Shown in pieces: positions 1 to 64,000 of a stretch of 64,000 nucleotides of DNA. How positions within the stretch are numbered: position 1 is the stretch's first letter; every line of letters starts with the position of its first letter. The translations under genes and the position numbers were made by a program. This DNA comes from Alphaproteobacteria bacterium (lineage in GTDB: Bacteria > Pseudomonadota > Alphaproteobacteria > MPNO01 > UBA830), in assembly GCA_022822405.1 (NCBI GenBank), contig JAJEBT010000169.1:1-64000 (forward strand), in the 5' to 3' direction. A model generated the notes under the pieces. It did not search any database and was not told the DNA's origin. It saw only the letters and a program-made list of their open reading frames with translations.

Positions 1-48
1 CAGGCCGCGGCCGGCTGACCGGACCACGAGAGGGACCAGGAGGGAACA

Positions 49-2415
49 ATGCCCAAGGATCACGGAATCGGTGCCAGCTCAAAGCGCCGCGAAGATGTCC
101 GCTTCCTCACGGGGACCGGCAACTACACCGACGACATCCACGTTCACGGCCACGCCCACGTGCACTTCCTGAGATCGGAGGTCGCGCACGGGACCCTGAA
201 CTCGGTCGACGTTTCCAGGGCCGAAGCCATGCCCGGCGTCGTCCGGGTCTTCACCGGCGACGACTTCGCCGAGGTCGGCGGCCTGCCCTGCGGCTGGCAG
301 GTGACCGACCGCCACGGCGAACCGATGAAGGAGCCGGGCCATCCGGTGCTTGCCCGGGGCAAGGTGCGCCATGTCGGCGATCCGATCGCCGCTGTGGTGG
401 CGGACACGCCGGCCCAGGCGCGCGACGCCGCCGAGGCGATCGCGGTCGACATCGAGGAACTGCCGGCCGTGATCGACATGAAGGCAGCAGCAGCCGGCGG
501 AGCGCTGGTCCATGACGAGATCGGCACCAACCTCTGCTACGACTGGGGCTTCGTCGAGGAAAACCGCGAGGCGGTCGACGAGGCGATCCGCAACGCCCAT
601 CACGTCACCACCCTGGAACTGGCAAACAACCGCCTGGTTCCCAACGCGATGGAACCGCGCGTCGCGATCGGCGACTACAACGCCGCAACTGACGAATCGA
701 CACTGTACACGACGTCGCAGAATCCCCATGTCATCCGCCTCCTGATGGGCGCCTTCGTTCTCGGCCTGCCGGAACACAAGCTCCGGGTCGTCGCTCCCGA
801 TGTCGGCGGCGGGTTCGGCTCCAAGATCTTTCACTATGCGGAGGAGGCATTCTGCACCTTCGCGGCCCGGACCATCAGGCGGCCGGTGAAGTGGACTGCA
901 AGCCGATCGGAGTCCTTCGTCACCGACGCGCACGGGCGCGACCACGTGACGAAGATCGAGCTCGCGCTCGACGCCGACGGCCGCTTTCTCGCCATCCGCA
1001 CCGACACCCATGCCAATCTCGGCGCGTATCTCTCGACCTTCGCGCCATCGGTGCCGACCTGGCTGCACGGGACGCTGATGGCCGGCAACTATCTGACGCC
1101 GCTGATCTACGTGAACGTCAAGGCGGTCTTCACCAACACGGTGCCGGTCGACGCCTATCGCGGCGCGGGCCGCCCCGAGGCGACCTTCCAGCTCGAGCGG
1201 GTGATCGACAAGGCGGCCCGCGAGATGGGGATCAGCCCGGTCGAGATCCGCCGGCGGAACTTCGTCAAGGCCGACCAGTTCCCCTACGCGACACCGGTCG
1301 CGCTCGAGTACGATACCGGCGACTACCACGCCACGATGGACAAGCTGGTCGAGATCGCCGATCTCGACGGGTTCGAGGCGCGGCTCAAGGAGTCCAGCGC
1401 CCGGGGCAAGCTTCGCGGCCTCGGGGTCAACGCCTATATCGAGGCCTGCGGCATCGCGCCGTCCAATCTCGTCGGCCAACTCGGCGCCCGCGCGGGCCTC
1501 TATGAGAGCGCGACGGTGCGGGTCAACGCGACGGGCTCGGTGACGGTGCTCACCGGCTGCCACTCGCACGGCCAAGGCCACGAGACGACGTTCCCGCAGG
1601 TGATCTCGGAGATGCTCGGGATCGCGGAGGACCAGGTCAACGTCGTCCACGGCGACACGGCGAACACTCCGATGGGCATGGGCACCTACGGATCGCGGTC
1701 GATCGCGGTCGGCGGCGCCGCCATGGTCCGGGCCACGGAGAAGATCATTGCCAAGGCTCGCAAGATTGCCGCTCATCTTCTTGAGGCGGATGAAGCCGAC
1801 ATCGAATTCTCGGACGGCAACTTCACGGTTGCCGGCACCGACCAGTCGGTGGCATGGGGCGATGTCTGCCTGACGGCCTACGTTCCCCACAACTATCCGC
1901 TCGAGGAACTCGAGCCGGGGCTGGAAGAGACCGCATTCTACGACCCCGCCAACTTCACCTTCCCCGCCGGCTGCTACGCCTGCGAGGTCGAGGTCGATCC
2001 GCAGACCGGCAAGGTCGACATCTGCGCGTTCACCGCCACCGACGATTTCGGCAACATCATCAACCCGATGATCGTCGACGGTCAGGTTCACGGCGGAATC
2101 GCCCAGGGGGTCGGCCAAGCGATGCTTGAGAACACGGTCTATGACGACAACGGGCAACTGCTGTCGGGTTCGTTCATGGACTACGCGATGCCGCGGGCCA
2201 GGGATCTGCCGCAACTCGTGGTAGACCATTCCTCCAAGACGCCCTGCAGCCACAACTCGCTCGGCGTCAAGGGATGTGGCGAAGCGGGCGCCATTGGCTC
2301 GCCTCCGGCAGTGGTCAACGCCGTCATCGACGCGCTGGCCCGTGGCGGCCACTCCGTGGACCATATCGACATGCCGGTCAGCCCCGCTCGGGTCTGGGCA
2401 GCCATCGACGGCTAG
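49..2415 (+). CDS. Molybdopterin-binding large subunit, CoxL-like (form II)
   Basis: The 788-residue product is the catalytic large chain of a xanthine dehydrogenase / aerobic CO-dehydrogenase-like molybdenum hydroxylase, a cytoplasmic enzyme that hydroxylates a substrate with water and passes electrons to FAD and FeS subunits. The N-terminal ald_xan_dh domain starts with SSKRREDVRFLTGTGNYTDD. The active-site loop reads AYRGAGR (about residues 369-375), the form II signature, rather than AYxCSFR of true CO dehydrogenase, so CO is unlikely to be the substrate. The C-terminal GVKGCGEAGAIGSP motif carries the catalytic Glu region. Length is normal. AGGAGGGA precedes ATG 49. The FAD subunit follows 52 bp later; the 2Fe-2S subunit is not downstream and may lie just left of the window, where a frame ends with TGA at 16-18. 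The substrate cannot be read from sequence. Confidence 0.92.
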   Translation: MPKDHGIGASSKRREDVRFLTGTGNYTDDIHVHGHAHVHFLRSEVAHGTLNSVDVSRAEAMPGVVRVFTGDDFAEVGGLPCGWQVTDRHGEPMKEPGHPVLARGKVRHVGDPIAAVVADTPAQARDAAEAIAVDIEELPAVIDMKAAAAGGALVHDEIGTNLCYDWGFVEENREAVDEAIRNAHHVTTLELANNRLVPNAMEPRVAIGDYNAATDESTLYTTSQNPHVIRLLMGAFVLGLPEHKLRVVAPDVGGGFGSKIFHYAEEAFCTFAARTIRRPVKWTASRSESFVTDAHGRDHVTKIELALDADGRFLAIRTDTHANLGAYLSTFAPSVPTWLHGTLMAGNYLTPLIYVNVKAVFTNTVPVDAYRGAGRPEATFQLERVIDKAAREMGISPVEIRRRNFVKADQFPYATPVALEYDTGDYHATMDKLVEIADLDGFEARLKESSARGKLRGLGVNAYIEACGIAPSNLVGQLGARAGLYESATVRVNATGSVTVLTGCHSHGQGHETTFPQVISEMLGIAEDQVNVVHGDTANTPMGMGTYGSRSIAVGGAAMVRATEKIIAKARKIAAHLLEADEADIEFSDGNFTVAGTDQSVAWGDVCLTAYVPHNYPLEELEPGLEETAFYDPANFTFPAGCYACEVEVDPQTGKVDICAFTATDDFGNIINPMIVDGQVHGGIAQGVGQAMLENTVYDDNGQLLSGSFMDYAMPRARDLPQLVVDHSSKTPCSHNSLGVKGCGEAGAIGSPPAVVNAVIDALARGGHSVDHIDMPVSPARVWAAIDG

Positions 2416-2467
2416 CACCCGGTACCGCTACCGCGCTGTTCCGGGAGCGGCCATCAAGGAGGTGGAA

Positions 2468-3262
2468 ATGTACGATTTCGAATATGTGCGCCCCAAAACG
2501 CTCGCCGACGCCGTCGCGGCCGTGGCCGACGATGGCGCGCAGCCGATCGGCGGTGGCCAGACCCTGATCCCGACGCTGAAGAGCCGGCTGGCCAGCCCCA
2601 CCCGGCTGGTGTCGCTGTCCGCGATACCGGAACTGCGCGGCGTCTCGACCAGCGCCGACGGCGCCATCCGCATCGGTGGCGCGACAGTCCATGCCGAGGT
2701 AGCCCGTGACACGGCCGCATCGTTTCCTGCCCTAGCCAGCCTCGCCGCAAAAATCGGCGATCCGGCAGTCCGCAACATGGGTACCATCGGCGGCAGCCTC
2801 GCCAACAACGATCCGTCGGCATGCTATCCGGCGGCCGCCCTGGCTAGCAATGCCACGATCAGAACCAACCGTCGCGAGATTTCCGCTGATGACTTCTTTT
2901 GCGGGTTTTTCGAGACGGCTCTCGATTCGGACGAGATCATCACGGAAGTGCTTTTCCCGGTCCCGGATGTGGCTGCCTACCAGAAATTCGAACAACCGGC
3001 TTCGCGTTTTGCGCTTGTGGGCGTGTTCGTCGCCAGATTCGGCGACTCGACACGCGTCGCGGTAACCGGTGCTTCGGAGAACGGCGTCTACCGATGGCGG
3101 GAAGCGGAAGCCGCGCTCGGGGAGTCTTTTTCCGACGCTTCGCTTGCATCGCTCGATGTCGACGCGGGCAGCATGATCAACGACCTGCACGGCCCGCCGC
3201 GCTACCGGGCGCATCTGGTCAAGGTGCTGAGCGGTCGTGCCGTGGCCGCAGCAGGTTCCTGA
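2468..3262 (+). CDS. FAD-binding subunit, CoxM-like
   Basis: The 264-residue medium chain of the same molybdenum hydroxylase as the preceding gene. It binds FAD through the PCMH fold: MYDFEYVRPKTLADAVA at the N-terminus, the pyrophosphate-binding GGGQTLIPTLK (about residues 28-38) and the second FAD motif NMGTIGGSLANNDPS (about 104-118) are intact, and the CO_deh_flav_C domain follows. The start was set at ATG 2468, after a strong AAGGAGGT 7 bp upstream; the longer frame to 2276 lies inside coxL. It is probably co-transcribed with the large subunit. No CoxD/E/F-type maturation genes follow. Confidence 0.9.
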   Translation: MYDFEYVRPKTLADAVAAVADDGAQPIGGGQTLIPTLKSRLASPTRLVSLSAIPELRGVSTSADGAIRIGGATVHAEVARDTAASFPALASLAAKIGDPAVRNMGTIGGSLANNDPSACYPAAALASNATIRTNRREISADDFFCGFFETALDSDEIITEVLFPVPDVAAYQKFEQPASRFALVGVFVARFGDSTRVAVTGASENGVYRWREAEAALGESFSDASLASLDVDAGSMINDLHGPPRYRAHLVKVLSGRAVAAAGS

Positions 3263-3652
3263 GCGCACACACACCCGGTCGCCTGGGGCAGACCGGCCGC
3301 AAGCGCCGCACGGATCCCTTTCGGATTTCTGGCTCCCGCCCTAGTGGCAGGCCATAAATCCGCGCCAGATAATCGAACCCGTGCCACCAACCGGATACCT
3401 GGCCCGAGTGAATTTGCGGCTTTGTCTTCGAACCTACTATCTTCGAATCTGCATGACATTGCGTTAGGCTTAGGTTACTGTCGGTCTTGAGTGTAAAGAT
3501 CCAATGTGAGCAAACTGCCGTGTCGTCCCAATTCGCACATCAGATGGCGAGGCAGGTGATATCTGACCGACGGCCTCCTACCGGTACCGGCAAGGGAGCA
3601 AGACAGCAAACTGCTGCAAAGTGCCGGTCAAGCTGTTCTCCGTAGGTGACTT
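3263..3652. other. 390-bp intergenic region with a direct repeat
   Basis: I see no gene here. TCTTCGAA occurs twice, at 3425-3432 and 3440-3447, with starts 15 bp apart; each copy contains the palindrome TTCGAA. A short tandem TTAGG-C-TTAGG follows near 3464. The region probably holds the promoter of the downstream oxygenase gene, and the repeats could be a regulator site, but no clear -35/-10 pair stands out. Confidence 0.4.
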
Positions 3653-4846
3653 ATGGCTATTCAAAGTCCAGGCGGCCCGGGGGAACTGGTTGTGGAGGGT
3701 CTTCCTTCCGCATATGTCGATGGTTATGCCAGGGCGCGTGCCATCGATCCGGAGGCTGCCGACAATTACGTTCGTCATGCGACTATCGGCGATGCCGCAC
3801 TGGATCCGGTGATGGAAGATGTTTCCTCTCTTCCCCCGGACGAACTTCACGGATTCATCGCAGCGGGCCTCGAACAACACTCTGAAGGCCTGCGTGATGC
3901 GCCGGAGAGCTTGCGCGAGTTTTTCCTGAATCTCGAAGATCCTCCCTGGCTCGACCACGAGTCGTTTCGGCCGGGGGTCAGATCTTTCCATGCGCAGGTG
4001 GATCTGATGCTCGCCGCATTCGTCACGGGGGTTCTGGTGGAGGGCTTCTCGACCCTTATCGCCAAATCCTTCAGAATCACCGGGCGCGTCGCTGCGACGA
4101 CGAGGCGCCTCAAGCAGAACAACCGCCAATTGATGGAAATATTCTATCCGGGCGGGTTGCTTCGCGAAAACGACGGATGGAAGACATCCGTGCGGGTGCG
4201 CATCGTCCACGCCCGGGTAAGGCATCTGCTGGCAAACTCCGACGAATGGGACCACGAGGCCTGGGGCACGCCGGTCAGCGCAGCAAATTTGGGGCTTGCC
4301 ATCTCAGTCTTCTCCAAGCGCCTTCTGGACTACACGATGTTGCTGGGCGGCCGTTTCACTGCGGAGGAACATGCCAGCATCTTGAGTGTCTGGCGCTATG
4401 CCGGTTATCTCATGGGCATTCCGGAAACCCTGCTCTACACCGACGGCGCATCGGCGGACAAGATATACAAGATAGGGTTCATGTGTGAGCCGCGGCCGGA
4501 TGCGGATTCGGTAGCCATGGCGAATGCGCTGATCAGCTCCATTCCGAACGTGGCCAATATCTCCGACCCGGCCGAGAAGGAGAAAGTGCTGGCTCTGGCC
4601 TACAGGCTCTCGCGCGCGGTCCTCGGAAACGAACTCGCCGACATATATCAATATCCCCAGTCATCGAGGATCGGAACGCTGTTCCTGTTCCGGATGAAAC
4701 AGCAGATTCTGCGGTTCTTTAAGGCGGATTCCACGATCAGGGCCGGCAATTTCGATCAGATGCTCCAGATTGCCGCATACGAAGATGCGGGCTTGAGCTA
4801 CAAGCTGCCCAGCCACGCGAAGCAAGCGCTATCGAACCCCTGGTAA
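3653..4846 (+). CDS. Oxygenase MpaB family protein (DUF2236)
   Basis: The 397-residue protein belongs to the DUF2236 / MpaB / latex-clearing-protein family of b-type haem proteins, whose characterised bacterial members cleave or oxidise isoprenoid double bonds. Family features include the block FHAQVDLMLAAFVTGVLVEG (about residues 112-131), the GRVAATTRRL stretch (about 144-153) that matches the Arg/Thr region of Lcp, and VRIVHARVRHLL (about 182-193), where the haem-ligand His of Lcp is expected. No N-terminal signal is obvious, so a cytoplasmic or peripheral location is likely. TAGGTGA precedes ATG 3653. An RND exporter follows 137 bp downstream on the same strand. The family assignment is firm; the substrate is unknown. 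Confidence 0.82.
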   Translation: MAIQSPGGPGELVVEGLPSAYVDGYARARAIDPEAADNYVRHATIGDAALDPVMEDVSSLPPDELHGFIAAGLEQHSEGLRDAPESLREFFLNLEDPPWLDHESFRPGVRSFHAQVDLMLAAFVTGVLVEGFSTLIAKSFRITGRVAATTRRLKQNNRQLMEIFYPGGLLRENDGWKTSVRVRIVHARVRHLLANSDEWDHEAWGTPVSAANLGLAISVFSKRLLDYTMLLGGRFTAEEHASILSVWRYAGYLMGIPETLLYTDGASADKIYKIGFMCEPRPDADSVAMANALISSIPNVANISDPAEKEKVLALAYRLSRAVLGNELADIYQYPQSSRIGTLFLFRMKQQILRFFKADSTIRAGNFDQMLQIAAYEDAGLSYKLPSHAKQALSNPW

Positions 4847-4983
4847 GTGATGCCTACGTCACGGTTTGAGGCTGCGGGTCCGATGAAGGGACGCAGGAAA
4901 GCTGGTTATCCGGCACAGACATGCCTGCGGCAGGCCCTGTCGCAGGCGCCATGTCGTCGAGACATCTGCCAGGAGTCAAGGCC

Positions 4984-7275
4984 ATGACGACGACGCTGCT
5001 CGATCGATATACGTCTCTGATTCTGCGCTATCGATGGCCGGCTCTCCTGTCGGCGACACTGCTGATGCTGGCCTTGGCAGCTGGCGGAGACCTCGTCAAG
5101 GTCGCCAACGACTATCGCATCATGTTCGACGAGGACGACAGGCGGCTCAAGGCATTCGATGCGCTCGAGCAGACCTACACCAAATCCAACGTTGCGGTAA
5201 TCGCCATCGCGCCCGAGAAGGGCTCGGTGTTCACACGTAAAACGCTCGGCGCGATCGAGGACCTCACGGAAGCGGTGTGGAAGACGCCGCATTCGATACG
5301 GGTCGATTCCCTTACCAACTATGCACACAGCCGCGCGGATGGTGATGAATTGATCGTCGAGCCCTTGGTGGACGGTGCCGACGCGCTGAGTGATTCGGAT
5401 CTGGCGCGCATTGAAAAGATTGCGCTTCGCGAGAGCGACATCGTCGGCAGCCTGGTTTCTGCCGATGGGCGCACGGCAGGAGTCGTCGTCAACTTCCTGC
5501 TACCCGAAAACCCCGAATCCGAGGTCATCGAGATTACTGATTACCTCGATGCGCTTTTGGATTCGGCCCGGGCCAGCCACCCGGACATCGCATACCACAT
5601 ATCAGGTTTCGTCGTCATTAACCGCGCGTTCTTGGAGACGACGCAAAACGACATCGAGACATTCCTGCCGATCGCGCTTCTTGTCATCACCATCCTCTCA
5701 GTCGTTTTTCTGCGTTCGGTCCTGGGCGCTGTTGCCGTCATCGCGGTGCTGTTTTTCTCCGTCGCCAGCACGATGGGATTCGCGGGCTGGGCCGGCATAG
5801 TGTTTTCTCCGCCGAACGCCGGCGTACCACTCATTGTGATGACGGTCGCCGTCGCGGATTCCATCCACATAGTGACGAGCGTGCTTCAGGCAATGAGACG
5901 CGGTCTGGACAAGACAACAGCAATCGCCGAATCGATCCGAATCAATGCTTCACCGGTGTTCGTGACTTCTCTCACCACCGCGATCGGCTTCCTCAGCCTG
6001 AACGCGTCCGACGCACCCCCGTTCCATGTCCTGGGAAACTGTGTCGCGTTCGGCGTCCTGTGCGCCCTTGTCTTCTCTCTGTGGCTGCTGCCGGCATTGC
6101 TGGCGATTCTGCCGCTGCGCCCATCCTCGGCCGGGTTCCGGGGAGCCAAGACGCTTGACCGGTTGGCGGATTTCGTCATCGCCCGGCGCAAGATTCTGCT
6201 TTGGGCCTTTCCCGCCATGATCATCGTATTGGTAGCAGGCATCCCGCGTATCGAATTGGGCGACAACCTGACACGATTCTTCGACGAGAGCTACGAGATC
6301 CGGCGCGATTCGGACTTCATCGTCGCCAATCTGACCGGCCTGGACAAGCTCGAGTATTCCCTCGAAGCGGGCCGCGAGGGCGGAATTACCGACCCGGCAT
6401 ACCTGCGAAAGGTCGATGCCTTCGCTGCATGGTTCCGAAAGCAGCCGCAGGTCACCAATGTTCAGGCCTTTTCGGACCTCATGAAGCGGCTGAACAAGAA
6501 CCTGCATGGCGACGACCCGGCCTACTACCGGTTGCCGGACGATCCGGAACTCGCCGCGCAATATCTGTTGCTCTACGAACTGTCCTTGCCATTCGGACGC
6601 GACCTCAACGACCGCATCAATGTGGGCAAGTCCGCATCGCGAATGGTTGTCACGATCAGCGATGTGACATCCAGAGACATCAGGGAAATCAATAACCGGG
6701 CACAGGATTGGCTGCAGGCCAATGCGCCCGATTTTGCTCAGGAAGCATCCGGACTGACTATCATCGTGGCCTATATGACACAGCAGAACATCACGAGCAT
6801 GTTGACCGGCACGATCACCGCCATGGCGCTGATATCGCTCATCCTCATCGGCCTCTTCAGAAGCGTCACGATCGGCGTTCTTAGTCTTGTTCCCAATTTT
6901 GCCCCTGCTCTGATGACCTTCGGGCTGTGGGGATTCCTCGTTGGCCAAGTCGGCATTGCGTCATCGGTGATCATCGCCATTACTTTCGGAATTGTCGTGG
7001 ACGACACTGTTCACTTCCTGAGCAAGTTTCTGAAGGCACGTCGAGAGGGACACGACGCGCCTGAGGCCGTGCGCTACGCCTTTCGTACTGTCGGTCAAGC
7101 GTTGTGCACAACCACGGTGGTCCTGTCGTCCGGCTTTCTGGTGTTCGCTGCCTCGGGATTCGAAGTCAGCTGGGTCCTCGGCGTACTGGTCACAATCACT
7201 GCTGCCTTCGCACTGGCTGCCGACTTCCTGTTCCTGCCGGTGTTGCTCATGGCCTTCGACCGCGCACGAACTTGA
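4984..7275 (+). CDS. RND/MMPL-family transporter
   Basis: The 763-residue inner-membrane protein is a predicted RND-superfamily exporter (COG1033/MMPL type). It has one N-terminal membrane helix (about 19-36), a periplasmic loop, and two sterol-sensing/MMPL helix bundles (about residues 225-395 and 605-760). Charged residues sit in the proton-relay helices, for example VMTVAVADSIHIVTS in the first half and FGIVVDDTVHFLSKF in the second. The length, below 800 residues, suits lipid-exporting MMPL/HpnN-like proteins rather than AcrB pumps. ATG 4984 was preferred over 4921 because AGGAG lies 8 bp before it. No membrane-fusion or outer-membrane partner is nearby. The neighbouring MpaB-type oxygenase suggests export of an oxidised lipid or terpenoid, which is inference. 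Confidence 0.85.
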   Translation: MTTTLLDRYTSLILRYRWPALLSATLLMLALAAGGDLVKVANDYRIMFDEDDRRLKAFDALEQTYTKSNVAVIAIAPEKGSVFTRKTLGAIEDLTEAVWKTPHSIRVDSLTNYAHSRADGDELIVEPLVDGADALSDSDLARIEKIALRESDIVGSLVSADGRTAGVVVNFLLPENPESEVIEITDYLDALLDSARASHPDIAYHISGFVVINRAFLETTQNDIETFLPIALLVITILSVVFLRSVLGAVAVIAVLFFSVASTMGFAGWAGIVFSPPNAGVPLIVMTVAVADSIHIVTSVLQAMRRGLDKTTAIAESIRINASPVFVTSLTTAIGFLSLNASDAPPFHVLGNCVAFGVLCALVFSLWLLPALLAILPLRPSSAGFRGAKTLDRLADFVIARRKILLWAFPAMIIVLVAGIPRIELGDNLTRFFDESYEIRRDSDFIVANLTGLDKLEYSLEAGREGGITDPAYLRKVDAFAAWFRKQPQVTNVQAFSDLMKRLNKNLHGDDPAYYRLPDDPELAAQYLLLYELSLPFGRDLNDRINVGKSASRMVVTISDVTSRDIREINNRAQDWLQANAPDFAQEASGLTIIVAYMTQQNITSMLTGTITAMALISLILIGLFRSVTIGVLSLVPNFAPALMTFGLWGFLVGQVGIASSVIIAITFGIVVDDTVHFLSKFLKARREGHDAPEAVRYAFRTVGQALCTTTVVLSSGFLVFAASGFEVSWVLGVLVTITAAFALAADFLFLPVLLMAFDRART

Positions 7276-7766
7276 TGCCGCACGCACAAGCGCAAAAAGC
7301 TGTTCGGCGACTCGCACGGCATCGTGCCAGCCGGCCGACTGGGAGGCGACCATCCCGGCACGAACGTCCTCACCATTGGCGCGGAAGTGGCTGGATTGAC
7401 GATACCCGAGAGACGGGGTCGATGGAAAACAGTCTGGTCGGAAAGATCGAGTTGTTCGATTGCATTGCCGTTTACGCCGATATCTTCGACAGCATGCCGG
7501 TTGCTGCAACACATGGGTCGCCGCAGAGCACGCTCGGCCATGCTGGCAGCGGGACCTCGGCCGAATGATCCTCGCCAACAGGGATCGATCTCGAAATCCT
7601 GAAATTCCACCTCCGAGCAGCGGAGGGTCTTCACGAATGGCGCAGGTTGGATAGTCGGCAAGATCAACCAGTCGCTGCCGATTTCTGTTTCAGACTGTCC
7701 AAGTCAGGTTTGATGGCACTCGTGGCGTCACCCTGCCCAGGAGCGGTTGCTGCGCGACGCACACGG
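7276..7766. other. 491-bp gap between convergent genes
   Basis: This lies between the RND transporter stop and the stop of the convergent flavoprotein gene. Small open frames on both strands have no recognisable domain and no good ribosome site. A short perfect hairpin, GCACG-GCAT-CGTGC at 7314-7327, lies 39 bp after the transporter stop but has no T-tract. I see nothing else. Confidence 0.4.
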
Positions 7767-9125
7767 TCACGCTTTGCGGAGACGCCGGCCATACATCACG
7801 CGACCGTAGAAATTGAACCACTTCCGCGCCTCCGGATCCTCGAACGGATAGTCCGCCCCAAGTTGTCGCGCGGTGACAAGGCCGGATACGAAACAGGTCT
7901 CTTGCGCGTTGATCAGGGTGTGGGCGCCGCAATGCCAGATCCGTCGCCGGCCCTGGACGAAACGGAACAGGTGGATCAGGAAGGCTATGTGGGATACGTC
8001 GTGCACGATGTGCTGGAACCACTGTCTCATGACGATCTTGCCCTCATCGATCGGACTGATCGGGTTGTACGTCACCAAGCAGGGCTTGTCCGACCGGTTC
8101 GCCCAGGGCTGCTGGTTATGCATGATGTAGGTGATTTCGTAATTGTCCGGCCTGGCACCATATTGCTCGATGTAGTTGCTCCGGGTGGAGAGCGGCCGGG
8201 TCTCGTTGTTCGGCAGGACCGAGGCGTCCGAGTGCACGATCGTGTGATTGTGCAGCTCGCTCTCGTAACGAATCGAGGAGAGCAACCAGCTCTCCAGAAA
8301 GGTCGGCTTGTCGAGGATCATCAGTGTCTGGTTCGCATTGCAGGCGAAGACCACATCGTCGAACGTCTCGGTCTTGCCGTCCTCGTCCTCGACGATGACT
8401 TCGGACCGACGCCGATAGACCTTTCGCACCGGACGACCGAGATGGATCTTGTCTCGAAACCCGGCCGATAGCGCTTCGTAGACGCGTCGCGTACCCCGGT
8501 CCCAAGTCTGCATCGGCGTCGCGGTCTCGATATCGAAGAACTCCAGATAGCGGGCAAACAGTGACGCCGGCATGTCGAACACGTTGGTTGCCATCAGGAA
8601 GTTGACGAACATCGGCTTCAGGATCATGTAGCGGAAATCGCCCGAAAACCTGCCGAGATTGAGAACCGTGCCCATGCTGACATAGTTGTACGGGTTGAGC
8701 GCGTTGAGCAGCCGGGACCGCGACCGGTTGAGGCGACCGAATCGCTTTAACCGTCTCAAGAGCTTCTGGAATTTCTCGATTTCGGGTTGCAGTTGCCGCC
8801 TTATGTCGGAGTCGAAATCGTGCGCGTAGATACCGCCACCATACCTCACACTGTAGCTGAACCTTGTATCGACCACGTCGATACCGTGTTGTCGCATCAA
8901 GAGCAGAACGTGTTGATAGACCGAGGGAATGCATGCCGTGACGGAGATATCGAACGGAATGGCGGTTCCATCGTCCTGCGGCATGTCGGCGGTAACCGCG
9001 TTGCCGCCGATCCGGTCGGCTGCTTCAAAGACGCAAAAATCAAACCTGTCGGGATGCCTGTTCAGCGCCCAGGCCACCCCAAGTCCCGATACCCCCGCGC
9101 CGATAATCGCAATCCGTCTCGACAT
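7767..9125 (-). CDS. FAD-dependent oxidoreductase (COG2907-like)
   Basis: The 452-residue protein is a flavin amine-oxidase-type NAD/FAD-binding protein. The Rossmann motif IAIIGAGVSGLGVAWALN (residues 5-22) and the following FEAADRIGGNA (about 33-43) bind FAD. The body matches the COG2907 group, which in other bacteria often sits beside cyclopropane-fatty-acid synthase-like and DUF1365 genes, so a lipid substrate is plausible. The C-terminal block around HCGAHTLINAQE is typical. ATG 9125 follows GGGAAG with about 7 bp spacing. It is convergent with the MpaB oxygenase / RND pair, so it is not in their operon, but its presumed lipid chemistry fits them. The actual reaction is unknown. Confidence 0.82.
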   Translation of the reverse strand: MSRRIAIIGAGVSGLGVAWALNRHPDRFDFCVFEAADRIGGNAVTADMPQDDGTAIPFDISVTACIPSVYQHVLLLMRQHGIDVVDTRFSYSVRYGGGIYAHDFDSDIRRQLQPEIEKFQKLLRRLKRFGRLNRSRSRLLNALNPYNYVSMGTVLNLGRFSGDFRYMILKPMFVNFLMATNVFDMPASLFARYLEFFDIETATPMQTWDRGTRRVYEALSAGFRDKIHLGRPVRKVYRRRSEVIVEDEDGKTETFDDVVFACNANQTLMILDKPTFLESWLLSSIRYESELHNHTIVHSDASVLPNNETRPLSTRSNYIEQYGARPDNYEITYIMHNQQPWANRSDKPCLVTYNPISPIDEGKIVMRQWFQHIVHDVSHIAFLIHLFRFVQGRRRIWHCGAHTLINAQETCFVSGLVTARQLGADYPFEDPEARKWFNFYGRVMYGRRLRKA

Positions 9126-9602
9126 CGCTCACTTCCCGCTCAGTCTGGTATCACCTTGCTGCTGGCCTGAAGGCGCTGCAGGCGACGGAGGCGCGCTCGG
9201 AAGCGACTGTCCCGCCGCTTGACTGCGATTTCGCAGGCATACGAAAGATCGGCAAGCATCTCTGGGACTCTCGTTTTCGACGAACCGACGCTGGGCATTG
9301 TTCCGCCCCTTCTCCGGACTCCCCACCCTTGCGCTTCCAGCCCTCGCCTTAAGGCCGTTCTTTGACCGTCGGCACTTCATCAGCGGTTCGGTTGTGTTCA
9401 ACTCCGGGATCTCCACCTGACAGGATCAGACCCTGCCATTCCCGACCCGCTCACCACCATGCATCTTGAACACGACAAGACCGGGGTGGTTCGGAGCCTC
9501 GGCCTGCATGGCGGCCCAGGGGAACCTACCCATCTCTCAAGCCGAAGCGCCTCGGCGACTGTCTGTTCCAAGCCGCCTCCCACCCTCTTGGCGCATGGCT
9601 GC
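9126..9602. other. 477-bp intergenic region
   Basis: Both flanking genes are on the minus strand. A 95-codon GTG-start frame at 9129-9416 (minus) stops 3 bp before the flavoprotein start. It is rich in Arg, Ser and Pro, matches no family I know, and is probably not a gene. The region presumably carries the flavoprotein promoter and the 3' end of the upstream transcript, but I see no clear terminator. Confidence 0.35.
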
Positions 9603-12017
9603 CTATGCGGCGCGGCCGCTTCCCGTCCTTGCCGCGCCGGCAGCGCCTACGGCCGAATCCCTTGTCTCCCAGTCGACCCCCTTGGCATGCAGCGTCGCGC
9701 GCGGGGCATCCACGGATCCCGGCCTTGCCTGCTCCATCAGGTCTTCGACCTGCGATCGTTCACGCTCGAATTCCCGAAACGCGGCAAACTGCCCAGCACG
9801 GTACTGTTCCGGCCAGACCACCTCCTCGACGCCGTAATAGGCCGCAGCCTGCATCGTGAAATACGGGTTGTAGAGGTGGGTGCGGGCCAGCGCTACGAGA
9901 TCGGCTCGCCCGGCGGCGATTATGGTGTTTACCTGGTCCCAGGTGAAGATATTGCCGGCGACCACTGTCGGAATACCTGCCTCTATACGGATGCGTTCCG
10001 AAAACGGCGTCTGGAACATGCGTCCGTAGACGGGCCTTTCCGCGGGATCGGTCTGCCCGGTGGACACGTTGATCAGGTCACAGCCATGTATGGCGAAAGC
10101 ACGCGCAAACGCGACCGCGTCCTCGCCCGTCGTGCCCCCTTCCATCCAGTCCGTAGCCGATATCCGGACCGACATCGGGCGCCCTTCCGGCCATACCGCC
10201 CTGCAGGCGTCAAAGACCTCAAGCGGATAACGCAGGCGGTTTTCGACGCTGCCGCCATAGTCGTCGGTCCGGCGATTGGTCCAGGGAGACAGGAAGGAGG
10301 CAAGCAGGTAGCCGTGCGCGCAATGCAGTTCCAGGTGATCAAATCCGGCAGCAGCAGCCCGTTCGGCTGCGGCGACGAAATCCGCCTTCACCGCATCCAT
10401 GTCGGTCCGCGACATTTCCCGCGGCACCTGTGAGCCTTCGAGATAGGGAACGGGCGATGCGGAGATGATGTCCCAACCGCCTTCGTCAAGCGGCTGGTCG
10501 ATGCCGTCCCAGGCGAGCTTTGTCGCACCCTTGCGGCCGGCATGGCCAATTTGAATCGCCAGCCTCGCATCGGTCCGCGCATGCACGAAGGCGGTGATCC
10601 GCTCCCAGCCGGCAGCCTGTGCGTCATTCCAGATGCCAGCGCAGCCGAGGGTGATGCGCCCGTCGGCGCTCACGCACGCCATCTCGGTAAAGATCAGGCC
10701 CGCACCGCCAATGGCCCGGCTCGCGAGGTGAACGTGGTGCCAGTCGTCGGGCAAACCATCGACCGCACTGTACTGGCACATCGGAGAGACAACCACGCGG
10801 TTGGCAAGGCGCATGTCGCGAAGCTGCAGCGGCGCGAACATCGGCGGCATCGGCCTTGCCCCGCCTCCGCCGTGGCGTTCCGCAGCGTCGTTCGAGAACC
10901 ACTGATCGACCTCGTCGACAAAACCACCGTCACGCAGGCGGAGATTGTCGTAGGTAATCGCCTTCGAGCGTGACAGCAGGCTGAAGGTGAACTGGATCGG
11001 ATCCATGTCCCGATAACGCTCGACATGCTCGAACCATGACAGCGACACGTCGGCCGCATGCTGGAGGCGCTCAACCTCGCCGCGACGGGTGGCGCTGTAG
11101 TCGGCGAGAATATCGGCGACTGTGCCGGGTTTCTGGAAGCATTCGAACAGCGCTATCGCGTCTTCCATCGCCAGTTTCGTACCCGAGCCGATGGAGAAAT
11201 GCGCGGTATGCGCGGCATCTCCAATCAGCACAAGATTGTCGCGAACCCAGTTCTCGCACCGGATCATCGGGAAGTTGCGCCAGATCGAGCGGTTGGCGAT
11301 GACCTCGTAGCCGTCAAGGAAGTCCTCGTAGAGTCGGGCAACATACGCCACCGTGTCCGCTTCGGTAGTATCCGCGAGGCCCGCCTTTCGCCAAGTGTCC
11401 TCGGTGGTTTCGACAATCCATGTACTCATCTCATCGTTGTACTGGTAGGCGTGCAGATTCCAGATGCCGGCATCGTTTTCACGAAAATCAAACGTGAACG
11501 CGTCAAGCGGACGGGTCGTGCCAAGCCATACGAACTTGTTCGGCCGCCAGTCGAAACTCGGCCTGAAATGCTCGGCATAACGGTCGCGAATCCAGGAGTT
11601 GATTCCGTTGGCGGCAACTATCAGATCTGCATCGCCCGAGACCTGGTCGAGCGAAGTGATCTCGCGCTCGAACTCGAACTCCACCCCGACCTCGCGGCAG
11701 CGGTCCTGAAGCAGGAGAAGCATGTCTTTGCGCGACATGCCGCAGAAGCCATGCCCGCCCGAATCGATTCTCTCCCCCTTGAAGTAGGTGTGAATGCTGT
11801 CCCAATGAGCGAACGACCGGTGGATCCGATCATACGAGACGGGATCGTACCCACGAAAATGCCCGAGGGTCTCGGCCGAGAACACGATTCCGAACCCGAA
11901 CGTGTCGTCGGGTCGGTTCTGCTCGTAAATCCTGATCCGATGTCCGGGATCCGCCTTCTTCATCAGCAGGGCGAAATAAAGACCTGCCGGACCGCCACCG
12001 ATGACCTCGATCTTCAT
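9603..12017 (-). CDS. Fused FAD monooxygenase / OYE-like reductase (salicylyl-CoA 5-hydroxylase / 2-aminobenzoyl-CoA monooxygenase-reductase type)
   Basis: The 804-residue protein joins two flavoenzymes. Residues 1 to about 380 form a class A FAD monooxygenase with GGGPAGLYFALL (7-18) and the second FAD motif GDAAHTAHFSIGSGT (266-280). From about 393 it is an old-yellow-enzyme-like FMN TIM barrel, with SPMCQYSAVDG (411-421) and HCAHGYLLASF. This architecture is that of 2-aminobenzoyl-CoA monooxygenase/reductase of Azoarcus and of the bifunctional salicylyl-CoA 5-hydroxylases. Members hydroxylate, and in the aminobenzoyl case also reduce, an aromatic CoA thioester in the cytoplasm. GGAGAGC precedes ATG 12017. 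The promoter overlaps a palindrome (12068-12095). An acyl-CoA ligase at 22836-24332 could supply the thioester. Which substrate is used is not settled. Confidence 0.9.
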   Translation of the reverse strand: MKIEVIGGGPAGLYFALLMKKADPGHRIRIYEQNRPDDTFGFGIVFSAETLGHFRGYDPVSYDRIHRSFAHWDSIHTYFKGERIDSGGHGFCGMSRKDMLLLLQDRCREVGVEFEFEREITSLDQVSGDADLIVAANGINSWIRDRYAEHFRPSFDWRPNKFVWLGTTRPLDAFTFDFRENDAGIWNLHAYQYNDEMSTWIVETTEDTWRKAGLADTTEADTVAYVARLYEDFLDGYEVIANRSIWRNFPMIRCENWVRDNLVLIGDAAHTAHFSIGSGTKLAMEDAIALFECFQKPGTVADILADYSATRRGEVERLQHAADVSLSWFEHVERYRDMDPIQFTFSLLSRSKAITYDNLRLRDGGFVDEVDQWFSNDAAERHGGGGARPMPPMFAPLQLRDMRLANRVVVSPMCQYSAVDGLPDDWHHVHLASRAIGGAGLIFTEMACVSADGRITLGCAGIWNDAQAAGWERITAFVHARTDARLAIQIGHAGRKGATKLAWDGIDQPLDEGGWDIISASPVPYLEGSQVPREMSRTDMDAVKADFVAAAERAAAAGFDHLELHCAHGYLLASFLSPWTNRRTDDYGGSVENRLRYPLEVFDACRAVWPEGRPMSVRISATDWMEGGTTGEDAVAFARAFAIHGCDLINVSTGQTDPAERPVYGRMFQTPFSERIRIEAGIPTVVAGNIFTWDQVNTIIAAGRADLVALARTHLYNPYFTMQAAAYYGVEEVVWPEQYRAGQFAAFREFERERSQVEDLMEQARPGSVDAPRATLHAKGVDWETRDSAVGAAGAARTGSGRAA

Positions 12018-12067
12018 CTTGCTCTCCGCTTGCCGGAGCGTCGACGCGAAAACGCTCCCAAAATATT

Positions 12068-12095
12068 ATTTTAGGTCTAAAACAATTGCGTTCAA
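12068..12095 (-). promoter_or_regulatory. Promoter with palindromic operator for the fused hydroxylase
   Basis: On the minus strand a -35 TTGAAC (12090-12095), a 16-bp spacer and a -10 TAAAAT (12068-12073) lie about 50 bp before the ATG at 12017. The perfect palindrome TTTTAGACCTAAAA (12069-12082) overlaps the -10, the expected position for a repressor site. Its size fits a dimeric MarR- or TetR-type regulator. The AT-rich patch stands out in GC-rich surroundings. No regulator gene is adjacent, so the binding protein is unknown. Confidence 0.6.
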
Positions 12096-12211
12096 GATGG
12101 CGCCTCTACTTCCGGGCCGAATCATCCGCAGCCACGTGTTTTCGCAAAACCGGAGATCCTGCCTGTCAGGGCCGGCCCTGCCGTCGCCGGAATACGCTCT
12201 ACAGGAAAGGT

Positions 12212-13426
12212 CTACCTGCCCTTGGTGTCGAAGCCGAACAGGCGCGCCGCATTGTACCCGAGGACATTTCGCTTCGCCTGTTCGTCGAGGAAGGGCAGAT
12301 CCGTGATCACGGTGGGAAGATCGAAGTCCCAGTGCGGCCAGTCCGAAGCGTAGAGAAGCCGGTTCGGCGCATCGATGGCTTCGAAGGTGGCCTCAAGGAG
12401 CTTCATGTTGGTGCGCTCCATGGGCTGGCAGGTGAAATACATCTCGCGGATGTATTCGCTCGGAAGCCGCTTCAAGTTCGGGGCCTCGGATGAGCGCATC
12501 AGGTACTCGCTGTCGAGGCGCTGCTGCATGAACGGGATCCAAGCAAGCCCCGATTCTATCCAGACCACCGGCAGGTTTGGAAAACGTTCGGGCAAGCCGT
12601 TAATGACCCAGTTCGTGAGATGAACGATGTTGCACAGCACGAAACTCACCGCGTGCATCGAAATGAAACGGTTGAGTTGCCCGACATAGCCTTCATGCTG
12701 CCAATTGGGACCGGCATGAAACCCGAGCGCCTTGCCGCTCTCCTCGATCATCCGGTACAGGCGCATGTAACGGTTGTCGTGAACAGCCTTGTAGCGCACC
12801 GAGGTCACCATAAATCCGCAGACCTTGGGATGGTCGGCATATTCCTCCACCAGGCGTTCGCAGGCCTGAGGATCCGAGAACGGCAGAAAGAGCATGGAAT
12901 GAATGCCGTCCTCGGTCGACAGCAGATTCCCAGTCAGCCACCGGTTGTAGCCCTCGGCAACCCCGACTTCCACCTCGACCTCCGGGTGAAGCCCGAGAGA
13001 CAGCATCGGCGTCGGAAACGTTACCTGGTAGTCAATCGCGAGGCACTCCATCGCGCGGCGAATCAGCACCACGTCGCGATGGGCGCCGTCGTCCGATTCA
13101 GCTCTTTCTTCAAGCCCGTGGTCGTGGCTCACGCGTCCGCCGATGTCTTGGTGCTGCGGCCATCCGCTAGCCTGGACGATTCCGGGAAACACGACCCCGT
13201 TCTGCTCGAATGACTTCGCGATGTCGCGTACCACTTCGCCGGGTATGCACTCGACCACTTCGGCCCAGGACTGGCGTTCGAAGTGATGGGCGTCGACATC
13301 CACGACCAGCCAGTCATCAAGGCCGCGCTCGCGCACGGTACGCCTTGCCCGCGCCAGCGTCTCGCGCGTATCGGAGTCCTTGCGGAGTTGGGTCAGCTCA
13401 CGCGCCGGTTGCCGGTCGCCTTCCAT
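12212..13426 (-). CDS. Amidohydrolase family protein (amidohydrolase 2)
   Basis: The 404-residue protein is a metal-dependent TIM-barrel hydrolase or decarboxylase of the PF04909 family (ACMSD, 5-carboxyvanillate decarboxylase, gamma-resorcylate decarboxylase relatives). The strand-1 motif VDVDAHHFE (about 42-50) follows the DxHxxE variant of the family rather than HxH. A middle His lies in LGFHAGPNW (about residue 240), and the C-terminal metal Asp in YASDWPHWD. GGAGGAG lies just before; the tandem TTG-ATG favours ATG 13426. It lies upstream of the fused hydroxylase gene on the same strand, separated by about 190 bp holding that gene's own promoter. A decarboxylase or ring-hydrolysing role in the same aromatic pathway is plausible but inferred. 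Confidence 0.85.
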   Translation of the reverse strand: MEGDRQPARELTQLRKDSDTRETLARARRTVRERGLDDWLVVDVDAHHFERQSWAEVVECIPGEVVRDIAKSFEQNGVVFPGIVQASGWPQHQDIGGRVSHDHGLEERAESDDGAHRDVVLIRRAMECLAIDYQVTFPTPMLSLGLHPEVEVEVGVAEGYNRWLTGNLLSTEDGIHSMLFLPFSDPQACERLVEEYADHPKVCGFMVTSVRYKAVHDNRYMRLYRMIEESGKALGFHAGPNWQHEGYVGQLNRFISMHAVSFVLCNIVHLTNWVINGLPERFPNLPVVWIESGLAWIPFMQQRLDSEYLMRSSEAPNLKRLPSEYIREMYFTCQPMERTNMKLLEATFEAIDAPNRLLYASDWPHWDFDLPTVITDLPFLDEQAKRNVLGYNAARLFGFDTKGR

Positions 13427-13461
13427 CAACTCTCCTCCGCGGACACTCCCCGCGCGGACTG

Positions 13462-14328
13462 CTAATGCACCATCAGCAGCGGAACCTGGGCATTCTGGAG
13501 CACATGGCGAGTAACTCCGCCGAGAATGAGCTCGCGCAGCCGGCTGTGTGAATAGGCTCCCATGACGAGCAGATCGGCTTCGAAACCGGAAGCCTCCTCA
13601 AGCAGGACTTCCCCGACAGCGCGGTGATCGGGCTCTATCTCGACAACCTCGGTCGAGACATCATGCCAGGACAGGTATTTCGCGATGTCCTGCGGCGCAG
13701 GTCCCTGCTTGGCGCCGGTCTTCACCGCAACCACCGTCACAGACCGGCTCGACACAAGAAACGGCAGCGCGGCCGCCACCGCGCGCGCCGCACTAGCGCT
13801 CCTGTTCCAGCCGATGACCACGTTCTCTCCGACAGACTGCGGCACGACAGGGGGAGCGATCAGCACCGGTCGCCCCGTTCGGAAAAGCGCCGCCTCCGCG
13901 GACATCTCGCCGACTGTCGCTTGGTCCGCATTCGCGGGCCCGACCACGATGAGGTCGTAAGCGCCGCCCCGCGCCGCCACTACCTCCGACGCCGCTCCGC
14001 TTGCAGTCGCCCACGACGCGGACGGCATTTCGGCCGGAAGAGTGGTTTCCCGGTTGTCGATCTTGCGGTCCGACAGCATCTCGACAAAACGCTGGCGCGC
14101 CAGCGTACACTGGCGCTCCCGGTCTTCCTCGAACTCGCGGGACATCTGTCCGTGGATGGCTTCGAACAGACCCATTGCCCCGGCAGGAATCATGTCGCTG
14201 ACATCCCCCGAAACGAACAGGCAGTCAGCGTGACCGCCGAACAGCTCCGCGAGAAGAAGCGCAGTTCCGATGGCACTCTCGTCGTGGACGATATCGCCCA
14301 CCGGCACGAGCATGTTCTTGATCGCCAT
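13462..14328 (-). CDS. Universal stress protein, tandem Usp domains
   Basis: The 288-residue cytoplasmic protein has two Usp domains (about 1-148 and 165-288). The second keeps the ATP-binding G-x2-G-x9-G-like signature in VMGAYSHSRLRELILGG (about 253-269). The first is diverged, with VVGPANADQ in the corresponding place. GGGAGGG precedes ATG 14328. It lies 35 bp upstream of the amidohydrolase start on the same strand and may be its operon leader. It diverges from the TAXI-TRAP operon across 194 bp. Such proteins are often paired with TRAP transporters, where they are thought to act as cytoplasmic nucleotide-responsive modulators; applying that here is inference. Confidence 0.88.
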   Translation of the reverse strand: MAIKNMLVPVGDIVHDESAIGTALLLAELFGGHADCLFVSGDVSDMIPAGAMGLFEAIHGQMSREFEEDRERQCTLARQRFVEMLSDRKIDNRETTLPAEMPSASWATASGAASEVVAARGGAYDLIVVGPANADQATVGEMSAEAALFRTGRPVLIAPPVVPQSVGENVVIGWNRSASAARAVAAALPFLVSSRSVTVVAVKTGAKQGPAPQDIAKYLSWHDVSTEVVEIEPDHRAVGEVLLEEASGFEADLLVMGAYSHSRLRELILGGVTRHVLQNAQVPLLMVH

Positions 14329-14522
14329 GGCGCCCTCCCGATCGATCCGGTCTCACCGCAACTATATCACGGCACCGCAGGCGCTCGCCACACTCCGCCA
14401 CGGGCGGTCTGCAACGTCGGCGCCGCGCCAGTCCGGGCGCGACGGGTGAGTTTGGATTAAGGTAGCGACCATGTTACACAGCACCATACGTTGCTGTCAC
14501 CACGAAAAGCGGGAGGTTTCCC

Positions 14523-15488
14523 ATGAAATATCTGAATCTTGCCCTCGGCGCGGCAGTCGGCATGGCGCTCGCTGCCTCGGCGTCGGCACAGACCGTCGGC
14601 ATAGGCTCCACCAAGGGCGGAGCGGTATCGCAGATCACGGCGACAATCTCGAAGGCGGTCTCGGAACATTCCGACGGATTGCAGATGCGCAAACAGACCA
14701 TGGGCGGGACGCAGCAGTACATCCCGGTCATCAACGCGGGTGAGCTCGAATTCGGAATCTCGAACATTGCCCAGTACCACATGGCGCGGACCGGCACCGG
14801 GCTGTCGAAGGGCACCAAGTACGAAAACCTACAGCTCGTAGCCACGATGATGAAGTTCACAGTGAGCCCGGTCGTGCCAATCAAGTCGGGCATCACCAAG
14901 ACGTCCCAGCTCAAGGGCACGCGGATGGCAACCGGCTTCAAGGGAGCTCCGCTGTTCGTCAACATTCACAACGGCGCGCTTGCCACGGCCGGACTTACAG
15001 TGGCCGATATAAAGTCGGTGCCGCAGGTCGGCCTCGTGCAGCACTGGCGCGCGTTCATCGCCGGAAAGATCGACTGGGCGATCGCAGCCGCGGGATCGGG
15101 TTTCGTCAAGCAGATGCAGGCAAAGATCGACGGCGGCGTGCGGCACATTTCCATGCCCAACACGCCCGAATCACTCAAGGCAATGCGTAGCTGGTTCCCG
15201 AAGACGGAATATAGCATCGTGAAGCCTGCCAAGGGGTTGACGGGCGTGGTCGAACCGACCGTGTTCATCACCTATGACTACCTGCTGTGGACCCACAACA
15301 AGGTAAGCGATGACATCGTCTACAAGGTCGCCAAGATCATGCACACTCAGGAGAAGCAGCTCAAGGAGGGCGGCCCGCTGTGGAAGAGCTACGCGGCCAA
15401 CAAGCGCCTGTCGAAGCCGCACGGCTATCCGTATCATCCCGGCGCGATCAAGTACTACAAGGAAGTCGGCCTCTGGCAGGGCGGCTAG
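14523..15488 (+). CDS. TAXI-family TRAP transporter solute-binding protein
   Basis: The 321-residue periplasmic protein has a signal peptide ending near ASASA (cleavage about residue 22). The mature part opens with VGIGSTKGGAVSQITATISK, and the body matches the TAXI (TRAP-associated extracytoplasmic immunogenic) group, including the GGTQQYIPVINAGELEFGIS stretch (about 61-80). It captures an organic acid or similar solute for the fused permease encoded 250 bp downstream. GGGAGG lies 6 bp before ATG 14523. The ligand is unknown. It is divergent from the usp gene. Confidence 0.9.
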   Translation: MKYLNLALGAAVGMALAASASAQTVGIGSTKGGAVSQITATISKAVSEHSDGLQMRKQTMGGTQQYIPVINAGELEFGISNIAQYHMARTGTGLSKGTKYENLQLVATMMKFTVSPVVPIKSGITKTSQLKGTRMATGFKGAPLFVNIHNGALATAGLTVADIKSVPQVGLVQHWRAFIAGKIDWAIAAAGSGFVKQMQAKIDGGVRHISMPNTPESLKAMRSWFPKTEYSIVKPAKGLTGVVEPTVFITYDYLLWTHNKVSDDIVYKVAKIMHTQEKQLKEGGPLWKSYAANKRLSKPHGYPYHPGAIKYYKEVGLWQGG

Positions 15489-15508
15489 GCCCCAACCGCA
15501 CGGCTACT

Positions 15509-15544
15509 GGCCCGGCCGTCCGCCAACCGCGGGCGGCCGGGGCC
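15509..15544 (+). terminator. GC-rich hairpin between TAXI binding protein and permease
   Basis: GGCCCGGCCGTCCGC (15509-15523) pairs with GCGGGCGGCCGGGGCC (15529-15544), with one mismatch or bulge, 20 bp after the binding-protein stop. No T-tract follows, so it is unlikely to be a full intrinsic terminator. Such intercistronic hairpins commonly stabilise the binding-protein mRNA or lower downstream transcription, which suits a transporter needing more binding protein than permease. Confidence 0.45.
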
Positions 15545-15738
15545 TCTGCTTGCGCTGGACCGGTTGGTTGAACGCGGTCTCGCCGGTATCGCACGATCCG
15601 TGTGCGGTGCCTGCTACCGGCTGGAACATGCCTCAATGAAGCAGCGCGGCACTGCATCAACGGCCGCCGGACCATGAGAGCCGCGCCATCTCGGGCCGGC
15701 GATTCCCGGCCGACGCGCCAGGGACGGAGAATCGGGAC

Positions 15739-17709
15739 GTGACCGATACCAACCCCAGCAAGAACGACGCTCCGGAAGAGAGGAAAGGGGCAAGACTGCT
15801 CGCCCAGCGCGAGGAAGCTCCCCTGATCGCCCGCATCTCTCTCGGTCTCGGTGCGATCGTCACGATCATCTCCGTCACCTGGGCCATCGACCTGTGGCTG
15901 GAACTCGGGTTCGAATGGTTCGACGAGCAGGCAATGATGACGTGCCTGGGCCTCACGCTCGGAATCATCTTCCTGCGTTTCCCGGCGGATGGCTCGAAAC
16001 GTCGGCTGAGGCTGCCGTGGTATGACGCCGTACTCGCCGTGCTCGGCGTCGCTACCTGTTTCTATATCGTCTACATCTACGGCGATATTGAGGCGAACCC
16101 GTTCATGATGCGTGACACGGCGTTCGTATTCAGCGTCATTCTCCTTCCTCTCGTATGGGAAGCCCTGCGCCGGACTACGGGCTGGAGCCTGACGATCGTG
16201 TTCAGCGTCTTCCTCCTCTACGCGTTTATCGGCCATCTGATGCCGGGCATGTTGAAGGGTGTCGAGCAGAACAACATCCGCCTGATAGCAGAACTCGGCA
16301 CGACGAACGTCGCCCTGCTCGGCCTGCCACTCCAGATCATCGTGCTGACGGTGGTTCTCTTCATCTGGATGGGACAGTTGCTGCTCCACTCGGGGGCCTC
16401 CGAATGGTTCACTGATGTCGCCACCGCCGTGATGGGACGCTCGCGCGGCGGATCGGCAAAGATCGCGGTCGTCGCTTCGGGCATGTTCGGTTCGATCTCG
16501 GGTTCGGCAGTCTCGAATGTGGCGTCGACCGGGGTCATCACCATCCCGCTCATGCGCCAGGCCGGCTACGACGCCAAGAGCGCCGGCGCCATCGAGGCAG
16601 TCGCGTCGACCGGCGGACAGATCATGCCTCCGATCATGGGAGCGGCGGCGTTCCTGATGGCGGAACTGCTGGAGCTCGAATACACCGAAATAATCCTGGC
16701 CGCCCTCCTGCCGTCGGCGCTCTACTATCTTGCAGTCTTCGTGCAGGCCGATCTGGAAGCCGCCAAGCAGGGCATCGCGCCAGTCCCGAAGGACCGCATC
16801 CCGCCCTTTCTGCGCATCGCCAGACAGGGCTGGTTCTTCCTGCTTCCGTATGTCGTCCTCATATACGTGCTGTTCTGGATGAATCTGCCACCGCAGCAGG
16901 CGGCGTTCTGGGCCGCGGTGTCGGTGGTCGTCGTCAGCGTCGTCTTTTCATACAAGAGGCACCGGATATCCCTGAGGCAGCTCTGGGACGCCATTGCCTC
17001 ATGCGGGCGGGCGTCCGCGGACATCATCGTGATCGGTGCGATGGCCGGCATCATCATCGCCATTCTCGACCGAACCGGTCTCGGACAGGCGCTGACGCTT
17101 ATCCTTGCCGCCGTCGGCGAGGGGAGCCTCTTCCTGCTGCTCGTGCTGACGGCTGTGGTCTCCATTCTGCTCGGGATGGGGATGCCCACTTCGGCCATTT
17201 ATCTGCTGCTTGCCACCATGATCGCGCCATCGCTGATCAAGCTCGGCATTCACCCGATCGCCGCCCACATGTTCGTCCTGTATTACGGGCTGATGTCAAT
17301 GATTACCCCGCCCGTTGCAATAGCCGCCTTCGCGGCGGCGTCTCTGGCTGGTTCCAAACCCATGGAAACAGGAATGACCGCGGTGCGTCTCGGCTGGATC
17401 GCCTACGTGATTCCGTTTGTTTTCGTGCTGTCCCCGGCGCTGATCGGGCAGGGCTCCACAACGGAGATCGTGTCGGCGGCGGTGACAGCGATCATCGGCG
17501 TCTGGATCGCCTCATGCGGCCTGATCGGCTACATGTTCGGACCGCTGAGTCTGATCGACCGCGTGATTTTCTTCACCGCTGGCATATTGCTCCTGCTTCC
17601 TGCCGACGCGATTCCTTACGGGTTTGCCGTCAACGGAGCCGGGCTTGTCCTCGGCGCCATTATCCTTGTCAAGGACTACACCACGCACAGGCGCAAGCCA
17701 GCGGTCTGA
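15739..17709 (+). CDS. TRAP transporter permease, 4TM/12TM fusion
   Basis: The 656-residue inner-membrane protein fuses the small (DctQ-like, about residues 25-150) and large (DctM-like) TRAP subunits, the usual architecture for TAXI systems. The family block around GRSRGGSAKIAVVASGMFGS (about 234-253) and the GGQIMPPIMGAAAFLMAE loop are well preserved. It uses a Na+ or H+ gradient to import the solute delivered by the TAXI protein. Start is GTG 15739 with GGAGA upstream; no better ATG exists before the first helix. The gene is followed at 17710-17930 by non-coding DNA and then by the convergent DctPQM terminator. Confidence 0.9.
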   Translation: MTDTNPSKNDAPEERKGARLLAQREEAPLIARISLGLGAIVTIISVTWAIDLWLELGFEWFDEQAMMTCLGLTLGIIFLRFPADGSKRRLRLPWYDAVLAVLGVATCFYIVYIYGDIEANPFMMRDTAFVFSVILLPLVWEALRRTTGWSLTIVFSVFLLYAFIGHLMPGMLKGVEQNNIRLIAELGTTNVALLGLPLQIIVLTVVLFIWMGQLLLHSGASEWFTDVATAVMGRSRGGSAKIAVVASGMFGSISGSAVSNVASTGVITIPLMRQAGYDAKSAGAIEAVASTGGQIMPPIMGAAAFLMAELLELEYTEIILAALLPSALYYLAVFVQADLEAAKQGIAPVPKDRIPPFLRIARQGWFFLLPYVVLIYVLFWMNLPPQQAAFWAAVSVVVVSVVFSYKRHRISLRQLWDAIASCGRASADIIVIGAMAGIIIAILDRTGLGQALTLILAAVGEGSLFLLLVLTAVVSILLGMGMPTSAIYLLLATMIAPSLIKLGIHPIAAHMFVLYYGLMSMITPPVAIAAFAAASLAGSKPMETGMTAVRLGWIAYVIPFVFVLSPALIGQGSTTEIVSAAVTAIIGVWIASCGLIGYMFGPLSLIDRVIFFTAGILLLLPADAIPYGFAVNGAGLVLGAIILVKDYTTHRRKPAV

Positions 17710-17930
17710 CCGGAACGGACCGTCGCACGGGACCGGATACACCGGTCGGAGTTGCGGAGAGTGTGCGCAGTACGGCGTCCGTCTCCAGTGCCTCGACAAC
17801 CCATCTCCTGGTCACCTGCCAAGAGCGAGGCGGTCCAAGGCCCACCCGGGGGTCCAGCATGCTTCGCCAAGGACGGAGGCAGGCACCGAACAGCCCGACT
17901 CCTGCCTTCTCCAACGGGCGATGCCCCAAT

Positions 17931-17957
17931 GAAAAGGGGCGGTCCGAAGACCGCCCC
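17931..17957 (-). terminator. Intrinsic terminator of the DctQMP operon
   Basis: Read on the minus strand, GGGGCGGTC-TTCG-GACCGCCCC-TTTTC forms a perfect 9-bp stem with a stable UUCG tetraloop and a short T-run. It begins 27 bp after the dctP stop. It is the clearest Rho-independent terminator in the window. The T-run is only on the minus side, so it serves the dctP transcript, not the plus-strand permease. Confidence 0.85.
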
Positions 17958-17983
17958 CTCCAAGTTCCGCAGTTCTGTCCGCC

Positions 17984-19078
17984 TCAGCTGCCCAGCGGCT
18001 TGAACTGATACCGGTATGGCCACTTGTGCCCGGCTTCCTCCATGTACTTCATGTATTTCTCCATGATGGCCGGGCCGTCGATCTTGTAACCCTTCGCAAT
18101 GTCATGCGCCCGCTCGTTGGGCCAATCCTTGAGCGCCTCGGCCCATTTCGCCTGCTGCGCGACCGGAAGGGTCGACACCTTGGCGCCCGCCTTGCGAAGC
18201 TTGTCGAGCCCGATTGCCTCGCTTTTGTAGGCATCGAGCGTAGCTGCAGTCTCGTAGCCCTTTCCGGCATCGTCGATGATCTGCAGCACCTTCGCCGGCA
18301 GCGCCTTCCTGGTCTTGTGGTTCATGGTCAGGATGGTCTGAGCCATCGCGCCGAGATTGGTCACCTTGAAGTAGGGTGCCGGCTCGTGAAACTTGAAGCC
18401 GAAATAGACGCCCGGGAACATGATGAAGCCCTGCGCCACGCCGGTTGCAAGCGCATTGTATGCCGTGGGCAGCGTCGTCGTCACCGGAATCGCCCCGTAG
18501 CGTTCGACCCATGGCAAGTTCGGCCCGGCGGCAATGATTTTCTTGCCCTTGAGCGCGCTCACGTCGGTCCATTCGAACTTGGTGCCGAGCCCGTAATTGT
18601 CGAAGCCGGTCATCGCGATGAGCTTCTGGTTGTATTTCTTGTCGAGCATGTCGTAGAGCTCGGGATGCTCGTCCATCACCCGCTGCTTGACCTTGACCTG
18701 GCGGCGGATGTCGCCGGTCGTGAACGGGGTGAAGTAATCGAAATTCATCGGTAGCATCTTGGCGCTCTCGAAACACACGCACCAGCCGCCGATGTCGAGA
18801 AGCCCCTTTTCCACGGCTTCCAGCGTTTCGTGTACCTTGGCGATCTTGCCGGCATAGGCGTGGATGATCCTCACCTTGTGTTCAGTCTCACCCTCCACAC
18901 GTTTCTTGATCTCGTCGGCAAGGTAGTGCTCCATGTTGCGAACATAGGGCGTGGGCTTGCTGGGATGACCCGAACCCAGCCGCAAGACGATGGTCTTGGC
19001 CTCGGCAACGGCGGAAACGGCAAGCGACGCCGCGACGGCAGCCGCCAGGACAGCTGCGGATCCACGAAGGATTTGCAT
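17984..19078 (-). CDS. DctP-type TRAP transporter substrate-binding protein
   Basis: The 364-residue periplasmic protein has an Ala-rich signal peptide ending around AVAEA (about residue 27) and mature start KTIVLRLGSGHP. It is a DctP-fold receptor for an organic acid. The usual ligand-carboxylate Arg of DctP proteins is not evident in the expected place: the segment reads LKGKKIIAAGPNLPWVERYG (about 176-195), so the ligand may not be a simple C4-dicarboxylate. GAGGAG precedes ATG 19078. It is the last gene of a dctQ-dctM-dctP operon and is followed by a strong terminator. A 189-bp gap separates it from dctM. Confidence 0.88.
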   Translation of the reverse strand: MQILRGSAAVLAAAVAASLAVSAVAEAKTIVLRLGSGHPSKPTPYVRNMEHYLADEIKKRVEGETEHKVRIIHAYAGKIAKVHETLEAVEKGLLDIGGWCVCFESAKMLPMNFDYFTPFTTGDIRRQVKVKQRVMDEHPELYDMLDKKYNQKLIAMTGFDNYGLGTKFEWTDVSALKGKKIIAAGPNLPWVERYGAIPVTTTLPTAYNALATGVAQGFIMFPGVYFGFKFHEPAPYFKVTNLGAMAQTILTMNHKTRKALPAKVLQIIDDAGKGYETAATLDAYKSEAIGLDKLRKAGAKVSTLPVAQQAKWAEALKDWPNERAHDIAKGYKIDGPAIMEKYMKYMEEAGHKWPYRYQFKPLGS

Positions 19079-19267
19079 GACTTACTCCTCAATCGGTTTT
19101 CGGGAGGGGCCGGTCTCAGACCGGATGAAGTGCGGGAAGCTATCACAAAGCCGCAAGCGGTCAAGGCAGCCGCGCCGTAGCTCGGATCGCCTCGATCCCG
19201 CGCGGCTGCCCGCTCAGGGCCGAGGGCCGCGCCCAACACCCACTGCAGCGTCCTCGCCCGACGGCGC

Positions 19268-20578
19268 TCAGATGAAGCGCGTAAGCCAGCTCGCAAGCGG
19301 CGGAAAGACCCAGATCAGCCCCGCGGTAACCAGCATCAGGATCCAGTAGGGTATCGAGCCCCGGAAAATCTCTGCAAGGGCCACGGTGGAGTCGGGCACC
19401 GCCCCCTTTACCACATAGACGACCAGTCCAAACGGCGGGGTCAGAAGTCCAGCCTCTATCAGGAGAATGCCGAAGATTGCGAACGCGAAGCTGTCCATGC
19501 CTATCAGCGGCGCAAAAGTCGCGAATATCGGAACGGTCAGCAATATGATGGAGATCGAATCGAGAAGCATTCCGAGAAGAAGCCAGAGAACGATCATCAT
19601 CAGCGTGAGTTCAAGCGCGCCGAAGCCGAACGAGAGCAGCGCATCCTTGATGATGGTCTGGATGTCGGCGAGGGCGAGAAACCTCGAATACATGCCTGCA
19701 GCAACCAGCAGGATCATGATCGGCGCCGAGGTCCGTCCGGCATCGACGACGGCTTCGACGATTCCCCTCAGACGCAGCCCCTTTGCGATCGCGAACAGCA
19801 TCGCGACGAGTGCGCCGATTCCGGCGGCCTCCGTGGCCGTGAAAGCGCCGCCCCATATTCCGCCAAGCACGATCACGACGATTGCCAGAACACCGCATGC
19901 CGAGGCGATCTCTCCGCCTGTCAGGGGTTCTTCCTTGATTTCCGGCGGCGCCGACGGCGCCGTCGCCGGACGAATCAGCACCGCCGCCACGGTGTAGCCG
20001 ATAAACAGGAGCGAAAGGATGATTCCGGGTATGACGCCGGCGACGAACAGTTTACCGATCGATTGCTCGGTGATGATTCCCCATACGATCAGAAGCACGC
20101 TCGGGGGGATCAGCATTCCGAGGCAGGCCGAACCGGCGATCGAACCGAGGGCGAACTCGCGCCTGTAGCGGAACCGGGTCATTTCGGGATAGGCGATGCG
20201 GCTGAAGGCCGCAGCCGACGCAATCGAGGTTCCGGTAACCGCGGCGAAGGCGGCGTTACCGGTGACCGTCGCCACTGCCAGACGCCCGGGAATGCGGCGA
20301 AGGCAGCGGTTTATCACCTTGTAGAGATCACCGGCGGCGCCGCATTTGGCAACGAAATCTCCCATCAGCACGAAGAGCGGGATCGTTGCGAAGACGTAAT
20401 GGCGAACGAGCTCGTAGGCCGCGCCGCCGACCTGCGCCGACGCGAGATACCAGTCTTCGAAAATGAAATAGGTGCCGACCATCGCGGTCAGCCCCAGGGC
20501 CAGCGCAATGTGAACACCGGCGAATATGGCGATCAGCATGCCACCAAGCGTAAGCGCCATCAGAATATTGAGATCCAT
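19268..20578 (-). CDS. TRAP transporter large permease subunit, DctM-like
   Basis: The 436-residue, about 12-helix inner-membrane protein is the transporting subunit of a DctPQM system. Family features include FVLMGDFVAKCGAAGDLY (about 75-92), GSIAGSACLGMLIPPSVLLI (about 146-165) and the second half beginning around residue 230. It couples ion flux to uptake of the DctP-bound solute. Its start lies 50 bp after the dctQ stop, consistent with one operon. The ribosome site before ATG 20578 is weak (GGGG). Confidence 0.9.
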   Translation of the reverse strand: MDLNILMALTLGGMLIAIFAGVHIALALGLTAMVGTYFIFEDWYLASAQVGGAAYELVRHYVFATIPLFVLMGDFVAKCGAAGDLYKVINRCLRRIPGRLAVATVTGNAAFAAVTGTSIASAAAFSRIAYPEMTRFRYRREFALGSIAGSACLGMLIPPSVLLIVWGIITEQSIGKLFVAGVIPGIILSLLFIGYTVAAVLIRPATAPSAPPEIKEEPLTGGEIASACGVLAIVVIVLGGIWGGAFTATEAAGIGALVAMLFAIAKGLRLRGIVEAVVDAGRTSAPIMILLVAAGMYSRFLALADIQTIIKDALLSFGFGALELTLMMIVLWLLLGMLLDSISIILLTVPIFATFAPLIGMDSFAFAIFGILLIEAGLLTPPFGLVVYVVKGAVPDSTVALAEIFRGSIPYWILMLVTAGLIWVFPPLASWLTRFI

Positions 20579-20628
20579 CGTTCGGCCCCGTTAATCGCCG
20601 TACCTTGCCGTCCGGTCCAAGAAAGGTT

Positions 20629-21216
20629 TCAGATTCCGTCCGCCCGTTCAGACTGGTCAGCCGCTTCGTCGGTGCCGATTGCCGTGCGAACGAGCAACAC
20701 CACATAGATCACAGTTATCAGGACCGCGGAAGCGATGATGATGGTGCGAACGGGATAGACGGGCACCTCAAGAGCACCGATACCCTGGTATTCGCCGATC
20801 TCCCAACCCTTGACCATGTCGCTCCAGCCGCCAACGGCAATGCCGACGAAGAGTGCCATCCCGAGCGTGTAGGCGACTGCATTCACGACGCGCCGCCATC
20901 GCCGTCCCAGATGCTCGAAGACGATGGTCGTCCGCAGCATGCTGCCGGCAAGAATGGCAAGGGGAACCTGGAGAAAAACGATTGCGGGCACCGAATTGGT
21001 GACGATCTCGTCGCCGCCGAGGAAAGTGTTGAAGACGCCACGACTGGTCACCTCCACGAAGATGACCAGCGCGATCAGCATCAGCCAACCAGCCGCGATG
21101 TAGTTCAACCAGACGCACAACCGTTCGAAGCCGCGAAAAATGAGCCTGTCCTCCTCGCTTGATTCCCGAGTCCCGAACTCGCCTTCCACCTGACGACGGA
21201 AGCCCATTCTCTTCAT
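20629..21216 (-). CDS. TRAP transporter small permease subunit, DctQ-like
   Basis: About 195 residues with four predicted membrane helices (starting near LNYIAAGWLMLIALVIFVEV) and the conserved DctQ block that includes NTFLGGDEIVTNSVPAIVFL. It partners DctM. The start is uncertain: in-frame ATGs lie at 21267, 21216 and 21207, none with a strong ribosome site; 21216 is a compromise. A long polar N-terminus rich in Arg and Glu precedes the first helix. First gene of the minus-strand dctQMP operon. Confidence 0.85.
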   Translation of the reverse strand: MKRMGFRRQVEGEFGTRESSEEDRLIFRGFERLCVWLNYIAAGWLMLIALVIFVEVTSRGVFNTFLGGDEIVTNSVPAIVFLQVPLAILAGSMLRTTIVFEHLGRRWRRVVNAVAYTLGMALFVGIAVGGWSDMVKGWEIGEYQGIGALEVPVYPVRTIIIASAVLITVIYVVLLVRTAIGTDEAADQSERADGI

Positions 21217-21348
21217 GCTGCCCACACGGGCCCATTGCAGGGCGGCAGCCTGCTCGGGGAAACCCATGGAGGCGAATCGCGACGCGACACGAACATGCGC
21301 GTATACCTGATTGTACAGGGCCTGCCGATCGAAACAAGAAGGGCGATA

Positions 21349-21807
21349 TCAGCCGGACAGTTCCGAGGCCATCACGTCAGCCTTGATATCGCTCGCCTCT
21401 TCGGCCGCAAAATTCAGTTCGACCTTGACACCGTTGGGATCCGTAAGAAAGAGCTGGAACAGCCCCTGGTCGTCGACCCGTCGGCGGGTGTAGACGACGC
21501 CGCGGGCGTCGAGATCGGCCATCATCTCGCGAAGGCCCGTCGCCCGGAAGGCGACGTGATCGACAACGCCCGAACCGTACGTGGCCGTCGACTGCTGACC
21601 GAGATATTTCTTGCGGTTGTCGCTCACCGCATCCCCGCCGACGGTGAGATGCAGCACGGGTTCGTCGCCAAGATAGAGCCAACAGACCGGAAATTTGAAG
21701 TCCGGGTGCGGCCCCTCCCTCATGCCGAGAATGTCCACGTACCAGTCCCTGGTGGCGTCCATGTCGCCGGTCTGGATCAGGAAGTGTTCAAGATGGGAAA
21801 GCGGCAT
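21349..21807 (-). CDS. VOC-family metalloprotein (extradiol dioxygenase/glyoxalase-like)
   Basis: The 152-residue protein has the vicinal-oxygen-chelate fold with all three expected metal ligands: His8 (LSHLEHF), His84 (VVDHVAF) and Glu130 (VKVELNF). The length fits a single pair of beta-alpha-beta-beta-beta motifs, as in small glyoxalase- or fosfomycin-resistance-like members rather than full-length catechol dioxygenases. AAGGAGG precedes ATG 21807. It is just upstream of dctQ on the same strand (about 130 bp), so it may share the transcript. Function beyond metal-dependent enzyme is open. Confidence 0.85.
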   Translation of the reverse strand: MPLSHLEHFLIQTGDMDATRDWYVDILGMREGPHPDFKFPVCWLYLGDEPVLHLTVGGDAVSDNRKKYLGQQSTATYGSGVVDHVAFRATGLREMMADLDARGVVYTRRRVDDQGLFQLFLTDPNGVKVELNFAAEEASDIKADVMASELSG

Positions 21808-21992
21808 TGCTGCCTCCTTGCATCACCGACGCGGAGCCGGGACCCTACACTGCCGGCCGGCGGGAGAGCAATATCGTTTCGTCCGCTGCGGCACGGTGGC
21901 GACCGCGTCTGCGGCGTTTGATTGCAGACGCGGATCGCGACAGTATCCGTCCCGACTAGGCCGAAAAGCACAGTCCACGGGGAGAGAAGCCG

Positions 21993-22301
21993 ATGACCGC
22001 CTACTGGCTGGCGCGCGCCAGGATCAATGATTTTGACGAATACATGAAATACGCCAAGCGGGTCCCCGAGATCCTGCGGAAATTCAACGGCAAGATCCTC
22101 ACGAGGGGCGGGCATCACAGGACCCTGGAGGGTCCGGACCATTTCGAGCGCTTTGTCGTCATCGAATTTCCTTCCATGGAGGATGCGGAAGCCTGCTTCA
22201 ACTCCGACGAATACCGCGAGGCTGCCGCATTCAGGCGGCGCAACAACGTCGGCGAGAACGAGCTCACGATCGTCCAGGCCGGTGATCTCACGCCGACGTG
22301 A
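21993..22301 (+). CDS. DUF1330 domain-containing protein
   Basis: A 102-residue cytoplasmic dimeric alpha-beta barrel protein: YWLARARINDFDEYMKYAKR at the N-terminus, HFERFVVIEFPSMEDAEACF in the middle and YREAAAFRRR near the C-terminus are typical of DUF1330. Such small ferredoxin-like folds often act on, or isomerise, unstable ring-cleavage products, but no reaction is established. GGGGAGAG precedes ATG 21993. It forms a plus-strand pair with the YciI-family gene 81 bp downstream and is divergent from the VOC gene. Confidence 0.85.
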   Translation: MTAYWLARARINDFDEYMKYAKRVPEILRKFNGKILTRGGHHRTLEGPDHFERFVVIEFPSMEDAEACFNSDEYREAAAFRRRNNVGENELTIVQAGDLTPT

Positions 22302-22382
22302 CGTCACCGTCCGTGACTGTTGCACTCCGCGTGCAGCGGTCTATGTTCAGCCGCACCAACAAGTTCAAGGGAGACCGCACAC

Positions 22383-22775
22383 ATGTCCGGACCTGAAATC
22401 AGCAAACAGGACATCCTCAACGCCTGCGAAGGCATGCTCCAAAAGCAACTCTATGTCGTCCATACCTTTCCGACCGACGGCCTGGGTCCGGTCATGCAGA
22501 ATATCGAGCCCCACCTCAAGTTCCAGATAGAGCTCGAGGAAAAGGGGATCATGTTCGGCGCAGGTCCGTTCTGGGATGACGCCGAGGAAAAATGGGAAGG
22601 CGAGGGCATGGTCATCATCCGCGCCAGCTCCCTTGCGGAAGCCAAGGACATCGCGGCCAGCGATCCGATGCACAAATCGGGCGCGCGAAGCTACACCGTT
22701 CGCCCCTGGCTCCTCAACGAAGGCACGGTCACGGTCAAGGTCCGGTATTCGGACGGCAGTCGCGAACTGCTCTGA
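22383..22775 (+). CDS. YciI family protein
   Basis: The 130-residue protein has the YciI dimeric alpha-beta barrel: QLYVVHTFPT, then PHLKFQIELEEKGIMFGAGP and AEAKDIAASDPMHKSGARSY, the last containing the Asp-Pro pair typical of the family. YciI-like domains are related to muconolactone isomerase and chlorohydroquinone-processing enzymes. ATG 22383 was chosen over the frame start at 22320 because AAGGGAGA lies about 10 bp before it. It sits with DUF1330 and VOC genes, a set of small barrels suggestive of processing aromatic intermediates. A hairpin follows its stop. Confidence 0.8.
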   Translation: MSGPEISKQDILNACEGMLQKQLYVVHTFPTDGLGPVMQNIEPHLKFQIELEEKGIMFGAGPFWDDAEEKWEGEGMVIIRASSLAEAKDIAASDPMHKSGARSYTVRPWLLNEGTVTVKVRYSDGSRELL

Positions 22776-22797
22776 AACCCGGCCTTTCCCTCGGGTA

Positions 22798-22827
22798 ACG
22801 GCACCGGACACCTGGCACCGGTGCCGT
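22798..22827 (+). terminator. Hairpin terminator after the YciI gene
   Basis: ACGGCACCGG (22798-22807) and CCGGTGCCGT (22818-22827) form a perfect 10-bp stem with a 10-nt loop, followed by the T-rich CTTGCTGTT. It lies 22 bp after the YciI stop and 8 bp before the stop of the convergent acyl-CoA ligase, so it may terminate both transcripts. Confidence 0.65.
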
Positions 22828-22835
22828 CTTGCTGT

Positions 22836-24332
22836 TCATCCCGCATAGCGATCCTGCAACCGGGCGCGCAGGATCTTTCCAGCCGCGTTCTTCGGTATCT
22901 CGTTCACGAAGATGATGCGACGCGGGCGCTTATGACGGGCAATCCGCCCGGCGCAGTCGTCGAGCAGCGCTTCGGCGGCAATCTTCACCGACGGATCGGC
23001 GGCGACTACGGCAGCGACCGGCAGTTCGCCGAACACCGGATCCGATACCGCGAATACCGCGCAGTCATCAATCTCGGGCATTTCCAGCAATACGCGCTCG
23101 ATTTCGGCTGGATGGATATTGAAACCGCCGGAATTGATCATGTCGCCGCTGCGCCCGACGAGGGTCAACAGGCCAGTTTCGTCGCGGGTGGCCAGATCTC
23201 CCGTCCAGCCCCAACCATCGCTGCCACGAAAGAACGCCTGCGTCTGGTCCGGTTCCCCGACATAACCCTGCATGAGGGTCTCGCCTCTGAAACAGAGCTC
23301 GCCGATTTCACCGGGCTCCGCTTCGCTGCCGGGGGCAGCATACACGGCGCATTCGATCCTGGGCGAGGGCCGGCCGAGCGCACCGGGATGCCTGTCCCGA
23401 TCTTCCCTGTAAAGCGTTACCAGTGGGCCGATCTCGGTCATGCCGTAATTCTGTATGAACTCGCACCGCGGCAGCGTTTCCGCCGCCCGTTCGATGAGGC
23501 CGGGCGGCGCCGGCGCGCCGCCATAGACAATCTTGCGAAGACCCGACAGGCGGGCCGGCTCGAACGCCTCGTGATCCAGAAGGAGAGCTATCTGGGCCGG
23601 CACGAGAAATGTCGCCGTCACCCGGCAACGTTCTGCGGCCGCGAGGAAGGAAGGCACGTCCCACTTCGGCAGGAGAACCTGGGTCGCCGCAACGCATACG
23701 CCAGGCTGAAACCATATGAAGCCGCCGGCCGCATGACTCATCGGTGCCGCAACCGCCATCACTTCGCCGGACCCGAGACCGAACCAGTGAACGGCGATCT
23801 CGGCCCATGTCAGGCGCGAACGGGCAGTATGGAGCCCTCCCTTCGGAAATCCCGTCGTGCCACCGGTATAGGTTGCCGAAGACGGCGCGTCCGGCGGCTG
23901 CTCGCGCCCCGGATCCTCCGGAGCGCCGGCTTCGAGAAACGCGGCGAAGTCATCACGCCCCGTGGAGACGACGGCAAGCCGCCTGCCGGTCGACGATATT
24001 GAGTCCGCCAGCTCCGGGTCGCACAGCACGGCGACCGCATCCCCCCTGTCAAGACAATGGGCGATCTCGTCGGGTGCAAGGCGCGCCGACAGGTGAAGCG
24101 AAACGCCGCCTGCGCGCGCTATTCCAAAATACGTCACGGCATATTCGAGGCTGTTGTGCGCGATGACCGCCACGCGGTCACCAGGCCCCACACCATGGTC
24201 GACCAACGCATTGGCCAGCCTGTTGGCGGCTATGTCGGCTTCGCCATAAGTCAGCTCGCGTCCCTCGCAAATGAACGCGGTCTTCTTCGGGTTGCCGGCA
24301 GCGGCAGCCGCAAGGCTCGCACCTATGGTCAT
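22836..24332 (-). CDS. AMP-forming acyl-CoA synthetase/ligase
   Basis: The 498-residue ANL-superfamily enzyme activates a carboxylic acid to its CoA thioester through an acyl-AMP. The P-loop-like ATYTGGTTGFPKGG (about 150-163), the A5 motif QNYGMTEIG, A7 GWGWTGDLA and the A10 lysine region KNAAGKILR are intact. ATG 24332 was chosen because AAGGGG lies 9 bp before it; the longer frame adds an Arg-rich leader. The stop of the upstream TPP enzyme lies about 60 bp away on the same strand, suggesting an operon. It could make the CoA ester used by the fused hydroxylase at 9.6-12.0 kb, but the acid substrate is not deducible. Confidence 0.9.
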   Translation of the reverse strand: MTIGASLAAAAAGNPKKTAFICEGRELTYGEADIAANRLANALVDHGVGPGDRVAVIAHNSLEYAVTYFGIARAGGVSLHLSARLAPDEIAHCLDRGDAVAVLCDPELADSISSTGRRLAVVSTGRDDFAAFLEAGAPEDPGREQPPDAPSSATYTGGTTGFPKGGLHTARSRLTWAEIAVHWFGLGSGEVMAVAAPMSHAAGGFIWFQPGVCVAATQVLLPKWDVPSFLAAAERCRVTATFLVPAQIALLLDHEAFEPARLSGLRKIVYGGAPAPPGLIERAAETLPRCEFIQNYGMTEIGPLVTLYREDRDRHPGALGRPSPRIECAVYAAPGSEAEPGEIGELCFRGETLMQGYVGEPDQTQAFFRGSDGWGWTGDLATRDETGLLTLVGRSGDMINSGGFNIHPAEIERVLLEMPEIDDCAVFAVSDPVFGELPVAAVVAADPSVKIAAEALLDDCAGRIARHKRPRRIIFVNEIPKNAAGKILRARLQDRYAG

Positions 24333-24394
24333 GCGGGGACGCCCCTTATCCTGCAATCGCAGTCCGCTACGGCCACGCCGCCGCCTCACAGAGC

Positions 24395-26080
24395 CTACCG
24401 TCCCTCGTTCCCCAAGCCATCGTCGACGACGACATCGAGCAGCGTCGGCCCGTCGCGCCGGGTCGACTCGGCGATGGCAGGCCCGATGTCGTCGGGATCC
24501 CCGATTCGCACCGCCGCCACACCCATTGAGCGGGCGAGGCCGGTGAAGTCGATCGGCGGGTCCTTGAACTCCATGCCGGTGTAATCCTCGACGCCGTGGA
24601 ATGCCTTCAGCCGCTCCCTGATGATGCGGTAACCGCCGTTGTTGGCGATGATGTAGGTGATCGGAAGTTTCGCGTTTGCTGCCGTCCAGAGCGCCTGGAT
24701 GCTGTACATCGCGCTGCCGTCGCCGACGACGGCGACGACCGGCCGGTCCCTGAGCGCGAGCTGAACTCCTACCGCACCCGCCATCGCAAACCCGATCCCG
24801 CCGCTGCCGAGGCCGAAAAGCGCCTTCGCATCGCGGAAGGGATAGAGCGCCGGCAGCGAGCGGCCGCTCAGGATGCCCTCCTCGACGATGACCGCGTCTT
24901 CCGGCAGCGCGTCGACGATCCGGAGCATCGCGAGATCCGGGGCGATCACCGCGGCGTCGGGGCGTGCCAGTATCCTGGCGCGGAGGGCCTCGCGCTTCGC
25001 GAACCAGTTGGAGGTCCGGAGCGCCGCGAGCGAGGCCGCCGCCTTCTCGGCCCCCTCGGCGCCACGCTTTCTCTCGATCGTAACGGCCAGGGCGCCAAGC
25101 GTTTCCTTGACGTCGGCGCGCAAGGCGATCTCCGCCGGATAGTTCTTCCCCATTTCCCAGTCCCGAAGACCGACCTGGACCAGCGCCATGCCTTCAGGCA
25201 ACGGGTCGGTCTCGCTGAACACGGACATGCGCAGCACGTCCGAACCCATGCAGAACATCAGGTCATAGGGCGAGAGAGTATCGCGGACATCCGGCTGTTC
25301 GCGGCTGAGCCCGCCCATGAAGGCGGGGTGCTCGGAGAGAAAATGGGCGCCGTCGCACACCGTCTGCTGATAGACCGGCGCGCCCAGCGCCTCCGCAACC
25401 GCCGCCGCTTCTCTCAGCGCGTCCGAGGTCGCGATTTCGTGCCCGGCAAGGAGCACCGGGTGCTTGGCCACGAGGAGCCGGTCCGCGAGTTGATCGAGCG
25501 CCGCGTCGCTCGGTCGGCCGGCGGTATCAACCCGGGTGGGCCGGCCGAGCTCGAGCGCGTCCTGCTCGTTCAGGACGTCACCCGGCAGCGAGATGAACAC
25601 CGGTCCGGTCGGCGGCGTCATCGCGACCTTCGCGGCCCGTCGCACGATGCGCGGCAGGTCCTGGAGCCGGTTGACCTCCACTGCCCATTTCACCAGCGGC
25701 TGGGCGATCGGCACCAGCGGCGCGTAAAGCAACGGTTCGGTCAGACCGTGCCCCTGCTCCTGCTGTCCGGCGGTGACGATGATCGGCGAGCCCATCCAGT
25801 TGGCGTTGAAGAGCGAACCCATGGCGTTGCCGAGCCCGGGCGCGACATGAACGTTGCAGGCGCTGAGCCCGCCCGAGGCGCGAGAGAAGCCGTCCGCCAT
25901 CGCCACCACCAGCGCCTCCTGCAGCGCCATGACATAGGTGATTGCCGACCGATCGGGCAACGCGGCCATGATCGGAAGCTCCGTGGTGCCGGGATTGCCG
26001 AACAGATGGGTTACGCCTTCGCTCTCGAGCAGCGAGAGAAAGGCCTCCCGGCCGAAGATGGTGTTCAGGGTATCAGGCAT
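24395..26080 (-). CDS. Thiamine-diphosphate enzyme, benzoylformate decarboxylase-like
   Basis: The 561-residue protein has the three-domain layout of TPP-dependent 2-keto acid decarboxylases. The catalytic Glu is E55 in MALQEALVVAMADGFSRASG. FGNPGTTELP (27-36) and the active-site His in NVHVAPGLGNAMGS (H78) match benzoylformate decarboxylase. The TPP motif GDGSAMYS...NNGGY is intact. It would decarboxylate an aryl-2-keto acid to the aldehyde, or condense keto acids. The second catalytic His of benzoylformate decarboxylase is not obvious, so acetolactate synthase-like or oxalyl-type activity cannot be excluded. It is on the same strand as, and upstream of, the acyl-CoA ligase. Confidence 0.88.
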   Translation of the reverse strand: MPDTLNTIFGREAFLSLLESEGVTHLFGNPGTTELPIMAALPDRSAITYVMALQEALVVAMADGFSRASGGLSACNVHVAPGLGNAMGSLFNANWMGSPIIVTAGQQEQGHGLTEPLLYAPLVPIAQPLVKWAVEVNRLQDLPRIVRRAAKVAMTPPTGPVFISLPGDVLNEQDALELGRPTRVDTAGRPSDAALDQLADRLLVAKHPVLLAGHEIATSDALREAAAVAEALGAPVYQQTVCDGAHFLSEHPAFMGGLSREQPDVRDTLSPYDLMFCMGSDVLRMSVFSETDPLPEGMALVQVGLRDWEMGKNYPAEIALRADVKETLGALAVTIERKRGAEGAEKAAASLAALRTSNWFAKREALRARILARPDAAVIAPDLAMLRIVDALPEDAVIVEEGILSGRSLPALYPFRDAKALFGLGSGGIGFAMAGAVGVQLALRDRPVVAVVGDGSAMYSIQALWTAANAKLPITYIIANNGGYRIIRERLKAFHGVEDYTGMEFKDPPIDFTGLARSMGVAAVRIGDPDDIGPAIAESTRRDGPTLLDVVVDDGLGNEGR

Positions 26081-26595
26081 GGCGTTTCACGCGGACAAGG
26101 AATGACACCCCCTGATGATACAGATTTCCTGATCTGGCGGTAGGCGGGCAAGGCCGCGTCTCTTCGGACCGACGATGAGCGGGCGATCAGAGGCAAGCCG
26201 GCGGGCCGGTCCCGGAGACCGCGCAGATTGGCACTGAAACCGAACCGCGATAGCCGGAGACAGCCTGTTGCGTGCTGACCGGATCCCCGCGGGCGGCATG
26301 GCCACGGCTGCGGTGATCACGGAAGCGGCGTCGACTTCGACGAGACCGTCATTCCGACCCTGCACACCTGATGGATCGAGGAGGTGTGGAGGCCTCTCGA
26401 ATTCCGGGACGAAACGATCTCCATATCCGGAATGCCGCGGAATTCCTGGTCGAGCGCGAGGCCAGCATTATCGGCACCGGCGACTTCACCCCGTCGGCCG
26501 TGCCGCTACGGCTGAAGGGCCCGGAGGGCTTTCTTGTCCGGGTCGTGCGACAGTCGAAGACTGAAGGGGTTCGGGCTGGTCCGGCTGCCCGGACG
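26081..26595. other. 515-bp intergenic region with a possible gene remnant
   Basis: No intact gene. Around 26340-26560 on the plus strand two frames show protein-like composition in succession (for example FLVEREASIIGTGDFTPSAV), interrupted by stops and without a ribosome site, which could be a decayed coding sequence. I could not assign a family. The rest should hold the promoter of the benzoylformate decarboxylase-like gene. Confidence 0.3.
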
Positions 26596-27660
26596 TCATT
26601 CGGCAGCGGCGGCCCTCGGTTCTGTGACGCGCATGCGCTGGAGCGCACGGCGCGCGAGCGCAACTGCCTCGTCATGACGGCGGTAGTGCAAACCGCGTTC
26701 CCGATTGCGCAGGACCGCTGCCTGCTGAGCCTCGATCATGGTCTTGTCTTCCATGAACGCGTCAGCAATATCCTTGTATAACTGCTTCCCGGCAGCCGTT
26801 GTGGCCGGACAGTTATGGTTCGCTACCGACCAGAAATAGTGGCAGCTCGTTTCCGATTCCGGTGTCGCGTGATGGAACAGCCGCAATGACACGCCACCGT
26901 CCTGATTCCGGTTCTCCGTCGCGTCGCGGCCGACCTCCAGCGCACCGCCCCACTGCAGCACCGAGCCCGGTGCCACATACTCGAAATCTGACCAGCGATC
27001 CACGGGACCCTGGAATCCGGCCGCCGCAACGAAGGATGGAGGCGGAGGCGAGGCCATCATCCATCTGATGAATCTGGCGCCGTTCTCGGTCGCAGCCGTC
27101 TCGAGCGTTGCATCGACATGCGACTGCGGAAATCCTCCGATAGTGGAACCATGGACATATCCAAGATGCGTCAGGTCCATGAGGTTGTCGATTACGAACA
27201 TGAAATTCGCGGCGTAGTGGTAGTGACCGAACTGGAATGGCCATTCCTCGCCTGCCTCGTGGAACGGATAGTCGATGATCGCGGACTGATCAGCGAGGCC
27301 GGGATCGCCCATCCAGACCCAGACGAAGTGCTGCCGCTCGACGACGGGGAACGAGCGCACCCGGTAAAGCCCCCGATCGTCTTCCTCTCCCGGATTTCCT
27401 ATGCACGCGCCGTCGCGGCCAAAAACCATGCCGTGATAGCCGCACTGGATACCGTCCCCGACGACGCTGCCAAGGCTGAGCGGCGCAGCACGATGGCAGC
27501 ACCTGTCTTCGAGAATGGCGGCATCGCCCGAGGCATCGCGGAACAGAACCACATCTTCGCCGAGCAGTCTGCGCGCAAGCGGCGCCTCGGTGACTTCGTG
27601 CGACCAGGCGGCGATATACCACGCGTTGTGAACAAGGGGTTCAATCGGACAGTTAGACAT
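26596..27660 (-). CDS. VanA-like Rieske ring-hydroxylating oxygenase subunit
   Basis: The 354-residue oxygenase component has a Rieske [2Fe-2S] site C54-x-H56...C73-x2-H76 (RCCHRAAPL and CGYHGMVF) and a mononuclear iron site in NLMDLTHLGYVH (Asp and two His). It resembles vanillate O-demethylase oxygenase and related phenoxy/aryl O-demethylases. The start was set at ATG 27660, before PIEPLVHNAWYIAAW, with GGGGAGG upstream; the longer frame lacks support. A reductase partner (VanB-like) is not nearby. A close paralogue starts at 63375. The pathway role is probably demethylation or hydroxylation of an aromatic acid; the substrate is unknown. Confidence 0.88.
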   Translation of the reverse strand: MSNCPIEPLVHNAWYIAAWSHEVTEAPLARRLLGEDVVLFRDASGDAAILEDRCCHRAAPLSLGSVVGDGIQCGYHGMVFGRDGACIGNPGEEDDRGLYRVRSFPVVERQHFVWVWMGDPGLADQSAIIDYPFHEAGEEWPFQFGHYHYAANFMFVIDNLMDLTHLGYVHGSTIGGFPQSHVDATLETAATENGARFIRWMMASPPPPSFVAAAGFQGPVDRWSDFEYVAPGSVLQWGGALEVGRDATENRNQDGGVSLRLFHHATPESETSCHYFWSVANHNCPATTAAGKQLYKDIADAFMEDKTMIEAQQAAVLRNRERGLHYRRHDEAVALARRALQRMRVTEPRAAAAE

Positions 27661-28115
27661 CGACGCGCCTCCCCGGCCAGCTTCCAGAACTTGTAGCACG
27701 GGTCTTGCCCAACATGGAAACTGCAGCACCCGGCCGCAACGAGATTTTCAGTTGGTTGTGACCCGCTTGAACGGCTTCGGTTCCCTGCCCGACCTGCCGA
27801 TGGCCGTCCAGACTCAGCCACCGGTCAACAACGAAGCTGCGCGCATCCGGCTTCTCCGCAGCTCGTCAGACCTCCACGCACGCAGGATAGTACGCCAAGC
27901 GCACGGCATGCATACGCCGGACCTGATGGTCGAACGCGAACGTGCCGCGTCGCCCGGGACCGGAGTTGCCGGCGGCCTTCCGGCATCGCGCCAAGAAGAC
28001 GGCTTCATCAGACTCCAGTGACCGCCTTGGAACCGACCCTCCTTCAACACCCAATGATCGCCTGAATACCCCGACCGATGCAGGGCGTTGCCGGTCCGCG
28101 TCCAGCCCTGGCCAC
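27661..28115. other. 455-bp intergenic region
   Basis: Lies between two minus-strand genes. Short frames on both strands show no domain and no ribosome site. It probably holds the promoter of the Rieske gene. No clear hairpin terminator for the upstream oxidoreductase was found. Confidence 0.4.
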
Positions 28116-28736
28116 TTACAATCCTGAGAATTCTCTGCGGACCTTCGTGATAAACCCCTCACACTGTTCACGCGTTGCCCTGTCGAGTCCGTACATGGAC
28201 AACATCCGAAACGTGACCCTTTCGCCGCAAATCCCGACGATTCCATTCCTGATCTGCCGGCGTACGGGATTGCGCATGTAGAGCTCTGTGATACGCCATG
28301 ACGAATTCGTGGTCGTCACGACGTGGCAGCTCCGCAGCCTTGCCAGCCGGGGTTCAAGGGCTCGGGTACCCGGATCGACCGCAAAGGCAAGTCCGGGGAC
28401 GAAGACACGATCGATGAAACCCTTGAGAATTGCCGGCATCCCGAACCACCATTGCGGGAAGACCAGAACGAGGCCGTCGGCGGACGCCAGGCGCCCGCAA
28501 TACCCGGCGATCTCCGGCGGAGGCTCGTAATCTGGCTTGGCGAATACCGCGCGCTCCCGGCCGGACAAGCACGGATCGAAACCATCCGCATAGAGGTCGA
28601 CAAGGTCGGCTTCGTGCCCCGCCGTCACAATTCCGTCGATGGCCGCATCGCGCAGCGCCGCCGCGAGGCTGTCGGCCAGCGGATGCGCATGGACGACGAG
28701 GAAACGCCGCCCGCCCGTTACTGGATCCTGCGCCAC
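28116..28736 (-). CDS. NAD(P)H-dependent oxidoreductase, flavodoxin-like fold
   Basis: The 206-residue FMN/FAD protein is of the MdaB / NQO1-like family. [17 protein letters not shown] (12-28) is the nucleotide-binding start, [20 protein letters not shown] (about 89-108) the family signature. It would reduce quinones or similar electrophiles by two electrons in the cytoplasm. It starts with GTG 28736 after GGAGG (8 bp); the first 19 bp overlap the 3' end of cysS, so translational coupling is likely. A link to quinone by-products of the nearby aromatic oxidation is plausible. Confidence 0.85.
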
Positions 28737-30091
28737 CGTGTACCCTCCGGCCCGTCCTCAAGCATGATGCCGCGCGCCGCCAATTCGTCGCGGATACGGT
28801 CTGCGTCGGCGAAGCGCCGTTCGGCGCGCGCGCGCGCGCGCTCCTCGACCATCTCTTTTACCCGCGCAGCGTCCACCTCGTCGGCACCGACAAACCATCG
28901 CTCGCAATCCTGTTGCAGGATACCCAGCAACGCTCCCGAAGCGAGAAGCGTTCCCTTGAGGCGCCGCCGCTCCACCGGATCGGTTGCCGTGTTGGCCTGC
29001 CGTCCGAGCCGGAACAGGGCCGCAACGGCCCGCGGCGTGTTGATGTCATCGCCGAGCGCCGCAAGAAATTCTCCATCGGGCCGGGAGTGGCCATCGGACT
29101 CGACGTCGGACAGGGCCCGAAGCACTCCGTACAGGCGATCGAGCATGTCCCTGGCATGGGCAAGGCTTCCGTCAGACCAGTCCAGAGGCTGCCGGTAATG
29201 GGTGTTGAGAAGCGCCATCCGGATCGCCTCGCCGGGCACCCTGTCGAGCATCTCGTGAACCGTCACGACGTTGCCGACGGACTTGGCCATCTTCTCGCGA
29301 TCGATATTCACAAAACCGTTATGCAGCCAGAAGCGGGCCAGCGGCTGGCCGCCGTGCGCGCAGGTCGATTGCGCGATCTCATTCTCGTGATGCGGAAAGA
29401 CGAGGTCGCCACCGCCGGCGTGAATATCGATGGTCTCGCCGAGATGTTTCTCGATCATGCATGAGCATTCCAGGTGCCAGCCCGGTCGGCCACGGCCCCA
29501 AGGGCTCTCCCAGCCCGGCAGATCCGGCGTCGACGGTTTCCACAGCACGAAATCCGCCGGATCGCGCTTGTAGGGCGCCACCTCGACACGGGCGCCCGCG
29601 ATCATTTCCTTCCGGTCGCGTCGCGACAACCCGCCATAATCCGCGAAGCGCGGCACATGGAACAGGACATGCCCCTCGGCCGCATAAGCAAAGCCGTCTT
29701 CGATCAGCTTCTGTGCCATGGCGATCATTTCGGGAATGTGGTCAGTCGCGTGCGGCTCGATATCCGGCAGTTCCACGCCCAGCGCAGCCATGTCATCGCG
29801 GTACAGTCGCTCGTATTTTCCGGTGATCTCGCCGATCGTTACGCCCTGTTTCTGCGCCGCCGCGTTGATCTTGTCGTCAAGGTCCGTAATGTTGCGGGCA
29901 TAGACCACCTCAGGCCACGTGTGGCGTAGCAGCCGCACCAACACATCGAACATGACGGCGGGACGGGCGTTTCCGATATGGGCATAGGAATAGACCGTGG
30001 GACCGCACACATAGACGGTCACACGGCGGGGATCAGCCGGAACGAACGCCTCCTTGCGGCGTGTCAGCGTATTGTAGAGATTGAGGCTCAT
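28718..30091 (-). CDS. cysS: Cysteine--tRNA ligase
   Basis: The 457-residue class I synthetase charges tRNA-Cys. [16 protein letters not shown] (29-44) carries the first zinc Cys and the HIGH-type signature; KMAKS is the KMSKS loop; zinc ligands continue in HLECSCM and HHENE. Length is standard. The start is set at ATG 30091 ([14 protein letters not shown]), which matches the family; the frame to 30163 is leader. A run of alternating GC at 28824-28841 encodes an Ala-Arg stretch near the C-terminus. It is divergent from the TauD gene across about 65 bp. Confidence 0.97.
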
Positions 30092-30156
30092 GGTATGGTG
30101 AACATAGGTGCTGGGGAGACGCTGGCAACCAGGGAATCGGATCGGGGTATCGGGTG

Positions 30157-31017
30157 ATGGCAACTAGACTGGGCCTGGACGTGCGGGGATTTGATGCGCC
30201 GCTTGGAGCGGAAATCACCGGACTTGATCTCCGCAAACCTCTCGACCGCGAGACCGTGGCGGAAATCCTCGCCGCCTGGTACCGCCACCAGGTGCTGGTT
30301 TTCCCAGACCAGGATCTGTCACCGCAGCAGATGGTGGATTTCACCGGCCAGTTCGGCGAGCCCGGCAAGCCCCGCATGCCGTCGCGCACCGTGCGTGACA
30401 TCCTGCCGAACCTGCCGCCCGAGGTCATGATCGTATCGAACATTCGCGTGGACGGCAAACCCATGGGGCTGCCGCATGACGGGGAGATGTGGTTCCACAG
30501 CGACATGTGCTACGTCGAAGTTCCGCACACCGCAACACTCCTCTATGCGGTCGAACTGCCGTCATGGGGCGGCAACACGCTGTTCGCCGACATGTATGCC
30601 GCCTATGACAGCCTTCCGGCTTCGCTCCGCAACCGGCTGGAAGATTGCCGGGCGCTTCACATCCATGACTACAAACGCACCGACCGGCCGAGTCTCGATG
30701 TCGATTTGGACAAGGTCGGGAACTTTGCCCATCCGGTCTTCATCACCCATCCCGAGACCGGACGAAAGGCGCTCTATGTCAATCGGTTGATGACGGCGCG
30801 CATCGAAGGGCTCGATCCGGCGGAAAGCGACGGACTTCTCGAAGAACTCTTTACAGCGTCGGAAGACCGGTCGCTGGTCTACGAACATGTCTGGAAACCG
30901 GGCGACCTCGTGATGTGGGACAATCGCTGCATCACCCACGCGCGCACCGATTTTCCGGAGAACGAGCGCCGCCTGCTGCGGCGCACGACCATCGTGGGAA
31001 CCCAAGCACCCCGCTGA
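30157..31017 (+). CDS. TauD/TfdA-family dioxygenase
   Basis: The 286-residue enzyme is a non-haem Fe(II)/2-oxoglutarate-dependent dioxygenase. Iron ligands are H114 and D116 (MWFHSDMCY) and a distal His in [10 protein letters not shown] (about residue 260); the following Arg-rich strand [11 protein letters not shown] binds 2-oxoglutarate. Relatives oxidise taurine, 2,4-D, carnitine precursors or other side chains. GTG 30154 and ATG 30157 are adjacent; ATG was chosen. It shares a very short divergent promoter region with cysS and has no same-strand partner, so the substrate is open. Confidence 0.88.
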
Positions 31018-31047
31018 GAACTGCCGCACCGAACCCGGGCAGCAGAG

Positions 31048-32040
31048 TCAGTTGGCGACCCACTCCCCCTTTCCGCGGCTTTTGAGCATCACGCCCTCGA
31101 AGAGTTCTTCCACCGGAATCAGCGACGAGATCAGCCCGCCCTGGTGTGAATAGCTGATCAGGCTTTCCAGATTTCGGCGATTGGCGGCGCCTAGACCGTA
31201 TTCCCACGGATCGCGCCCGAGCAGTTCCTGCTGCGCCTCCCATTCGTCCATGAACCAGGCGAGCGGCACCGTGCGCGGGTTGGTGAGCCGGCGATAGGCC
31301 TCGATCTTGGCCTTTTCGAAGGCAAGCGCCAGATTGCTCACGACCCACGGATGCTGTTCGACGATCTCCCTGCGAAGCGCCGTAACATGCATGATGGGAA
31401 ATATGCCGGTACGCTCGAAATATGCCCTCTCTTCCGAACGATAATCGCTGAAAAGGCGCGCTACCCGCCGGTCTCCGCGCAGGATCGGAGCAATGATGTC
31501 GGGGTGCAGGGCCGCATCCAGTTCGCCCTCGGCCAGCATCTCGGAAATATCGGAGCCCTCGGGCGCGCGCGACAGCCTGAGGCCTGCAGGCGGCTCGAAC
31601 GGTATATCCTCGTCGAGTTCGGTGACCCAGTCGATCGAGGTCAGATCGACGCCATATTCGTTGGCCAGCAATCCCCGCAGATAGAGCGTTGCCGTCGTCT
31701 GATAGGTTTTGAGGCCGACCCGCTTGCCTTCAAGGTCCTTCGGTTTTGAAATCCCGCTTGACGCGTTGACATAGATAAAACCGTGACGGAAGCGACGGTG
31801 CAGGAATACCGGTATCGCGGTGAACGGCCGGCCACGGTCCCGAGCCATCAGATAGGACGAACCCGAGAGCTCGCATACATCGAACTCCCGATTGCGGATC
31901 ATGCGCCAGTGGCGGGAGGACGAGTCCATATCCGTAAGCACGTTGAGCGATATTCCGTCGGCCTCGATCGTGCCTTCCTTGAGAGCGCGTATGATCTCGT
32001 AGTCGCCACAAGCCAGAGTCAGTTCGAGTTTGCGTGCCAC
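31048..32040 (-). CDS. 4,5-dihydroxyphthalate decarboxylase-like / substrate-binding-fold protein
   Basis: The 330-residue protein has a type 2 periplasmic-binding fold like Pht5 (4,5-dihydroxyphthalate decarboxylase) and many proteins labelled ABC substrate-binding. LELTLACGDYEIIRALKEG at the N-terminus and FDVCELSGSSYLMARDRGR (about 53-71) are typical. There is no signal peptide, so it is probably cytoplasmic, favouring an enzymatic role over transport, and no ABC permease genes are nearby. Start is GTG 32040 with GGAGA 5 bp upstream. It lies 76 bp downstream of the cupin gene on the same strand. Confidence 0.82.
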   Translation of the reverse strand: MARKLELTLACGDYEIIRALKEGTIEADGISLNVLTDMDSSSRHWRMIRNREFDVCELSGSSYLMARDRGRPFTAIPVFLHRRFRHGFIYVNASSGISKPKDLEGKRVGLKTYQTTATLYLRGLLANEYGVDLTSIDWVTELDEDIPFEPPAGLRLSRAPEGSDISEMLAEGELDAALHPDIIAPILRGDRRVARLFSDYRSEERAYFERTGIFPIMHVTALRREIVEQHPWVVSNLALAFEKAKIEAYRRLTNPRTVPLAWFMDEWEAQQELLGRDPWEYGLGAANRRNLESLISYSHQGGLISSLIPVEELFEGVMLKSRGKGEWVAN

Positions 32041-32116
32041 ATCGTCTCCATTTCGCGAGGTCGGACCGGTCGATGGTCAGTTGCGAGCGGGGCGCCGGAA
32101 CCGCACCCGCCCGGGA

Positions 32117-32662
32117 TCATGTAGTGGTGCGCAGTTCAGCGTCCGGGTTGTCCTCCCGCTGCAGGCGCAGCAATTCGGGATCCGCGTAGAGCGGGCGCGC
32201 GGGCTTCGGATTCCCCAGCATGACCTGGAAGAAGCAGTCCTCGTCGCTATCGTTGCGGATGCAGTGGACCTGTCCCGGCGGGTTGTAGACCATGTCCCAG
32301 GGCCCGAGCGTCCGCGTGACAACCTCGCCATCCTTCTGCCAAACGACCGTGGGATGTCCCTTGAGGACGAAGAAGACCTCCTCCTCGTCCGGATGGTTGT
32401 GCATTGGCTGCTCATGGCCTGGAGGCATCTCCAGTATGCTGAGTGTGAAACTCGCCCCCATCAGCGCGTTTGGGTCGTTGTGATCGATGTTGCCGCTGGT
32501 TCCCAGATAGCGGCGCTGGGACCGCGCGAACTTCTTGTCAACCTGGGTTTCGAATCCCCACACCCGCCAACTCGCGTTGCGCGTCGAGAACGTCTTGCAA
32601 TGCCGGTCAAGGGCGGCCTCAAGCTCGCCATCGGCCCGGTTTTCCTGGATCACGGTTGCCAT
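32117..32662 (-). CDS. Cupin domain-containing protein
   Basis: The 181-residue protein has one cupin_2 barrel. The first metal motif lies in GHEQPMHNHPDEEEVFFVLK (His-x-His and Glu), and the second His in YNPPGQVHCIRN. Such a site could make it a small metal-dependent dioxygenase, isomerase or sensor. ATG 32662 follows GAGGGG and lies 7 bp after the stop of the isochorismatase-like gene, so the two are in one operon. The longer upstream frame is a shadow of that gene. Confidence 0.85.
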   Translation of the reverse strand: MATVIQENRADGELEAALDRHCKTFSTRNASWRVWGFETQVDKKFARSQRRYLGTSGNIDHNDPNALMGASFTLSILEMPPGHEQPMHNHPDEEEVFFVLKGHPTVVWQKDGEVVTRTLGPWDMVYNPPGQVHCIRNDSDEDCFFQVMLGNPKPARPLYADPELLRLQREDNPDAELRTTT

Positions 32663-32669
32663 TTTCCCC

Positions 32670-33374
32670 TCATTCCGCCGCCTGCGCGGCACCGTAGGTT
32701 CTGCGAACATGTTCCACGATGTCGTCAAGAACCATGACATCGGCATATTTGTGATGCATGTCAAACAAATTGACCTTGTGCGAGAGTTCGGAGCGGTCGA
32801 ACACGCATTCCTCGGCAATCGTGACGTGATAGCCGTTGGAATAGGCATCGACGACCGAGGCGCGCACGCATCCTGAAGTGCTTTCACCGCACACGATCAG
32901 GCTGGAGACCCCGGCTCGGACCAGATGCGCGACCAGCGGCGTCGAGTGAAACGCGCTTGCGCGCTCCTTGCGGATGACAACCTCTCCGGGCTCTGGCGCA
33001 AACGCTGGATGGATGTCCAGCATGTCCGCGGAAACTCCTTTTTCCGGCTGGCGCCGGGTCGACCGGACGCGCCCTTTCCGGACGGAGCCGGTGACGTGAA
33101 ACACGGGGAGCCCGGCTTCCCTGCAGGCAGCGAAAAGCCGCTGGATCGGCCCGACCGCTTCCCAGGCGAACCTGCCGCAACTGTTGGGAAATTCCGCAGC
33201 CAACTCATGGGGCGCCTTCTCGGGGTCGCCGCGAAACACGAGATTGTACAGATCGATGGCAAGAAGCGCCGGACGCTGACCCACGAAGACTTCACGGCGA
33301 TAGGGTTCGTAGATCTTCAGAATTTCGGCTGAAACGATGTCCTTCCAGCAGTGGTCTTCAAAATCCCGCGCCAT
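32670..33374 (-). CDS. Isochorismatase-family cysteine hydrolase
   Basis: The 234-residue protein has the full catalytic triad of the isochorismatase-like amidohydrolases: D41 (LLAIDLYNLVF), K136 (VVIRKERASAF) and C169 (CGESTSGCVRASVVDAY). Relatives include N-carbamoylsarcosine amidase, maleamate amidase, nicotinamidase and RutB, enzymes that release ammonia or carbamate from amides. ATG 33374 matches the family N-terminus better than 33416. It is co-directional with the cupin gene and divergent from the cyclase-family gene across 249 bp. In this context it is a candidate amide-hydrolysing step after opening of an N-containing ring. Confidence 0.88.
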   Translation of the reverse strand: MARDFEDHCWKDIVSAEILKIYEPYRREVFVGQRPALLAIDLYNLVFRGDPEKAPHELAAEFPNSCGRFAWEAVGPIQRLFAACREAGLPVFHVTGSVRKGRVRSTRRQPEKGVSADMLDIHPAFAPEPGEVVIRKERASAFHSTPLVAHLVRAGVSSLIVCGESTSGCVRASVVDAYSNGYHVTIAEECVFDRSELSHKVNLFDMHHKYADVMVLDDIVEHVRRTYGAAQAAE

Positions 33375-33623
33375 GCCCCACCGTCCCTCGCGTCCCGTTC
33401 GGTTTCCCGGCCACAACCGGCGCCGGAAAGAGCGGCATCCCGCCGCAAGCGCCGGATCAAGAATTCAGAGCATGGCCGTTTTCGGGATCTGATGCAACAG
33501 GATTGCGGTGATGACAGGCTGCTCAAGAGCAAGGTGGTGATCGGCGTGACCTTCGGCCTTTGCAGCTAGCTGACGAAAGCGACTATCATGCCGTGCCGTT
33601 CCAAGATCTTGGGAGACCCTGCA

Positions 33624-34469
33624 ATGAAGATTCTCGACCTGTCGCACATGATGAACCTTCACACACCCGGCTGGGTAGGCTACGCCGGCAACAAGATGTA
33701 TTACGCCCAGAACCTCCAGACCGGCGGGATCGTCGCCCAGCGCGTCGACACCGCCATGCATGTCGGCACGCACATAGACGGGGCAATGCACGCCTCCGAC
33801 GTCAAAGGCGACATGTCCTCCTATTCGCTCGACTACCTGGTCGGCCCGGGCGCGGTCGTGGACATCTCGGACAAGATCGACGACTGGGGCCTGATCACCC
33901 CGGACATGCTGGAATCGGCTCCGGTCGACATTCACGACAACGACATCCTGATCATCCATACGGGCTTCCACCGTTACTACGAGGGTCGACCACAGCAGGA
34001 TCTTGAGCGGTATTTCTGTCTGCATCCCGGTGGTGGTCGTGAGCTCATTGAATGGATGTTCGATAAGAAAATCAAATGGTTCGGCGTCGACTGCGGGTCT
34101 GGCGACCATGCGATGAACACGTCGATCCGCAAGATGCGCCCCGATCTCCGGGCGCGCTTCGAGGAACAGATCGGGATGACATGCGAGGAGTACTTCGGCG
34201 AATACGAGTACACGCATGCACTGTCGGGCCGGAAGATCCGGTCGGATATCTTCATGTTCCACAGCTGGGCTTTCAATGACGGGCTGATTCACGCCGAGAA
34301 TGTCGGCGGGGATATCGAACTTGCGCTGAACCAGCGCTTCATCATCGGCGCGTTTCCATGGCGTTTCGAAGGCCTCGAGGCCTGCCCGTGCCGGATCATC
34401 TGTTTTTCCGACGTGGGCGACTCGGTCGAGACCGTGGGTGCCGTTGCCAAGGCTCTTCGCGACCAGTAA
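33624..34469 (+). CDS. Cyclase family protein (kynurenine formamidase-like)
   Basis: The 281-residue metal-dependent hydrolase has the signature MHVGTHIDGAMHA, giving metal ligands His46, His50 and Asp52 with His56 close by. The family includes arylformamidase (KynB), isatin hydrolase and cyclamide-type hydrolases, which open formamides or lactam rings. GGGAG precedes ATG 33624. It is first of a plus-strand pair with the cytosine-deaminase-like gene. Isatin hydrolase-like or formamidase-like activity on a hydroxylated heterocycle would fit the neighbours, but this is inference. Confidence 0.87.
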   Translation: MKILDLSHMMNLHTPGWVGYAGNKMYYAQNLQTGGIVAQRVDTAMHVGTHIDGAMHASDVKGDMSSYSLDYLVGPGAVVDISDKIDDWGLITPDMLESAPVDIHDNDILIIHTGFHRYYEGRPQQDLERYFCLHPGGGRELIEWMFDKKIKWFGVDCGSGDHAMNTSIRKMRPDLRARFEEQIGMTCEEYFGEYEYTHALSGRKIRSDIFMFHSWAFNDGLIHAENVGGDIELALNQRFIIGAFPWRFEGLEACPCRIICFSDVGDSVETVGAVAKALRDQ

Positions 34470-34773
34470 CCACGCCGTCGCGGCAACCATGATTACAGCG
34501 CGCCAAAACCGCGATGGGTCTCATGTACACCAGCGAAAACGGGGCTTTGCGGAAGCATCCGCCAGTGTTTCGCGTGTCTCGCGGCAGGTCGTAGCCGCAG
34601 ATCTCGAGACCGCCGAACTCATCTCCAGTCCGGCGAGCGAAGCAGACCCTGGATGCAACCACAACAACCCGGCCCGTGACGAAGCCCCATGCGAACTGCG
34701 TGCAGTCAATCGATCCTGAATGTCTGCCGACCACGTCCGGCGCCAACGCGATACCGAACAGGAGCAAGACAAA
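34470..34773. other. 304-bp spacer between co-directional genes
   Basis: Lies between the cyclase-family gene and the deaminase-like gene. I see no gene and no strong hairpin. AGGAG near the end serves ATG 34774. A separate promoter for the deaminase-like gene could lie here. Confidence 0.35.
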
Positions 34774-36012
34774 ATGTCCCTTATCATCCGAAACGCGAGG
34801 CTCCTGGACAAGGACGGCACATGGGATATCTCCACGGACGGCAGCCTCATTGCCGCAGTCGAACGCAACATTCCCGCCAACGGAGCCGACCAAATCGATG
34901 CCGGCGGCCGACTGGTCGCGCCGACCTACGTCAACGGCCATGTCCACCATGACAAGAGCAACCTCGGCGACGTCATGCGTCCGAACAGGACCAACAGTTT
35001 CCAGGAATGCCTGGAAATCACCTGGGAACACAAGCGCACATATACCGTCGACGATATCGTGGAGCGCGCCAGCCGGGCCATTGAAGAAGGCATACTGCAC
35101 GGCGCCACCGTGTTCCGCGTCTTCGCAGATGTCGACTCGATCGGCGGAATGACCCCGCTTGAGGGAATCATCGCGCTGCGCGAGAAATGGGCAGGAATTG
35201 TCGAGATCGAAGCGGTCGACTTCCCCCAGGAAGGGATCATCCGTGATGCCGGGACAAAGGACCTGATGCGCGAGGGCATGAAGATTGGCGCCGACATCGT
35301 CGGCGGCCTTCCGTGGCATGAACATCTGGACGAGGACGCCCGCGCGCATATCGATTTCTGCTTCGAACTGGCAATGGAATACGACAGGGATATCCACATG
35401 CTGGCAGACGATACCGACAACCCGAACAGCCGTTCCCTTGAATATCTTGCAGCCAAGACCCTCCGCGAAGGTTATCAGGGCCGGGTGTCGGCAAGTCACT
35501 GCGGAGCCCTGGCCGCCTATGACGAGGTTCACGCGCGGAAAGTCATTGCGCTTGTCGCCGAGGCCGGGGTGTCCGTCTCGACAAATCCGCACATCAGCCT
35601 TGTCGCCCAGGGCCGCCACGACACCGGCAACATGCGTCGCGGGGTCACTCGCGCAAAGGATCTCTGGAAAGCCGGCGTCAATGTGTTTTCAGCACAGGAT
35701 GACGTGAATGATCCATACTATCCGTTCGGCAGAAACGATCAGCAGGAAGTTGCCTCTTTTGTCTGCCACACATGCCACATGACCTACCCGGACGAAATCC
35801 GCGCTGTCTTCGACTTCGTGACATGGAATGCAGCAAGGGCTCTGCGTCTGGACGGTTACGGGATCGCGGCCGGCCGGAAAGCGGACATGAATGTGCTGTG
35901 CGCATCCACCATCCAGCATGTTCTCAGACTACAGCAGCCTCCGGCATTCGTGATCAAGGCGGGCCGGATTCTCGCAAGGAATAATATCGAGCGCGAGATT
36001 CTCGGCGCATGA
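34774..36012 (+). CDS. Cytosine deaminase-like amidohydrolase
   Basis: The 412-residue TIM-barrel metal hydrolase resembles cytosine deaminase and related isoguanine/creatinine deaminases. Metal ligands include H56 and H58 (VNGHVHHDKS), His in MLADDTDN and ASHCGAL regions, and the catalytic Asp in SAQDDVNDPYYPFG. The stretch STNPHISLVAQGRHD matches the family. MLADDTD replaces the usual HxxE-type HVDE motif, so two of the normally conserved metal or acid positions differ and the substrate may be unusual. AGGAG lies 9 bp before ATG 34774. It is convergent with the coxMSL operon. Confidence 0.85.
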   Translation: MSLIIRNARLLDKDGTWDISTDGSLIAAVERNIPANGADQIDAGGRLVAPTYVNGHVHHDKSNLGDVMRPNRTNSFQECLEITWEHKRTYTVDDIVERASRAIEEGILHGATVFRVFADVDSIGGMTPLEGIIALREKWAGIVEIEAVDFPQEGIIRDAGTKDLMREGMKIGADIVGGLPWHEHLDEDARAHIDFCFELAMEYDRDIHMLADDTDNPNSRSLEYLAAKTLREGYQGRVSASHCGALAAYDEVHARKVIALVAEAGVSVSTNPHISLVAQGRHDTGNMRRGVTRAKDLWKAGVNVFSAQDDVNDPYYPFGRNDQQEVASFVCHTCHMTYPDEIRAVFDFVTWNAARALRLDGYGIAAGRKADMNVLCASTIQHVLRLQQPPAFVIKAGRILARNNIEREILGA

Positions 36013-36167
36013 GCATCGGTCGGCCTGGTTTCACGGAACCCTTGCACCGGCCCGGCGTTCTTACCCGTCCTGTTCCCTCTACCCCGAACCAAGGCTGTCG
36101 ACCACGCCGGACGAGATTTCGGAAACTGCTCCAGACTCGCGAACTGTCAGCCTCGACATCCTCCGGA

Positions 36168-38447
36168 TCAAGTCCGCCGACCCAGGATCTCGTGCAACCG
36201 CATCGGTGAGATCGGCAGCCGTGTCACCGCGCCGGGATCGCCGATCGCCGCGCCCACGGCAGACGCTATGGCGGCACCGGACGCGTTGATTCCGCATTCT
36301 CCCGCCCCCTTGACACCCAGCGGATTGGTGCCGCTCGGCGCATCCTCGGTGATGATGAACTCGATGTCCGGAATCTCCTTGGCGGTGGGCCAAAGATAGT
36401 CTGCAAATGTAGCGCTGATCGGCTGGCCGTCTTCGGTGTACAGAAACTCCTCGTAGAGAGCGCCGCCGATCCCCTGGGCCATGCCGCCTGCAATCTGCCC
36501 CTCGATCAGAGTAGGGTTCACGGCCCGCCCGACATCGTACGCCACCACGATTCGTTCGATATCCAGACCGGCCGTTTCTCCGTCGACGCGGACAACGGCA
36601 AGATGGATTCCGTAAGGATAGGTCATGTGCGTGGTCTCGAAGGTCGCTTCGGCCGACAGGACCTCTCCGCCATGATCGTCGAGACGCGAGGCCACAACCT
36701 CCGACACACTCATCGACGGCCCGTCTTCGCGACCTTGCGAACCGACGCGGCCGGCTGAGATCGTCAGTTCCGCAGCTGACAGCTGTAGCTTCTCCGAAGC
36801 TGTCTCGATCAGCAGCGATCGGAGTTGCGCTGCCGCCTCGGCCGTTGCCGACCCCGTCATGACGGTCACGCGCGAGGCAAAGGCACCCATTCCGCGCGCG
36901 ATCAGGTCCGTACGGCCGTGGGTGACCGTGACCGAACCATAGTCGACGCCCAGTGCGTCGGCACAGATCTGGGCGATAACCGTTTCGACACCCTGGCCGA
37001 CCGACGCAACACCAGTGACGATCTCGACCGCCCCGTCGCGACCGATTTCCATGCGCACGTCGTCATAGGGACCCAGACCGCTCTTCTCCACGAAGTAGGC
37101 GATCCCCAGACCGACGAGTTCGCCCCGTGCGCGCCGGGCGCTGAGTCGCGCCTGCAACTCTTCGTAGCCGACGTGGTCGAGCAGCCGTTCAAGGAGCTTC
37201 GGATAGTCGCCCGAATCGTAGACCAGCGGCGTTCCATGATTCGCAATGCCGCGGTCATACGGCATCATCCGAGCCGGAATCAGGTTTCTCCGCCGCATCT
37301 CCACGGGATCGATTCCCATCCGGTCGGCGATCAGGTCGACGAGCCGTTCGCGGGCAAATGTCGATTCGTAGCGTCCCGGCGCCCGGTAGGTACCGCACGG
37401 AGTCTTGTTGGTCAGTCGCACGCGCCCCCGCGTGCGATAGGACGGCACCAGGTAGGGACCCGGCAACATTGCCGCCGAGAGATCCGTCACCGTGGCACCA
37501 TGGGTCCGGATGTAGGCTCCCTGGCTGGTGAAAAACTCGTTTTCCATGGCCCGAATGACTCCGCTGCGGTCGACGGCGGCGCGAAGCCGGTAGACCTGCT
37601 CGCGGGAATGGTTAGCTGCGACCAGGTTTTCCATCCGGTCCTCGATCCACTTGACGGGCCGGCGGAAGCGAAGGGCCGCATAGGCGCACAGCACGTCTTC
37701 GGGATAGAGTTCACCCCGGACGCCGAAGCCGCCGCCGACATGGCCCTCGAAGAGATGAATCCTGTCCGGATCCAGTCCGAGCATCTCGGCAATCGCCAGG
37801 CGGTTGAAATGGGGCACCTTCGCTGCACCGAAGAATTCCAGACGGCCAAGTTCGGAATCGTAGCGGACATTGGCGCCACGCGTCTCCAGCGCAACGCCGG
37901 TATGGCGGCCGATCTCGAACTCGAACTCGAACACGTTCTCGGCAGCAGCAAAAGCCGCATCGACGTCCCCGTAGCCCTTCTCGACGATCGCCGGTTCCGT
38001 GCTCACCCCGGGAGCGAATTCCCCGGGCGGCGCTGTTGCATCCAGTATCGGGGGGAGAACATCGATTCGCGGCGACACCAGGTCGGCGCCGTCCTCGGCG
38101 ACATACGAATCGTCAGCAAATACGACAGCGACGGGATCACCCACATATCGCACCCTGTCCTGCGCGAGAACGTGCTGACGACACGCCGGTAGATTCTGGA
38201 TCTTGTGAAGGCGGAAATCGATCGGCGGCAGATGGGCGACGTCACGACCTGTCCAGACCGCATGTACGCCATCCAGCGCGAGCGCGTCCGTTGTCTCGAC
38301 CGAAAGGAGAACACCGTGCGCGACCGGTGACCGGACCACCCGCATGTGCAACTGATCCTCGAACGTGTAATCGGCCGCGAAGCTGCCCTCGCCCAGCAGC
38401 AATTCGCGATCCTCTAGCCGTTTCACCCTCTGCCCGACAACGCTCAT
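36168..38447 (-). CDS. Molybdopterin-binding large subunit, CoxL-like
   Basis: The 759-residue catalytic subunit of a second xanthine-dehydrogenase-family molybdenum hydroxylase. The N-terminus SVVGQRVKRLEDRELLLGEG is typical, the molybdopterin region GHVGGGFGVRGELYPED is intact, the active-site loop is TYRAPGR (not CO-type AYxCSFR), and GVKGAGECGINASG near the C-terminus carries the catalytic Glu. It starts at ATG 38447, overlapping the coxS stop by ATGA, so translation is coupled. Together with the next two genes it forms a complete coxM-coxS-coxL operon. An N-heterocycle or aldehyde is the expected kind of substrate. Confidence 0.92.
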   Translation of the reverse strand: MSVVGQRVKRLEDRELLLGEGSFAADYTFEDQLHMRVVRSPVAHGVLLSVETTDALALDGVHAVWTGRDVAHLPPIDFRLHKIQNLPACRQHVLAQDRVRYVGDPVAVVFADDSYVAEDGADLVSPRIDVLPPILDATAPPGEFAPGVSTEPAIVEKGYGDVDAAFAAAENVFEFEFEIGRHTGVALETRGANVRYDSELGRLEFFGAAKVPHFNRLAIAEMLGLDPDRIHLFEGHVGGGFGVRGELYPEDVLCAYAALRFRRPVKWIEDRMENLVAANHSREQVYRLRAAVDRSGVIRAMENEFFTSQGAYIRTHGATVTDLSAAMLPGPYLVPSYRTRGRVRLTNKTPCGTYRAPGRYESTFARERLVDLIADRMGIDPVEMRRRNLIPARMMPYDRGIANHGTPLVYDSGDYPKLLERLLDHVGYEELQARLSARRARGELVGLGIAYFVEKSGLGPYDDVRMEIGRDGAVEIVTGVASVGQGVETVIAQICADALGVDYGSVTVTHGRTDLIARGMGAFASRVTVMTGSATAEAAAQLRSLLIETASEKLQLSAAELTISAGRVGSQGREDGPSMSVSEVVASRLDDHGGEVLSAEATFETTHMTYPYGIHLAVVRVDGETAGLDIERIVVAYDVGRAVNPTLIEGQIAGGMAQGIGGALYEEFLYTEDGQPISATFADYLWPTAKEIPDIEFIITEDAPSGTNPLGVKGAGECGINASGAAIASAVGAAIGDPGAVTRLPISPMRLHEILGRRT

Positions 38448-38929
38448 CCGGACTCTCCGTCCAGCACGTCCCGCACCGCCTTGAGGATGTTCAGGTACCC
38501 CGTGCAACGGCAAAGATTGGAGGCCATGACCTCCCGCAATTCGTCATCATCGACCGGTGTGCCGCGCTCCACGAGCCAGGTGGCGAGCATCAGCATGCCA
38601 GGCGTGCAGAATCCGCACTGCAACGCGTGGTGATCATGAAATGCCTGCTGGAGCGCGCTGTACGCCCCGTTACGGGCCAGCCCCTCGACCGTCCGGATTC
38701 TTCGGCCGTCGGCCTGCACCGCAAACATCAGGCACGCACGCACGGGAAGGCCGTCCAGAAGAACCGTGCAGGCACCGCACACCCCGTGCTCACAGCCGAT
38801 ATGCGTGCCCGTCAGGCCGCAGCTGTCGCGAAGCGTATCGACAAGCGTCCGCCGGGCCTCGACCTCCACCTCGTGGTCGACGCCGTTGATGTTGAACGCC
38901 AGGGCCAGACGCTCGGCTCCCATGGTCAT
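38444..38929 (-). CDS. [2Fe-2S]-binding subunit, CoxS-like
   Basis: The 161-residue small subunit carries both clusters. The plant-type ferredoxin cluster has C46, C51, C54 (GCEHGVCGACTV) and C66. The second cluster lies in QCGFCTPGM and LCRCTGYLN. It passes electrons from the molybdenum site to FAD. ATG 38929 overlaps the coxM stop (ATGA), but the Shine-Dalgarno GGGAGG sits directly against it and is 6 bp before the in-frame ATG at 38923, so translation may start there, two residues shorter. Confidence 0.93.
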   Translation of the reverse strand: MTMGAERLALAFNINGVDHEVEVEARRTLVDTLRDSCGLTGTHIGCEHGVCGACTVLLDGLPVRACLMFAVQADGRRIRTVEGLARNGAYSALQQAFHDHHALQCGFCTPGMLMLATWLVERGTPVDDDELREVMASNLCRCTGYLNILKAVRDVLDGESG

Positions 38930-39801
38930 CCTCCCGCGGCCACCACTGTCCCGGCTGCATCGCCAAGCGCCCGCGCAACCAGGACCCTTGCAAGATCGCG
39001 ACGGTACGCGGCTGTCGCATGATGATCGTGAAGCGCGTCAACCCCTTCCAGCGCGGCTTCGCCGGCACGGTTGAACAGCGCCTGTGAAACCGCCTGCCCT
39101 CTCAACACCGCTTCGGCGGATTCTGAACGGAACGGAGCGGCCCCGACGCCGCCGATGCCGATCCGGGCATCGGCAACGCATCCGTCCTGGACCTGGATGC
39201 ATGCCACGGCGAGGGCCAGCGCAAAATCTCCGGCGCGACGGCTGAATTCGCGAAACCCGCAACTCCAGCCTTCCTCGAGTACGGGAAGACGGATTTCGCG
39301 GACGACCTCGCCGGCCTCAAGCGCAGTGGTCAGCAGAGACAGGAAGAAATCCCGCGCGCCGACCGGTCTCTTGCCAGCGGGTCCCTCGACAAGCACTGTC
39401 GCGTCGAGCGTCACGCTGAGGGCGCACCACTCGGACGCCGGATCCGCATGCGCCAGGCTGCCGCCGAAGGTCCCGCGCATGCGGATCGGCACGTGGGCGA
39501 TGTGGCGGCTCATTTGCGGCAGCAGGCGGCCCAGGGGGCCGTCGCAGACTGGTGAGTCGAACCGGATGTGGCGGGCGAGTGCGCCGATCCTCAACTCGCC
39601 GTCCTCGACATCGACGCGGTCCGCATCGCCGATCATATTCAGATCAACGAGAACGGCGGGACGCGCGAGACGAAAATTCATCGCCGGCACCAAGGTCTGT
39701 CCGCCTGCCAGCACCCTCGCCTCATCACCGTGCAGCTCCAGTTGCGCGATGGCATTGGACCACGATGCGGCACGGACGTATCGGAACGGCGCCGGCTTCA
39801 A
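38926..39801 (-). CDS. FAD-binding subunit, CoxM-like
   Basis: The 291-residue medium subunit opens with KPAPFRYVRAASWSNAIAQL; FAD motifs are LAGGQTLVPAMN (about 31-42) and RGTFGGSLAHADPASEW (about 108-124). Start is an unusual TTG at 39801: an in-frame TGA lies 7-9 bp upstream, and the first internal ATG would remove the first FAD motif. GGTGA about 6 bp before supports TTG. First gene of the coxMSL operon, divergent from the class II aldolase gene. Confidence 0.91.
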   Translation of the reverse strand: MKPAPFRYVRAASWSNAIAQLELHGDEARVLAGGQTLVPAMNFRLARPAVLVDLNMIGDADRVDVEDGELRIGALARHIRFDSPVCDGPLGRLLPQMSRHIAHVPIRMRGTFGGSLAHADPASEWCALSVTLDATVLVEGPAGKRPVGARDFFLSLLTTALEAGEVVREIRLPVLEEGWSCGFREFSRRAGDFALALAVACIQVQDGCVADARIGIGGVGAAPFRSESAEAVLRGQAVSQALFNRAGEAALEGVDALHDHHATAAYRRDLARVLVARALGDAAGTVVAAGG

Positions 39802-40185
39802 TGCGTGTCACCATTGGTCTTGTTCATGTCGACATCCCTGGTGGCGGTACCGTTCACCGGTTGCCCGGGTCGCTGCCGGCAGGGGGACCGTCACTGCGCG
39901 GTCTGCGCTCCTGCCACGGCCATGCCCGGTTCCCAGGCCCGCCAGCAGCATGGACAGACGCGAATCATATGGGACGACATGGATCAAGCCAAACCGCGTC
40001 CTGCAGACCAGCGGCCTGCTCCGGCCAGGCCGAGGCCGAACTCGCATTGCGCGACAGCGCTTCTTCCCCGCGGCAGGAGCGATCGTGGCAACCCGACACC
40101 GGGACCGGAACCCTTCCGCTGTGGCGGCTCCACGGACGGCATGTTATCATTATTCGTGCTCTCCGACGCGAGCAAGGATGCTGGC
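39802..40185. other. 384-bp divergent intergenic region
   Basis: Separates the coxMSL operon (minus) from the class II aldolase gene (plus) and must hold both promoters. The long frame read through it upstream of 40186 is antisense to coxM and not protein-like. AAGGA near 40175 is the aldolase ribosome site. I see no convincing operator. Confidence 0.4.
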
Positions 40186-40902
40186 ATGAACAGACTGATC
40201 GAGACCATGCGCGATGTCGTGATCGCGAACCGCATTCTGGCGCGCGAGGAGGTCGTCGACGCCTACGGCCATGTCAGTATCCGCAATCCGGAAGATCCCG
40301 ACCGCTACCTTCTCAGCCGGTCGCGCAGCCCGGAACTCGTGACCAGCGACGATGTCATGGAGTTCACGCTCGAGGGCGAGCCGATAGACGACGACCGCAC
40401 GCCCTACGCCGAACGCCACATCCACGGTGCCATCTACGAAGCACGCCCCGACGTGAACTCGGTGGTGCACAACCATTCCCACGCCGTCATACCCTTCAGT
40501 GTCACGCCCAGCCGCCTGCGGGCAATAGCGCATGTCGGCGCCGCCATAGGCAAGGACATTCCGGTCTGGGACATCAGGACCCGATTCGGTGACACCAACC
40601 TTCTCGTGGTCAACATGGAACACGGCCGCGATCTTGCCGCCAAGCTTGGTGAAAACACGGTCGTCCTGATGCGTGGACATGGCTGTGCCGTGGCCGGGCG
40701 GACAGTCGAAGCCGCGGTCATGACCTCAATCTATCTGCAGGTGAATGCCCGCCTGCTGCAGGACACGATGCGACTGCACGACGAAATCGAGTACCTGTCC
40801 GACGGCGAGATCGAGAACTGCTCGCAAACGTTCCTGAGCGATTTCTCGGTCCAGCGAGCATGGGAGTATTTCCGCCGGCGCGCCGGCGCCGATTCCCTGT
40901 AG
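40186..40902 (+). CDS. Class II aldolase/adducin family protein
   Basis: The 238-residue zinc enzyme of the fuculose-phosphate aldolase/adducin fold. Ligands are E76 (TPYAERHIH), H95 and H97 (VVHNHSH) and a distal His in LMRGHGCAV. The family cleaves hydroxy-keto compounds or decarboxylates hydroxylated aromatics (for example 3,4-dihydroxyphthalate decarboxylase). ATG 40186 was chosen over 40141 because AAGGA lies 8 bp upstream. It is divergent from coxMSL, and a decarboxylating or retro-aldol step on the hydroxylated product is a reasonable inference. Confidence 0.87.
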   Translation: MNRLIETMRDVVIANRILAREEVVDAYGHVSIRNPEDPDRYLLSRSRSPELVTSDDVMEFTLEGEPIDDDRTPYAERHIHGAIYEARPDVNSVVHNHSHAVIPFSVTPSRLRAIAHVGAAIGKDIPVWDIRTRFGDTNLLVVNMEHGRDLAAKLGENTVVLMRGHGCAVAGRTVEAAVMTSIYLQVNARLLQDTMRLHDEIEYLSDGEIENCSQTFLSDFSVQRAWEYFRRRAGADSL

Positions 40903-41031
40903 GCCGCCGCGCGGCGCCCGACCACAGCGGCAGGCGCGCCGGAGAACGCCCCGCTAAGCCGGAGCCGGAAGCGGCCACAACAGGCGGTTCGGTCCGGCTT
41001 GCCGACCCTATCCGACTGGAACGCCCTAATC

Positions 41032-42282
41032 ATGAATACACTCACAGGCGATCTCGTACGCCCCTTCGCCGGCATCCGCGCAGCGCCCGACAAGGCTGAT
41101 CAGATCGCGGCGCCACCCTACGACGTCGTGACCACCGACGAGGCGCGCGCCCTCGCCGCCGGCCGCCCGCTCAACTTCCTGCATGTCTCGCGCGCGGAAA
41201 TCGGCCTGCCGCCAGACACCGACCCCCATTCCGACCGGGTCTATGCAGCCGCAGGGCAGCACATGCGCGATCTGCTGGCTTCAGGCGCCCTGATTCGCGA
41301 CCCCGAACCCTGCTATTACGCCTATCGCATGACCGGGCAGGCCCGATCCCAGACGGGCATCGTGGTTTCGGCGTCGATCGACGCCTATCGCGCCAACCGC
41401 GTCCGCAGGCACGAATTGACCCGTCCCGACAAGGAAAACGACCGCGCCCGCCAGATCGGGGCCGTGAACGCAATTACCGGTCCGGTCCAGCTTGTTCACC
41501 GCGCAAATGCGCCGTTGTCAAGCCTGCTTGCGCTCGCGACATCCACCAGCCCGGACGCGGTCAAACCCGATCTCGACGGGATCCGTCACGAACTCTGGGT
41601 GATCGACGACCATTCGATGGTGAACGACGTCTCGCGGATCATCAACGGGATGGATGCGCTCTACATCGCCGACGGGCATCACCGCTCCGCAGCAGCAGCC
41701 CAGGTTTTCGGTACATCCCGCAAGAGAGGAACGGACCGCCGGGATGACGCGTACCGCGGCTTTCTTGCCGTCAGCTTTCCCGACAACGAGGTGACGATTC
41801 TCGACTACAATCGCGTCGTCACCGACCTCGGTGGCCGGTCTGCCGACGAGTTCGTCTCAGTTCTTTCCGAACAGTTCACGATCCGGCCGGCAGAGACGCC
41901 AGTCCGGCCCGACAGACCGGCGCAGTTCGGCATGTATCTGGCCGGATGCTGGCATTTTCTGGAACCGAAGGTGGTGGCGGCGAGCGAAGACCCCATCACC
42001 GGGCTCGACGTCAGCCGCCTCAGCCACCTGATTCTCGAGCCAGTGCTCGGGATTGGCGACGTGCGCACCGACCCGCGGATCGACTTCGTCGGCGGCGGAC
42101 GCGGCATCGAAGCCGTTGCCGCGCGCGTCGACTCGGGAGAGATGGCAGTAGGTTTCACGATGTTTCCCACGCGGCTCGACGAGCTGATGGCGGTCGCGGA
42201 CGCCGGGCTGGTCATGCCTCCTAAATCCACCTGGTTCGACCCCAAGCTCGCGGACGGGCTGATCTCCCAACCACTTGACTGA
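41032..42282 (+). CDS. DUF1015 family protein
   Basis: The 416-residue protein matches DUF1015: RPFAGIRAAPDKADQIAAPP (about 10-29), the block RRHELTRPDKENDRARQI (about 122-139) and IADGHHRSAAA (about 211-221), the phosphoryl-transfer-like core. Some relatives act as free-serine kinases (SbnI- and SerK-like) and many lie near serine biosynthesis genes; here none is present. The ribosome site before ATG 41032 is weak. It overlaps or abuts the MFS gene downstream, suggesting co-transcription. Confidence 0.85.
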   Translation: MNTLTGDLVRPFAGIRAAPDKADQIAAPPYDVVTTDEARALAAGRPLNFLHVSRAEIGLPPDTDPHSDRVYAAAGQHMRDLLASGALIRDPEPCYYAYRMTGQARSQTGIVVSASIDAYRANRVRRHELTRPDKENDRARQIGAVNAITGPVQLVHRANAPLSSLLALATSTSPDAVKPDLDGIRHELWVIDDHSMVNDVSRIINGMDALYIADGHHRSAAAAQVFGTSRKRGTDRRDDAYRGFLAVSFPDNEVTILDYNRVVTDLGGRSADEFVSVLSEQFTIRPAETPVRPDRPAQFGMYLAGCWHFLEPKVVAASEDPITGLDVSRLSHLILEPVLGIGDVRTDPRIDFVGGGRGIEAVAARVDSGEMAVGFTMFPTRLDELMAVADAGLVMPPKSTWFDPKLADGLISQPLD

Positions 42283-42292
42283 GGAACAGCCG

Positions 42293-43495
42293 GTGGGATC
42301 CGCCGATCGTTCCGCCGGCACGGTCGCGATCGCCCTCGTCGCGACCACTGCCGTCCAGGCTCTGGTCACGATGGCCACGCTGACGATGTCGATCCTGGCA
42401 CCGCGAGCAGCGCAAGACGTCGGAATTCCTGCCGAGAATATCGGGTTCTACGCCTCGATCGTCTATGTAGGCGCCATGGTGGGCTCGCTGACCGCGGGTG
42501 GTTTCGTGCTTCGCTTCGGTGCCATACGGTTTTCGCAGATCGCCATGCTGACTTGCGCTGTCGGGCTGGTCATTGGCGTTGGCGCGCACTGGAGCCTGCT
42601 GCTGGTTTCTGCTCTCGTCTGCGGACTCGGCTACGGCCCGACGACACCGGCAAGCAGCCACATTCTTTCCCGTCACACGCCGCCCCGGTTCCTGTCACTC
42701 GTATTCTCCATCAAGCAGACAGGAGTACCGCTCGGCGGCCTGATCGCCGGACTGCTCATCCCGCTGTTCCTCGTGTGGTTCGACTGGCAGGGCGCCATGT
42801 GGGCGGTTACCGCCACCGTCCTTCTCGGGCTGATTTTCCTGCAACCGACGCGTCGGCGTTTCGACAGCGGCCTCGAAGCCGGCGCTCCGCTCCTCAGGGG
42901 AAACATCATCGGACCCCTGCGCCTCGTGTTCTCGAGACGGGAACTCCGCGTCCTGATAGCCGGATCGTTCCTGTTTGCAGCCCTGCAACAGTGCTACACT
43001 TATTTTCTGGTGACATTTCTTCAGACCGAGATCGGCTGGTCCAACCAGAAGGCCGGACTCGCGCTGTCCGTTCTCGGCGCATCCGGGGTGGTCGGCCGCG
43101 TCCTGTGGGGCGCCGTCGCCGACGCGACCGGACGCAGCGACACCGTGCTCGCCTTCCTCGCCTTCGGCATGGCCGCAAGCGCGGGGGTTACCGCGGCGAT
43201 CACGCCCGATTGGAGTGACTGGACCGTTCTCGCCATCTGCGCGGCGTTCGGGCTCACCGGCATCGCATGGAACGGTGTCTATCTTGCCGAAGTGTCGCGA
43301 CGTGTCGCGCCCGAAGAAGCGGGCCGGGCGACCGGTGGCGGACTCTTCGTCACCTTTTCGGGGGTGGTCATCGGACCGGCGGTCTTCGGTCTGATCACGC
43401 AGATCACGGGAGGATTTTCCGCCAGCTATCTCATTCTCGCAGCGGCGACTGCCGCCGCAGGCCTGCCGTTGCTGCGAAAGGGAAAGGCATCATGA
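42293..43495 (+). CDS. MFS transporter
   Basis: The 400-residue, about 12-helix major facilitator resembles cyanate/oxalate-formate-type carriers; the loop motif resembling the MFS A motif lies between helices 2 and 3 (SLTAGGFVLRFGAI). The start was placed at GTG 42293, because GAGGAA at 42281-42286 is spaced correctly; a TTG at 42275 would overlap the DUF1015 stop. The substrate is unknown. It is last of the plus-strand pair before the convergent secA. Confidence 0.85.
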   Translation: MGSADRSAGTVAIALVATTAVQALVTMATLTMSILAPRAAQDVGIPAENIGFYASIVYVGAMVGSLTAGGFVLRFGAIRFSQIAMLTCAVGLVIGVGAHWSLLLVSALVCGLGYGPTTPASSHILSRHTPPRFLSLVFSIKQTGVPLGGLIAGLLIPLFLVWFDWQGAMWAVTATVLLGLIFLQPTRRRFDSGLEAGAPLLRGNIIGPLRLVFSRRELRVLIAGSFLFAALQQCYTYFLVTFLQTEIGWSNQKAGLALSVLGASGVVGRVLWGAVADATGRSDTVLAFLAFGMAASAGVTAAITPDWSDWTVLAICAAFGLTGIAWNGVYLAEVSRRVAPEEAGRATGGGLFVTFSGVVIGPAVFGLITQITGGFSASYLILAAATAAAGLPLLRKGKAS

Positions 43496-43623
43496 ATCGC
43501 GCGCCGCAGTCCTTATCGATTCCACACTACACTACATGACGGCAACGCGATCGGGATCGGAGCGCACCATGAGCGTCCCTCCCGTTCGCCGTCGCAGGAA
43601 ACCAGACCGCCGGCGCCCGTCAG

Positions 43624-46401
43624 TCAGGCAAGCCGGCCGTGACAGTGCTTGAATTTCCGCCCCGAGCCACAGGGGCACGGCGCATTGCGCGGCACCTTGC
43701 CCCACGTGCTGACATCCTCGGGATCGATCCAGCGTCCGAGGAGGTCGTTGCGGACCCAGCCCGGAGGTACCTGATCATCCGTGATGCCGGCCGGAAGCGC
43801 GGCCGGTGCCGGAGCAAGCGCCGTTCCCGCGCCGGCATGGGCGAAGGCAGGATCCTCGCGGGTCATCGTGCCCTCCGCCGGATCGGCATGCTCAAGTGCC
43901 GCAATCTCGTCGGCCGTGATCGAGATCTCGAGACGCGACATCATCGTGGTCACGTCGGAACGCAGGCCCGAGAGCATATCCTCGAACATGTCGAAGGCCT
44001 CGCGCTTGTATTCGTTCAGCGGATCCTTCTGGCCGTACGCGCGCAGCCCGATGCCCTGTCGCAGATGGTCGAGCGCCAGCAGATGTTCCTTCCACGCCTG
44101 GTCGAGGTGCTGCAGCAATATGCTCTTCTCGGCCAGACGCATGATCGAGGCGCCATAGTTTGCGGTCTTCGCGGCCATGAGGTCCCCGGCCCGCTCGGTG
44201 ATCCGGGACCGGATTTCCTCGTCGGCTATGCCCTCTTCCGCTGCCCAGTCAGCCACCGGCAGGTCGAGGTTGAGGAGTTCCCTCACGCCGTCGCGCAAGC
44301 CGTCGGTATCCCACTGTTCGGCATATGCCTTTTCTGGGATGCACGACGTTACCAGACCGTCGATCACCTGTTCGCGCATGTCGCTGATGGTATCCGACAC
44401 GTCTTCCGTGACCATGAGGGTCTTGCGCTGCTCGTAGATCACCTTGCGCTGGTCGTTCATCACATCGTCGAACTTCAGGAGATTCTTGCGGATCTCGAAA
44501 TTGCGCTCCTCGACCTTGCGCTGCGCCTTTTCGATCGCCTTGTTGATCCAGGGATGAACGATCGCCTCGCCGGCCTCGAGTCCGAGGCGCTGGAGCATGT
44601 TGTCGATGCGCTCTGATCCGAAGATGCGCATGAGGTCGTCCTCGAGCGACAGGTAGAACTTCGAGCGCCCGGGGTCTCCCTGACGCCCGGACCGGCCGCG
44701 CAACTGGTTGTCGATACGCCGCGCCTCGTGGCGTTCAGTACCCATCACGTAGAGCCCGCCGGCATCGAGCACGATCTTCTTTGCGGCCGCCACCTCAGCC
44801 TCGATCTCAGTGCGCAGCGCCTCGGCACGACTCTCGCGCGTGGCCGCTGGCAGCTTGGCCAGCTGCTGCTCAACCTCCATATCGACGTTGCCACCAAGCT
44901 GGATGTCGGTACCCCGCCCCGCCATGTTGGTCGCGATCGTCACGGTTCCGGGCCGGCCGGCCTGGGCGATTATGTAGGCTTCCTGTTCGTGAAACCGGGC
45001 GTTGAGCACGTTGTGCTGGATCTGGTTCTTCGTCAGCAGCTCCGACAGCTGCTCCGAACGCTCGATGGAAATCGTGCCGACGAGAATCGGTTGCTGTCGG
45101 CGCTGACATTCCCTGATCTCATCGAGGATGGCCGCGTACTTCTCGTCGGCGGTCCGGTAGACCTCGTCATCCTCGTCGGCGCGAATCATCAGCACATTGG
45201 TCGGAATCTCGACCACTTCGAGGCCATAGATGTCGGCGAATTCCGGAGCTTCCGTCATTGCCGTTCCCGTCATGCCGGCAAGTTTGGGATAGAGGCGGAA
45301 ATAGTTCTGGAACGTGATCGAGGCGAGGGTCTGGTTCTCCCTCTGGACCGAAACCCCCTCCTTGGCCTCGATCGCCTGATGCAGCCCCTCAGAATACCGC
45401 CGCCCTTCCATCATCCGGCCGGTGAATTCGTCGATTATGATGATCGAGTCGTCCTTGACGATATATTCGGTGTCCCGCTCGAACAGCTTATGCGCCCTGA
45501 GCGCCTGATTGACGTGATGGACCAGCGCGACGTTCGACACGTCATAGAGCGACGCGCCGGCAAGCAGGTCCATCCCTTCCAGGATCTGCTCGACATGTTC
45601 CGTTCCCGCCTCGGTCAGCGTCACGGCGCGCTGCTTCTCGTCTTTCTCGTAGTCTTCCGGAGCAAGCTGAGGAATGACCTTGTCGATGGCCATATAAAGG
45701 TTCGCCGCATCTTCGACAGCCCCGGAAATGATCAGCGGGGTTCGCGCCTCGTCGATGAAGATGTTGTCGACCTCGTCCACGATTGCATAGTTGAACTCGC
45801 GCTGCACCATGTCCTCAAGACTGAATTTCATGTTGTCGCGCAGGTAGTCGAAACCGAATTCGTTGTTGGTTCCATACGTCACATCACTGGCGTAGGCATC
45901 GCGGCGGCCGGATTCGCTGAGCCCCTGTGTGATGCAACCCACCGTCAGCCCGAGAAACCGGTAGATTGCCCCCATCCATTCGGCATCGCGCTGCGCAAGA
46001 TAGTCATTGACGGTAACAACGTGGACGCCACGGCCGGAAAGTGCATTCAGGTAGACCGGCAGCGTCGCGACCAGCGTCTTGCCCTCCCCCGTCTTCATTT
46101 CCGAGATCTTGCCCTCGTGCAGCACCGTACCGCCCATCAACTGCACGTCGTAGTGGCGCTGGCCGAGTGTGCGTTTGGCCGCTTCGCGCACCGTCGCGAA
46201 GGCTTCGGTCATCAGGTCGTCGAGGTCTTCCCCCGCCGCGAGCCGTTCGCGGAACATGTCGGTTCGCGCGCGCAGGGCGTCGTCCGACAGCTTTTCAAAC
46301 TCGGGTTCCAGGGCATTGATTTCCGCAACCCCATCCAGAAGCCTCTTGATTTCCCTGTCATTTGCACTGCCAAACAGGCGGCGCGCCAATCCGTCGAGCA
46401 T
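43624..46401 (-). CDS. secA: Preprotein translocase ATPase SecA
   Basis: The 925-residue motor drives proteins through SecYEG at the inner membrane. Walker A is [14 protein letters not shown] (102-115), the DEAD-type Walker B lies in [18 protein letters not shown], helicase motifs [11 protein letters not shown] and [10 protein letters not shown] follow, and the C-terminal zinc site [14 protein letters not shown] for SecB or lipid binding is complete. ATG 46401 was selected because it gives the canonical N-terminus [20 protein letters not shown]; the frame extending to 46539 is not family-like. It is divergent from argJ. Confidence 0.97.
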
Positions 46402-46850
46402 GTTCTTTCGCGGCCCCGCGTCCGAAGTTCCGTGCTGTCCATAATGGTGTTGTGCAGCGGCACAGACCATATAGCACACCTGGCCGGAAAAGGACAGTTG
46501 CGACGCCCCCTTGCCTGCCGTTTCCTCACCGCACACCACAACGGGAGAATGCCGGTTCGGGCCGCGCAGTGCTGAATCTGTGGCGTCAGTGCACCGCGGC
46601 CCGGATCTTGTCTACGGAAACCTGTCATGCTAGTGAATTCTGCCGTGCGGAAGCCGCCGCACCGCCAACTCGTGCTGCGCTTGGCAGTGGAGAACGGTCG
46701 CGACTGCCCTTCCTCCCGGCATCGCCGCCCGCCTTGCAGCCTGCGTCGCCGGAACACGGCCCCGCCACATGTCGGAAAGGCATGCATGTCCCTGATTGCG
46801 GCCACTGCGGTGACAGCTGCCGTGCCCGGCCCAACGTGAAGAGAAACCCG
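46402..46850. other. 449-bp divergent region between secA and argJ
   Basis: Holds the promoters of secA (minus) and argJ (plus). Related alphaproteobacteria often have a parvulin-type peptidyl-prolyl isomerase gene here, but I find no remnant; the small frames have no domain. AAGAGA near 46838 is the argJ ribosome site. Confidence 0.4.
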
Positions 46851-48080
46851 ATGACGACGATTTCGCCTCTGGCGCCGACCGAGTTTCCATCGCTGCCGGC
46901 GGTATCCGGTGTCTCCGTTGCCACTGCCTGCAGTGGCGTGCGCTATTCCGGCAAGCCGGATGTCTTCCTGGCGTCGATGATCCCCGGCACGCAGGCAGCC
47001 GGCGTTCTCACCCGTTCACAGACCGCTGCCGCCCCGGTCGACTGGTGCCGCAAGGTCCTTCGGCGCGGCCGCGCCAGGGCCCTCATCGTCAACTCCGGCA
47101 ATGCCAATGCCTTTACCGGCCTCGAGGGGCGTAAGTCCGTCGAGAGAACCGTGGACAAGGTCGCGGACACACTGAACTGTCCGAAATCCCAGGTGTTCGT
47201 GGCCTCGACAGGGGTCATCGGAGAGACGCTTCCCGACGACCGCATCCGACGGTCCGTTGCCGGCCTCCACGACACCCTCTCTCCTGACGCCTGGCAGGAA
47301 GCGGCAACCGCGATCATGACGACCGATACCTTCCCGAAGGGCGCATGGCGGCGAGCCTCGATCGGGGATACCGAGATCACCCTGACTGGTATCGCGAAGG
47401 GCTCCGGCATGATTGCACCGGACATGGCAACCATGCTTGCCTTCATCTTCAGCGACGCGGCGATCTCGGCGACGGTGCTGCAGAACATCCTGTCGCGTGG
47501 CATCGACCGGTCCTTCAATTCGATCACGGTGGACGGCGACACCTCGACAAGCGACACCGCTCTCCTGTTTGCCACCGGCGCCGCCGGAAACAGGCCGATC
47601 GTTGCCATGAACGATCGCAGGCTCCACGCCTTTCGCACCGCGCTCGACGGTATTCTCGTTGATCTTGCCCACCAGGTCGTCCGTGACGGAGAAGGCGCTA
47701 GCAAGTTCGTCAGCGTCAACGTCAGTGGAGCGCGGTCCGCGCGCGCAGCGAAGAGAATCGCCCTTTCGATCGCCAACTCACCACTGGTCAAGACCGCAAT
47801 TGCCGGCGAAGACGCCAATTGGGGCCGGATCGTGATGGCCGTTGGAAAGTCGGGAGAAAAGGCCGATCGCGACCGCCTCCGCATCAGCATCGGCGGCATT
47901 CGCGTGACCGACGGGGGGCGCGCCGTCCCGGACTATGACGAAGCGCCGGTAGCACGTCACATGCGGGGACGTGAGATAGACATCGATGTCGATCTGCAGA
48001 TCGGCAAGGGCGCGGCCACCGTCTGGACCTGTGATCTCACCCATGGCTACATCTCGATCAATGGGGACTACAGATCTTGA
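46851..48080 (+). CDS. argJ: Bifunctional glutamate N-acetyltransferase / amino-acid acetyltransferase
   Basis: The 409-residue enzyme transfers acetyl from N-acetylornithine to glutamate, closing the arginine cycle. It matures by self-cleavage before the Thr in MIAPDMATMLAFIFSD; the flanking KGSGMIAPDMATM and the beta-chain motif SFNSITVDGDTSTSD are conserved. NSGNANAFTG (about 84-93) lies in the alpha chain. The length is standard. AAGAGAAA precedes ATG 46851. It is followed by mutT, a typical alphaproteobacterial pairing. Confidence 0.97.
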   Translation: MTTISPLAPTEFPSLPAVSGVSVATACSGVRYSGKPDVFLASMIPGTQAAGVLTRSQTAAAPVDWCRKVLRRGRARALIVNSGNANAFTGLEGRKSVERTVDKVADTLNCPKSQVFVASTGVIGETLPDDRIRRSVAGLHDTLSPDAWQEAATAIMTTDTFPKGAWRRASIGDTEITLTGIAKGSGMIAPDMATMLAFIFSDAAISATVLQNILSRGIDRSFNSITVDGDTSTSDTALLFATGAAGNRPIVAMNDRRLHAFRTALDGILVDLAHQVVRDGEGASKFVSVNVSGARSARAAKRIALSIANSPLVKTAIAGEDANWGRIVMAVGKSGEKADRDRLRISIGGIRVTDGGRAVPDYDEAPVARHMRGREIDIDVDLQIGKGAATVWTCDLTHGYISINGDYRS

Positions 48081-48222
48081 CGGGCTCCGCGGGCAGGGCG
48101 GCTTCGCAAACCGTGCCGGCGCCGTCCACCCGGAAGTCCGGTCAAACGCTCTTCTCCACTCGTCCTGATGTCTGGCAGCGGCGCGCGCGGTCAGGAACCT
48201 GTTGCGGCCCGGCACCCCGAAC

Positions 48223-48630
48223 ATGACGGGGCTCCCCATCACGCTCGTCGTTGCGGTCGCGCTGATCGACGTCGATGGCCGCGTGCTGATCAGCCGGCGG
48301 CCGCCCGGAAAGCATCTTGCCGGACTGTGGGAATTTCCGGGCGGCAAGGTCGGTCGCACCGAGGTGCCGGAACAGGCGCTGATCCGGGAGCTTCGCGAGG
48401 AGCTCGGAATCGAGACGGACGAGAGCTGCATCGCGCCCCTGACATTTGCCTCGCACGCCTATGACGAGTTTCATCTGCTGATGCCGCTCTATGTATGCCG
48501 GAAGTGGAAGGGTCGTGCACAACCGATGGAAGGACAGGAGATCAAATGGGTTCGAACCGACCAGATGGCTGCGTACCCGATGCCGCCCGCGGACCGGCCG
48601 CTGGTTGCCATGCTTCGCGACTTCCTCTGA
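48223..48630 (+). CDS. mutT: 8-oxo-dGTP diphosphatase, MutT-type Nudix
   Basis: The 135-residue Nudix hydrolase removes oxidised dGTP from the pool. The Nudix box starts at G41 and fits G-x5-E-x7-RE-x2-EE-x-G: GGKVGRTEVPEQALIRELRE followed by ELGI. ISRRPPGKHLAGLWEFPGGK is typical of MutT. ATG 48223 gives the family N-terminus. It lies about 140 bp downstream of argJ, on the same strand. Confidence 0.92.
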   Translation: MTGLPITLVVAVALIDVDGRVLISRRPPGKHLAGLWEFPGGKVGRTEVPEQALIRELREELGIETDESCIAPLTFASHAYDEFHLLMPLYVCRKWKGRAQPMEGQEIKWVRTDQMAAYPMPPADRPLVAMLRDFL

Positions 48631-48767
48631 AGCTGCCTTCACTCCGTGCCTTCGTCCGAACATGAAAAGACGATGAGGCCCGAGTCCGGTCCCGTTGAAC
48701 CGGCCCCGGCGGGCCCGGATCCGCATCCGCACCCGGGACCGCCGGCTCGCGCGCAGCGGAGCGACGC

Positions 48768-50006
48768 ATGACCGCCGGTGTCCAGAGCGATTCGCACCGC
48801 GGCTGGATCATTGTTGCGATTTCGTTCATCGCGCTCGCCTCCACGTTCGGCGCACGATCTTCCGTCGGCATGGTACTGCCGTCGTGGCGTACAGAACTTG
48901 GCTGGACCGGGTCGGAATCAGCAACCGGAGCGGTGCTGGTCCTCGTCATGATGGCTATTGGCTCGCCAGTTGCGGGCAATTTCATGGATCAATACGGCGC
49001 GCGGCGGATCTTCAGCGGCGGCCTCGTCGCGCTTGCTCTCGGGATCGGGGGCACAGCCTTCGCCACCCAGCCCTTCCACTACTACATCCTGTTCGGATTG
49101 ATCGGCGGCATCGGCTGGGCGTCCGTCTCGATCCCGCTCGTGACCGCAGCGGTGTCGCGCTACTTCACACGAATGCGCGGCCTCGCAGTTGGCATCGCGG
49201 TATCCGGAGCAAGCGGCGGCCAGCTTCCAGTGCTGTCAGCGCTCGGTATCCTGATCGCCACGGTCGGTTGGCGCGACACCTACCTGATCCTCGCGGCAGT
49301 CATGCTGGCGCTCGCCGCCCTCGTCGCCCTGCGGTTCAGGCCCCCCGAAGACGAATCCGCCGGACAGGCGCCCGGCAACAAAACGGGGTCGCTATACGAA
49401 CGACTTGGCTTCCTGTTCGTCAACCGCACGTTCCTGCTTCTGCTCGCGGCGTTCTTTCTGTGCGGCTTCACAACCGCCGGGATTATCGACGTCTATTTCA
49501 TTCCCTATGCCATCACCTGCGGCTACAGCCTCGTCGAGGGATCAGCCGCCTACGGCGTCCACGGGATAGGGAACCTTGTCGGCGTCATATTCTTCTCCTG
49601 GCTGGCCGACCATGCGCACCGACCACGCCTGCTGGCCGGCATGTTCTTCCTTCGCGCCGCAAGTTTCGGGCTCCTCCTGCTGATCGCCGTGGACATCAGG
49701 TTGATGTTCGTGTTCGCGGCCGTGTTCGGCGTGCTGAACTTCGCGACCTTTCCCGTCATTGCGAATATCGTGGTGACCCATATCGGCATCCGCATTCTCG
49801 GCCTCACCCTTGGTCTGCTGTTCGGCGGACACTCGCTGGGCGCCGCCATCGGTGTCGCCAGCGGAGGCTGGATATTCGATCTGACAGCGAGATATGACTG
49901 GATCTGGTGGATGGCGATCCCGCTGGCGGCGCTTGCCGGCGTGTTCGCGATCCTTGTGCATGAGACCCGCACACCCCGCACCATGGCACGCGCCGCGGCA
50001 GCCTGA
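48768..50006 (+). CDS. MFS transporter
   Basis: The 412-residue major facilitator, about 12 helices, resembles the oxalate/formate antiporter and monocarboxylate (OFA/MCP) groups. The N-terminal helix starts at RGWIIVAISFIALASTFGAR; the loop FMDQYGARRIFSGG is the family A-type motif. CGGAGCG before ATG 48768 acts as ribosome site. It is not closely similar in sequence to the MFS carrier at 42293, so it is not a recent duplicate. The substrate is unknown; monocarboxylates are most likely. Confidence 0.86.
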   Translation: MTAGVQSDSHRGWIIVAISFIALASTFGARSSVGMVLPSWRTELGWTGSESATGAVLVLVMMAIGSPVAGNFMDQYGARRIFSGGLVALALGIGGTAFATQPFHYYILFGLIGGIGWASVSIPLVTAAVSRYFTRMRGLAVGIAVSGASGGQLPVLSALGILIATVGWRDTYLILAAVMLALAALVALRFRPPEDESAGQAPGNKTGSLYERLGFLFVNRTFLLLLAAFFLCGFTTAGIIDVYFIPYAITCGYSLVEGSAAYGVHGIGNLVGVIFFSWLADHAHRPRLLAGMFFLRAASFGLLLLIAVDIRLMFVFAAVFGVLNFATFPVIANIVVTHIGIRILGLTLGLLFGGHSLGAAIGVASGGWIFDLTARYDWIWWMAIPLAALAGVFAILVHETRTPRTMARAAAA

Positions 50007-50018
50007 ATTTGCCCACTG

Positions 50019-50921
50019 TCAGGAGCCGGCAGGCTCCCCTGCGGGCCATTCTTTAGTACCGAGCGCTGCGGCAAGCCGCTGACCGGCAGAGCCCGGCCGC
50101 AAAGGCCGAGGCTGCGCGTCGTCGGGCGCCCAGCCGGTCATCCAGATGATCTGGAACGTAGCCGGAATACGCCCGTCCGGACCTCCGTGAACGGCCCGGT
50201 AGCGGTCGGCTGCGGCACCGAGCATGTCGCGCCGCAGAAAGTTGCGGCTACGCTGGAGGACGGCATTGGTTTCGCCCATCGCGCGAAGATCGTGCATCAG
50301 CGCCAGCAGGTCGGAATAGGTAGCGGTGACGGTGTCGACATCGACAACCGGCAGGGCAAAACCCGCACGCTGCATCAACGCGACGGCATCGGGAGGCGCT
50401 GCCATCGGTGATGTGCGCGGACTGGCACCGCCTGTGACCTCGGATTCCGCGCCAAGAAAGGCATCACGCAACTCGATCAGCGTGTCGCCGCCAAGCAGCG
50501 CACCGATGAAGAGGCCGTCCGGCCTGAGGCTGCGACGAATTTGAACGAGCGCGCCCGGGACATCGTTGACCCAGTGCAGGACAAGACGGGACAGGACGAG
50601 GTCAAACGCGCCATCCGCAAAGGGCAGGAATTCGTCGTCGAATGCCACCGCCGGACAGGCCCTGCGGCGCAACATCCCTTCGGCAAGATCCCCACGAACC
50701 AGCAACGCCGACGGCTCATCCACACTGTGTTCCACCGACTCCCCGTGACCCCTGCCGATGTCGAGGACTGCCCGGAAATTCCTGCCGGTATCCCGCAGGC
50801 GCTCGGCCATTTGCTCCGCGATCTCTAGGCGCAGGAAATCGTCCACCGCATCCGAAGCAGCCGCACGGCCACGGTGGCGGCGGACTGCGCGGCGATCGAA
50901 AATCATCGTGCTGTCGGCCAT
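50019..50921 (-). CDS. SAM-dependent methyltransferase, BioC/NDUFAF5-like
   Basis: The 300-residue class I methyltransferase opens with the MIFDRRAVRRHRGRAA block typical of alphaproteobacterial NDUFAF5-like proteins. Motif I reads VLDIGRGHGE (Arg in place of the more usual Cys), the acidic and post-I positions are recognisable, and LSRLVLHWVNDVPGALVQIR is conserved. The mitochondrial homologue hydroxylates an Arg of complex I, so its role here may be respiratory-chain assembly rather than biotin synthesis. Divergent from grxC; convergent with the MFS gene. Confidence 0.85.
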   Translation of the reverse strand: MADSTMIFDRRAVRRHRGRAAASDAVDDFLRLEIAEQMAERLRDTGRNFRAVLDIGRGHGESVEHSVDEPSALLVRGDLAEGMLRRRACPAVAFDDEFLPFADGAFDLVLSRLVLHWVNDVPGALVQIRRSLRPDGLFIGALLGGDTLIELRDAFLGAESEVTGGASPRTSPMAAPPDAVALMQRAGFALPVVDVDTVTATYSDLLALMHDLRAMGETNAVLQRSRNFLRRDMLGAAADRYRAVHGGPDGRIPATFQIIWMTGWAPDDAQPRPLRPGSAGQRLAAALGTKEWPAGEPAGS

Positions 50922-51119
50922 TGAACGGCCTCCCGGCCCCGTGGCCCGTTTTGCACGGCCGAAGCCGCGTCGCCTCCTCCGGACACGCCGCCGCCATTGG
51001 CGAAACGACCGTTTGGTTATACATATACACTAGCACCGCCAGCACAGACCATGCCCAGCTCGGCAATGCTTCAGGCGGGATGACACCGGATTTCTCCACC
51101 GGCAAGCAGGGACAACCCG

Positions 51120-51383
51120 ATGGCACACGTCGAGATCTATTCCAGCATGTTCTGCCCGTTCTGTTTTCGCGCCAAACGCCTCCTGTCGGCGAAAGGCGTC
51201 ACCTTCGATGAGATCGATGTCGACACTGACCCCGGCCGGCGCCGTGAAATGACGGCTCGCGCAGACGGTCGGAAAACTGTGCCACAGATATTCATCGATG
51301 GCACCCATGTCGGCGGCTCCGACGATCTCGCCTCCCTCGACCGATCCGGGGGCCTCGACGAACTGCTAGGCCTCGCCGGATAA
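51120..51383 (+). CDS. grxC: Glutaredoxin 3
   Basis: The 87-residue thioredoxin-fold protein has the active site C12-P-F-C15 (SMFCPFCFRAK), where the family more often has CPYC, and the glutathione-binding TVPQIF-like segment KTVPQIFIDGTHVGG. It reduces disulfides with glutathione. AGGGA lies before ATG 51120. It is 5 bp upstream of the nitrilase-family gene, so the two are in one operon, a conserved alphaproteobacterial arrangement. Confidence 0.94.
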   Translation: MAHVEIYSSMFCPFCFRAKRLLSAKGVTFDEIDVDTDPGRRREMTARADGRKTVPQIFIDGTHVGGSDDLASLDRSGGLDELLGLAG

Positions 51384-51388
51384 CCGTG

Positions 51389-52228
51389 ATGACTGGCATC
51401 CTGCGCCTCGCCTGCGTGCAACTTTGCACCGGAAATGACGTCGCGCGTAATATTGCGGATGCTGAAGACCTCGTGCGCGAAGCAGCCGACACGGGCGCGG
51501 ATCTGGTCTCGCTTCCGGAGTGTGCCGCGCTCATCGAACCGGACCGTGCGGCCTTTCGCCGCAAGGTTGTTCCCGAGACGGAGCACCCGGCGCTGAGCGC
51601 CTTCTCTTCCCTGGCTCGTGAGCTCGGGATCTGGATGCATGTCGGGTCGCTGGCCGTCCGCTGCGGGGACGGCGCCATTGCCAATCGCACGTATCTCATC
51701 GATGGCGGCGGGCATGTGGTTGCCAGATACGATAAGATACACATGTTCGATGTCGACTTGGCGAACGGGGAAACCTTCCGCGAATCGGATTCCTACCGAC
51801 CGGGCACAAAGGCGGTTTTCGCCGATCTCCCGTGGGGCCGGCTCGGGTTGACCATCTGTTACGACGTCCGTTTTCCCACCCTTTACGGGCATCTCGCCCG
51901 CTGCGGCGCGCTTTTCATTGCCGTGCCGTCGGCCTTCACCCGGCGAACCGGCAGCGTCCACTGGGAGGTTCTCCTGCGTGCGCGGGCAATCGAGACCGGT
52001 TCCTGGATCTTCGCTGCCGCGCAGTGTGGCAGCCATGGCGGCGGGCGCGAAAGTTACGGCCATTCGCTGATTGTGGACCCCTGGGGCGAGGTGCTGGCCG
52101 ACGGCGGCGAGGATGTCGGCGTTATCGTGGCCGACATCGATCCGGCACGCACCGCCGAAGCGCGCGAGGCGATCCCGGCACTCGCCAACGCCCGCGACTT
52201 CACACCTGCGACCGTACAGGAGTGCTAG
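51389..52228 (+). CDS. Carbon-nitrogen hydrolase, Nit1/Nit2-like
   Basis: The 279-residue nitrilase-superfamily amidase has the catalytic triad E44 (SLPECAA), K116 (YDKIHMFDVD) and C157 (LTICYDVRFP). The KIHMFDVDL segment is the Nit1/Nit2 signature, so deaminated glutathione amidase or omega-amidase activity is likely. ATG 51389 is preceded directly by an in-frame GTG at 51386 that could also serve. It lies close behind grxC; a glutathione-metabolism link fits. Confidence 0.9.
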   Translation: MTGILRLACVQLCTGNDVARNIADAEDLVREAADTGADLVSLPECAALIEPDRAAFRRKVVPETEHPALSAFSSLARELGIWMHVGSLAVRCGDGAIANRTYLIDGGGHVVARYDKIHMFDVDLANGETFRESDSYRPGTKAVFADLPWGRLGLTICYDVRFPTLYGHLARCGALFIAVPSAFTRRTGSVHWEVLLRARAIETGSWIFAAAQCGSHGGGRESYGHSLIVDPWGEVLADGGEDVGVIVADIDPARTAEAREAIPALANARDFTPATVQEC

Positions 52229-52381
52229 CAGACGGCCGCGCGCGGTTCAGATTCGGTCGATTGTCTCGGGCCAGCAGCGCCCAGTGCGGCACCACCGAAT
52301 GGTTTCCGGCCCGCTGGCAAATTACGGATGGTCGCCGCGGGTCACTGGTCAACATGTCGATCGGAAACATGAAATTGCCGC

Positions 52382-52409
52382 TTGGCAAATGAAGATTTTG
52401 TTCTAATCT
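52382..52409 (+). promoter_or_regulatory. Sigma70-like promoter of the DUF1178 gene
   Basis: TTGGCA (52382-52387), a 16-bp spacer and TAATCT (52404-52409) form a good sigma70-type promoter. The expected start of transcription, around 52416, is next to ATG 52417, so the message would be leaderless or nearly so. Confidence 0.45.
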
Positions 52410-52416
52410 AGGACAC

Positions 52417-52908
52417 ATGATCGTATTTGATGTCACCTGCAAGAACGACCATACCTTCGAGGGCTGGTTCAAGGACAGCGATACCTTTGACCGCCTCGCG
52501 TCGAAGGGCGAGATCGCATGCCCGATCTGCAACGATACAAATGTCAGAAAGGGCCTCGTCGCGCCCCGGCTCGGCGGGATGCGCAAGGGCAAGGACAGCA
52601 TCTCCGCGCCAGAGCCTGCAGAGGCCATGCAGGCAACGGATAACGGCAAGACCGAAGGCGACAAGAAAAAGGCGGATGCCGAAGAGTTCAAGGAATTCCT
52701 CTCCACCGTCCGTGAATTGAAGCGGCACGTGGAAGAGAACAGCACCTATGTCGGCGACCGGTTTCCCGAAGAAGCCCGCAAGATTCACTATGGCGAGACC
52801 GAGCCGCAGTCGATATACGGCGAAGCCACTCCGAAGGAAGCGGCAGAACTCAACGACGAGGGCATCGAGTTTCACCGCATTCCCTGGCCCGCAAAGCCCG
52901 ACGCGTAA
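52417..52908 (+). CDS. DUF1178 family protein
   Basis: The 163-residue protein matches DUF1178, a family almost confined to proteobacteria. MIVFDVTCKNDHTFEGWF at the start and IACPICNDTNVRKG (about 33-46) give a zinc-ribbon-like N-terminal domain; a charged linker and a C-terminal block VGDRFPEEARKIHYGE and GEATPKEAAELNDEGI follow. The function is unknown. It directly follows the nitrilase-family gene with 188 bp between, containing its own promoter. Confidence 0.92.
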   Translation: MIVFDVTCKNDHTFEGWFKDSDTFDRLASKGEIACPICNDTNVRKGLVAPRLGGMRKGKDSISAPEPAEAMQATDNGKTEGDKKKADAEEFKEFLSTVRELKRHVEENSTYVGDRFPEEARKIHYGETEPQSIYGEATPKEAAELNDEGIEFHRIPWPAKPDA

Positions 52909-52944
52909 CCGACCAACGAGTCCCCGGGGACGGCCCCCGCGCGA

Positions 52945-53706
52945 TCACCGGCTCAAGCGCTCGGCCGACAGGATGTAGTTGACCGAGACATTGGCGCTCC
53001 GCCGCCACTCTCCTGCCAGCGGATCGAACGAGAGACCCGAGAGGTCGGTGACTGCGAAGCCGTTCCGCCGCAATGCACGCGCGAGTTCGGAAGGGCGAAC
53101 GAACCTGCGCCAGTCATGCGTCCCGCGCGGCAACCAGCGCAAGAGGTACTCGGCAGCGACAATTCCCTCCAGAAATGCCCGCGGCGTCCGGTTCAGCGTC
53201 GCCGCAACTATCGCCCCGCCGTCGGCAACCGCGGACGCGCAGCATTCGACGAACAGGTCAACATCCGCAACATGCTCCACAACCTCCATGCATACCACGG
53301 CATCGAACTGCTCGCCGGCGTCCCGCATCTCCTCGATGGTGACGCAACGGTAGTCGATATCGACGCCCTCCTCGCGCGCATGCGCCCGTGCAGCGCCGAC
53401 ATTGGCACCCGAGACGTCGATCCCGGTCACTGACGCGCCCATGCGCGCCAACGGCTCCGAAACCAGACCGCCTCCGCATCCGACATCGAGGACCCTGAGA
53501 CCGGCCAGCGCGTCGAACGAACGGCGGTTCCGGCCGAAGACCTTGCACAGGCGATCCCGAATATATTCGAGGCGGACGGGATTGAACCTGTGTAACGGTG
53601 CGAAATCACCGCCGGAATCCCACCATTGACCGGCAAGCGCCGAAAATCGGGCGATCTCCGCCGGATCGACTGTGGTCCGGCCGTCATCGTGTCCGGTTTC
53701 CGCCAT
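52945..53706 (-). CDS. ubiG: 3-demethylubiquinol 3-O-methyltransferase / polyprenyl-hydroxyphenol methylase
   Basis: The 253-residue SAM methyltransferase performs both O-methylations of ubiquinone synthesis. FSALAGQWWDSGGDFAPLHR (about 20-39) and motif I VLDVGCGGGLVSEPLARMG are diagnostic; CMEVVEHVADV and LRWLPRGTHDWRRFVRP follow. AAGGAGA precedes ATG 53706. The longer frame to 54039 is antisense to lysC. It is divergent from lysC. It shows that the organism respires with ubiquinone. Confidence 0.95.
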   Translation of the reverse strand: MAETGHDDGRTTVDPAEIARFSALAGQWWDSGGDFAPLHRFNPVRLEYIRDRLCKVFGRNRRSFDALAGLRVLDVGCGGGLVSEPLARMGASVTGIDVSGANVGAARAHAREEGVDIDYRCVTIEEMRDAGEQFDAVVCMEVVEHVADVDLFVECCASAVADGGAIVAATLNRTPRAFLEGIVAAEYLLRWLPRGTHDWRRFVRPSELARALRRNGFAVTDLSGLSFDPLAGEWRRSANVSVNYILSAERLSR

Positions 53707-53856
53707 CGCCCAGTCTCCTTGCCACAAAACCTGCCTGCGAGTATCTATGCGCCCGCACCGCTCGGGGCAAGCGCGGCATTCCCGCACTGTCTCCGAAACA
53801 CCTGGTTCCCTGCCGGCTTCGCTTCGCCTGCAGGCAGGACCGGACGGATCAGGATC

Positions 53857-55077
53857 ATGGCACGGATCGTACAGAAATTCGGCGGAACCTCGGTTGCCAA
53901 TCTCGACCGCATCCGTGCGGTCGCCGGACGCATCAAGGAGACCATCGAGGCGGGCGACCAGGTCGCCGTCGTGGTCTCGGCAATGGCCGGCGCAACCGAC
54001 CAGCTCGTCGCATGGACGAGGGAACTTTCCCCGATCCACGATGCCCGCGAATACGATGTCGTGGTGTCCTCGGGCGAACAGGTCACTGCCGGGCTCGTCG
54101 CCCTCGCCCTCCAGGCGGAAGGTGTCGACGCTCGATCATGGCTTGGCTGGCAGATCCCGATCGAAACCGACGATGCTCACGGCCGGGCCCGGATCTCTGC
54201 CGTCGATGGCGACGAAATAGTCCGGCGGCTCGGCGGCGGACAGGTCGCGGTCATGGCGGGATTCCAGGGACTTGGCTCCGACGGCCGGGTCACTACGCTG
54301 GGGCGTGGCGGCTCCGACACCTCGGCGGTGGCTCTCGCCGCCGCGATCCGCGCCGACCGGTGCGACATCTTCACCGATGTCAACGGCATCTACACGAGCG
54401 ACCCGCGTATCGTTGCGAAGGCCCGAAAGCTCGATAAGATCACCTATGAGGAGATGCTGGAGTTCGCGTCCTTGGGTGCCAAGGTGCTCCAGCCCCGATC
54501 CGTCGAACTCGCAATGAACCACGGGGTGCGCCTGCAGGTTCGTTCGAGCTTCGATGATGCACCCGGAACCCTGGTAGTCGATGAGGAAGAAGTCGTGGAA
54601 CACGCAGTCGTCAGCGGAATCGCGCACAGCGGCAACGAGGCGAAGATCACGCTGATCCGGGTCCCCGACAGGGTGGGCGTCGCCGCCAGCCTTTTCGGCT
54701 CGCTGGCCGCCACCAACATCAATGTCGACATGATCGTCCAGAACGTCTCGGAAGACGGCAACACGACTGATCTCACCTTCACCGTGTCGCAACCCGACAT
54801 GGAGCGCACACTCCGGTTGGTCGAGGACAAACGGGAAGAACTCGGCTTCGAGCGCGTCGTCGGCGATGCGGACGTCGTGAAGATATCGGTGATCGGGGTA
54901 GGCATGCGCAGCCATGCCGGCGTGGCAACGACGATGTTCTCTGCGCTGGCCGAGTGCGGAATTAATATTCAGGTCATTTCGACGTCAGAAATCAAGATCA
55001 GCGTCCTCGTTGCCAGCACCTACACGGAGCTGGCCCTTCGGTCGCTCCACAGCGCTTACGGGCTCGACGCGAAATGA
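53857..55077 (+). CDS. lysC: Aspartate kinase
   Basis: The 406-residue enzyme phosphorylates aspartate for lysine, threonine and methionine synthesis. KFGGTSV (7-13), the GRGGSDTSAVALAAAI stretch and two C-terminal ACT domains (from about 265, including the regulatory MIVQNVSEDGNTTDLTFTV) are intact, so feedback control by lysine and/or threonine is likely. ATG 53857 lies just after AGGATC. The ATGA overlap with the next gene couples translation. Confidence 0.96.
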   Translation: MARIVQKFGGTSVANLDRIRAVAGRIKETIEAGDQVAVVVSAMAGATDQLVAWTRELSPIHDAREYDVVVSSGEQVTAGLVALALQAEGVDARSWLGWQIPIETDDAHGRARISAVDGDEIVRRLGGGQVAVMAGFQGLGSDGRVTTLGRGGSDTSAVALAAAIRADRCDIFTDVNGIYTSDPRIVAKARKLDKITYEEMLEFASLGAKVLQPRSVELAMNHGVRLQVRSSFDDAPGTLVVDEEEVVEHAVVSGIAHSGNEAKITLIRVPDRVGVAASLFGSLAATNINVDMIVQNVSEDGNTTDLTFTVSQPDMERTLRLVEDKREELGFERVVGDADVVKISVIGVGMRSHAGVATTMFSALAECGINIQVISTSEIKISVLVASTYTELALRSLHSAYGLDAK

Positions 55078-56138
55078 GCGCGCCGACGCAGGGCGTCGAC
55101 GCCGACGCCACGGCCTCGCGAGCCCAGCTGGATGCGCTGTGGAAATCCGGACAGGATTTCCTCGGCGTGCCGCTCGCCATTCTCGGAGGCGCCATGACCT
55201 GGGTTTCGGAACGGAACCTCGTTTCGGCCCTATCCAACGCCGGCGGATTCGGCGTCATCGCCTGTGGCGCCATGACTCCCGAAATGCTGGCGGAGGAAAT
55301 CTCTGAAACCTTCGCGCGCACGGATAGGCCATTCGGCGTCAACCTGATCACCATGCACCCCGAACTCGACCGGCTTATCGAGGTCTGCCTCGAACAGAAG
55401 GTCACCCACATTATTCTCGCTGGTGGTCTCCCCGGCGCTCCGAGAATCGCGCAGGTCAAGGACGGCGGCGCGCGGGCCATCTGCTTTGCCGCCACACTCG
55501 CAATTGCGCGGCGCCTAGTACGTCAAGGCGCCGACGCCATCATTGTCGAGGGAGCCGAGGCGGGCGGCCATATCGGCCCAGTCTCCACGACGGTTCTCGC
55601 GCAGGAAATATTGCCGCATCTTCGCGACGTACCCGTGTTCGTGGCCGGAGGGATCGGGCGCGGTGACGCGATAGTGGCCTATCTCGAGATGGGCGCTGCC
55701 GGTTGCCAGCTTGGCACGCGCTTCGTCTGCGCCTGCGAATCCATCGCCCATGACCGTTTCAAGCAGGCCTTCATTCGTGCCGCCGCCCGCGACGCCGTAC
55801 CGTCCGTCCAGCTAGATCCGGGATTTCCGGTGATTCCTGTCCGAGCACTGCAGAACGCGGCGACCCGCGAATTCCAGGACCTGCAGCGCGATGTCATTGC
55901 GGCCTTTCGGCGCGGGGAGATTGCCCAGGAAGAAGCCCAACTCCAAATCGAGCATTTCTGGGCGGGCGCGCTTCGCCGTGCTGCAATCGACGGCGATGTC
56001 GAGACCGGTTCGATGATGGCCGGCCAGAGCGTGGGCATGGTGAACGGGATTCAGCCGGTGGCCAATATCCTTGAGGAACTGGTGGATCAGGCGGTAGCGG
56101 CCTTGGCTGGCAGAGTGGTACCCGGATCGTCCCACTGA
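55074..56138 (+). CDS. NAD(P)H-dependent flavin oxidoreductase / nitronate monooxygenase family
   Basis: The 354-residue FMN TIM-barrel enzyme matches the 2-nitropropane dioxygenase family. PLAILGGAMTWVSERNLVSA near the N-terminus and EGAEAGGHIGPVSTTVLAQE, with the catalytic His (GGHIG), are conserved. VPVFVAGGIGRGDAI and GCQLGTRFVC bind FMN phosphate. Start ATG 55074 overlaps the lysC stop. Its role next to lysC is unclear; nitronate detoxification or quinone reduction is possible. Confidence 0.9.
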   Translation: MSAPTQGVDADATASRAQLDALWKSGQDFLGVPLAILGGAMTWVSERNLVSALSNAGGFGVIACGAMTPEMLAEEISETFARTDRPFGVNLITMHPELDRLIEVCLEQKVTHIILAGGLPGAPRIAQVKDGGARAICFAATLAIARRLVRQGADAIIVEGAEAGGHIGPVSTTVLAQEILPHLRDVPVFVAGGIGRGDAIVAYLEMGAAGCQLGTRFVCACESIAHDRFKQAFIRAAARDAVPSVQLDPGFPVIPVRALQNAATREFQDLQRDVIAAFRRGEIAQEEAQLQIEHFWAGALRRAAIDGDVETGSMMAGQSVGMVNGIQPVANILEELVDQAVAALAGRVVPGSSH

Positions 56139-56393
56139 CCCCGGGAGGAGATCCGGGCGCCTGCAGAAACCTGACGCGCCGTCGCCCGGATCACGGCCTG
56201 CCGCTTCCTCGCGGGGAACATGCTTAAACAGGCCGCACACGATCTCTTCGCGATACCGTCACAGGTACGGAAGAAGGGCTTTTGTTCCTCCAGGTTTCGC
56301 ATCGATTGGGAGCGTCGGCGCTTACATGATATACTGCAGCGTAGTGCAGTGCCGGTGCCCCAGTGAGCCTCTCCGGGCGTCAGGAAATTCAGA

Positions 56394-57626
56394 ATGAACA
56401 CTTCAGCGGCAACGGCAACACTCGGTGACGAAGGAGAACTTGACGGCGCCGCAACGATTGGTTCCGAACTTCGGCAACAGCGTGAAACCCGCGGTTACAC
56501 ACTTGCCGATGTCGAGGCCTATCTGCGGATCCGGCATAGCTATCTTGAGGCCATCGAGGCTGGGCAGTTCTCGGATCTGCCGGGAACGACCTATGTCGTG
56601 GGTTTTATACGCAGCTATGCACGGTTTCTCGAACTCGACGCAGACGACATTGTCGACCGTGTCCGAGCATGTCAGTCCCAGCAGAAGCAAGTCCCGTACA
56701 AGCTTGTGTTGCCAGGACCCGCCAAGTACGGGAAGCTGGCGGTCGTAGCGATCCCGCTCGTGGCCACGGCTGCAGTCGTGCTGGCCATTGCCGGCTGGTA
56801 TTATTTCTCATCAAACAACCTGTCCATCACGGATCTCGGCGGGATATTCGAGGACAGTTCTTCTGCGGTTCCCGAGGTCACGGGCCCGAGGCCACAAGAG
56901 GGCGAATCGAAGACCGCCGATGTCGCGTCGTCAGCTGCCGAGCCCGGCAACAATCCGGTGAGATCCGCGACCAGTTCGCCGGAAACGGCCGGACAAGCTG
57001 ACGAACGGATTCAGGCGGATGGAACCGGAGCGGCACCCGCCATCGATGCCGGCGAGGCGCAGGTTGCGGCAGTGCCGCCGGATCCTGCTGGCAGTGGGAC
57101 GACAGCACCACCCGTACCGCAGCCGGCAGACGGTATACCCGCCGCATCGCCCGCCGAGGTCCCGCCGAACACTGCATCGCCTGCCGAAGCCCCATCGGCC
57201 ACCACGCCACCTGCCGAGGCTCCATCGGCTGCTGCAGCGCCTGCCGAAGCCCCACTGGCCGCTGCACCGCCTGTCGCGGCGCCTGCCGAGGCCCCGCGGG
57301 CCGTTGCGTCGACATCGGAACCCGTTGCCCAGCCTGCAGCGCCAGCGGACGAAAGTGCAACATCGCAAGTCCTCTTGCAGGCCACCGGCGAGACCTTCAT
57401 TGCGCTCAGAACTCCGGACGGAGAGATATTCCTGTCACGACTCCTGCGGGCCGGCGAGATCTACGAGATTCCGCCGGAGAACCCGGCACTGACTCTCGAC
57501 ACCGGAAACGCCGGTGCACTCCAGATCGTTGTCGATGGTAGGGCGCTACCACCGCTCGGCGCAGTCGGCGCCGTAGTTCGGGACATCCCGCTCGATCCCC
57601 AGGGACTGCTGGAACGCAACCGGTGA
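56394..57626 (+). CDS. RodZ-like helix-turn-helix membrane protein
   Basis: The 410-residue protein has a cytoplasmic HTH_25 domain (about 20-95: GSELRQQRETRGYTLADVEA), one membrane helix (about 118-142), a long Pro/Ala-rich periplasmic linker and a C-terminal DUF4115/RodZ domain (about 320-410). RodZ links MreB to the cell-wall machinery; alphaproteobacterial versions often carry this layout. The linker includes tandem 30-bp repeats (57151-57270). It is upstream of hisS on the same strand with about 40 bp between; ispG, often found between them, is absent. Confidence 0.85.
   Translation: MNTSAATATLGDEGELDGAATIGSELRQQRETRGYTLADVEAYLRIRHSYLEAIEAGQFSDLPGTTYVVGFIRSYARFLELDADDIVDRVRACQSQQKQVPYKLVLPGPAKYGKLAVVAIPLVATAAVVLAIAGWYYFSSNNLSITDLGGIFEDSSSAVPEVTGPRPQEGESKTADVASSAAEPGNNPVRSATSSPETAGQADERIQADGTGAAPAIDAGEAQVAAVPPDPAGSGTTAPPVPQPADGIPAASPAEVPPNTASPAEAPSATTPPAEAPSAAAAPAEAPLAAAPPVAAPAEAPRAVASTSEPVAQPAAPADESATSQVLLQATGETFIALRTPDGEIFLSRLLRAGEIYEIPPENPALTLDTGNAGALQIVVDGRALPPLGAVGAVVRDIPLDPQGLLERNR
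57151..57270 (+). repeat. Four tandem 30-bp repeats in the RodZ-like linker
   Basis: Four 30-bp units (57151-57180, 57181-57210, 57211-57240, 57241-57270) encode ten-residue repeats built on P-A-E-A/V-P followed by small residues, with a partial further copy to about 57302. The units differ at several synonymous and non-synonymous positions, so they are not newly made. Copy-number variation between strains is likely. Confidence 0.75.
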
Positions 57627-57666
57627 TAACATGTCTGCCGGCCGCAGCCGGCGAGTACATCTTGCC

Positions 57667-58911
57667 ATGACCACTCTCAGACCCGTTCGCGGCACCCGCG
57701 ATCTCCTCCCCGACGATGCGCTGCGCGCGCGGCATGTGATCGAAACCGGGCGGATCATTGCCGACTGCTACGGCTACGACGAAGTTGCGACGCCGATCTT
57801 CGAAACAACCGAGGTATTCTCGCGCACTCTCGGAGAGACTTCTGATATCGTCTCGAAAGAGATGTACACCTTCCAGGACAAAGGCGGCGGTTCTCTGACG
57901 CTTCGTCCCGAGGGCACTGCCGGCATCGCGCGGGCGCTGATCTCGGGCGGGCTTGGCCAGCATCTTCCGCTCAAGTTCTTTTATTCCGGGCCGATGTTCC
58001 GGTACGAACGCCCGCAAAAGGGCCGGCTGCGCCAGTTTCACCAGATTGGCGCAGAATTGCTCGGCGTCGCCGAACCGATAGGTGATGTCGAGGTCATCGC
58101 CCTCGGATCGGCCATCCTTGAAGCGCTGGACGTACGCCGGTTAACCACCCTCGAACTCAACACCTTGGGCAACGTCCCGAGCCGAGCCGCCTATCGCGCC
58201 GAGCTGGTGGAATATTTCAGAGATCACGAAAACCGATTGTCCCACGACAGCCGCAGGCGGCTCACGCAGAACCCGTTGCGCATCCTCGATTCGAAAGACG
58301 AGAACGATCGCGCGATCGTTGCCGGCGCGCCGGATCTCGACGATAGCCTCGACAACGAATCGAAGGAATTTTTCGACGCTGTGCAGTCGGGCCTCCAGGA
58401 CCTCGGAATCGTCTTCAACCGCAATCCACGGCTGGTTCGTGGTCTTGATTACTACTGCCACACCGCATTCGAGTTCACCACCGATGCCCTGGGCGCCCAG
58501 GGCGCGGTACTTGCCGGCGGACGATATGACGGCCTCGTCGCGGCCATGGGCGGTCCCCCGACCCCCGGGGTCGGATGGGCATCGGGCATAGAAAGACTGT
58601 CGATGCTCGTCGAGACCGTGCCACGGAGACGCGCGCCGGTTGCCATCGTCCCGATTGGCGAACGTGCGGAAACCGTCGGAATGCGAATGGCGGACCGTTT
58701 GCGGAAAGCGGGCTTCAGAATCGAGATCGGGTATCGCGGCCGGATCCGGCAGCGTATGAAGAGGGCGAATGACATCGGCGCGTCGGCGGCCATCCTCCTT
58801 GGCGACGACGAACTGGAGGAGAATTCGGCGACCGTCCGGGATCTGCAGTCCGGAGAACAAGCCTCGGTGCCGCTGAACGAACTGGAGACTTTCCTGCGAA
58901 AGTACGAATAG
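57667..58911 (+). CDS. hisS: Histidine--tRNA ligase
   Basis: The 414-residue class II synthetase charges tRNA-His. [11 protein letters not shown] (about 6-16), the motif 2 region [20 protein letters not shown] and the HisA motif [15 protein letters not shown] are intact, and a C-terminal anticodon domain follows. ATG 57667 gives the family N-terminus; the frame start at 57631 is a leader. It lies between the RodZ-like gene and prfA. Confidence 0.97.
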
Positions 58912-59012
58912 GATGCCATGCAGCCATTGTCGGGCAGGAGTTCCAGCGACACATGTCCTGCTGCGGCGGGAAGATCCCGGCATATGGCGCGAGAACCGGC
59001 GGGGACCGAAAC

Positions 59013-60089
59013 GTGAGCCTCGAAAAACGATTGGACCAGATCATCGTCCATCACAACAGGCTGTCCGAGCAGCTGTCCGAGGGCGCGGGCGCTGATCCGG
59101 AACAGTTTGTCCGCCTATCCAAGGACTACGCGGAACTTTCACCGGTGGTCGCGTGCATAGAGGAGTTGCGTGCAGTCCGGCAGGAGGCCGGCAACCTCGA
59201 CGCCCTGATTTCCGATCAGGATTCCGATCCCGAAATCGTTGCGATGGCCGCGGACGAACTGCAGCAAATCCATGCTCGTCTGCCCGAGTTGGAACAGAGG
59301 CTGCGGATCATGCTGCTGCCGAAGGACGCCGCCGACCGCAAGAGCGCCATTCTGGAGATTCGGGCAGGGACCGGAGGCGACGAAGCCGCGCTGTTCGCGG
59401 CCGACCTGCTCCGCATGTACCAGCGTTACGCGGAACGGCGTGGCTGGACCTTCAACATCCTGCACGGATCGGATACCGGGCTCGGCGGCTTCAAGGAAGC
59501 CGCTGCGGAAATCGTCGGTGAAGGCGTGTTTGCGCGCATAAAGTTCGAATCGGGCGTTCACCGGGTGCAACGCGTCCCTGACACCGAGTCCGGCGGACGT
59601 ATCCATACCTCGGCCGCAACCGTCGCCGTGCTGCCGGAAGCCGAGGAGGTCGATGTAGAGATCAATGAATCCGATCTGCGCATCGACACGTTTCGAGCCC
59701 AGGGCGCAGGTGGCCAACACGTCAACACCACCGACAGCGCCGTACGGATTACCCACATTCCCACGGGCATCGTGGTCTCGCAGCAGGATGAAAAATCCCA
59801 GCACAAGAACCGCAGCAAGGCGCTCAAGATCCTCAGGGCTCGACTGTATGACGCCCAGCGCACAGCGATGGAGGCTGAACGCGCGGCCGAACGTCGGAGC
59901 CAAGTCGGCTCCGGCGACCGTTCCGAGCGAATCCGCACCTACAACTTCCCCCAGAGCAGGGTGTCCGATCACCGCATCAACCTGACGCTCCACAAGCTGA
60001 ATTCGGTACTGGAGGGCGAAGCACTCGACGAGATCATAGATGCGCTGATCGCCGAGGACCAAGCCCGCCGGCTTGCTGCCGAACCATGA
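59013..60089 (+). CDS. prfA: Peptide chain release factor 1
   Basis: The 358-residue factor ends translation at UAA and UAG. The GGQ motif is at 233-235 ([14 protein letters not shown]), and the anticodon-like P-x-T tripeptide at 189-191 reads PDT ([14 protein letters not shown]), where PAT or PVT are more common. The start is GTG 59013 (SLEKRLDQI), because GGGGA lies 7 bp before it and the length is then standard; the frame start at 58953 has no support. prmC follows with an ATGA overlap. Confidence 0.96.
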
Positions 60090-61030
60090 TCGGCCAGCCG
60101 GCGGCAACGTTGGCTACCGCCCTTCGCGATGCCGTCGACAGCTTGACCGCCGTCGGAATTTCCGGTGCGGCCGGCGATGCGCGGATACTGGCCTCCGAAG
60201 CGACCGGTCTCAGCCGGGAGGAGATGCTGCGCGTCCCTGACACCCGGCTTTCGCAAGAGGTTCTCCGGCGCTTTGAATTGCTGGTCGCCAAGCGGCGACT
60301 GGGCGAACCGGTCTCCAGAATCGTCGGACGGCGGGAATTCTGGGGGCTCGAATTCATGATTACTCCGGCAACTCTCGACCCTCGCCCGGACAGCGAAACC
60401 CTGGTCGAAGCGATCCTGAACCGAAAGGAAACGCTTGCGCGGATGCCCCGGATTCTCGATGTCGGCACTGGCAGCGGCTGCCTACTCCTTGCCCTGCTCC
60501 ATGAACTGCCGGCTGCCACGGGAATCGGAATCGACATCTCTCCAGCAGCCTGCATGGTTGCAGCGGCCAATGCGAGACGCCTGGGTTTTGCCAGCAGGGC
60601 AGCATTCGTTTCCGGGAATTGGATTGAGCCGTTGGCAGGACGGTTCGATATTGTCGTTTCCAATCCTCCGTACATTCCATCGTCGGAAATCTCCGCACTT
60701 GCACCGGAAGTGCGCGCGCACGATCCCGCCGTCAGCCTGGATGGCGGCCGGGACGGCCTTGAGGGATTCCGGAAGCTCGCGGGTTCCCTGGGATCCCTGC
60801 TTCAACCGGACGGCCTCGTCGCCATCGAAATCGGTCATTCGCAACAGCAGGCGGTCGACGATGTCTTCACCGACAACGGCTTCGCCGCCCGAGACCTGTA
60901 TCATGATCTCTCCGGACGGCCGCGTGTTCGGCTATATGCTGCGGCGATGTCCATGCAGAACGACGGACACAGCCGACCGGGGCGTTCAACCTGCAGCTCC
61001 CGGGCACCTAGCGCACCTGGCAGCGCGTAG
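60086..61030 (+). CDS. prmC: Release factor glutamine N5-methyltransferase
   Basis: The 314-residue enzyme methylates the Gln of the GGQ motif in release factors. The SAM motif [16 protein letters not shown] (about 123-138) and the catalytic NPPY (193-196, [11 protein letters not shown]) are intact. The start overlaps the prfA stop. The usual C-terminus, ending near [13 protein letters not shown], is followed by about 25 extra residues rich in Ser, Arg and Pro, an odd extension. Confidence 0.95.
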
Positions 61031-61147
61031 TCACTCTGGATCCGCACCTCTCCGTCGCCGGGGGCAGGACGGAAGCACCGCCAGCGATTTCCTTGCCGGA
61101 AATACTGTGGTGACCTAGGATCGGCGCGCAATATGGGGAAACGCGCA

Positions 61148-62029
61148 ATGTCGGAACCAGGTGTGCCGCCGGTCGTGGGAGTGTTCGGCGGCAGCGGCGT
61201 CTACAATATCGAGGATATCGGCGATGCCACCGTGAAGCGCGTCGATACGCCTTTCGGCGAACCCTCAGGCGAACTGGTCTGCGGCACGATCGGCGGACAG
61301 CAAGCCGTGTTCCTGCCGCGTCACGGGCCAGCCCACCAGCTTCCTCCCACCGAGATCAACTACCGCGCCAACATCGACGCCCTGAAGCGCCAGGGCGTCA
61401 CCGAAATCCTCTCGATCGGCGCGGTGGGCTCGCTCAAGCCGGAATACCCGCCCGGTCATTTCGTGATCGTCGACCAGTTCATCGACCGCACCCATGCCCG
61501 CGAAAAGAGCTTCTTCGGTGCCGGCTGCGTGGCTCATGTCTCCATGGCCGATCCCGTGTGCCCCCGGCTCGCCGGCACCGTAGCCGAATCGCTCGCCGAT
61601 CTCGGCATCCCGCACAGCCTTGGCGGTACCTATGTCGCGATGGAGGGGCCGCAGTTCTCCAGCCGAGCGGAGAGCGAACTTTACCGCTCCTGGGGCTGCG
61701 ACGTGATCGGCATGACCAACATGCCGGAGGCCAAGCTCGCCCGCGAAGCCGAGATATGCTACGTCAGCGTCGCCATGGTCACAGACTATGACTGCTGGCA
61801 TCAGGGTCACGAGGATGTGTCCGTGGAAACCATTCTCGAAGTGCTGTACGCCAACGCCGACAAGGCCAAGAGGCTGGTGCAAAATCTCCTGCCGCGCCTT
61901 TCGGACCGAAAGACGCGTTGCAGCGCAGGCTGTCACACGGCGCTCGACACCGCCGTCGTCACGCCCCCCGAAGCACGTGACCCGGCGCTGCTGGCAAAGC
62001 TGGACGCTGTGGCCGGACGCATCCTCTAG
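61148..62029 (+). CDS. mtnP: S-methyl-5'-thioadenosine phosphorylase
   Basis: The 293-residue enzyme splits methylthioadenosine, a polyamine/SAM by-product, to adenine and methylthioribose-1-phosphate. VVGVFGGSGVYNIEDI is the phosphate-binding start, YVAMEGPQFSSRAESELYRS and GMTNMPEAKLAREAEICY form the active site. ATG 61148 (GGGGAAA 7 bp before) and ATG 61133 are both possible. The upstream prmC ends about 115 bp earlier. The ybdK-like gene follows after 11 bp, so they are co-transcribed. Confidence 0.95.
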   Translation: MSEPGVPPVVGVFGGSGVYNIEDIGDATVKRVDTPFGEPSGELVCGTIGGQQAVFLPRHGPAHQLPPTEINYRANIDALKRQGVTEILSIGAVGSLKPEYPPGHFVIVDQFIDRTHAREKSFFGAGCVAHVSMADPVCPRLAGTVAESLADLGIPHSLGGTYVAMEGPQFSSRAESELYRSWGCDVIGMTNMPEAKLAREAEICYVSVAMVTDYDCWHQGHEDVSVETILEVLYANADKAKRLVQNLLPRLSDRKTRCSAGCHTALDTAVVTPPEARDPALLAKLDAVAGRIL

Positions 62030-62040
62030 GAATCGATGCA

Positions 62041-63192
62041 ATGGTTTCGGACGACATTCCGATCACCCTCGGAATCGAGGAAGAGTTCTTCCTGATCGAT
62101 CCCGAGACCCGGGACCTCCTAGCCGACCCCGACCCAAGGATTTTCGAGGAATGCGAACGCACCAGCGGACCGCACACGGTGGTGCACGAAGCCTTGCGTG
62201 CGCAGATCGAAACCAACACGAAGGTTTGCGGATCGATCGCCGAGCTGCGAACGGCAGTCGAGGAGACCCGCCGTCTGGTGATCGAGGCAGCGGCGAAGTT
62301 TGGCGCCGCGGTGCTCGCCTGCTCGATGCATCCCTTTGCGAGATGGCAAACGCAGATGACAACCCCGAAGCAGCGCTACAGGGAGTTCGAGAACAGCTTC
62401 CAGGAGAACATGCGCCGGCTTCTCATCGGCGGCATGCACATTCACGCCGGCTTCGGGGATCCCGATACACGCATCGAGGTGATGACCGCGATCCGCCGCC
62501 ACCTGCCCTTGCTGCTGGCGGTGTCGACCTCCTCACCTCTCAACGCCGGCCGCACGACTGGCTTCAAGTCCTATCGCCTGAGCATTTTCGGCACGCTCCC
62601 GCGCACCGGCTTGCCTGGACCCCTGTCATCGTATGCTGAATACAACCAGCTGATCGAAAACTACCGGGACATGAATTTCATCGCTGACGGCAGCGAACTC
62701 TGGTGGGACATACGCCCCTCGCACAAATACCCGACCATCGAAATGCGCATCTGCGACGTCTGTCCGCGGATTGAGGACGCGATCAGCATCGCCGCCCTTT
62801 ACGTGAGCCTGCTCAGGAACCTCCTGCGACGGGCCCGGGACGGCCGCCTCGAGGCAGAACCGCTGACGGAGCTCATACTCGAAAATCGATGGGTCGCGCA
62901 ACGTTATGGCGTCCTCGGCTTCCTCGGCGATCTGGCCAGCGGCGGCCGCATCGACATACAGGATTACGCAGAGCACCTGCTGGAGGGTCTTGACGAGGAT
63001 GCCCGCGCGCTCGGGTGCGACGCCGAGATCGGCCAGATACTCACCGTCATCCGCGAGGGAAGCGCCGCCGACCGCCAGGTGGACCACTACCGGCTGAGGC
63101 TTCTCGAGGGCGATTCGGAGGAGGAGGCGTTGCGTTCCGTGGTCGATCTCATGATTGCCGAAACCAGGCACGGAAGCAACGCTGCCGCGTGA
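62041..63192 (+). CDS. Carboxylate-amine ligase, YbdK/GCS2 family
   Basis: The 383-residue protein of the glutamate-cysteine ligase 2 family has the N-terminal signature LGIEEEFFLIDPETRDL (10-26). Further family blocks are IGGMHIHAGF and WWDIRPSHKYPTIEMRICD, the last contributing ATP/metal ligands. E. coli YbdK has weak gamma-glutamylcysteine ligase activity, so the natural substrate is open. TAGGA precedes ATG 62041, and it directly follows mtnP. Confidence 0.9.
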   Translation: MVSDDIPITLGIEEEFFLIDPETRDLLADPDPRIFEECERTSGPHTVVHEALRAQIETNTKVCGSIAELRTAVEETRRLVIEAAAKFGAAVLACSMHPFARWQTQMTTPKQRYREFENSFQENMRRLLIGGMHIHAGFGDPDTRIEVMTAIRRHLPLLLAVSTSSPLNAGRTTGFKSYRLSIFGTLPRTGLPGPLSSYAEYNQLIENYRDMNFIADGSELWWDIRPSHKYPTIEMRICDVCPRIEDAISIAALYVSLLRNLLRRARDGRLEAEPLTELILENRWVAQRYGVLGFLGDLASGGRIDIQDYAEHLLEGLDEDARALGCDAEIGQILTVIREGSAADRQVDHYRLRLLEGDSEEEALRSVVDLMIAETRHGSNAAA

Positions 63193-63374
63193 AGCATCGC
63201 CATTCGCCAGCCGCGCGGAGCAGCATCGATCCGTTTTGCCACCCGCGTCCTCCGGGTTGACGATCGCGGCCCTTACCGTGCACCGCCACTGCAAATCACG
63301 ATGGACTTTGTGCCGGAGATATGGAATTGTTGTAGAAGCAATATCTACGCTGGCCTCTGCAGGAGACTTCAGAT

Positions 63375-64000
63375 ATGACGCGTGAAGCCATTCAACCATT
63401 CATTCGCAACGCATGGTATATCGCCGCTTGGTCGGAAGAACTCGATGACGGGCTCCTTGCCCGCACCATCATGAACGAACCGATCGTGCTCTACCGGGAT
63501 GCCGACGGCACGCCCGGCGGCCTTGAGGACCGTTGCTGCCACCGCGGCGCTCCGCTGACCCATGGCACCATAGTCGAGGCCGGGCTGGAATGCGGCTACC
63601 ACGGCCTGACTTTTGACACCAAGGGCAACTGCGTCCGCATTCCAGGCCAGAAGAACATCCCGCCACAAGCGCGCGTACGCAGCTATCCTGTGGTCGAACG
63701 GGATCAGATCCTGTGGATATGGATGGGCGACCCAGCACGTGCGGACGAAACGCTGATCATTGACTATCCCTATCACGATCAGCCCGGGGAGTGGCCGCAC
63801 CGGAAGGCGATGTTCCCGATCAAGGCCAACTACATGCTGATGATCGACAACCTGATGGATCTGACCCATCTCGGATACGTGCACCGCCAGACCATAGGCG
63901 GGAATCCGGGCCAGCATGTTGCCGCGGACATGGACACCCGGCAAACCGATCACGGAGCCTACTTCATCCGCTGGATGCTGGACCACGATCCGCCGCCGAC
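63375..64000 (+). CDS. VanA-like Rieske oxygenase, cut by the window end
   Basis: The open frame runs off the right edge; 208 codons are visible. The Rieske site is C54-x-H56...C73-x2-H76 (RCCHRGAPL, CGYHGLTF), and the iron-binding NLMDLTHLGYVHRQ matches. It is a clear paralogue of the Rieske gene at 26596-27660: PF/LxxNAWYIAAWS, SYPVVERDQILWIWMGDPA and ANYMLMIDNLMDLTHLGYVH correspond nearly line by line. AGGAGA lies 8 bp before ATG 63375. A weak inverted repeat GTAGA...TCTAC (63332-63348) lies upstream. A reductase gene may follow to the right. Confidence 0.9.
   Translation, partial: MTREAIQPFIRNAWYIAAWSEELDDGLLARTIMNEPIVLYRDADGTPGGLEDRCCHRGAPLTHGTIVEAGLECGYHGLTFDTKGNCVRIPGQKNIPPQARVRSYPVVERDQILWIWMGDPARADETLIIDYPYHDQPGEWPHRKAMFPIKANYMLMIDNLMDLTHLGYVHRQTIGGNPGQHVAADMDTRQTDHGAYFIRWMLDHDPPP

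Follow-up and report, generated by a model that had tools for sequence, protein, structure and literature searches.

The gene pair formed by an MpaB-like oxygenase and the MMPL exporter downstream of it is real and conserved, and on balance we favour the view that it supplies the oxygenase and the pump, one half of a system that oxidises and exports squalene. The gene set to which the pair belongs recurs in bacteria that are not related to one another, many of which were sampled from sponges, and its probable role is to synthesise squalene, oxidise it and deliver it to the cell surface.

An oxygenase–exporter pair recurs across phyla

The oxygenase, the exporter and the converging flavoprotein called by the first-pass annotation were all recovered in place in the window, the 64,000-nt stretch of alphaproteobacterial DNA analysed here (Table 1). 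For the exporter, an alternative start at 4921 would give a protein of 784 aa, but the start at 4984 is likelier because an invariant Met opens the alignment of 20 relatives there. The remaining genes at this end of the window are catabolic.

Table 1. Genes of the oxygenase–exporter locus
Feature	Position	Strand	Length	Profile match	Remark
MpaB/Lcp-type haem oxygenase (predicted)	3653..4846	+	397 aa	PF09995, 71.4 bits (cut-off 23)	
MMPL/RND (HAE3-like) lipid exporter (predicted)	4984..7275	+	763 aa from conserved start	PF03176, 96.3 bits	
Flavin amine-oxidase-like protein (LkcE-like)	7767..9125	-		PF01593, 67 bits	convergent, loosely associated

Among 76 MpaB loci, which are not independent of one another and 71 of which have room for a downstream MMPL gene, 33 from at least five phyla carry such a gene directly downstream, on the same strand and less than 600 bp away. 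The co-occurrence across genomes that had been put forward as a check on the pair is thus borne out, and an order that recurs at this frequency is more than chance. Counting any MMPL gene within 6 kb, diverged paralogue pairs included, raises the number to 39/76; for the 40 named loci it is 19, of which 18 have the gene on the same strand and directly downstream. MpaB paralogues at 38–47% identity still keep an MMPL neighbour. No MMPL gene lay within 6 kb at 37/76 loci, including the Holophagales/Acidobacteria and Chloroflexi groups, the former having an AcrB/HlyD-type RND near MpaB in place of MMPL.

The oxygenase keeps the haem-site arginines and histidine of Lcp

The closest structure to the model of the MpaB-like protein was the rubber oxygenase Lcp (Foldseek E = 9.3e-9; Z = 32.1 over 338 residues), followed by t-anethole oxygenase (Z = 18.9). 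The first-pass annotation had singled out a conserved haem ligand as the feature to look for, and the Lcp-equivalent histidine and arginine are indeed present: R164, R195, H198 and R202 of Lcp correspond to R152, R183, H186 and R190, each invariant in 74/74 relatives. The structure alignment comprised 29 of 47 MpaB sequences and the tree 35 of 47, with near copies, same-gene duplicates and one partial sequence omitted. Taking the roles of Lcp H198 and R164 from the available part of PMC6311187, we predict that the protein binds haem and that H186 would be its proximal ligand. The distal K167/T168 of Lcp are replaced by Q155/N156 in the window oxygenase (Q and N in 72/74 relatives, H and S in 2/74), so its chemistry may not be Lcp-like. 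By simple hydropathy, the N-terminus is not hydrophobic and no signal peptide was seen; the single peak spans residues 118–137.

The fold, the haem-site arginine and histidine and a PF09995 score over the cut-off are shared with Lcp (LcpK30, PDB 5o1l/5o1m) and the MPAB_Lcp_cat family (fungal MpaB, Gordonia Nro1, t-anethole oxygenase 8s1j), whose known members attack alkenes or isoprenoids according to the available parts of PMC6311187 and PMC12724181. Unlike Lcp, which is a secreted enzyme, the window oxygenase has no signal peptide, carries Q/N in place of K167/T168 and is encoded with genes for squalene synthesis and export rather than for the use of outside rubber.

The exporter has envelope partners outside the window

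The best NCBIfam match of the exporter was the HAE3 RND family TIGR00921 (154.7 bits, below the curated cut-off of 351.9), and judged by sequence the protein would work like an HAE3 RND while scoring short of family membership. It scored 77 bits against the HpnN profile TIGR03480 (curated cut-off 751.85) and 19.8 against NF052374 (cut-off 1100). It thus resembles HpnN as an MMPL/HAE3-like pump with a triterpenoid context and a partial profile match, but the score is far under the cut-off and the Binatia genomes with the cluster have no detectable cyclase. HpnN reportedly works without carrier or barrel, according to the accessible text of PMC6394551.

In complete operons, the MMPL gene is followed by a gene for a LolA-like carrier (PF17131) and then one for an outer-membrane barrel; no further conserved, AmeC-like gene was found among these three in the clustered loci. 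In the window's own genome, the carrier and the barrel are encoded on contig C63, not beside the pair (contig C60). The C63 carrier scored 212.8 bits against PF17131 and 27.7 against DUF1329 (cut-off 23.1), and the barrel 22.1 bits against DUF1302 (cut-off 23.2). The barrel model, with ∼18 strands, matches porins and AlgE, which are general porin-like matches and name no function. The earlier statement that the exporter has no outer-membrane partner is therefore true of the window alone and not of the whole system, since LolA and barrel genes follow the pair in many relatives and are also present on C63. The exporter can go without MpaB: contig C78 of the same genome encodes a LolA, barrel and MMPL set that lacks MpaB and is accompanied by a Trp-halogenase-like flavoprotein, and in genome G048 no MpaB gene adjoins those for SQS, LolA, barrel and MMPL.

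By gene make-up, these operons resemble AmeABCD of Castellaniella defragrans: both have an HAE3-like RND and a periplasmic protein of the LolA/DUF1329 kind, and the barrel is a possible counterpart of the DUF1302-like protein in the AmeABCD outer membrane. AmeABCD exports apolar monoterpenes, an isoprenoid cargo like the one proposed here, and its deletion lowers monoterpene tolerance (PMC6394551, available sections). Unlike AmeABCD, the operons lack an AmeC-like fourth gene and are joined to the oxygenase and to squalene synthesis.

Linked genes point to acyclic squalene as the probable lipid

Isoprenoid genes are present at 12 of the 40 named MpaB loci, compared with 0/20 arbitrary 20-kb control windows. 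Six Binatia genomes have the single locus DXS-MpaB-MMPL-LolA-OMP / IspH-HpnE-HpnD-HpnC, and a seventh has the squalene cluster with MpaB divergent. A link to squalene genes was also found at an Immundisolibacterales MpaB locus (L041), and further arrangements are MpaB-MMPL-SQS-OMP (L114), MpaB-LolA-OMP-FPPS-SQS-IspH-IspG (L027) and, without MMPL, MpaB near HpnCDE (L122). In the window's own genome, C63 holds a squalene cluster of IDI-2, HpnC, HpnD, HpnE, DXS and FPPS plus the LolA and OMP genes. HpnC (275.1 bits, curated cut-off 250.45), HpnD (304.5, 278.6) and HpnE (406.1, 283.05) exceed their cut-offs, as do IDI-2 and FPPS; contamination of G000 is 6.23%, and MAG binning errors are possible. 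In Nitrospira and most Gammaproteobacteria, the pair is present and squalene genes are not nearby.

The first-pass annotation had suggested oxidation and export of a membrane isoprenoid or hopanoid. Isoprenoid oxidation with export is still the best reading, whereas a hopanoid cargo has become less likely: the SHC/OSC domain (PF13243) was absent from all seven Binatia genomes with the cluster, one of them a complete chromosome. Acyclic squalene is the likelier lipid given that HpnC/D/E, DXS, FPPS and IspH are the linked genes and that these seven genomes show no cyclase. Squalene epoxidase was likewise absent from three of four cluster-bearing Binatia genomes checked, one a single 4.2-Mb chromosome. 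PF13243 was present in 21/28 genomes of one survey set and 3/12 of another. Squalene has other fates in the window's own genome, where a GPP34-P450 relative is encoded on contig C7 together with a squalene epoxidase and a cyclase, and in G030, which also carries an epoxidase.

The flavoprotein keeps other company

The best solved relative of the flavoprotein was LkcE (6f7l, E = 2.7e-23), followed by 2b9w. Its grouping with the pair stands in so far as the gene converges on them in the window, but it adjoins MpaB in no other MpaB locus examined. The idea that it is a third conserved member of the cluster was rejected, with no match in the 40 named or further scanned MpaB loci. In other genomes, where it is 75–86% identical across phyla, it lies next to paralogues of MMPL or LolA and to genes that modify sterols. 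Its neighbours there include a GPP34-P450 fusion (9/12 loci), a KshA-type Rieske oxygenase (7/12), sterol methyltransferases and, in Nitrospira (L185), a squalene epoxidase-cyclase fusion.

A possible route and its alternatives

We infer squalene as the substrate, cleavage as the reaction, and the direction of transport and the product as follows. The MEP-pathway and chain-building enzymes DXS, IspH, IDI-2 and FPPS would supply HpnC, HpnD and HpnE for squalene synthesis. In the cytosol, the MpaB-like haem enzyme would then use O2 against one of the isoprenoid C=C bonds of this squalene; as with Lcp and MpaB, cleavage that yields an aldehyde or ketone is the likeliest outcome, with oxygenation as the alternative. 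The MMPL pump may remove either the resulting, more polar compound or intact squalene from the inner membrane; the LolA-like protein would ferry the lipid across the periplasm, and the barrel would pass it through the outer membrane or place it there. In its most specific form, which we put forward only tentatively, a transferable gene set, spread over many phyla in bacteria that are largely sponge-derived, makes acyclic squalene; the haem enzyme that cuts it represents an R-x2-QN subfamily of MpaB/Lcp that has gone unrecognised, and nor-squalene aldehydes or ketones leave by a dedicated MMPL-LolA-barrel route.

The substrate of the oxygenase could instead be a cyclised triterpenoid such as a sterol, attacked for example at the delta-24 side-chain double bond, with the pump exporting or placing the sterol. 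The delta-24 side chain shares its dimethylallyl end with squalene, the sterol-type neighbours of the flavoprotein and the L185 fusion fit such a role, as do the genes on C7, and clusters of sterol genes occur widely among the symbionts of Ircinia (PMC9531527, available part). Yet the MpaB cluster occurs in the seven Binatia genomes without a detectable cyclase, including the complete chromosome, and sterol-type genes group with the flavoprotein, not with MpaB, and we regard this reading as unlikely. We are more doubtful that the set serves tolerance or degradation of outside isoprenoids such as host sterols and terpenes, the oxygenase starting breakdown and the HAE3-like pump expelling the apolar compound. 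The make-up shared with AmeABCD (PMC6394551, available sections) and the catabolic genes at the same end of the window would suit this, but in Binatia, Immundisolibacterales and the window's own genome the linkage is to biosynthetic genes (DXS, FPPS, HpnCDE), not catabolic ones.

It is improbable, finally, that the pump exports unmodified squalene while the oxygenase hydroxylates or epoxidises a minor lipid or trims excess squalene: even the diverged MpaB paralogues keep their MMPL neighbour, although C78 and G048 have the exporter set without adjoining MpaB and the distal pocket residues are unlike those of Lcp. If the more specific nor-squalene form of the proposal is correct, the exported compounds would make up a class of triterpenoids that are not cyclised and could act in the outer envelope or in sponge contact. 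Squalene oxidation and export in general would join three loose ends (MpaB-family enzymes of bacteria for which no substrate is known, HAE3/MMPL pumps for which no cargo is known and squalene genes in bacteria that show no cyclase), naming a concrete candidate substrate, enzyme and full export path, and would point to a lipid trait passed between phyla. Among titles and abstract openings in the open-licence literature, no paper linked an MpaB-family gene to squalene genes plus an MMPL exporter, or dealt with MpaB in sponge symbionts.

Habitat and distribution

Like the clusters of steroid genes (CSGs) of Ircinia, which are triterpenoid genes common to many phyla of sponge bacteria and show signs of transfer (PMC9531527, available part), the set crosses phyla; unlike it, the CSG core is ERG24-CYP51-LSS, and MpaB, MMPL and LolA are not mentioned in section 14 of the available text of PMC9531527. 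All 40 named MpaB loci are from MAGs. Eight of them carry jk18x labels and are part of the Caribbean Ircinia set; two labels of this series appear in the accessible portion of PMC9531527. The L027 record is labelled sponge. The isolate labels SB06xx, COS, RHO, APA, CO36xxx and p16x, which we take to be sponge series, cover most of the other named loci, the exceptions being L017, L019, L026 and L052. We do not claim the gene set to be exclusive to sponges. No relatives were found among 397 other genomes drawn from the window's phylum; relatives at 38–63% identity occur in 15 other genomes among 384 of its class.

A conserved oxygenase–MMPL pair

The first-pass annotation had placed genes for an MpaB-type oxygenase, an MMPL pump and a flavoprotein at this end of the window, and we found all three where it had put them. 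The pump gene probably starts at the position in the table, as all 20 aligned relatives begin there; the oxygenase stop codon is then separated from it by about 137 bp. The flanking genes listed belong to aromatic catabolism and are apparently unrelated to the pair; an amidohydrolase and a Usp protein are also encoded at this window end, which outside the three genes is catabolic.

Features of the window and of compared loci (L), with coordinates
Feature	Location	Strand	Remark
Molybdopterin dehydrogenase subunits	window 49-3262
MPAB_Lcp_cat protein (first gene)	window 3653-4846	+	PF09995 71.4 bits, cut-off 23
MMPL-family pump (second gene)	window 4984 (probable start)-7275	+	profile match
Flavin amine-oxidase-like protein (third gene)	window 7767-9125	-	profile match
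Salicylyl-CoA 5-hydroxylase-type protein	window 9603-12017		bifunctional, hydroxylase/oxidoreductase
Diverged MpaB paralogue	L028:4527-5780
Diverged MpaB paralogue	L031:3621-4874
Epoxidase–cyclase frame	L185:4139-7601 (G029:C16)		1154 aa
GPP34–P450 fusion	L178:6913-8946
GPP34–P450 fusion	L187:8010-10598

Searching genome contigs yielded 40 MpaB loci (46–73% identity), all in MAGs, from Binatia, Acidobacteria, Nitrospira, Gemmatimonadetes, Proteobacteria, Chloroflexi and Actinomycetes. MMPL lay directly downstream in 18 of these and nearby in 19. Once relatives from the same order and class, Binatia relatives and paralogues were included, making 76 loci, 33 had the gene immediately downstream in the same orientation and 39 had it no more than 6 kb away; downstream sequence of 600 bp or more was available in 71. 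The adjacency whose co-occurrence the first-pass annotation wanted checked is thus conserved, and MpaB paralogues diverged to 38–47% identity likewise lie near MMPL paralogues. MMPL was missing nearby from the remaining loci, mainly those of Holophagales/Acidobacteria, Chloroflexi and several class members; at Acidobacteria loci MpaB adjoins an AcrB-type RND gene instead, in some with HlyD proteins. The pair is very probably a functional unit.

Association with squalene synthesis and export genes

Neighbour clustering and Pfam searches revealed a longer operon of MpaB, MMPL, LolA_like (PF17131) and a barrel protein, which weakly resembles DUF1302 and whose model, a signal helix followed by about 18 strands, matches porins and AlgE. 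Six Binatia genomes carry DXS, MpaB, MMPL, LolA and barrel genes, followed on the opposite strand by IspH, HpnE, HpnD and HpnC; in a seventh, MpaB is divergent from the rest. Other forms of the cluster occur in Bryobacterales (L014), Gemmatimonadetes (L019, IspH only, on a short contig), an alphaproteobacterium (L026), Poriferisulfidus TsSOB (L027), Immundisolibacterales (L041) and genome G411 (L114), and at L122 MpaB is close to HpnCDE without MMPL. Overall, isoprenoid genes were near MpaB in 12 of the first 40 loci and 18 of all 76, compared with none of 20 controls (arbitrary 20-kb windows from two genomes); as the loci are related, neither these figures nor those for MMPL represent independent trials. 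On two short contigs (L118, L120), LolA is cut at the left end and LolA–barrel precedes MpaB–MMPL, which may reflect tandem copies or circular assembly. Two Acidobacteria (L028, L031) with a typical MpaB also encode a diverged paralogue, 40% identical, whose gene converges on one for a squalene/phytoene synthase.

In the genome of the window, contig C63 encodes a LolA homologue together with IDI-2, HpnC, barrel, HpnE, HpnD, DXS and FPPS; IDI-2, HpnC, HpnD, HpnE and FPPS passed NCBIfam cut-offs. Tetranucleotide composition correlated as well between C63 and the window (r 0.955) as between two parts of the window's contig, C60 (r 0.955). This gene content and agreement suggest that the organism has the complete set, split in two pieces. 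None of the LolA, barrel and MMPL genes was found around its MpaB paralogue on C87. Contig C78 (L085) carries LolA, barrel, Trp-halogenase-like flavoprotein and MMPL genes on one strand, suggesting a second exported lipid, perhaps halogenated.

The first-pass annotation had proposed oxidation and export of an isoprenoid or hopanoid. PF13243, covering the C-terminal domain of triterpene cyclase, was present in 21 of 28 MpaB genomes and, in a second set of 12 (two genomes common to both), in 3; no hit came from any of the seven cluster-bearing Binatia genomes, which include a single 4.2-Mb chromosome, or from G044 (L041). A hopanoid is therefore the less likely lipid, and the proposal is partly supported, with squalene as the probable isoprenoid. 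In cluster genomes without this domain, acyclic squalene would be the natural HpnCDE end product. Of the four Binatia cluster genomes searched for squalene epoxidase (PF08491), G030 has it and G027, G031 and G811 gave no hit. The window's own genome offers squalene other fates, with genes on contig C7 coding for an epoxidase and a cyclase as well as a P450 relative. MpaB is the sole oxygenase recognised among the clustered genes, and we lean slightly towards squalene being oxidised by this haem enzyme and exported via MMPL, LolA and barrel.

The exporter has the make-up of AmeABCD (HAE3-like RND, LolA-like protein, barrel weakly like DUF1302), described as an HAE3 RND, a DUF1302 outer-membrane protein, a LolA/DUF1329 protein and AmeC that give monoterpene tolerance (PMC6394551). 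No AmeC-like gene was seen in the MpaB–MMPL operons examined, and MMPL scored below the cut-offs of TIGR00921 (HAE3) and HpnN. Bacterial sterol clusters are published for Ircinia symbionts; the section describing them names no MpaB, MMPL or LolA (PMC9531527). A search of open-licence papers returned no report of an MpaB-family gene with squalene genes and an MMPL exporter.

An Lcp-like oxygenase

The oxygenase model, built from 29 relatives (mean pLDDT 85.9), was closest to Lcp among solved folds (Foldseek E 9.3e-9; VIA Z 32.1, 338 residues, 3.3 Å), well ahead of t-anethole oxygenase 8s1j (Z 18.9, 249 residues) and the row after (Z 3.5). Lcp was also the sole match in sequence-profile comparison (E 4e-17), which aligned R152, R183, H186 and R190 with Lcp R164, R195, H198 and R202. 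H198 is described as the proximal haem ligand (PMC6311187), and R195 and R202 as structurally important (PMC5522427). All four positions were invariant in 74 of 74 relatives, so the haem ligand that the first-pass annotation expected is kept; the distal K167/T168 of Lcp are replaced by Q/N in 72 of 74. We infer haem binding, and regard the enzyme as a distinct subfamily of a known fold. Its N-terminus showed no hydrophobic stretch and it should therefore be cytosolic, unlike Lcp.

Phylogenetic analysis of 35 oxygenases grouped the window enzyme with two gammaproteobacteria (100/99) and placed those of same-order relatives with Chloroflexi and an actinomycete (87/92), which interleave. Its higher identity to other phyla (about 60–67%) than to these relatives (45–48%) points to gene transfer, which paralogy and binning errors can mimic.

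The flavoprotein and a sterol-type gene set

The position of the flavoprotein beside MpaB–MMPL is suggestive, but it is not a member of the MpaB cluster. Among 12 of its neighbourhoods, a GPP34–P450 fusion was near in nine, a KshA-type Rieske oxygenase in seven, MMPL in five (the L183 copy only 20% identical to that of the window) and LolA in three. MMPL, LolA and flavoprotein are consecutive on one strand at L178 and L180, and the flavoprotein adjoins MMPL in G031. At Nitrospira L185 it lies among squalene epoxidase–cyclase fusion, P450, Rieske and sterol methyltransferase genes. Among solved structures, the P450 part was nearest CYP51 and the Rieske protein nearest KshA. These neighbours make the flavoprotein part of a sterol-type set using the same kind of exporter. 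The single L185 frame with both domains, and similar frames in G003 and G038, are predicted fused epoxidase–oxidosqualene cyclases. GPP34 (Golgi phosphoprotein 3-like) domains are fused to P450 at L178, L187 and others. The flavoprotein is 84–86% identical in four same-order relatives and 75–86% in Binatia (G027, 86%), Nitrospira, Acidobacteria, Chloroflexi and others; neither MpaB nor MMPL is as similar between phyla. Likeness across phyla (L178–L189) at the level of the same order is a striking case of sharing.

Follow-up and report, generated by a model that had tools for sequence, protein, structure and literature searches.

The locus raised the question of whether the genes between positions 30157 and 40902 of the window (the whole stretch of DNA analysed, 64,000 nucleotides) encode one route for the degradation of an N-heterocyclic compound in an uncultured alphaproteobacterium, as a sequence-only reading had proposed. 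All eight families were confirmed at these coordinates from the open reading frames and by Pfam/NCBIfam profile matches, and none of the proteins of the interval reached a curated functional cut-off of the NCBIfam profiles. The divergent gene pairs that had been pointed out are present (isochorismatase/cyclase and CoxM/aldolase); no regulator was recognised adjoining the catabolic genes. The sole transporter gene near the cluster, of the MFS type, lies at 42293-43495.

Two separable modules make up the interval. Module A comprises genes for a TauD-family Fe(II)/2OG dioxygenase (30157..31017, + strand; PF02668, E 4e-65), a Pht5-like NMT1-fold protein that is a candidate decarboxylase (31048..32040, - strand), a single-domain cupin (32117..32665, - strand; PF07883, E 3e-15), an isochorismatase-family amidohydrolase common to both modules (32670..33416, - strand), a class II aldolase-fold protein that is a candidate aromatic or pyridine carboxylate decarboxylase (40186..40902, + strand), and a DUF1015-like protein (41032..42282, + strand), which had no NCBIfam match and was named by eye, not by profile. 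These genes are contiguous in same-family genomes without the remaining genes, the DUF1015-like gene included: aldolase orthologues (75-80%) directly adjoin the isochorismatase gene in G001, G002 and G004, and TauD orthologues (70-73%) adjoin the Pht5-like gene in G002 and G005. Module A is an older lineage block. Module B, a 6.8-kb block, lies between the isochorismatase and aldolase genes in this genome only and looks to have been inserted into module A. It encodes a PF04199 'cyclase' metallohydrolase, a probable ring-opening hydrolase (33624..34469, + strand), a CodA-like amidohydrolase with an altered active site (34720..36012, + strand) and the CoxL, CoxS and CoxM subunits of a molybdenum hydroxylase. 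Genomes with module A but not module B exist, so the eight genes may belong to more than one pathway.

The modules could accordingly be accidental neighbours, module A being an unrelated block (for example, for aromatic carboxylate metabolism) and module B having been acquired independently. The adjacency of isochorismatase and aldolase genes in genomes without module B argues for this, as do the break in nucleotide similarity, which falls exactly between 33374 and 40204, and the absence of cyclase and CodA-like orthologues from all six same-family relatives examined. Against it, both modules share partners elsewhere, since the isochorismatase gene is a close neighbour of the CoxL and CodA-like genes in family f3 and a Pht5 orthologue abuts CoxL in the sister family f2; we regard accidental neighbourhood as rather unlikely.

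The wider distribution of the genes was examined by a scan of genome contigs. An orthologous CoxL gene was found within 10 kb of the cyclase gene at 13 of 28 cyclase loci, the expectation being about 4e-4 per locus; as the loci include several close relatives (about seven separate lineages by count), a formal P value for this clustering overstates independence. The CodA-like gene adjoins CoxL in all five family f3 genomes that carry it, and in four of these it also lies beside the isochorismatase gene (the fifth contig ends in CoxL). The cyclase family also recurs beside genes for amidases, a nitrilase, an isochorismatase, cupins in tandem and ABC transporters. Few genomes carry the cyclase orthologue (3/385 sampled). 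The earlier reading had allowed for the genes being co-conserved nowhere outside this genome; this was not the case, because overlapping subsets (cyclase-CoxL, CodA-like-CoxL in f3 and CoxL-Pht5 in f2) are co-conserved across Alphaproteobacteria. Its single cluster of eight families therefore stands as a set of overlapping associations but not as one conserved unit, module A existing alone. Because parts of the gene set stay linked in many bacteria that are only distantly related, the pathway looks real.

The molybdenum hydroxylase set is complete, as had been claimed, with profile matches for all three subunits at 36168-39801: CoxL, the molybdopterin subunit (36168..38450, - strand), CoxS, the [2Fe-2S] subunit (38444..38929, - strand; PF01799/PF00111), and CoxM, the FAD subunit (38926..39801, - strand; PF00941/PF03450). 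The best solved-structure match of CoxL was 7dqx, the large subunit of the N-heteroaromatic hydroxylase 6-hydroxypseudooxynicotine dehydrogenase (KDH; E 1.6e-174, 41% identity), with which it has in common the active-site loop YRAPGRYESTFARER and the catalytic Glu (E718). In trees, CoxL falls in a clade near that of KDH; the KDH branch is long and is placed outside the clade of alphaproteobacterial sequences.

The isochorismatase-family protein carries the D-K-C triad (D55/K150/C183) and a GCVRASVVDA motif. Its best PDB match was 3ot4/3uao (E 1e-25; entry title 'Putative isochorismatase'), which we take to be the NicF maleamate amidohydrolase, followed by N-carbamoylsarcosine amidohydrolases (E 3e-21 to 3e-20); it scored 37 and 41 bits against the RutB and biuret hydrolase equivalog profiles of NCBIfam (cut-offs 378 and 370). 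The Pht5-like protein showed whole-length similarity to 9jp7, a 4,5-dihydroxyphthalate decarboxylase (E 2e-59), and most genomes of the order carry 6-16 Pht5-type paralogues. The aldolase matched 2z7b (Mlr6791; E 2e-49), presumably a pyridine dicarboxylate decarboxylase, and gave 82 bits with the NCBIfam PhtC profile, below the 200-bit cut-off.

These nearest structures (KDH for CoxL, 3uao for the isochorismatase and Mlr6791 for the aldolase) are consistent with a pyridine-type pathway for nicotinate, a hydroxypyridine or a pyridine carboxylate. In such a pathway CoxLSM would form a di- or tri-hydroxypyridine, the cyclase would open the ring, the isochorismatase would act like NicF, and the Pht5-like and aldolase proteins would decarboxylate pyridine carboxylates. 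On plasmid pAO1, moreover, genes for a PF04199 protein and for a carbon-nitrogen hydrolase lie alongside kdhC (PMC6214936). No homologue of a ring monooxygenase, NicX or N-formylmaleamate deformylase was recognised among the interval's genes, however, and the candidate orthology of the window cyclase with the pAO1 cyclase was rejected (21% identity over 137 aa, E 0.014); we regard a pyridine-type pathway as rather unlikely.

The cyclase fold matches isatin hydrolase and the kynurenine formamidase KynB. Six residues (H58, H62, D64, H68, H225 and E237, numbered from 33588) are invariant across the 28 cyclase sequences, and the metal site is complete as judged from these residues; by motif, E237 sits in the region matching the Glu of the KynB I(L/I)E motif. 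The TIGR03035 profile for KynB gave 35.7 bits, the cut-off being 223 bits. A cyclic-imide hydrolase reading, which took the P. putida YZ-26 imidase for a PF04199 protein, was dropped, as that imidase has been grouped with PuuE/PgdA-type enzymes (PMC9304392).

The CodA-like protein keeps the equivalents of the CodA HxH motif, Gln, H246 and D313. In the window protein and all its orthologues, the beta-5 metal-ligand His is replaced by Leu (H214 of CodA) and the catalytic Glu by Asp (E217), and the score of 320 bits fell short of the 438-bit cytosine deaminase cut-off. A deamination step by this enzyme is unlikely because of these replacements; judged by its active-site residues the protein is probably not a deaminase, and it may be inactive.

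Other relatives of the hydroxylase would suit pyrimidines or triazines. The CoxL of the window groups with those of two loci, L103 and L104 (SH-aLRT 94 in a mixture tree without bootstrap), whose CoxLSM sets are the closest relatives outside the order (CoxS about 78-84% identical) and lie divergently to a neighbouring AtzD/TrzD-family ring-opening amidohydrolase gene; at L104 there are, in addition, genes for a RutB/BiuH-like isochorismatase and a dihydropyrimidinase-like protein. Within the order, the genomes with AtzD-family matches above 400 bits are the same six that have a CodA-like gene of the window type, and no others, although five of them are of one genus; a BMP/PnrA-type transporter is encoded at some cyclase loci. 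On this evidence CoxLSM would oxidise a dihydroxy-pyrimidine or -triazine in a pyrimidine/triazine or cyclic-ureide pathway, the cyclase replacing an AtzD/barbiturase-type ring opener. Opposed to this are the absence of AtzD from the window and the non-canonical CodA-like protein. A conserved Arg marks cyanuric acid hydrolases and a Gln barbiturase (PMC4051656); by residue spacing, the Arg seems to be present in the AtzD proteins of L103/L104, and a barbiturase reading of them was rejected. We consider this substrate class unlikely.

The evidence leans slightly towards the locus encoding the breakdown of an N-heteroaromatic compound by hydroxylation, ring-opening hydrolysis and deamidation; the substrate may be one of nicotinate-, purine- or pyrimidine-type catabolism, the classes named in the sequence-only reading. 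From the observed families, synteny, residue conservation and trees we infer its reactions, their order and the substrate class as follows. CoxLSM would hydroxylate a carbon adjacent to the ring nitrogen to yield a lactam or imide, whose ring the PF04199 metallohydrolase would then open hydrolytically. From the amide or carbamoyl group so formed, the isochorismatase-family enzyme would release the nitrogen as ammonia. The CodA-like protein is probably no canonical deaminase but an enzyme with a changed metal centre that handles a ring intermediate. Carboxylated ring compounds may be the substrates of the two decarboxylase-like proteins of module A, in this pathway or in one linked to it.

No described pathway matching the gene combination was found in the literature searched, in keeping with what had been suggested, nor did that literature yield a paper on uracil or barbiturate with molybdenum. 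Tentatively, this could be an as yet undescribed pathway for a natural N-heterocycle that is widespread; subsets of its genes occur across Alphaproteobacteria including SAR116. It would combine a molybdenum hydroxylase with a ring-opening hydrolase of a new PF04199 subfamily and a CodA-fold enzyme whose metal site has been rebuilt. If true, a CoxL of the KDH-related clade with the PF04199 subfamily, often accompanied by cupins and amidohydrolases, would be the gene signature of an N-heterocycle catabolic route so far missing for Alphaproteobacteria from soil, sludge and the sea; one version of this reading would also point to a candidate gene for a molybdenum hydroxylase that oxidises pyrimidines or triazines. 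Bauldia litoralis, Roseisalinus antarcticus and Tardiphaga robiniae carry the cyclase and can be cultured, so that the substrate could be sought in them directly.

Among known systems, nicotinate degradation resembles the locus in its NicF (maleamate amidohydrolase) step, given the isochorismatase's closeness to 3uao and its conserved triad, but NicX, NicC and NicD were not recognised in the interval. The lower nicotine pathway of pAO1 (Paenarthrobacter nicotinovorans: KDH, cupin, PF04199 'polyketide cyclase' and NIT amidase) likewise links a KDH-like molybdenum hydroxylase, its kdhC 41% identical to the window CoxL, to a PF04199 hydrolase and an amidase-type enzyme. It differs in its distant cyclase (21%), in the dhpH flavin hydroxylase that the window lacks and in a nitrilase-type amidase, in place of which the window has an isochorismatase, plus the CodA-like protein. 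The characteristic ring hydroxylase or dioxygenase of the nic or pAO1 pathway, with its downstream genes, was not found among the genes annotated in the interval. Riboflavin catabolism was rejected, its defining genes being absent from the interval. Pht5 resembles the window protein in sequence over its whole length, but no phthalate genes were recognised near the window gene. The AtzD/TrzD (cyanuric acid hydrolase/barbiturase) neighbourhoods hold the closest CoxLSM relatives outside the order, whereas the window has a PF04199 hydrolase in place of AtzD. Isatin hydrolase, whose signature is HxG[T/A]HxDxPxH with GLQC/GLAS (PMC6117287), and bacterial kynurenine formamidase share the fold and the H/H/D/H metal motif with the window cyclase, which differs in reading HVGTHIDGAMH (Pro to Ala), with GLIHAEN in place of GLQC/GLAS, and in its low TIGR03035 score. 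Finally, CodA/AtzC shares the amidohydrolase fold, HxH, FPQEG and the H246 and D313 equivalents but not the beta-5 His and catalytic Glu, altered in the whole window orthologue clade, which is a warning against transferring the name 'cytosine deaminase' by fold alone.

Open reading frame calls and profile searches recovered, at 30157-40902, all of the gene families named in the sequence-only reading. The molybdenum hydroxylase, described there as complete, is encoded with all three subunits (CoxL, CoxS and CoxM; 36168-39801), and the full triad of the isochorismatase was confirmed as D55/K150/C183 by alignment to solved relatives. No protein of the interval passed a curated NCBIfam function cut-off, and functions are therefore given at the family level only; the cysteinyl-tRNA ligase (CysS) in the flank was the only protein that passed one. 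The stretch upstream of CysS at 17984-27729 is possibly another catabolic block: alongside genes of a TRAP transporter, it encodes an acyl-CoA ligase, a Rieske protein and a ThDP-dependent enzyme of benzoylformate decarboxylase/acetolactate synthase type. The window's left end (49-3262) carries another CoxL-like gene, at 32% identity to the CoxL above, and after it a CoxM-like gene (32%).

In G001, G002 and G004, three genomes of the same family, the genes for isochorismatase and class II aldolase (40186-40902 in the window) form a directly adjoining divergent pair that is not interrupted by cyclase, CodA-like or CoxLSM genes. Pht5, TauD, cupin, DUF1015 or CysS genes also occur in these blocks, varying by contig and genome, and all are present in that of G002. 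Compared with G002, the window loses nucleotide similarity at 33374 and regains it at 40204, and orthologues of the cyclase (33624-34469) and of the CodA-like gene (34720-36012) were absent from the six same-family relatives searched. On sequence comparison, the simplest reading is that 33375-40203 would be an insertion in the window's lineage. Repeats flanking this segment were not found, except for a 10-base inverted match that was judged not meaningful.

Relative to CodA, the CodA-like protein retains HxH, FPQEG and the equivalents of H246 and D313. His214, the beta-5 metal ligand of CodA, is replaced by Leu, and the catalytic Glu217 by Asp, in the window and in 8/8 orthologous alignment rows (two being duplicate records). 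A paralogue (43-44%) elsewhere in the same genome retains both residues. At locus L097 (5186-7554; contig C187 of this genome), a ring-opening amidohydrolase of the AtzD/TrzD family, with Asn where cyanuric acid hydrolases have Arg, directly adjoins a CodA paralogue whose deaminase residues are intact.

In the cyclase, H58, H62, D64, H68, H225 and E237 were conserved in 28 sequences. The predicted fold matched PF04199 structures only, in a moderate model (pLDDT 73.6, pTM 0.75) whose loops with part of the metal motif scored below 50. The signature described for isatin hydrolase (PMC6117287) was not present in the window cyclase. We can only infer C-N cleavage for this enzyme, since PF04199 also contains a C-C ring-opening hydrolase (PMC10470551).

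The cyclase alignment was scanned against 84,980 species genomes, yielding 28 loci. Orthologous CoxL lay within 10 kb of the cyclase in 13/28 (about 4e-4 expected per locus); the formal P of 5e-38 is inflated and overstates the evidence, because the 13 loci include close relatives and represent about seven lineages by our count. Other cyclase loci, including a Rhodococcus ruber plasmid, carry Rieske oxygenase, nitrilase, cupins or ABC transporters. On a Haloarcula plasmid, a cyclase-family gene (36%) lies about 14 kb from a CodA-like gene (41%, intact HxxE), with no molybdenum hydroxylase annotated between them. Of 385 genomes of the class, 3 carried the cyclase, 2 the CodA-like gene and 17 a member of the CoxL clade.

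Co-conservation across alphaproteobacteria, which the sequence-only reading suggested checking, held in part: overlapping partner sets recur elsewhere, but the modules are separable and conservation is partial. The module of isochorismatase, aldolase and Pht5 and that of cyclase, CodA-like gene and CoxLSM have partners in common in other genomes. Five genomes of family f3 of the order, G015 among them, carry a CodA-like orthologue (77-79%), and in 5/5 CoxL (60-62%) is a few kb away from it. The isochorismatase adjoins these genes in 4/5, and the fifth contig ends in CoxL. The cyclase is also present in one of the five, where the cluster further encodes RidA, a 3-HAO-type protein, an SDR and an additional cupin. 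In family f2, CoxL orthologues directly adjoin Pht5 orthologues (e.g., L084, L087 and L088).

At f3 loci L031 and L040-L042, no CoxS or CoxM orthologue was recognised beside CoxL of the clade of 6-hydroxypseudooxynicotine dehydrogenase (KDH). Most of 27 genomes of the order have an expanded set of 6-16 Pht5/NMT1-fold proteins, several of them encoded next to molybdenum hydroxylases. By eye, isochorismatase paralogues of related genomes (L043, L044) lie near F420-biosynthesis-like genes.

CoxL trees were built with and without two CoxLSM loci from outside the order (L103 and L104). In the LG+G4 tree without them, f3 CoxL was the sister of window CoxL (98); in the mixture-model tree with them, window CoxL grouped with L103/L104 (94), and f3 then joined (90). 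In both, window CoxL fell in a clade of alphaproteobacterial sequences close to pAO1 kdhC. Its exact sister should be taken as provisional, since the searches were quick, bootstrap values are lacking and long branches were flagged. CoxS of the window and of L103/L104 are about 78-84% identical, varying with the aligned stretch.

In L103/L104, the gene divergent from CoxLSM encodes a ring-opening amidohydrolase of the AtzD/TrzD family (about 545 bits; cut-off 360), and L104 additionally carries a RutB/BiuH-like isochorismatase. By residue spacing, these AtzD proteins have the characteristic Arg of cyanuric acid hydrolases (PMC4051656), and a barbiturase identity was dropped for this reason. The context of L103/L104 favours pyrimidines or triazines as the substrate class, as does, weakly, the matching distribution of AtzD, seen in only six genomes, five of one genus. 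Pyridines are favoured by similarity to KDH, to 3uao (the structure matched by the isochorismatase) and to Mlr6791 (2z7b, matched by the aldolase).

Most economically, CoxLSM would hydroxylate the position next to a ring nitrogen, the cyclase would open the ring hydrolytically and the isochorismatase would free the nitrogen. By sequence similarity, Pht5 and the aldolase resemble aromatic or pyridine carboxylate decarboxylases; they may feed this pathway or a separate one. The candidate cluster is real and, as first proposed, had no match to a described pathway in the literature searched; the locus combines known enzyme families in a new way and does not represent a new kind of system.
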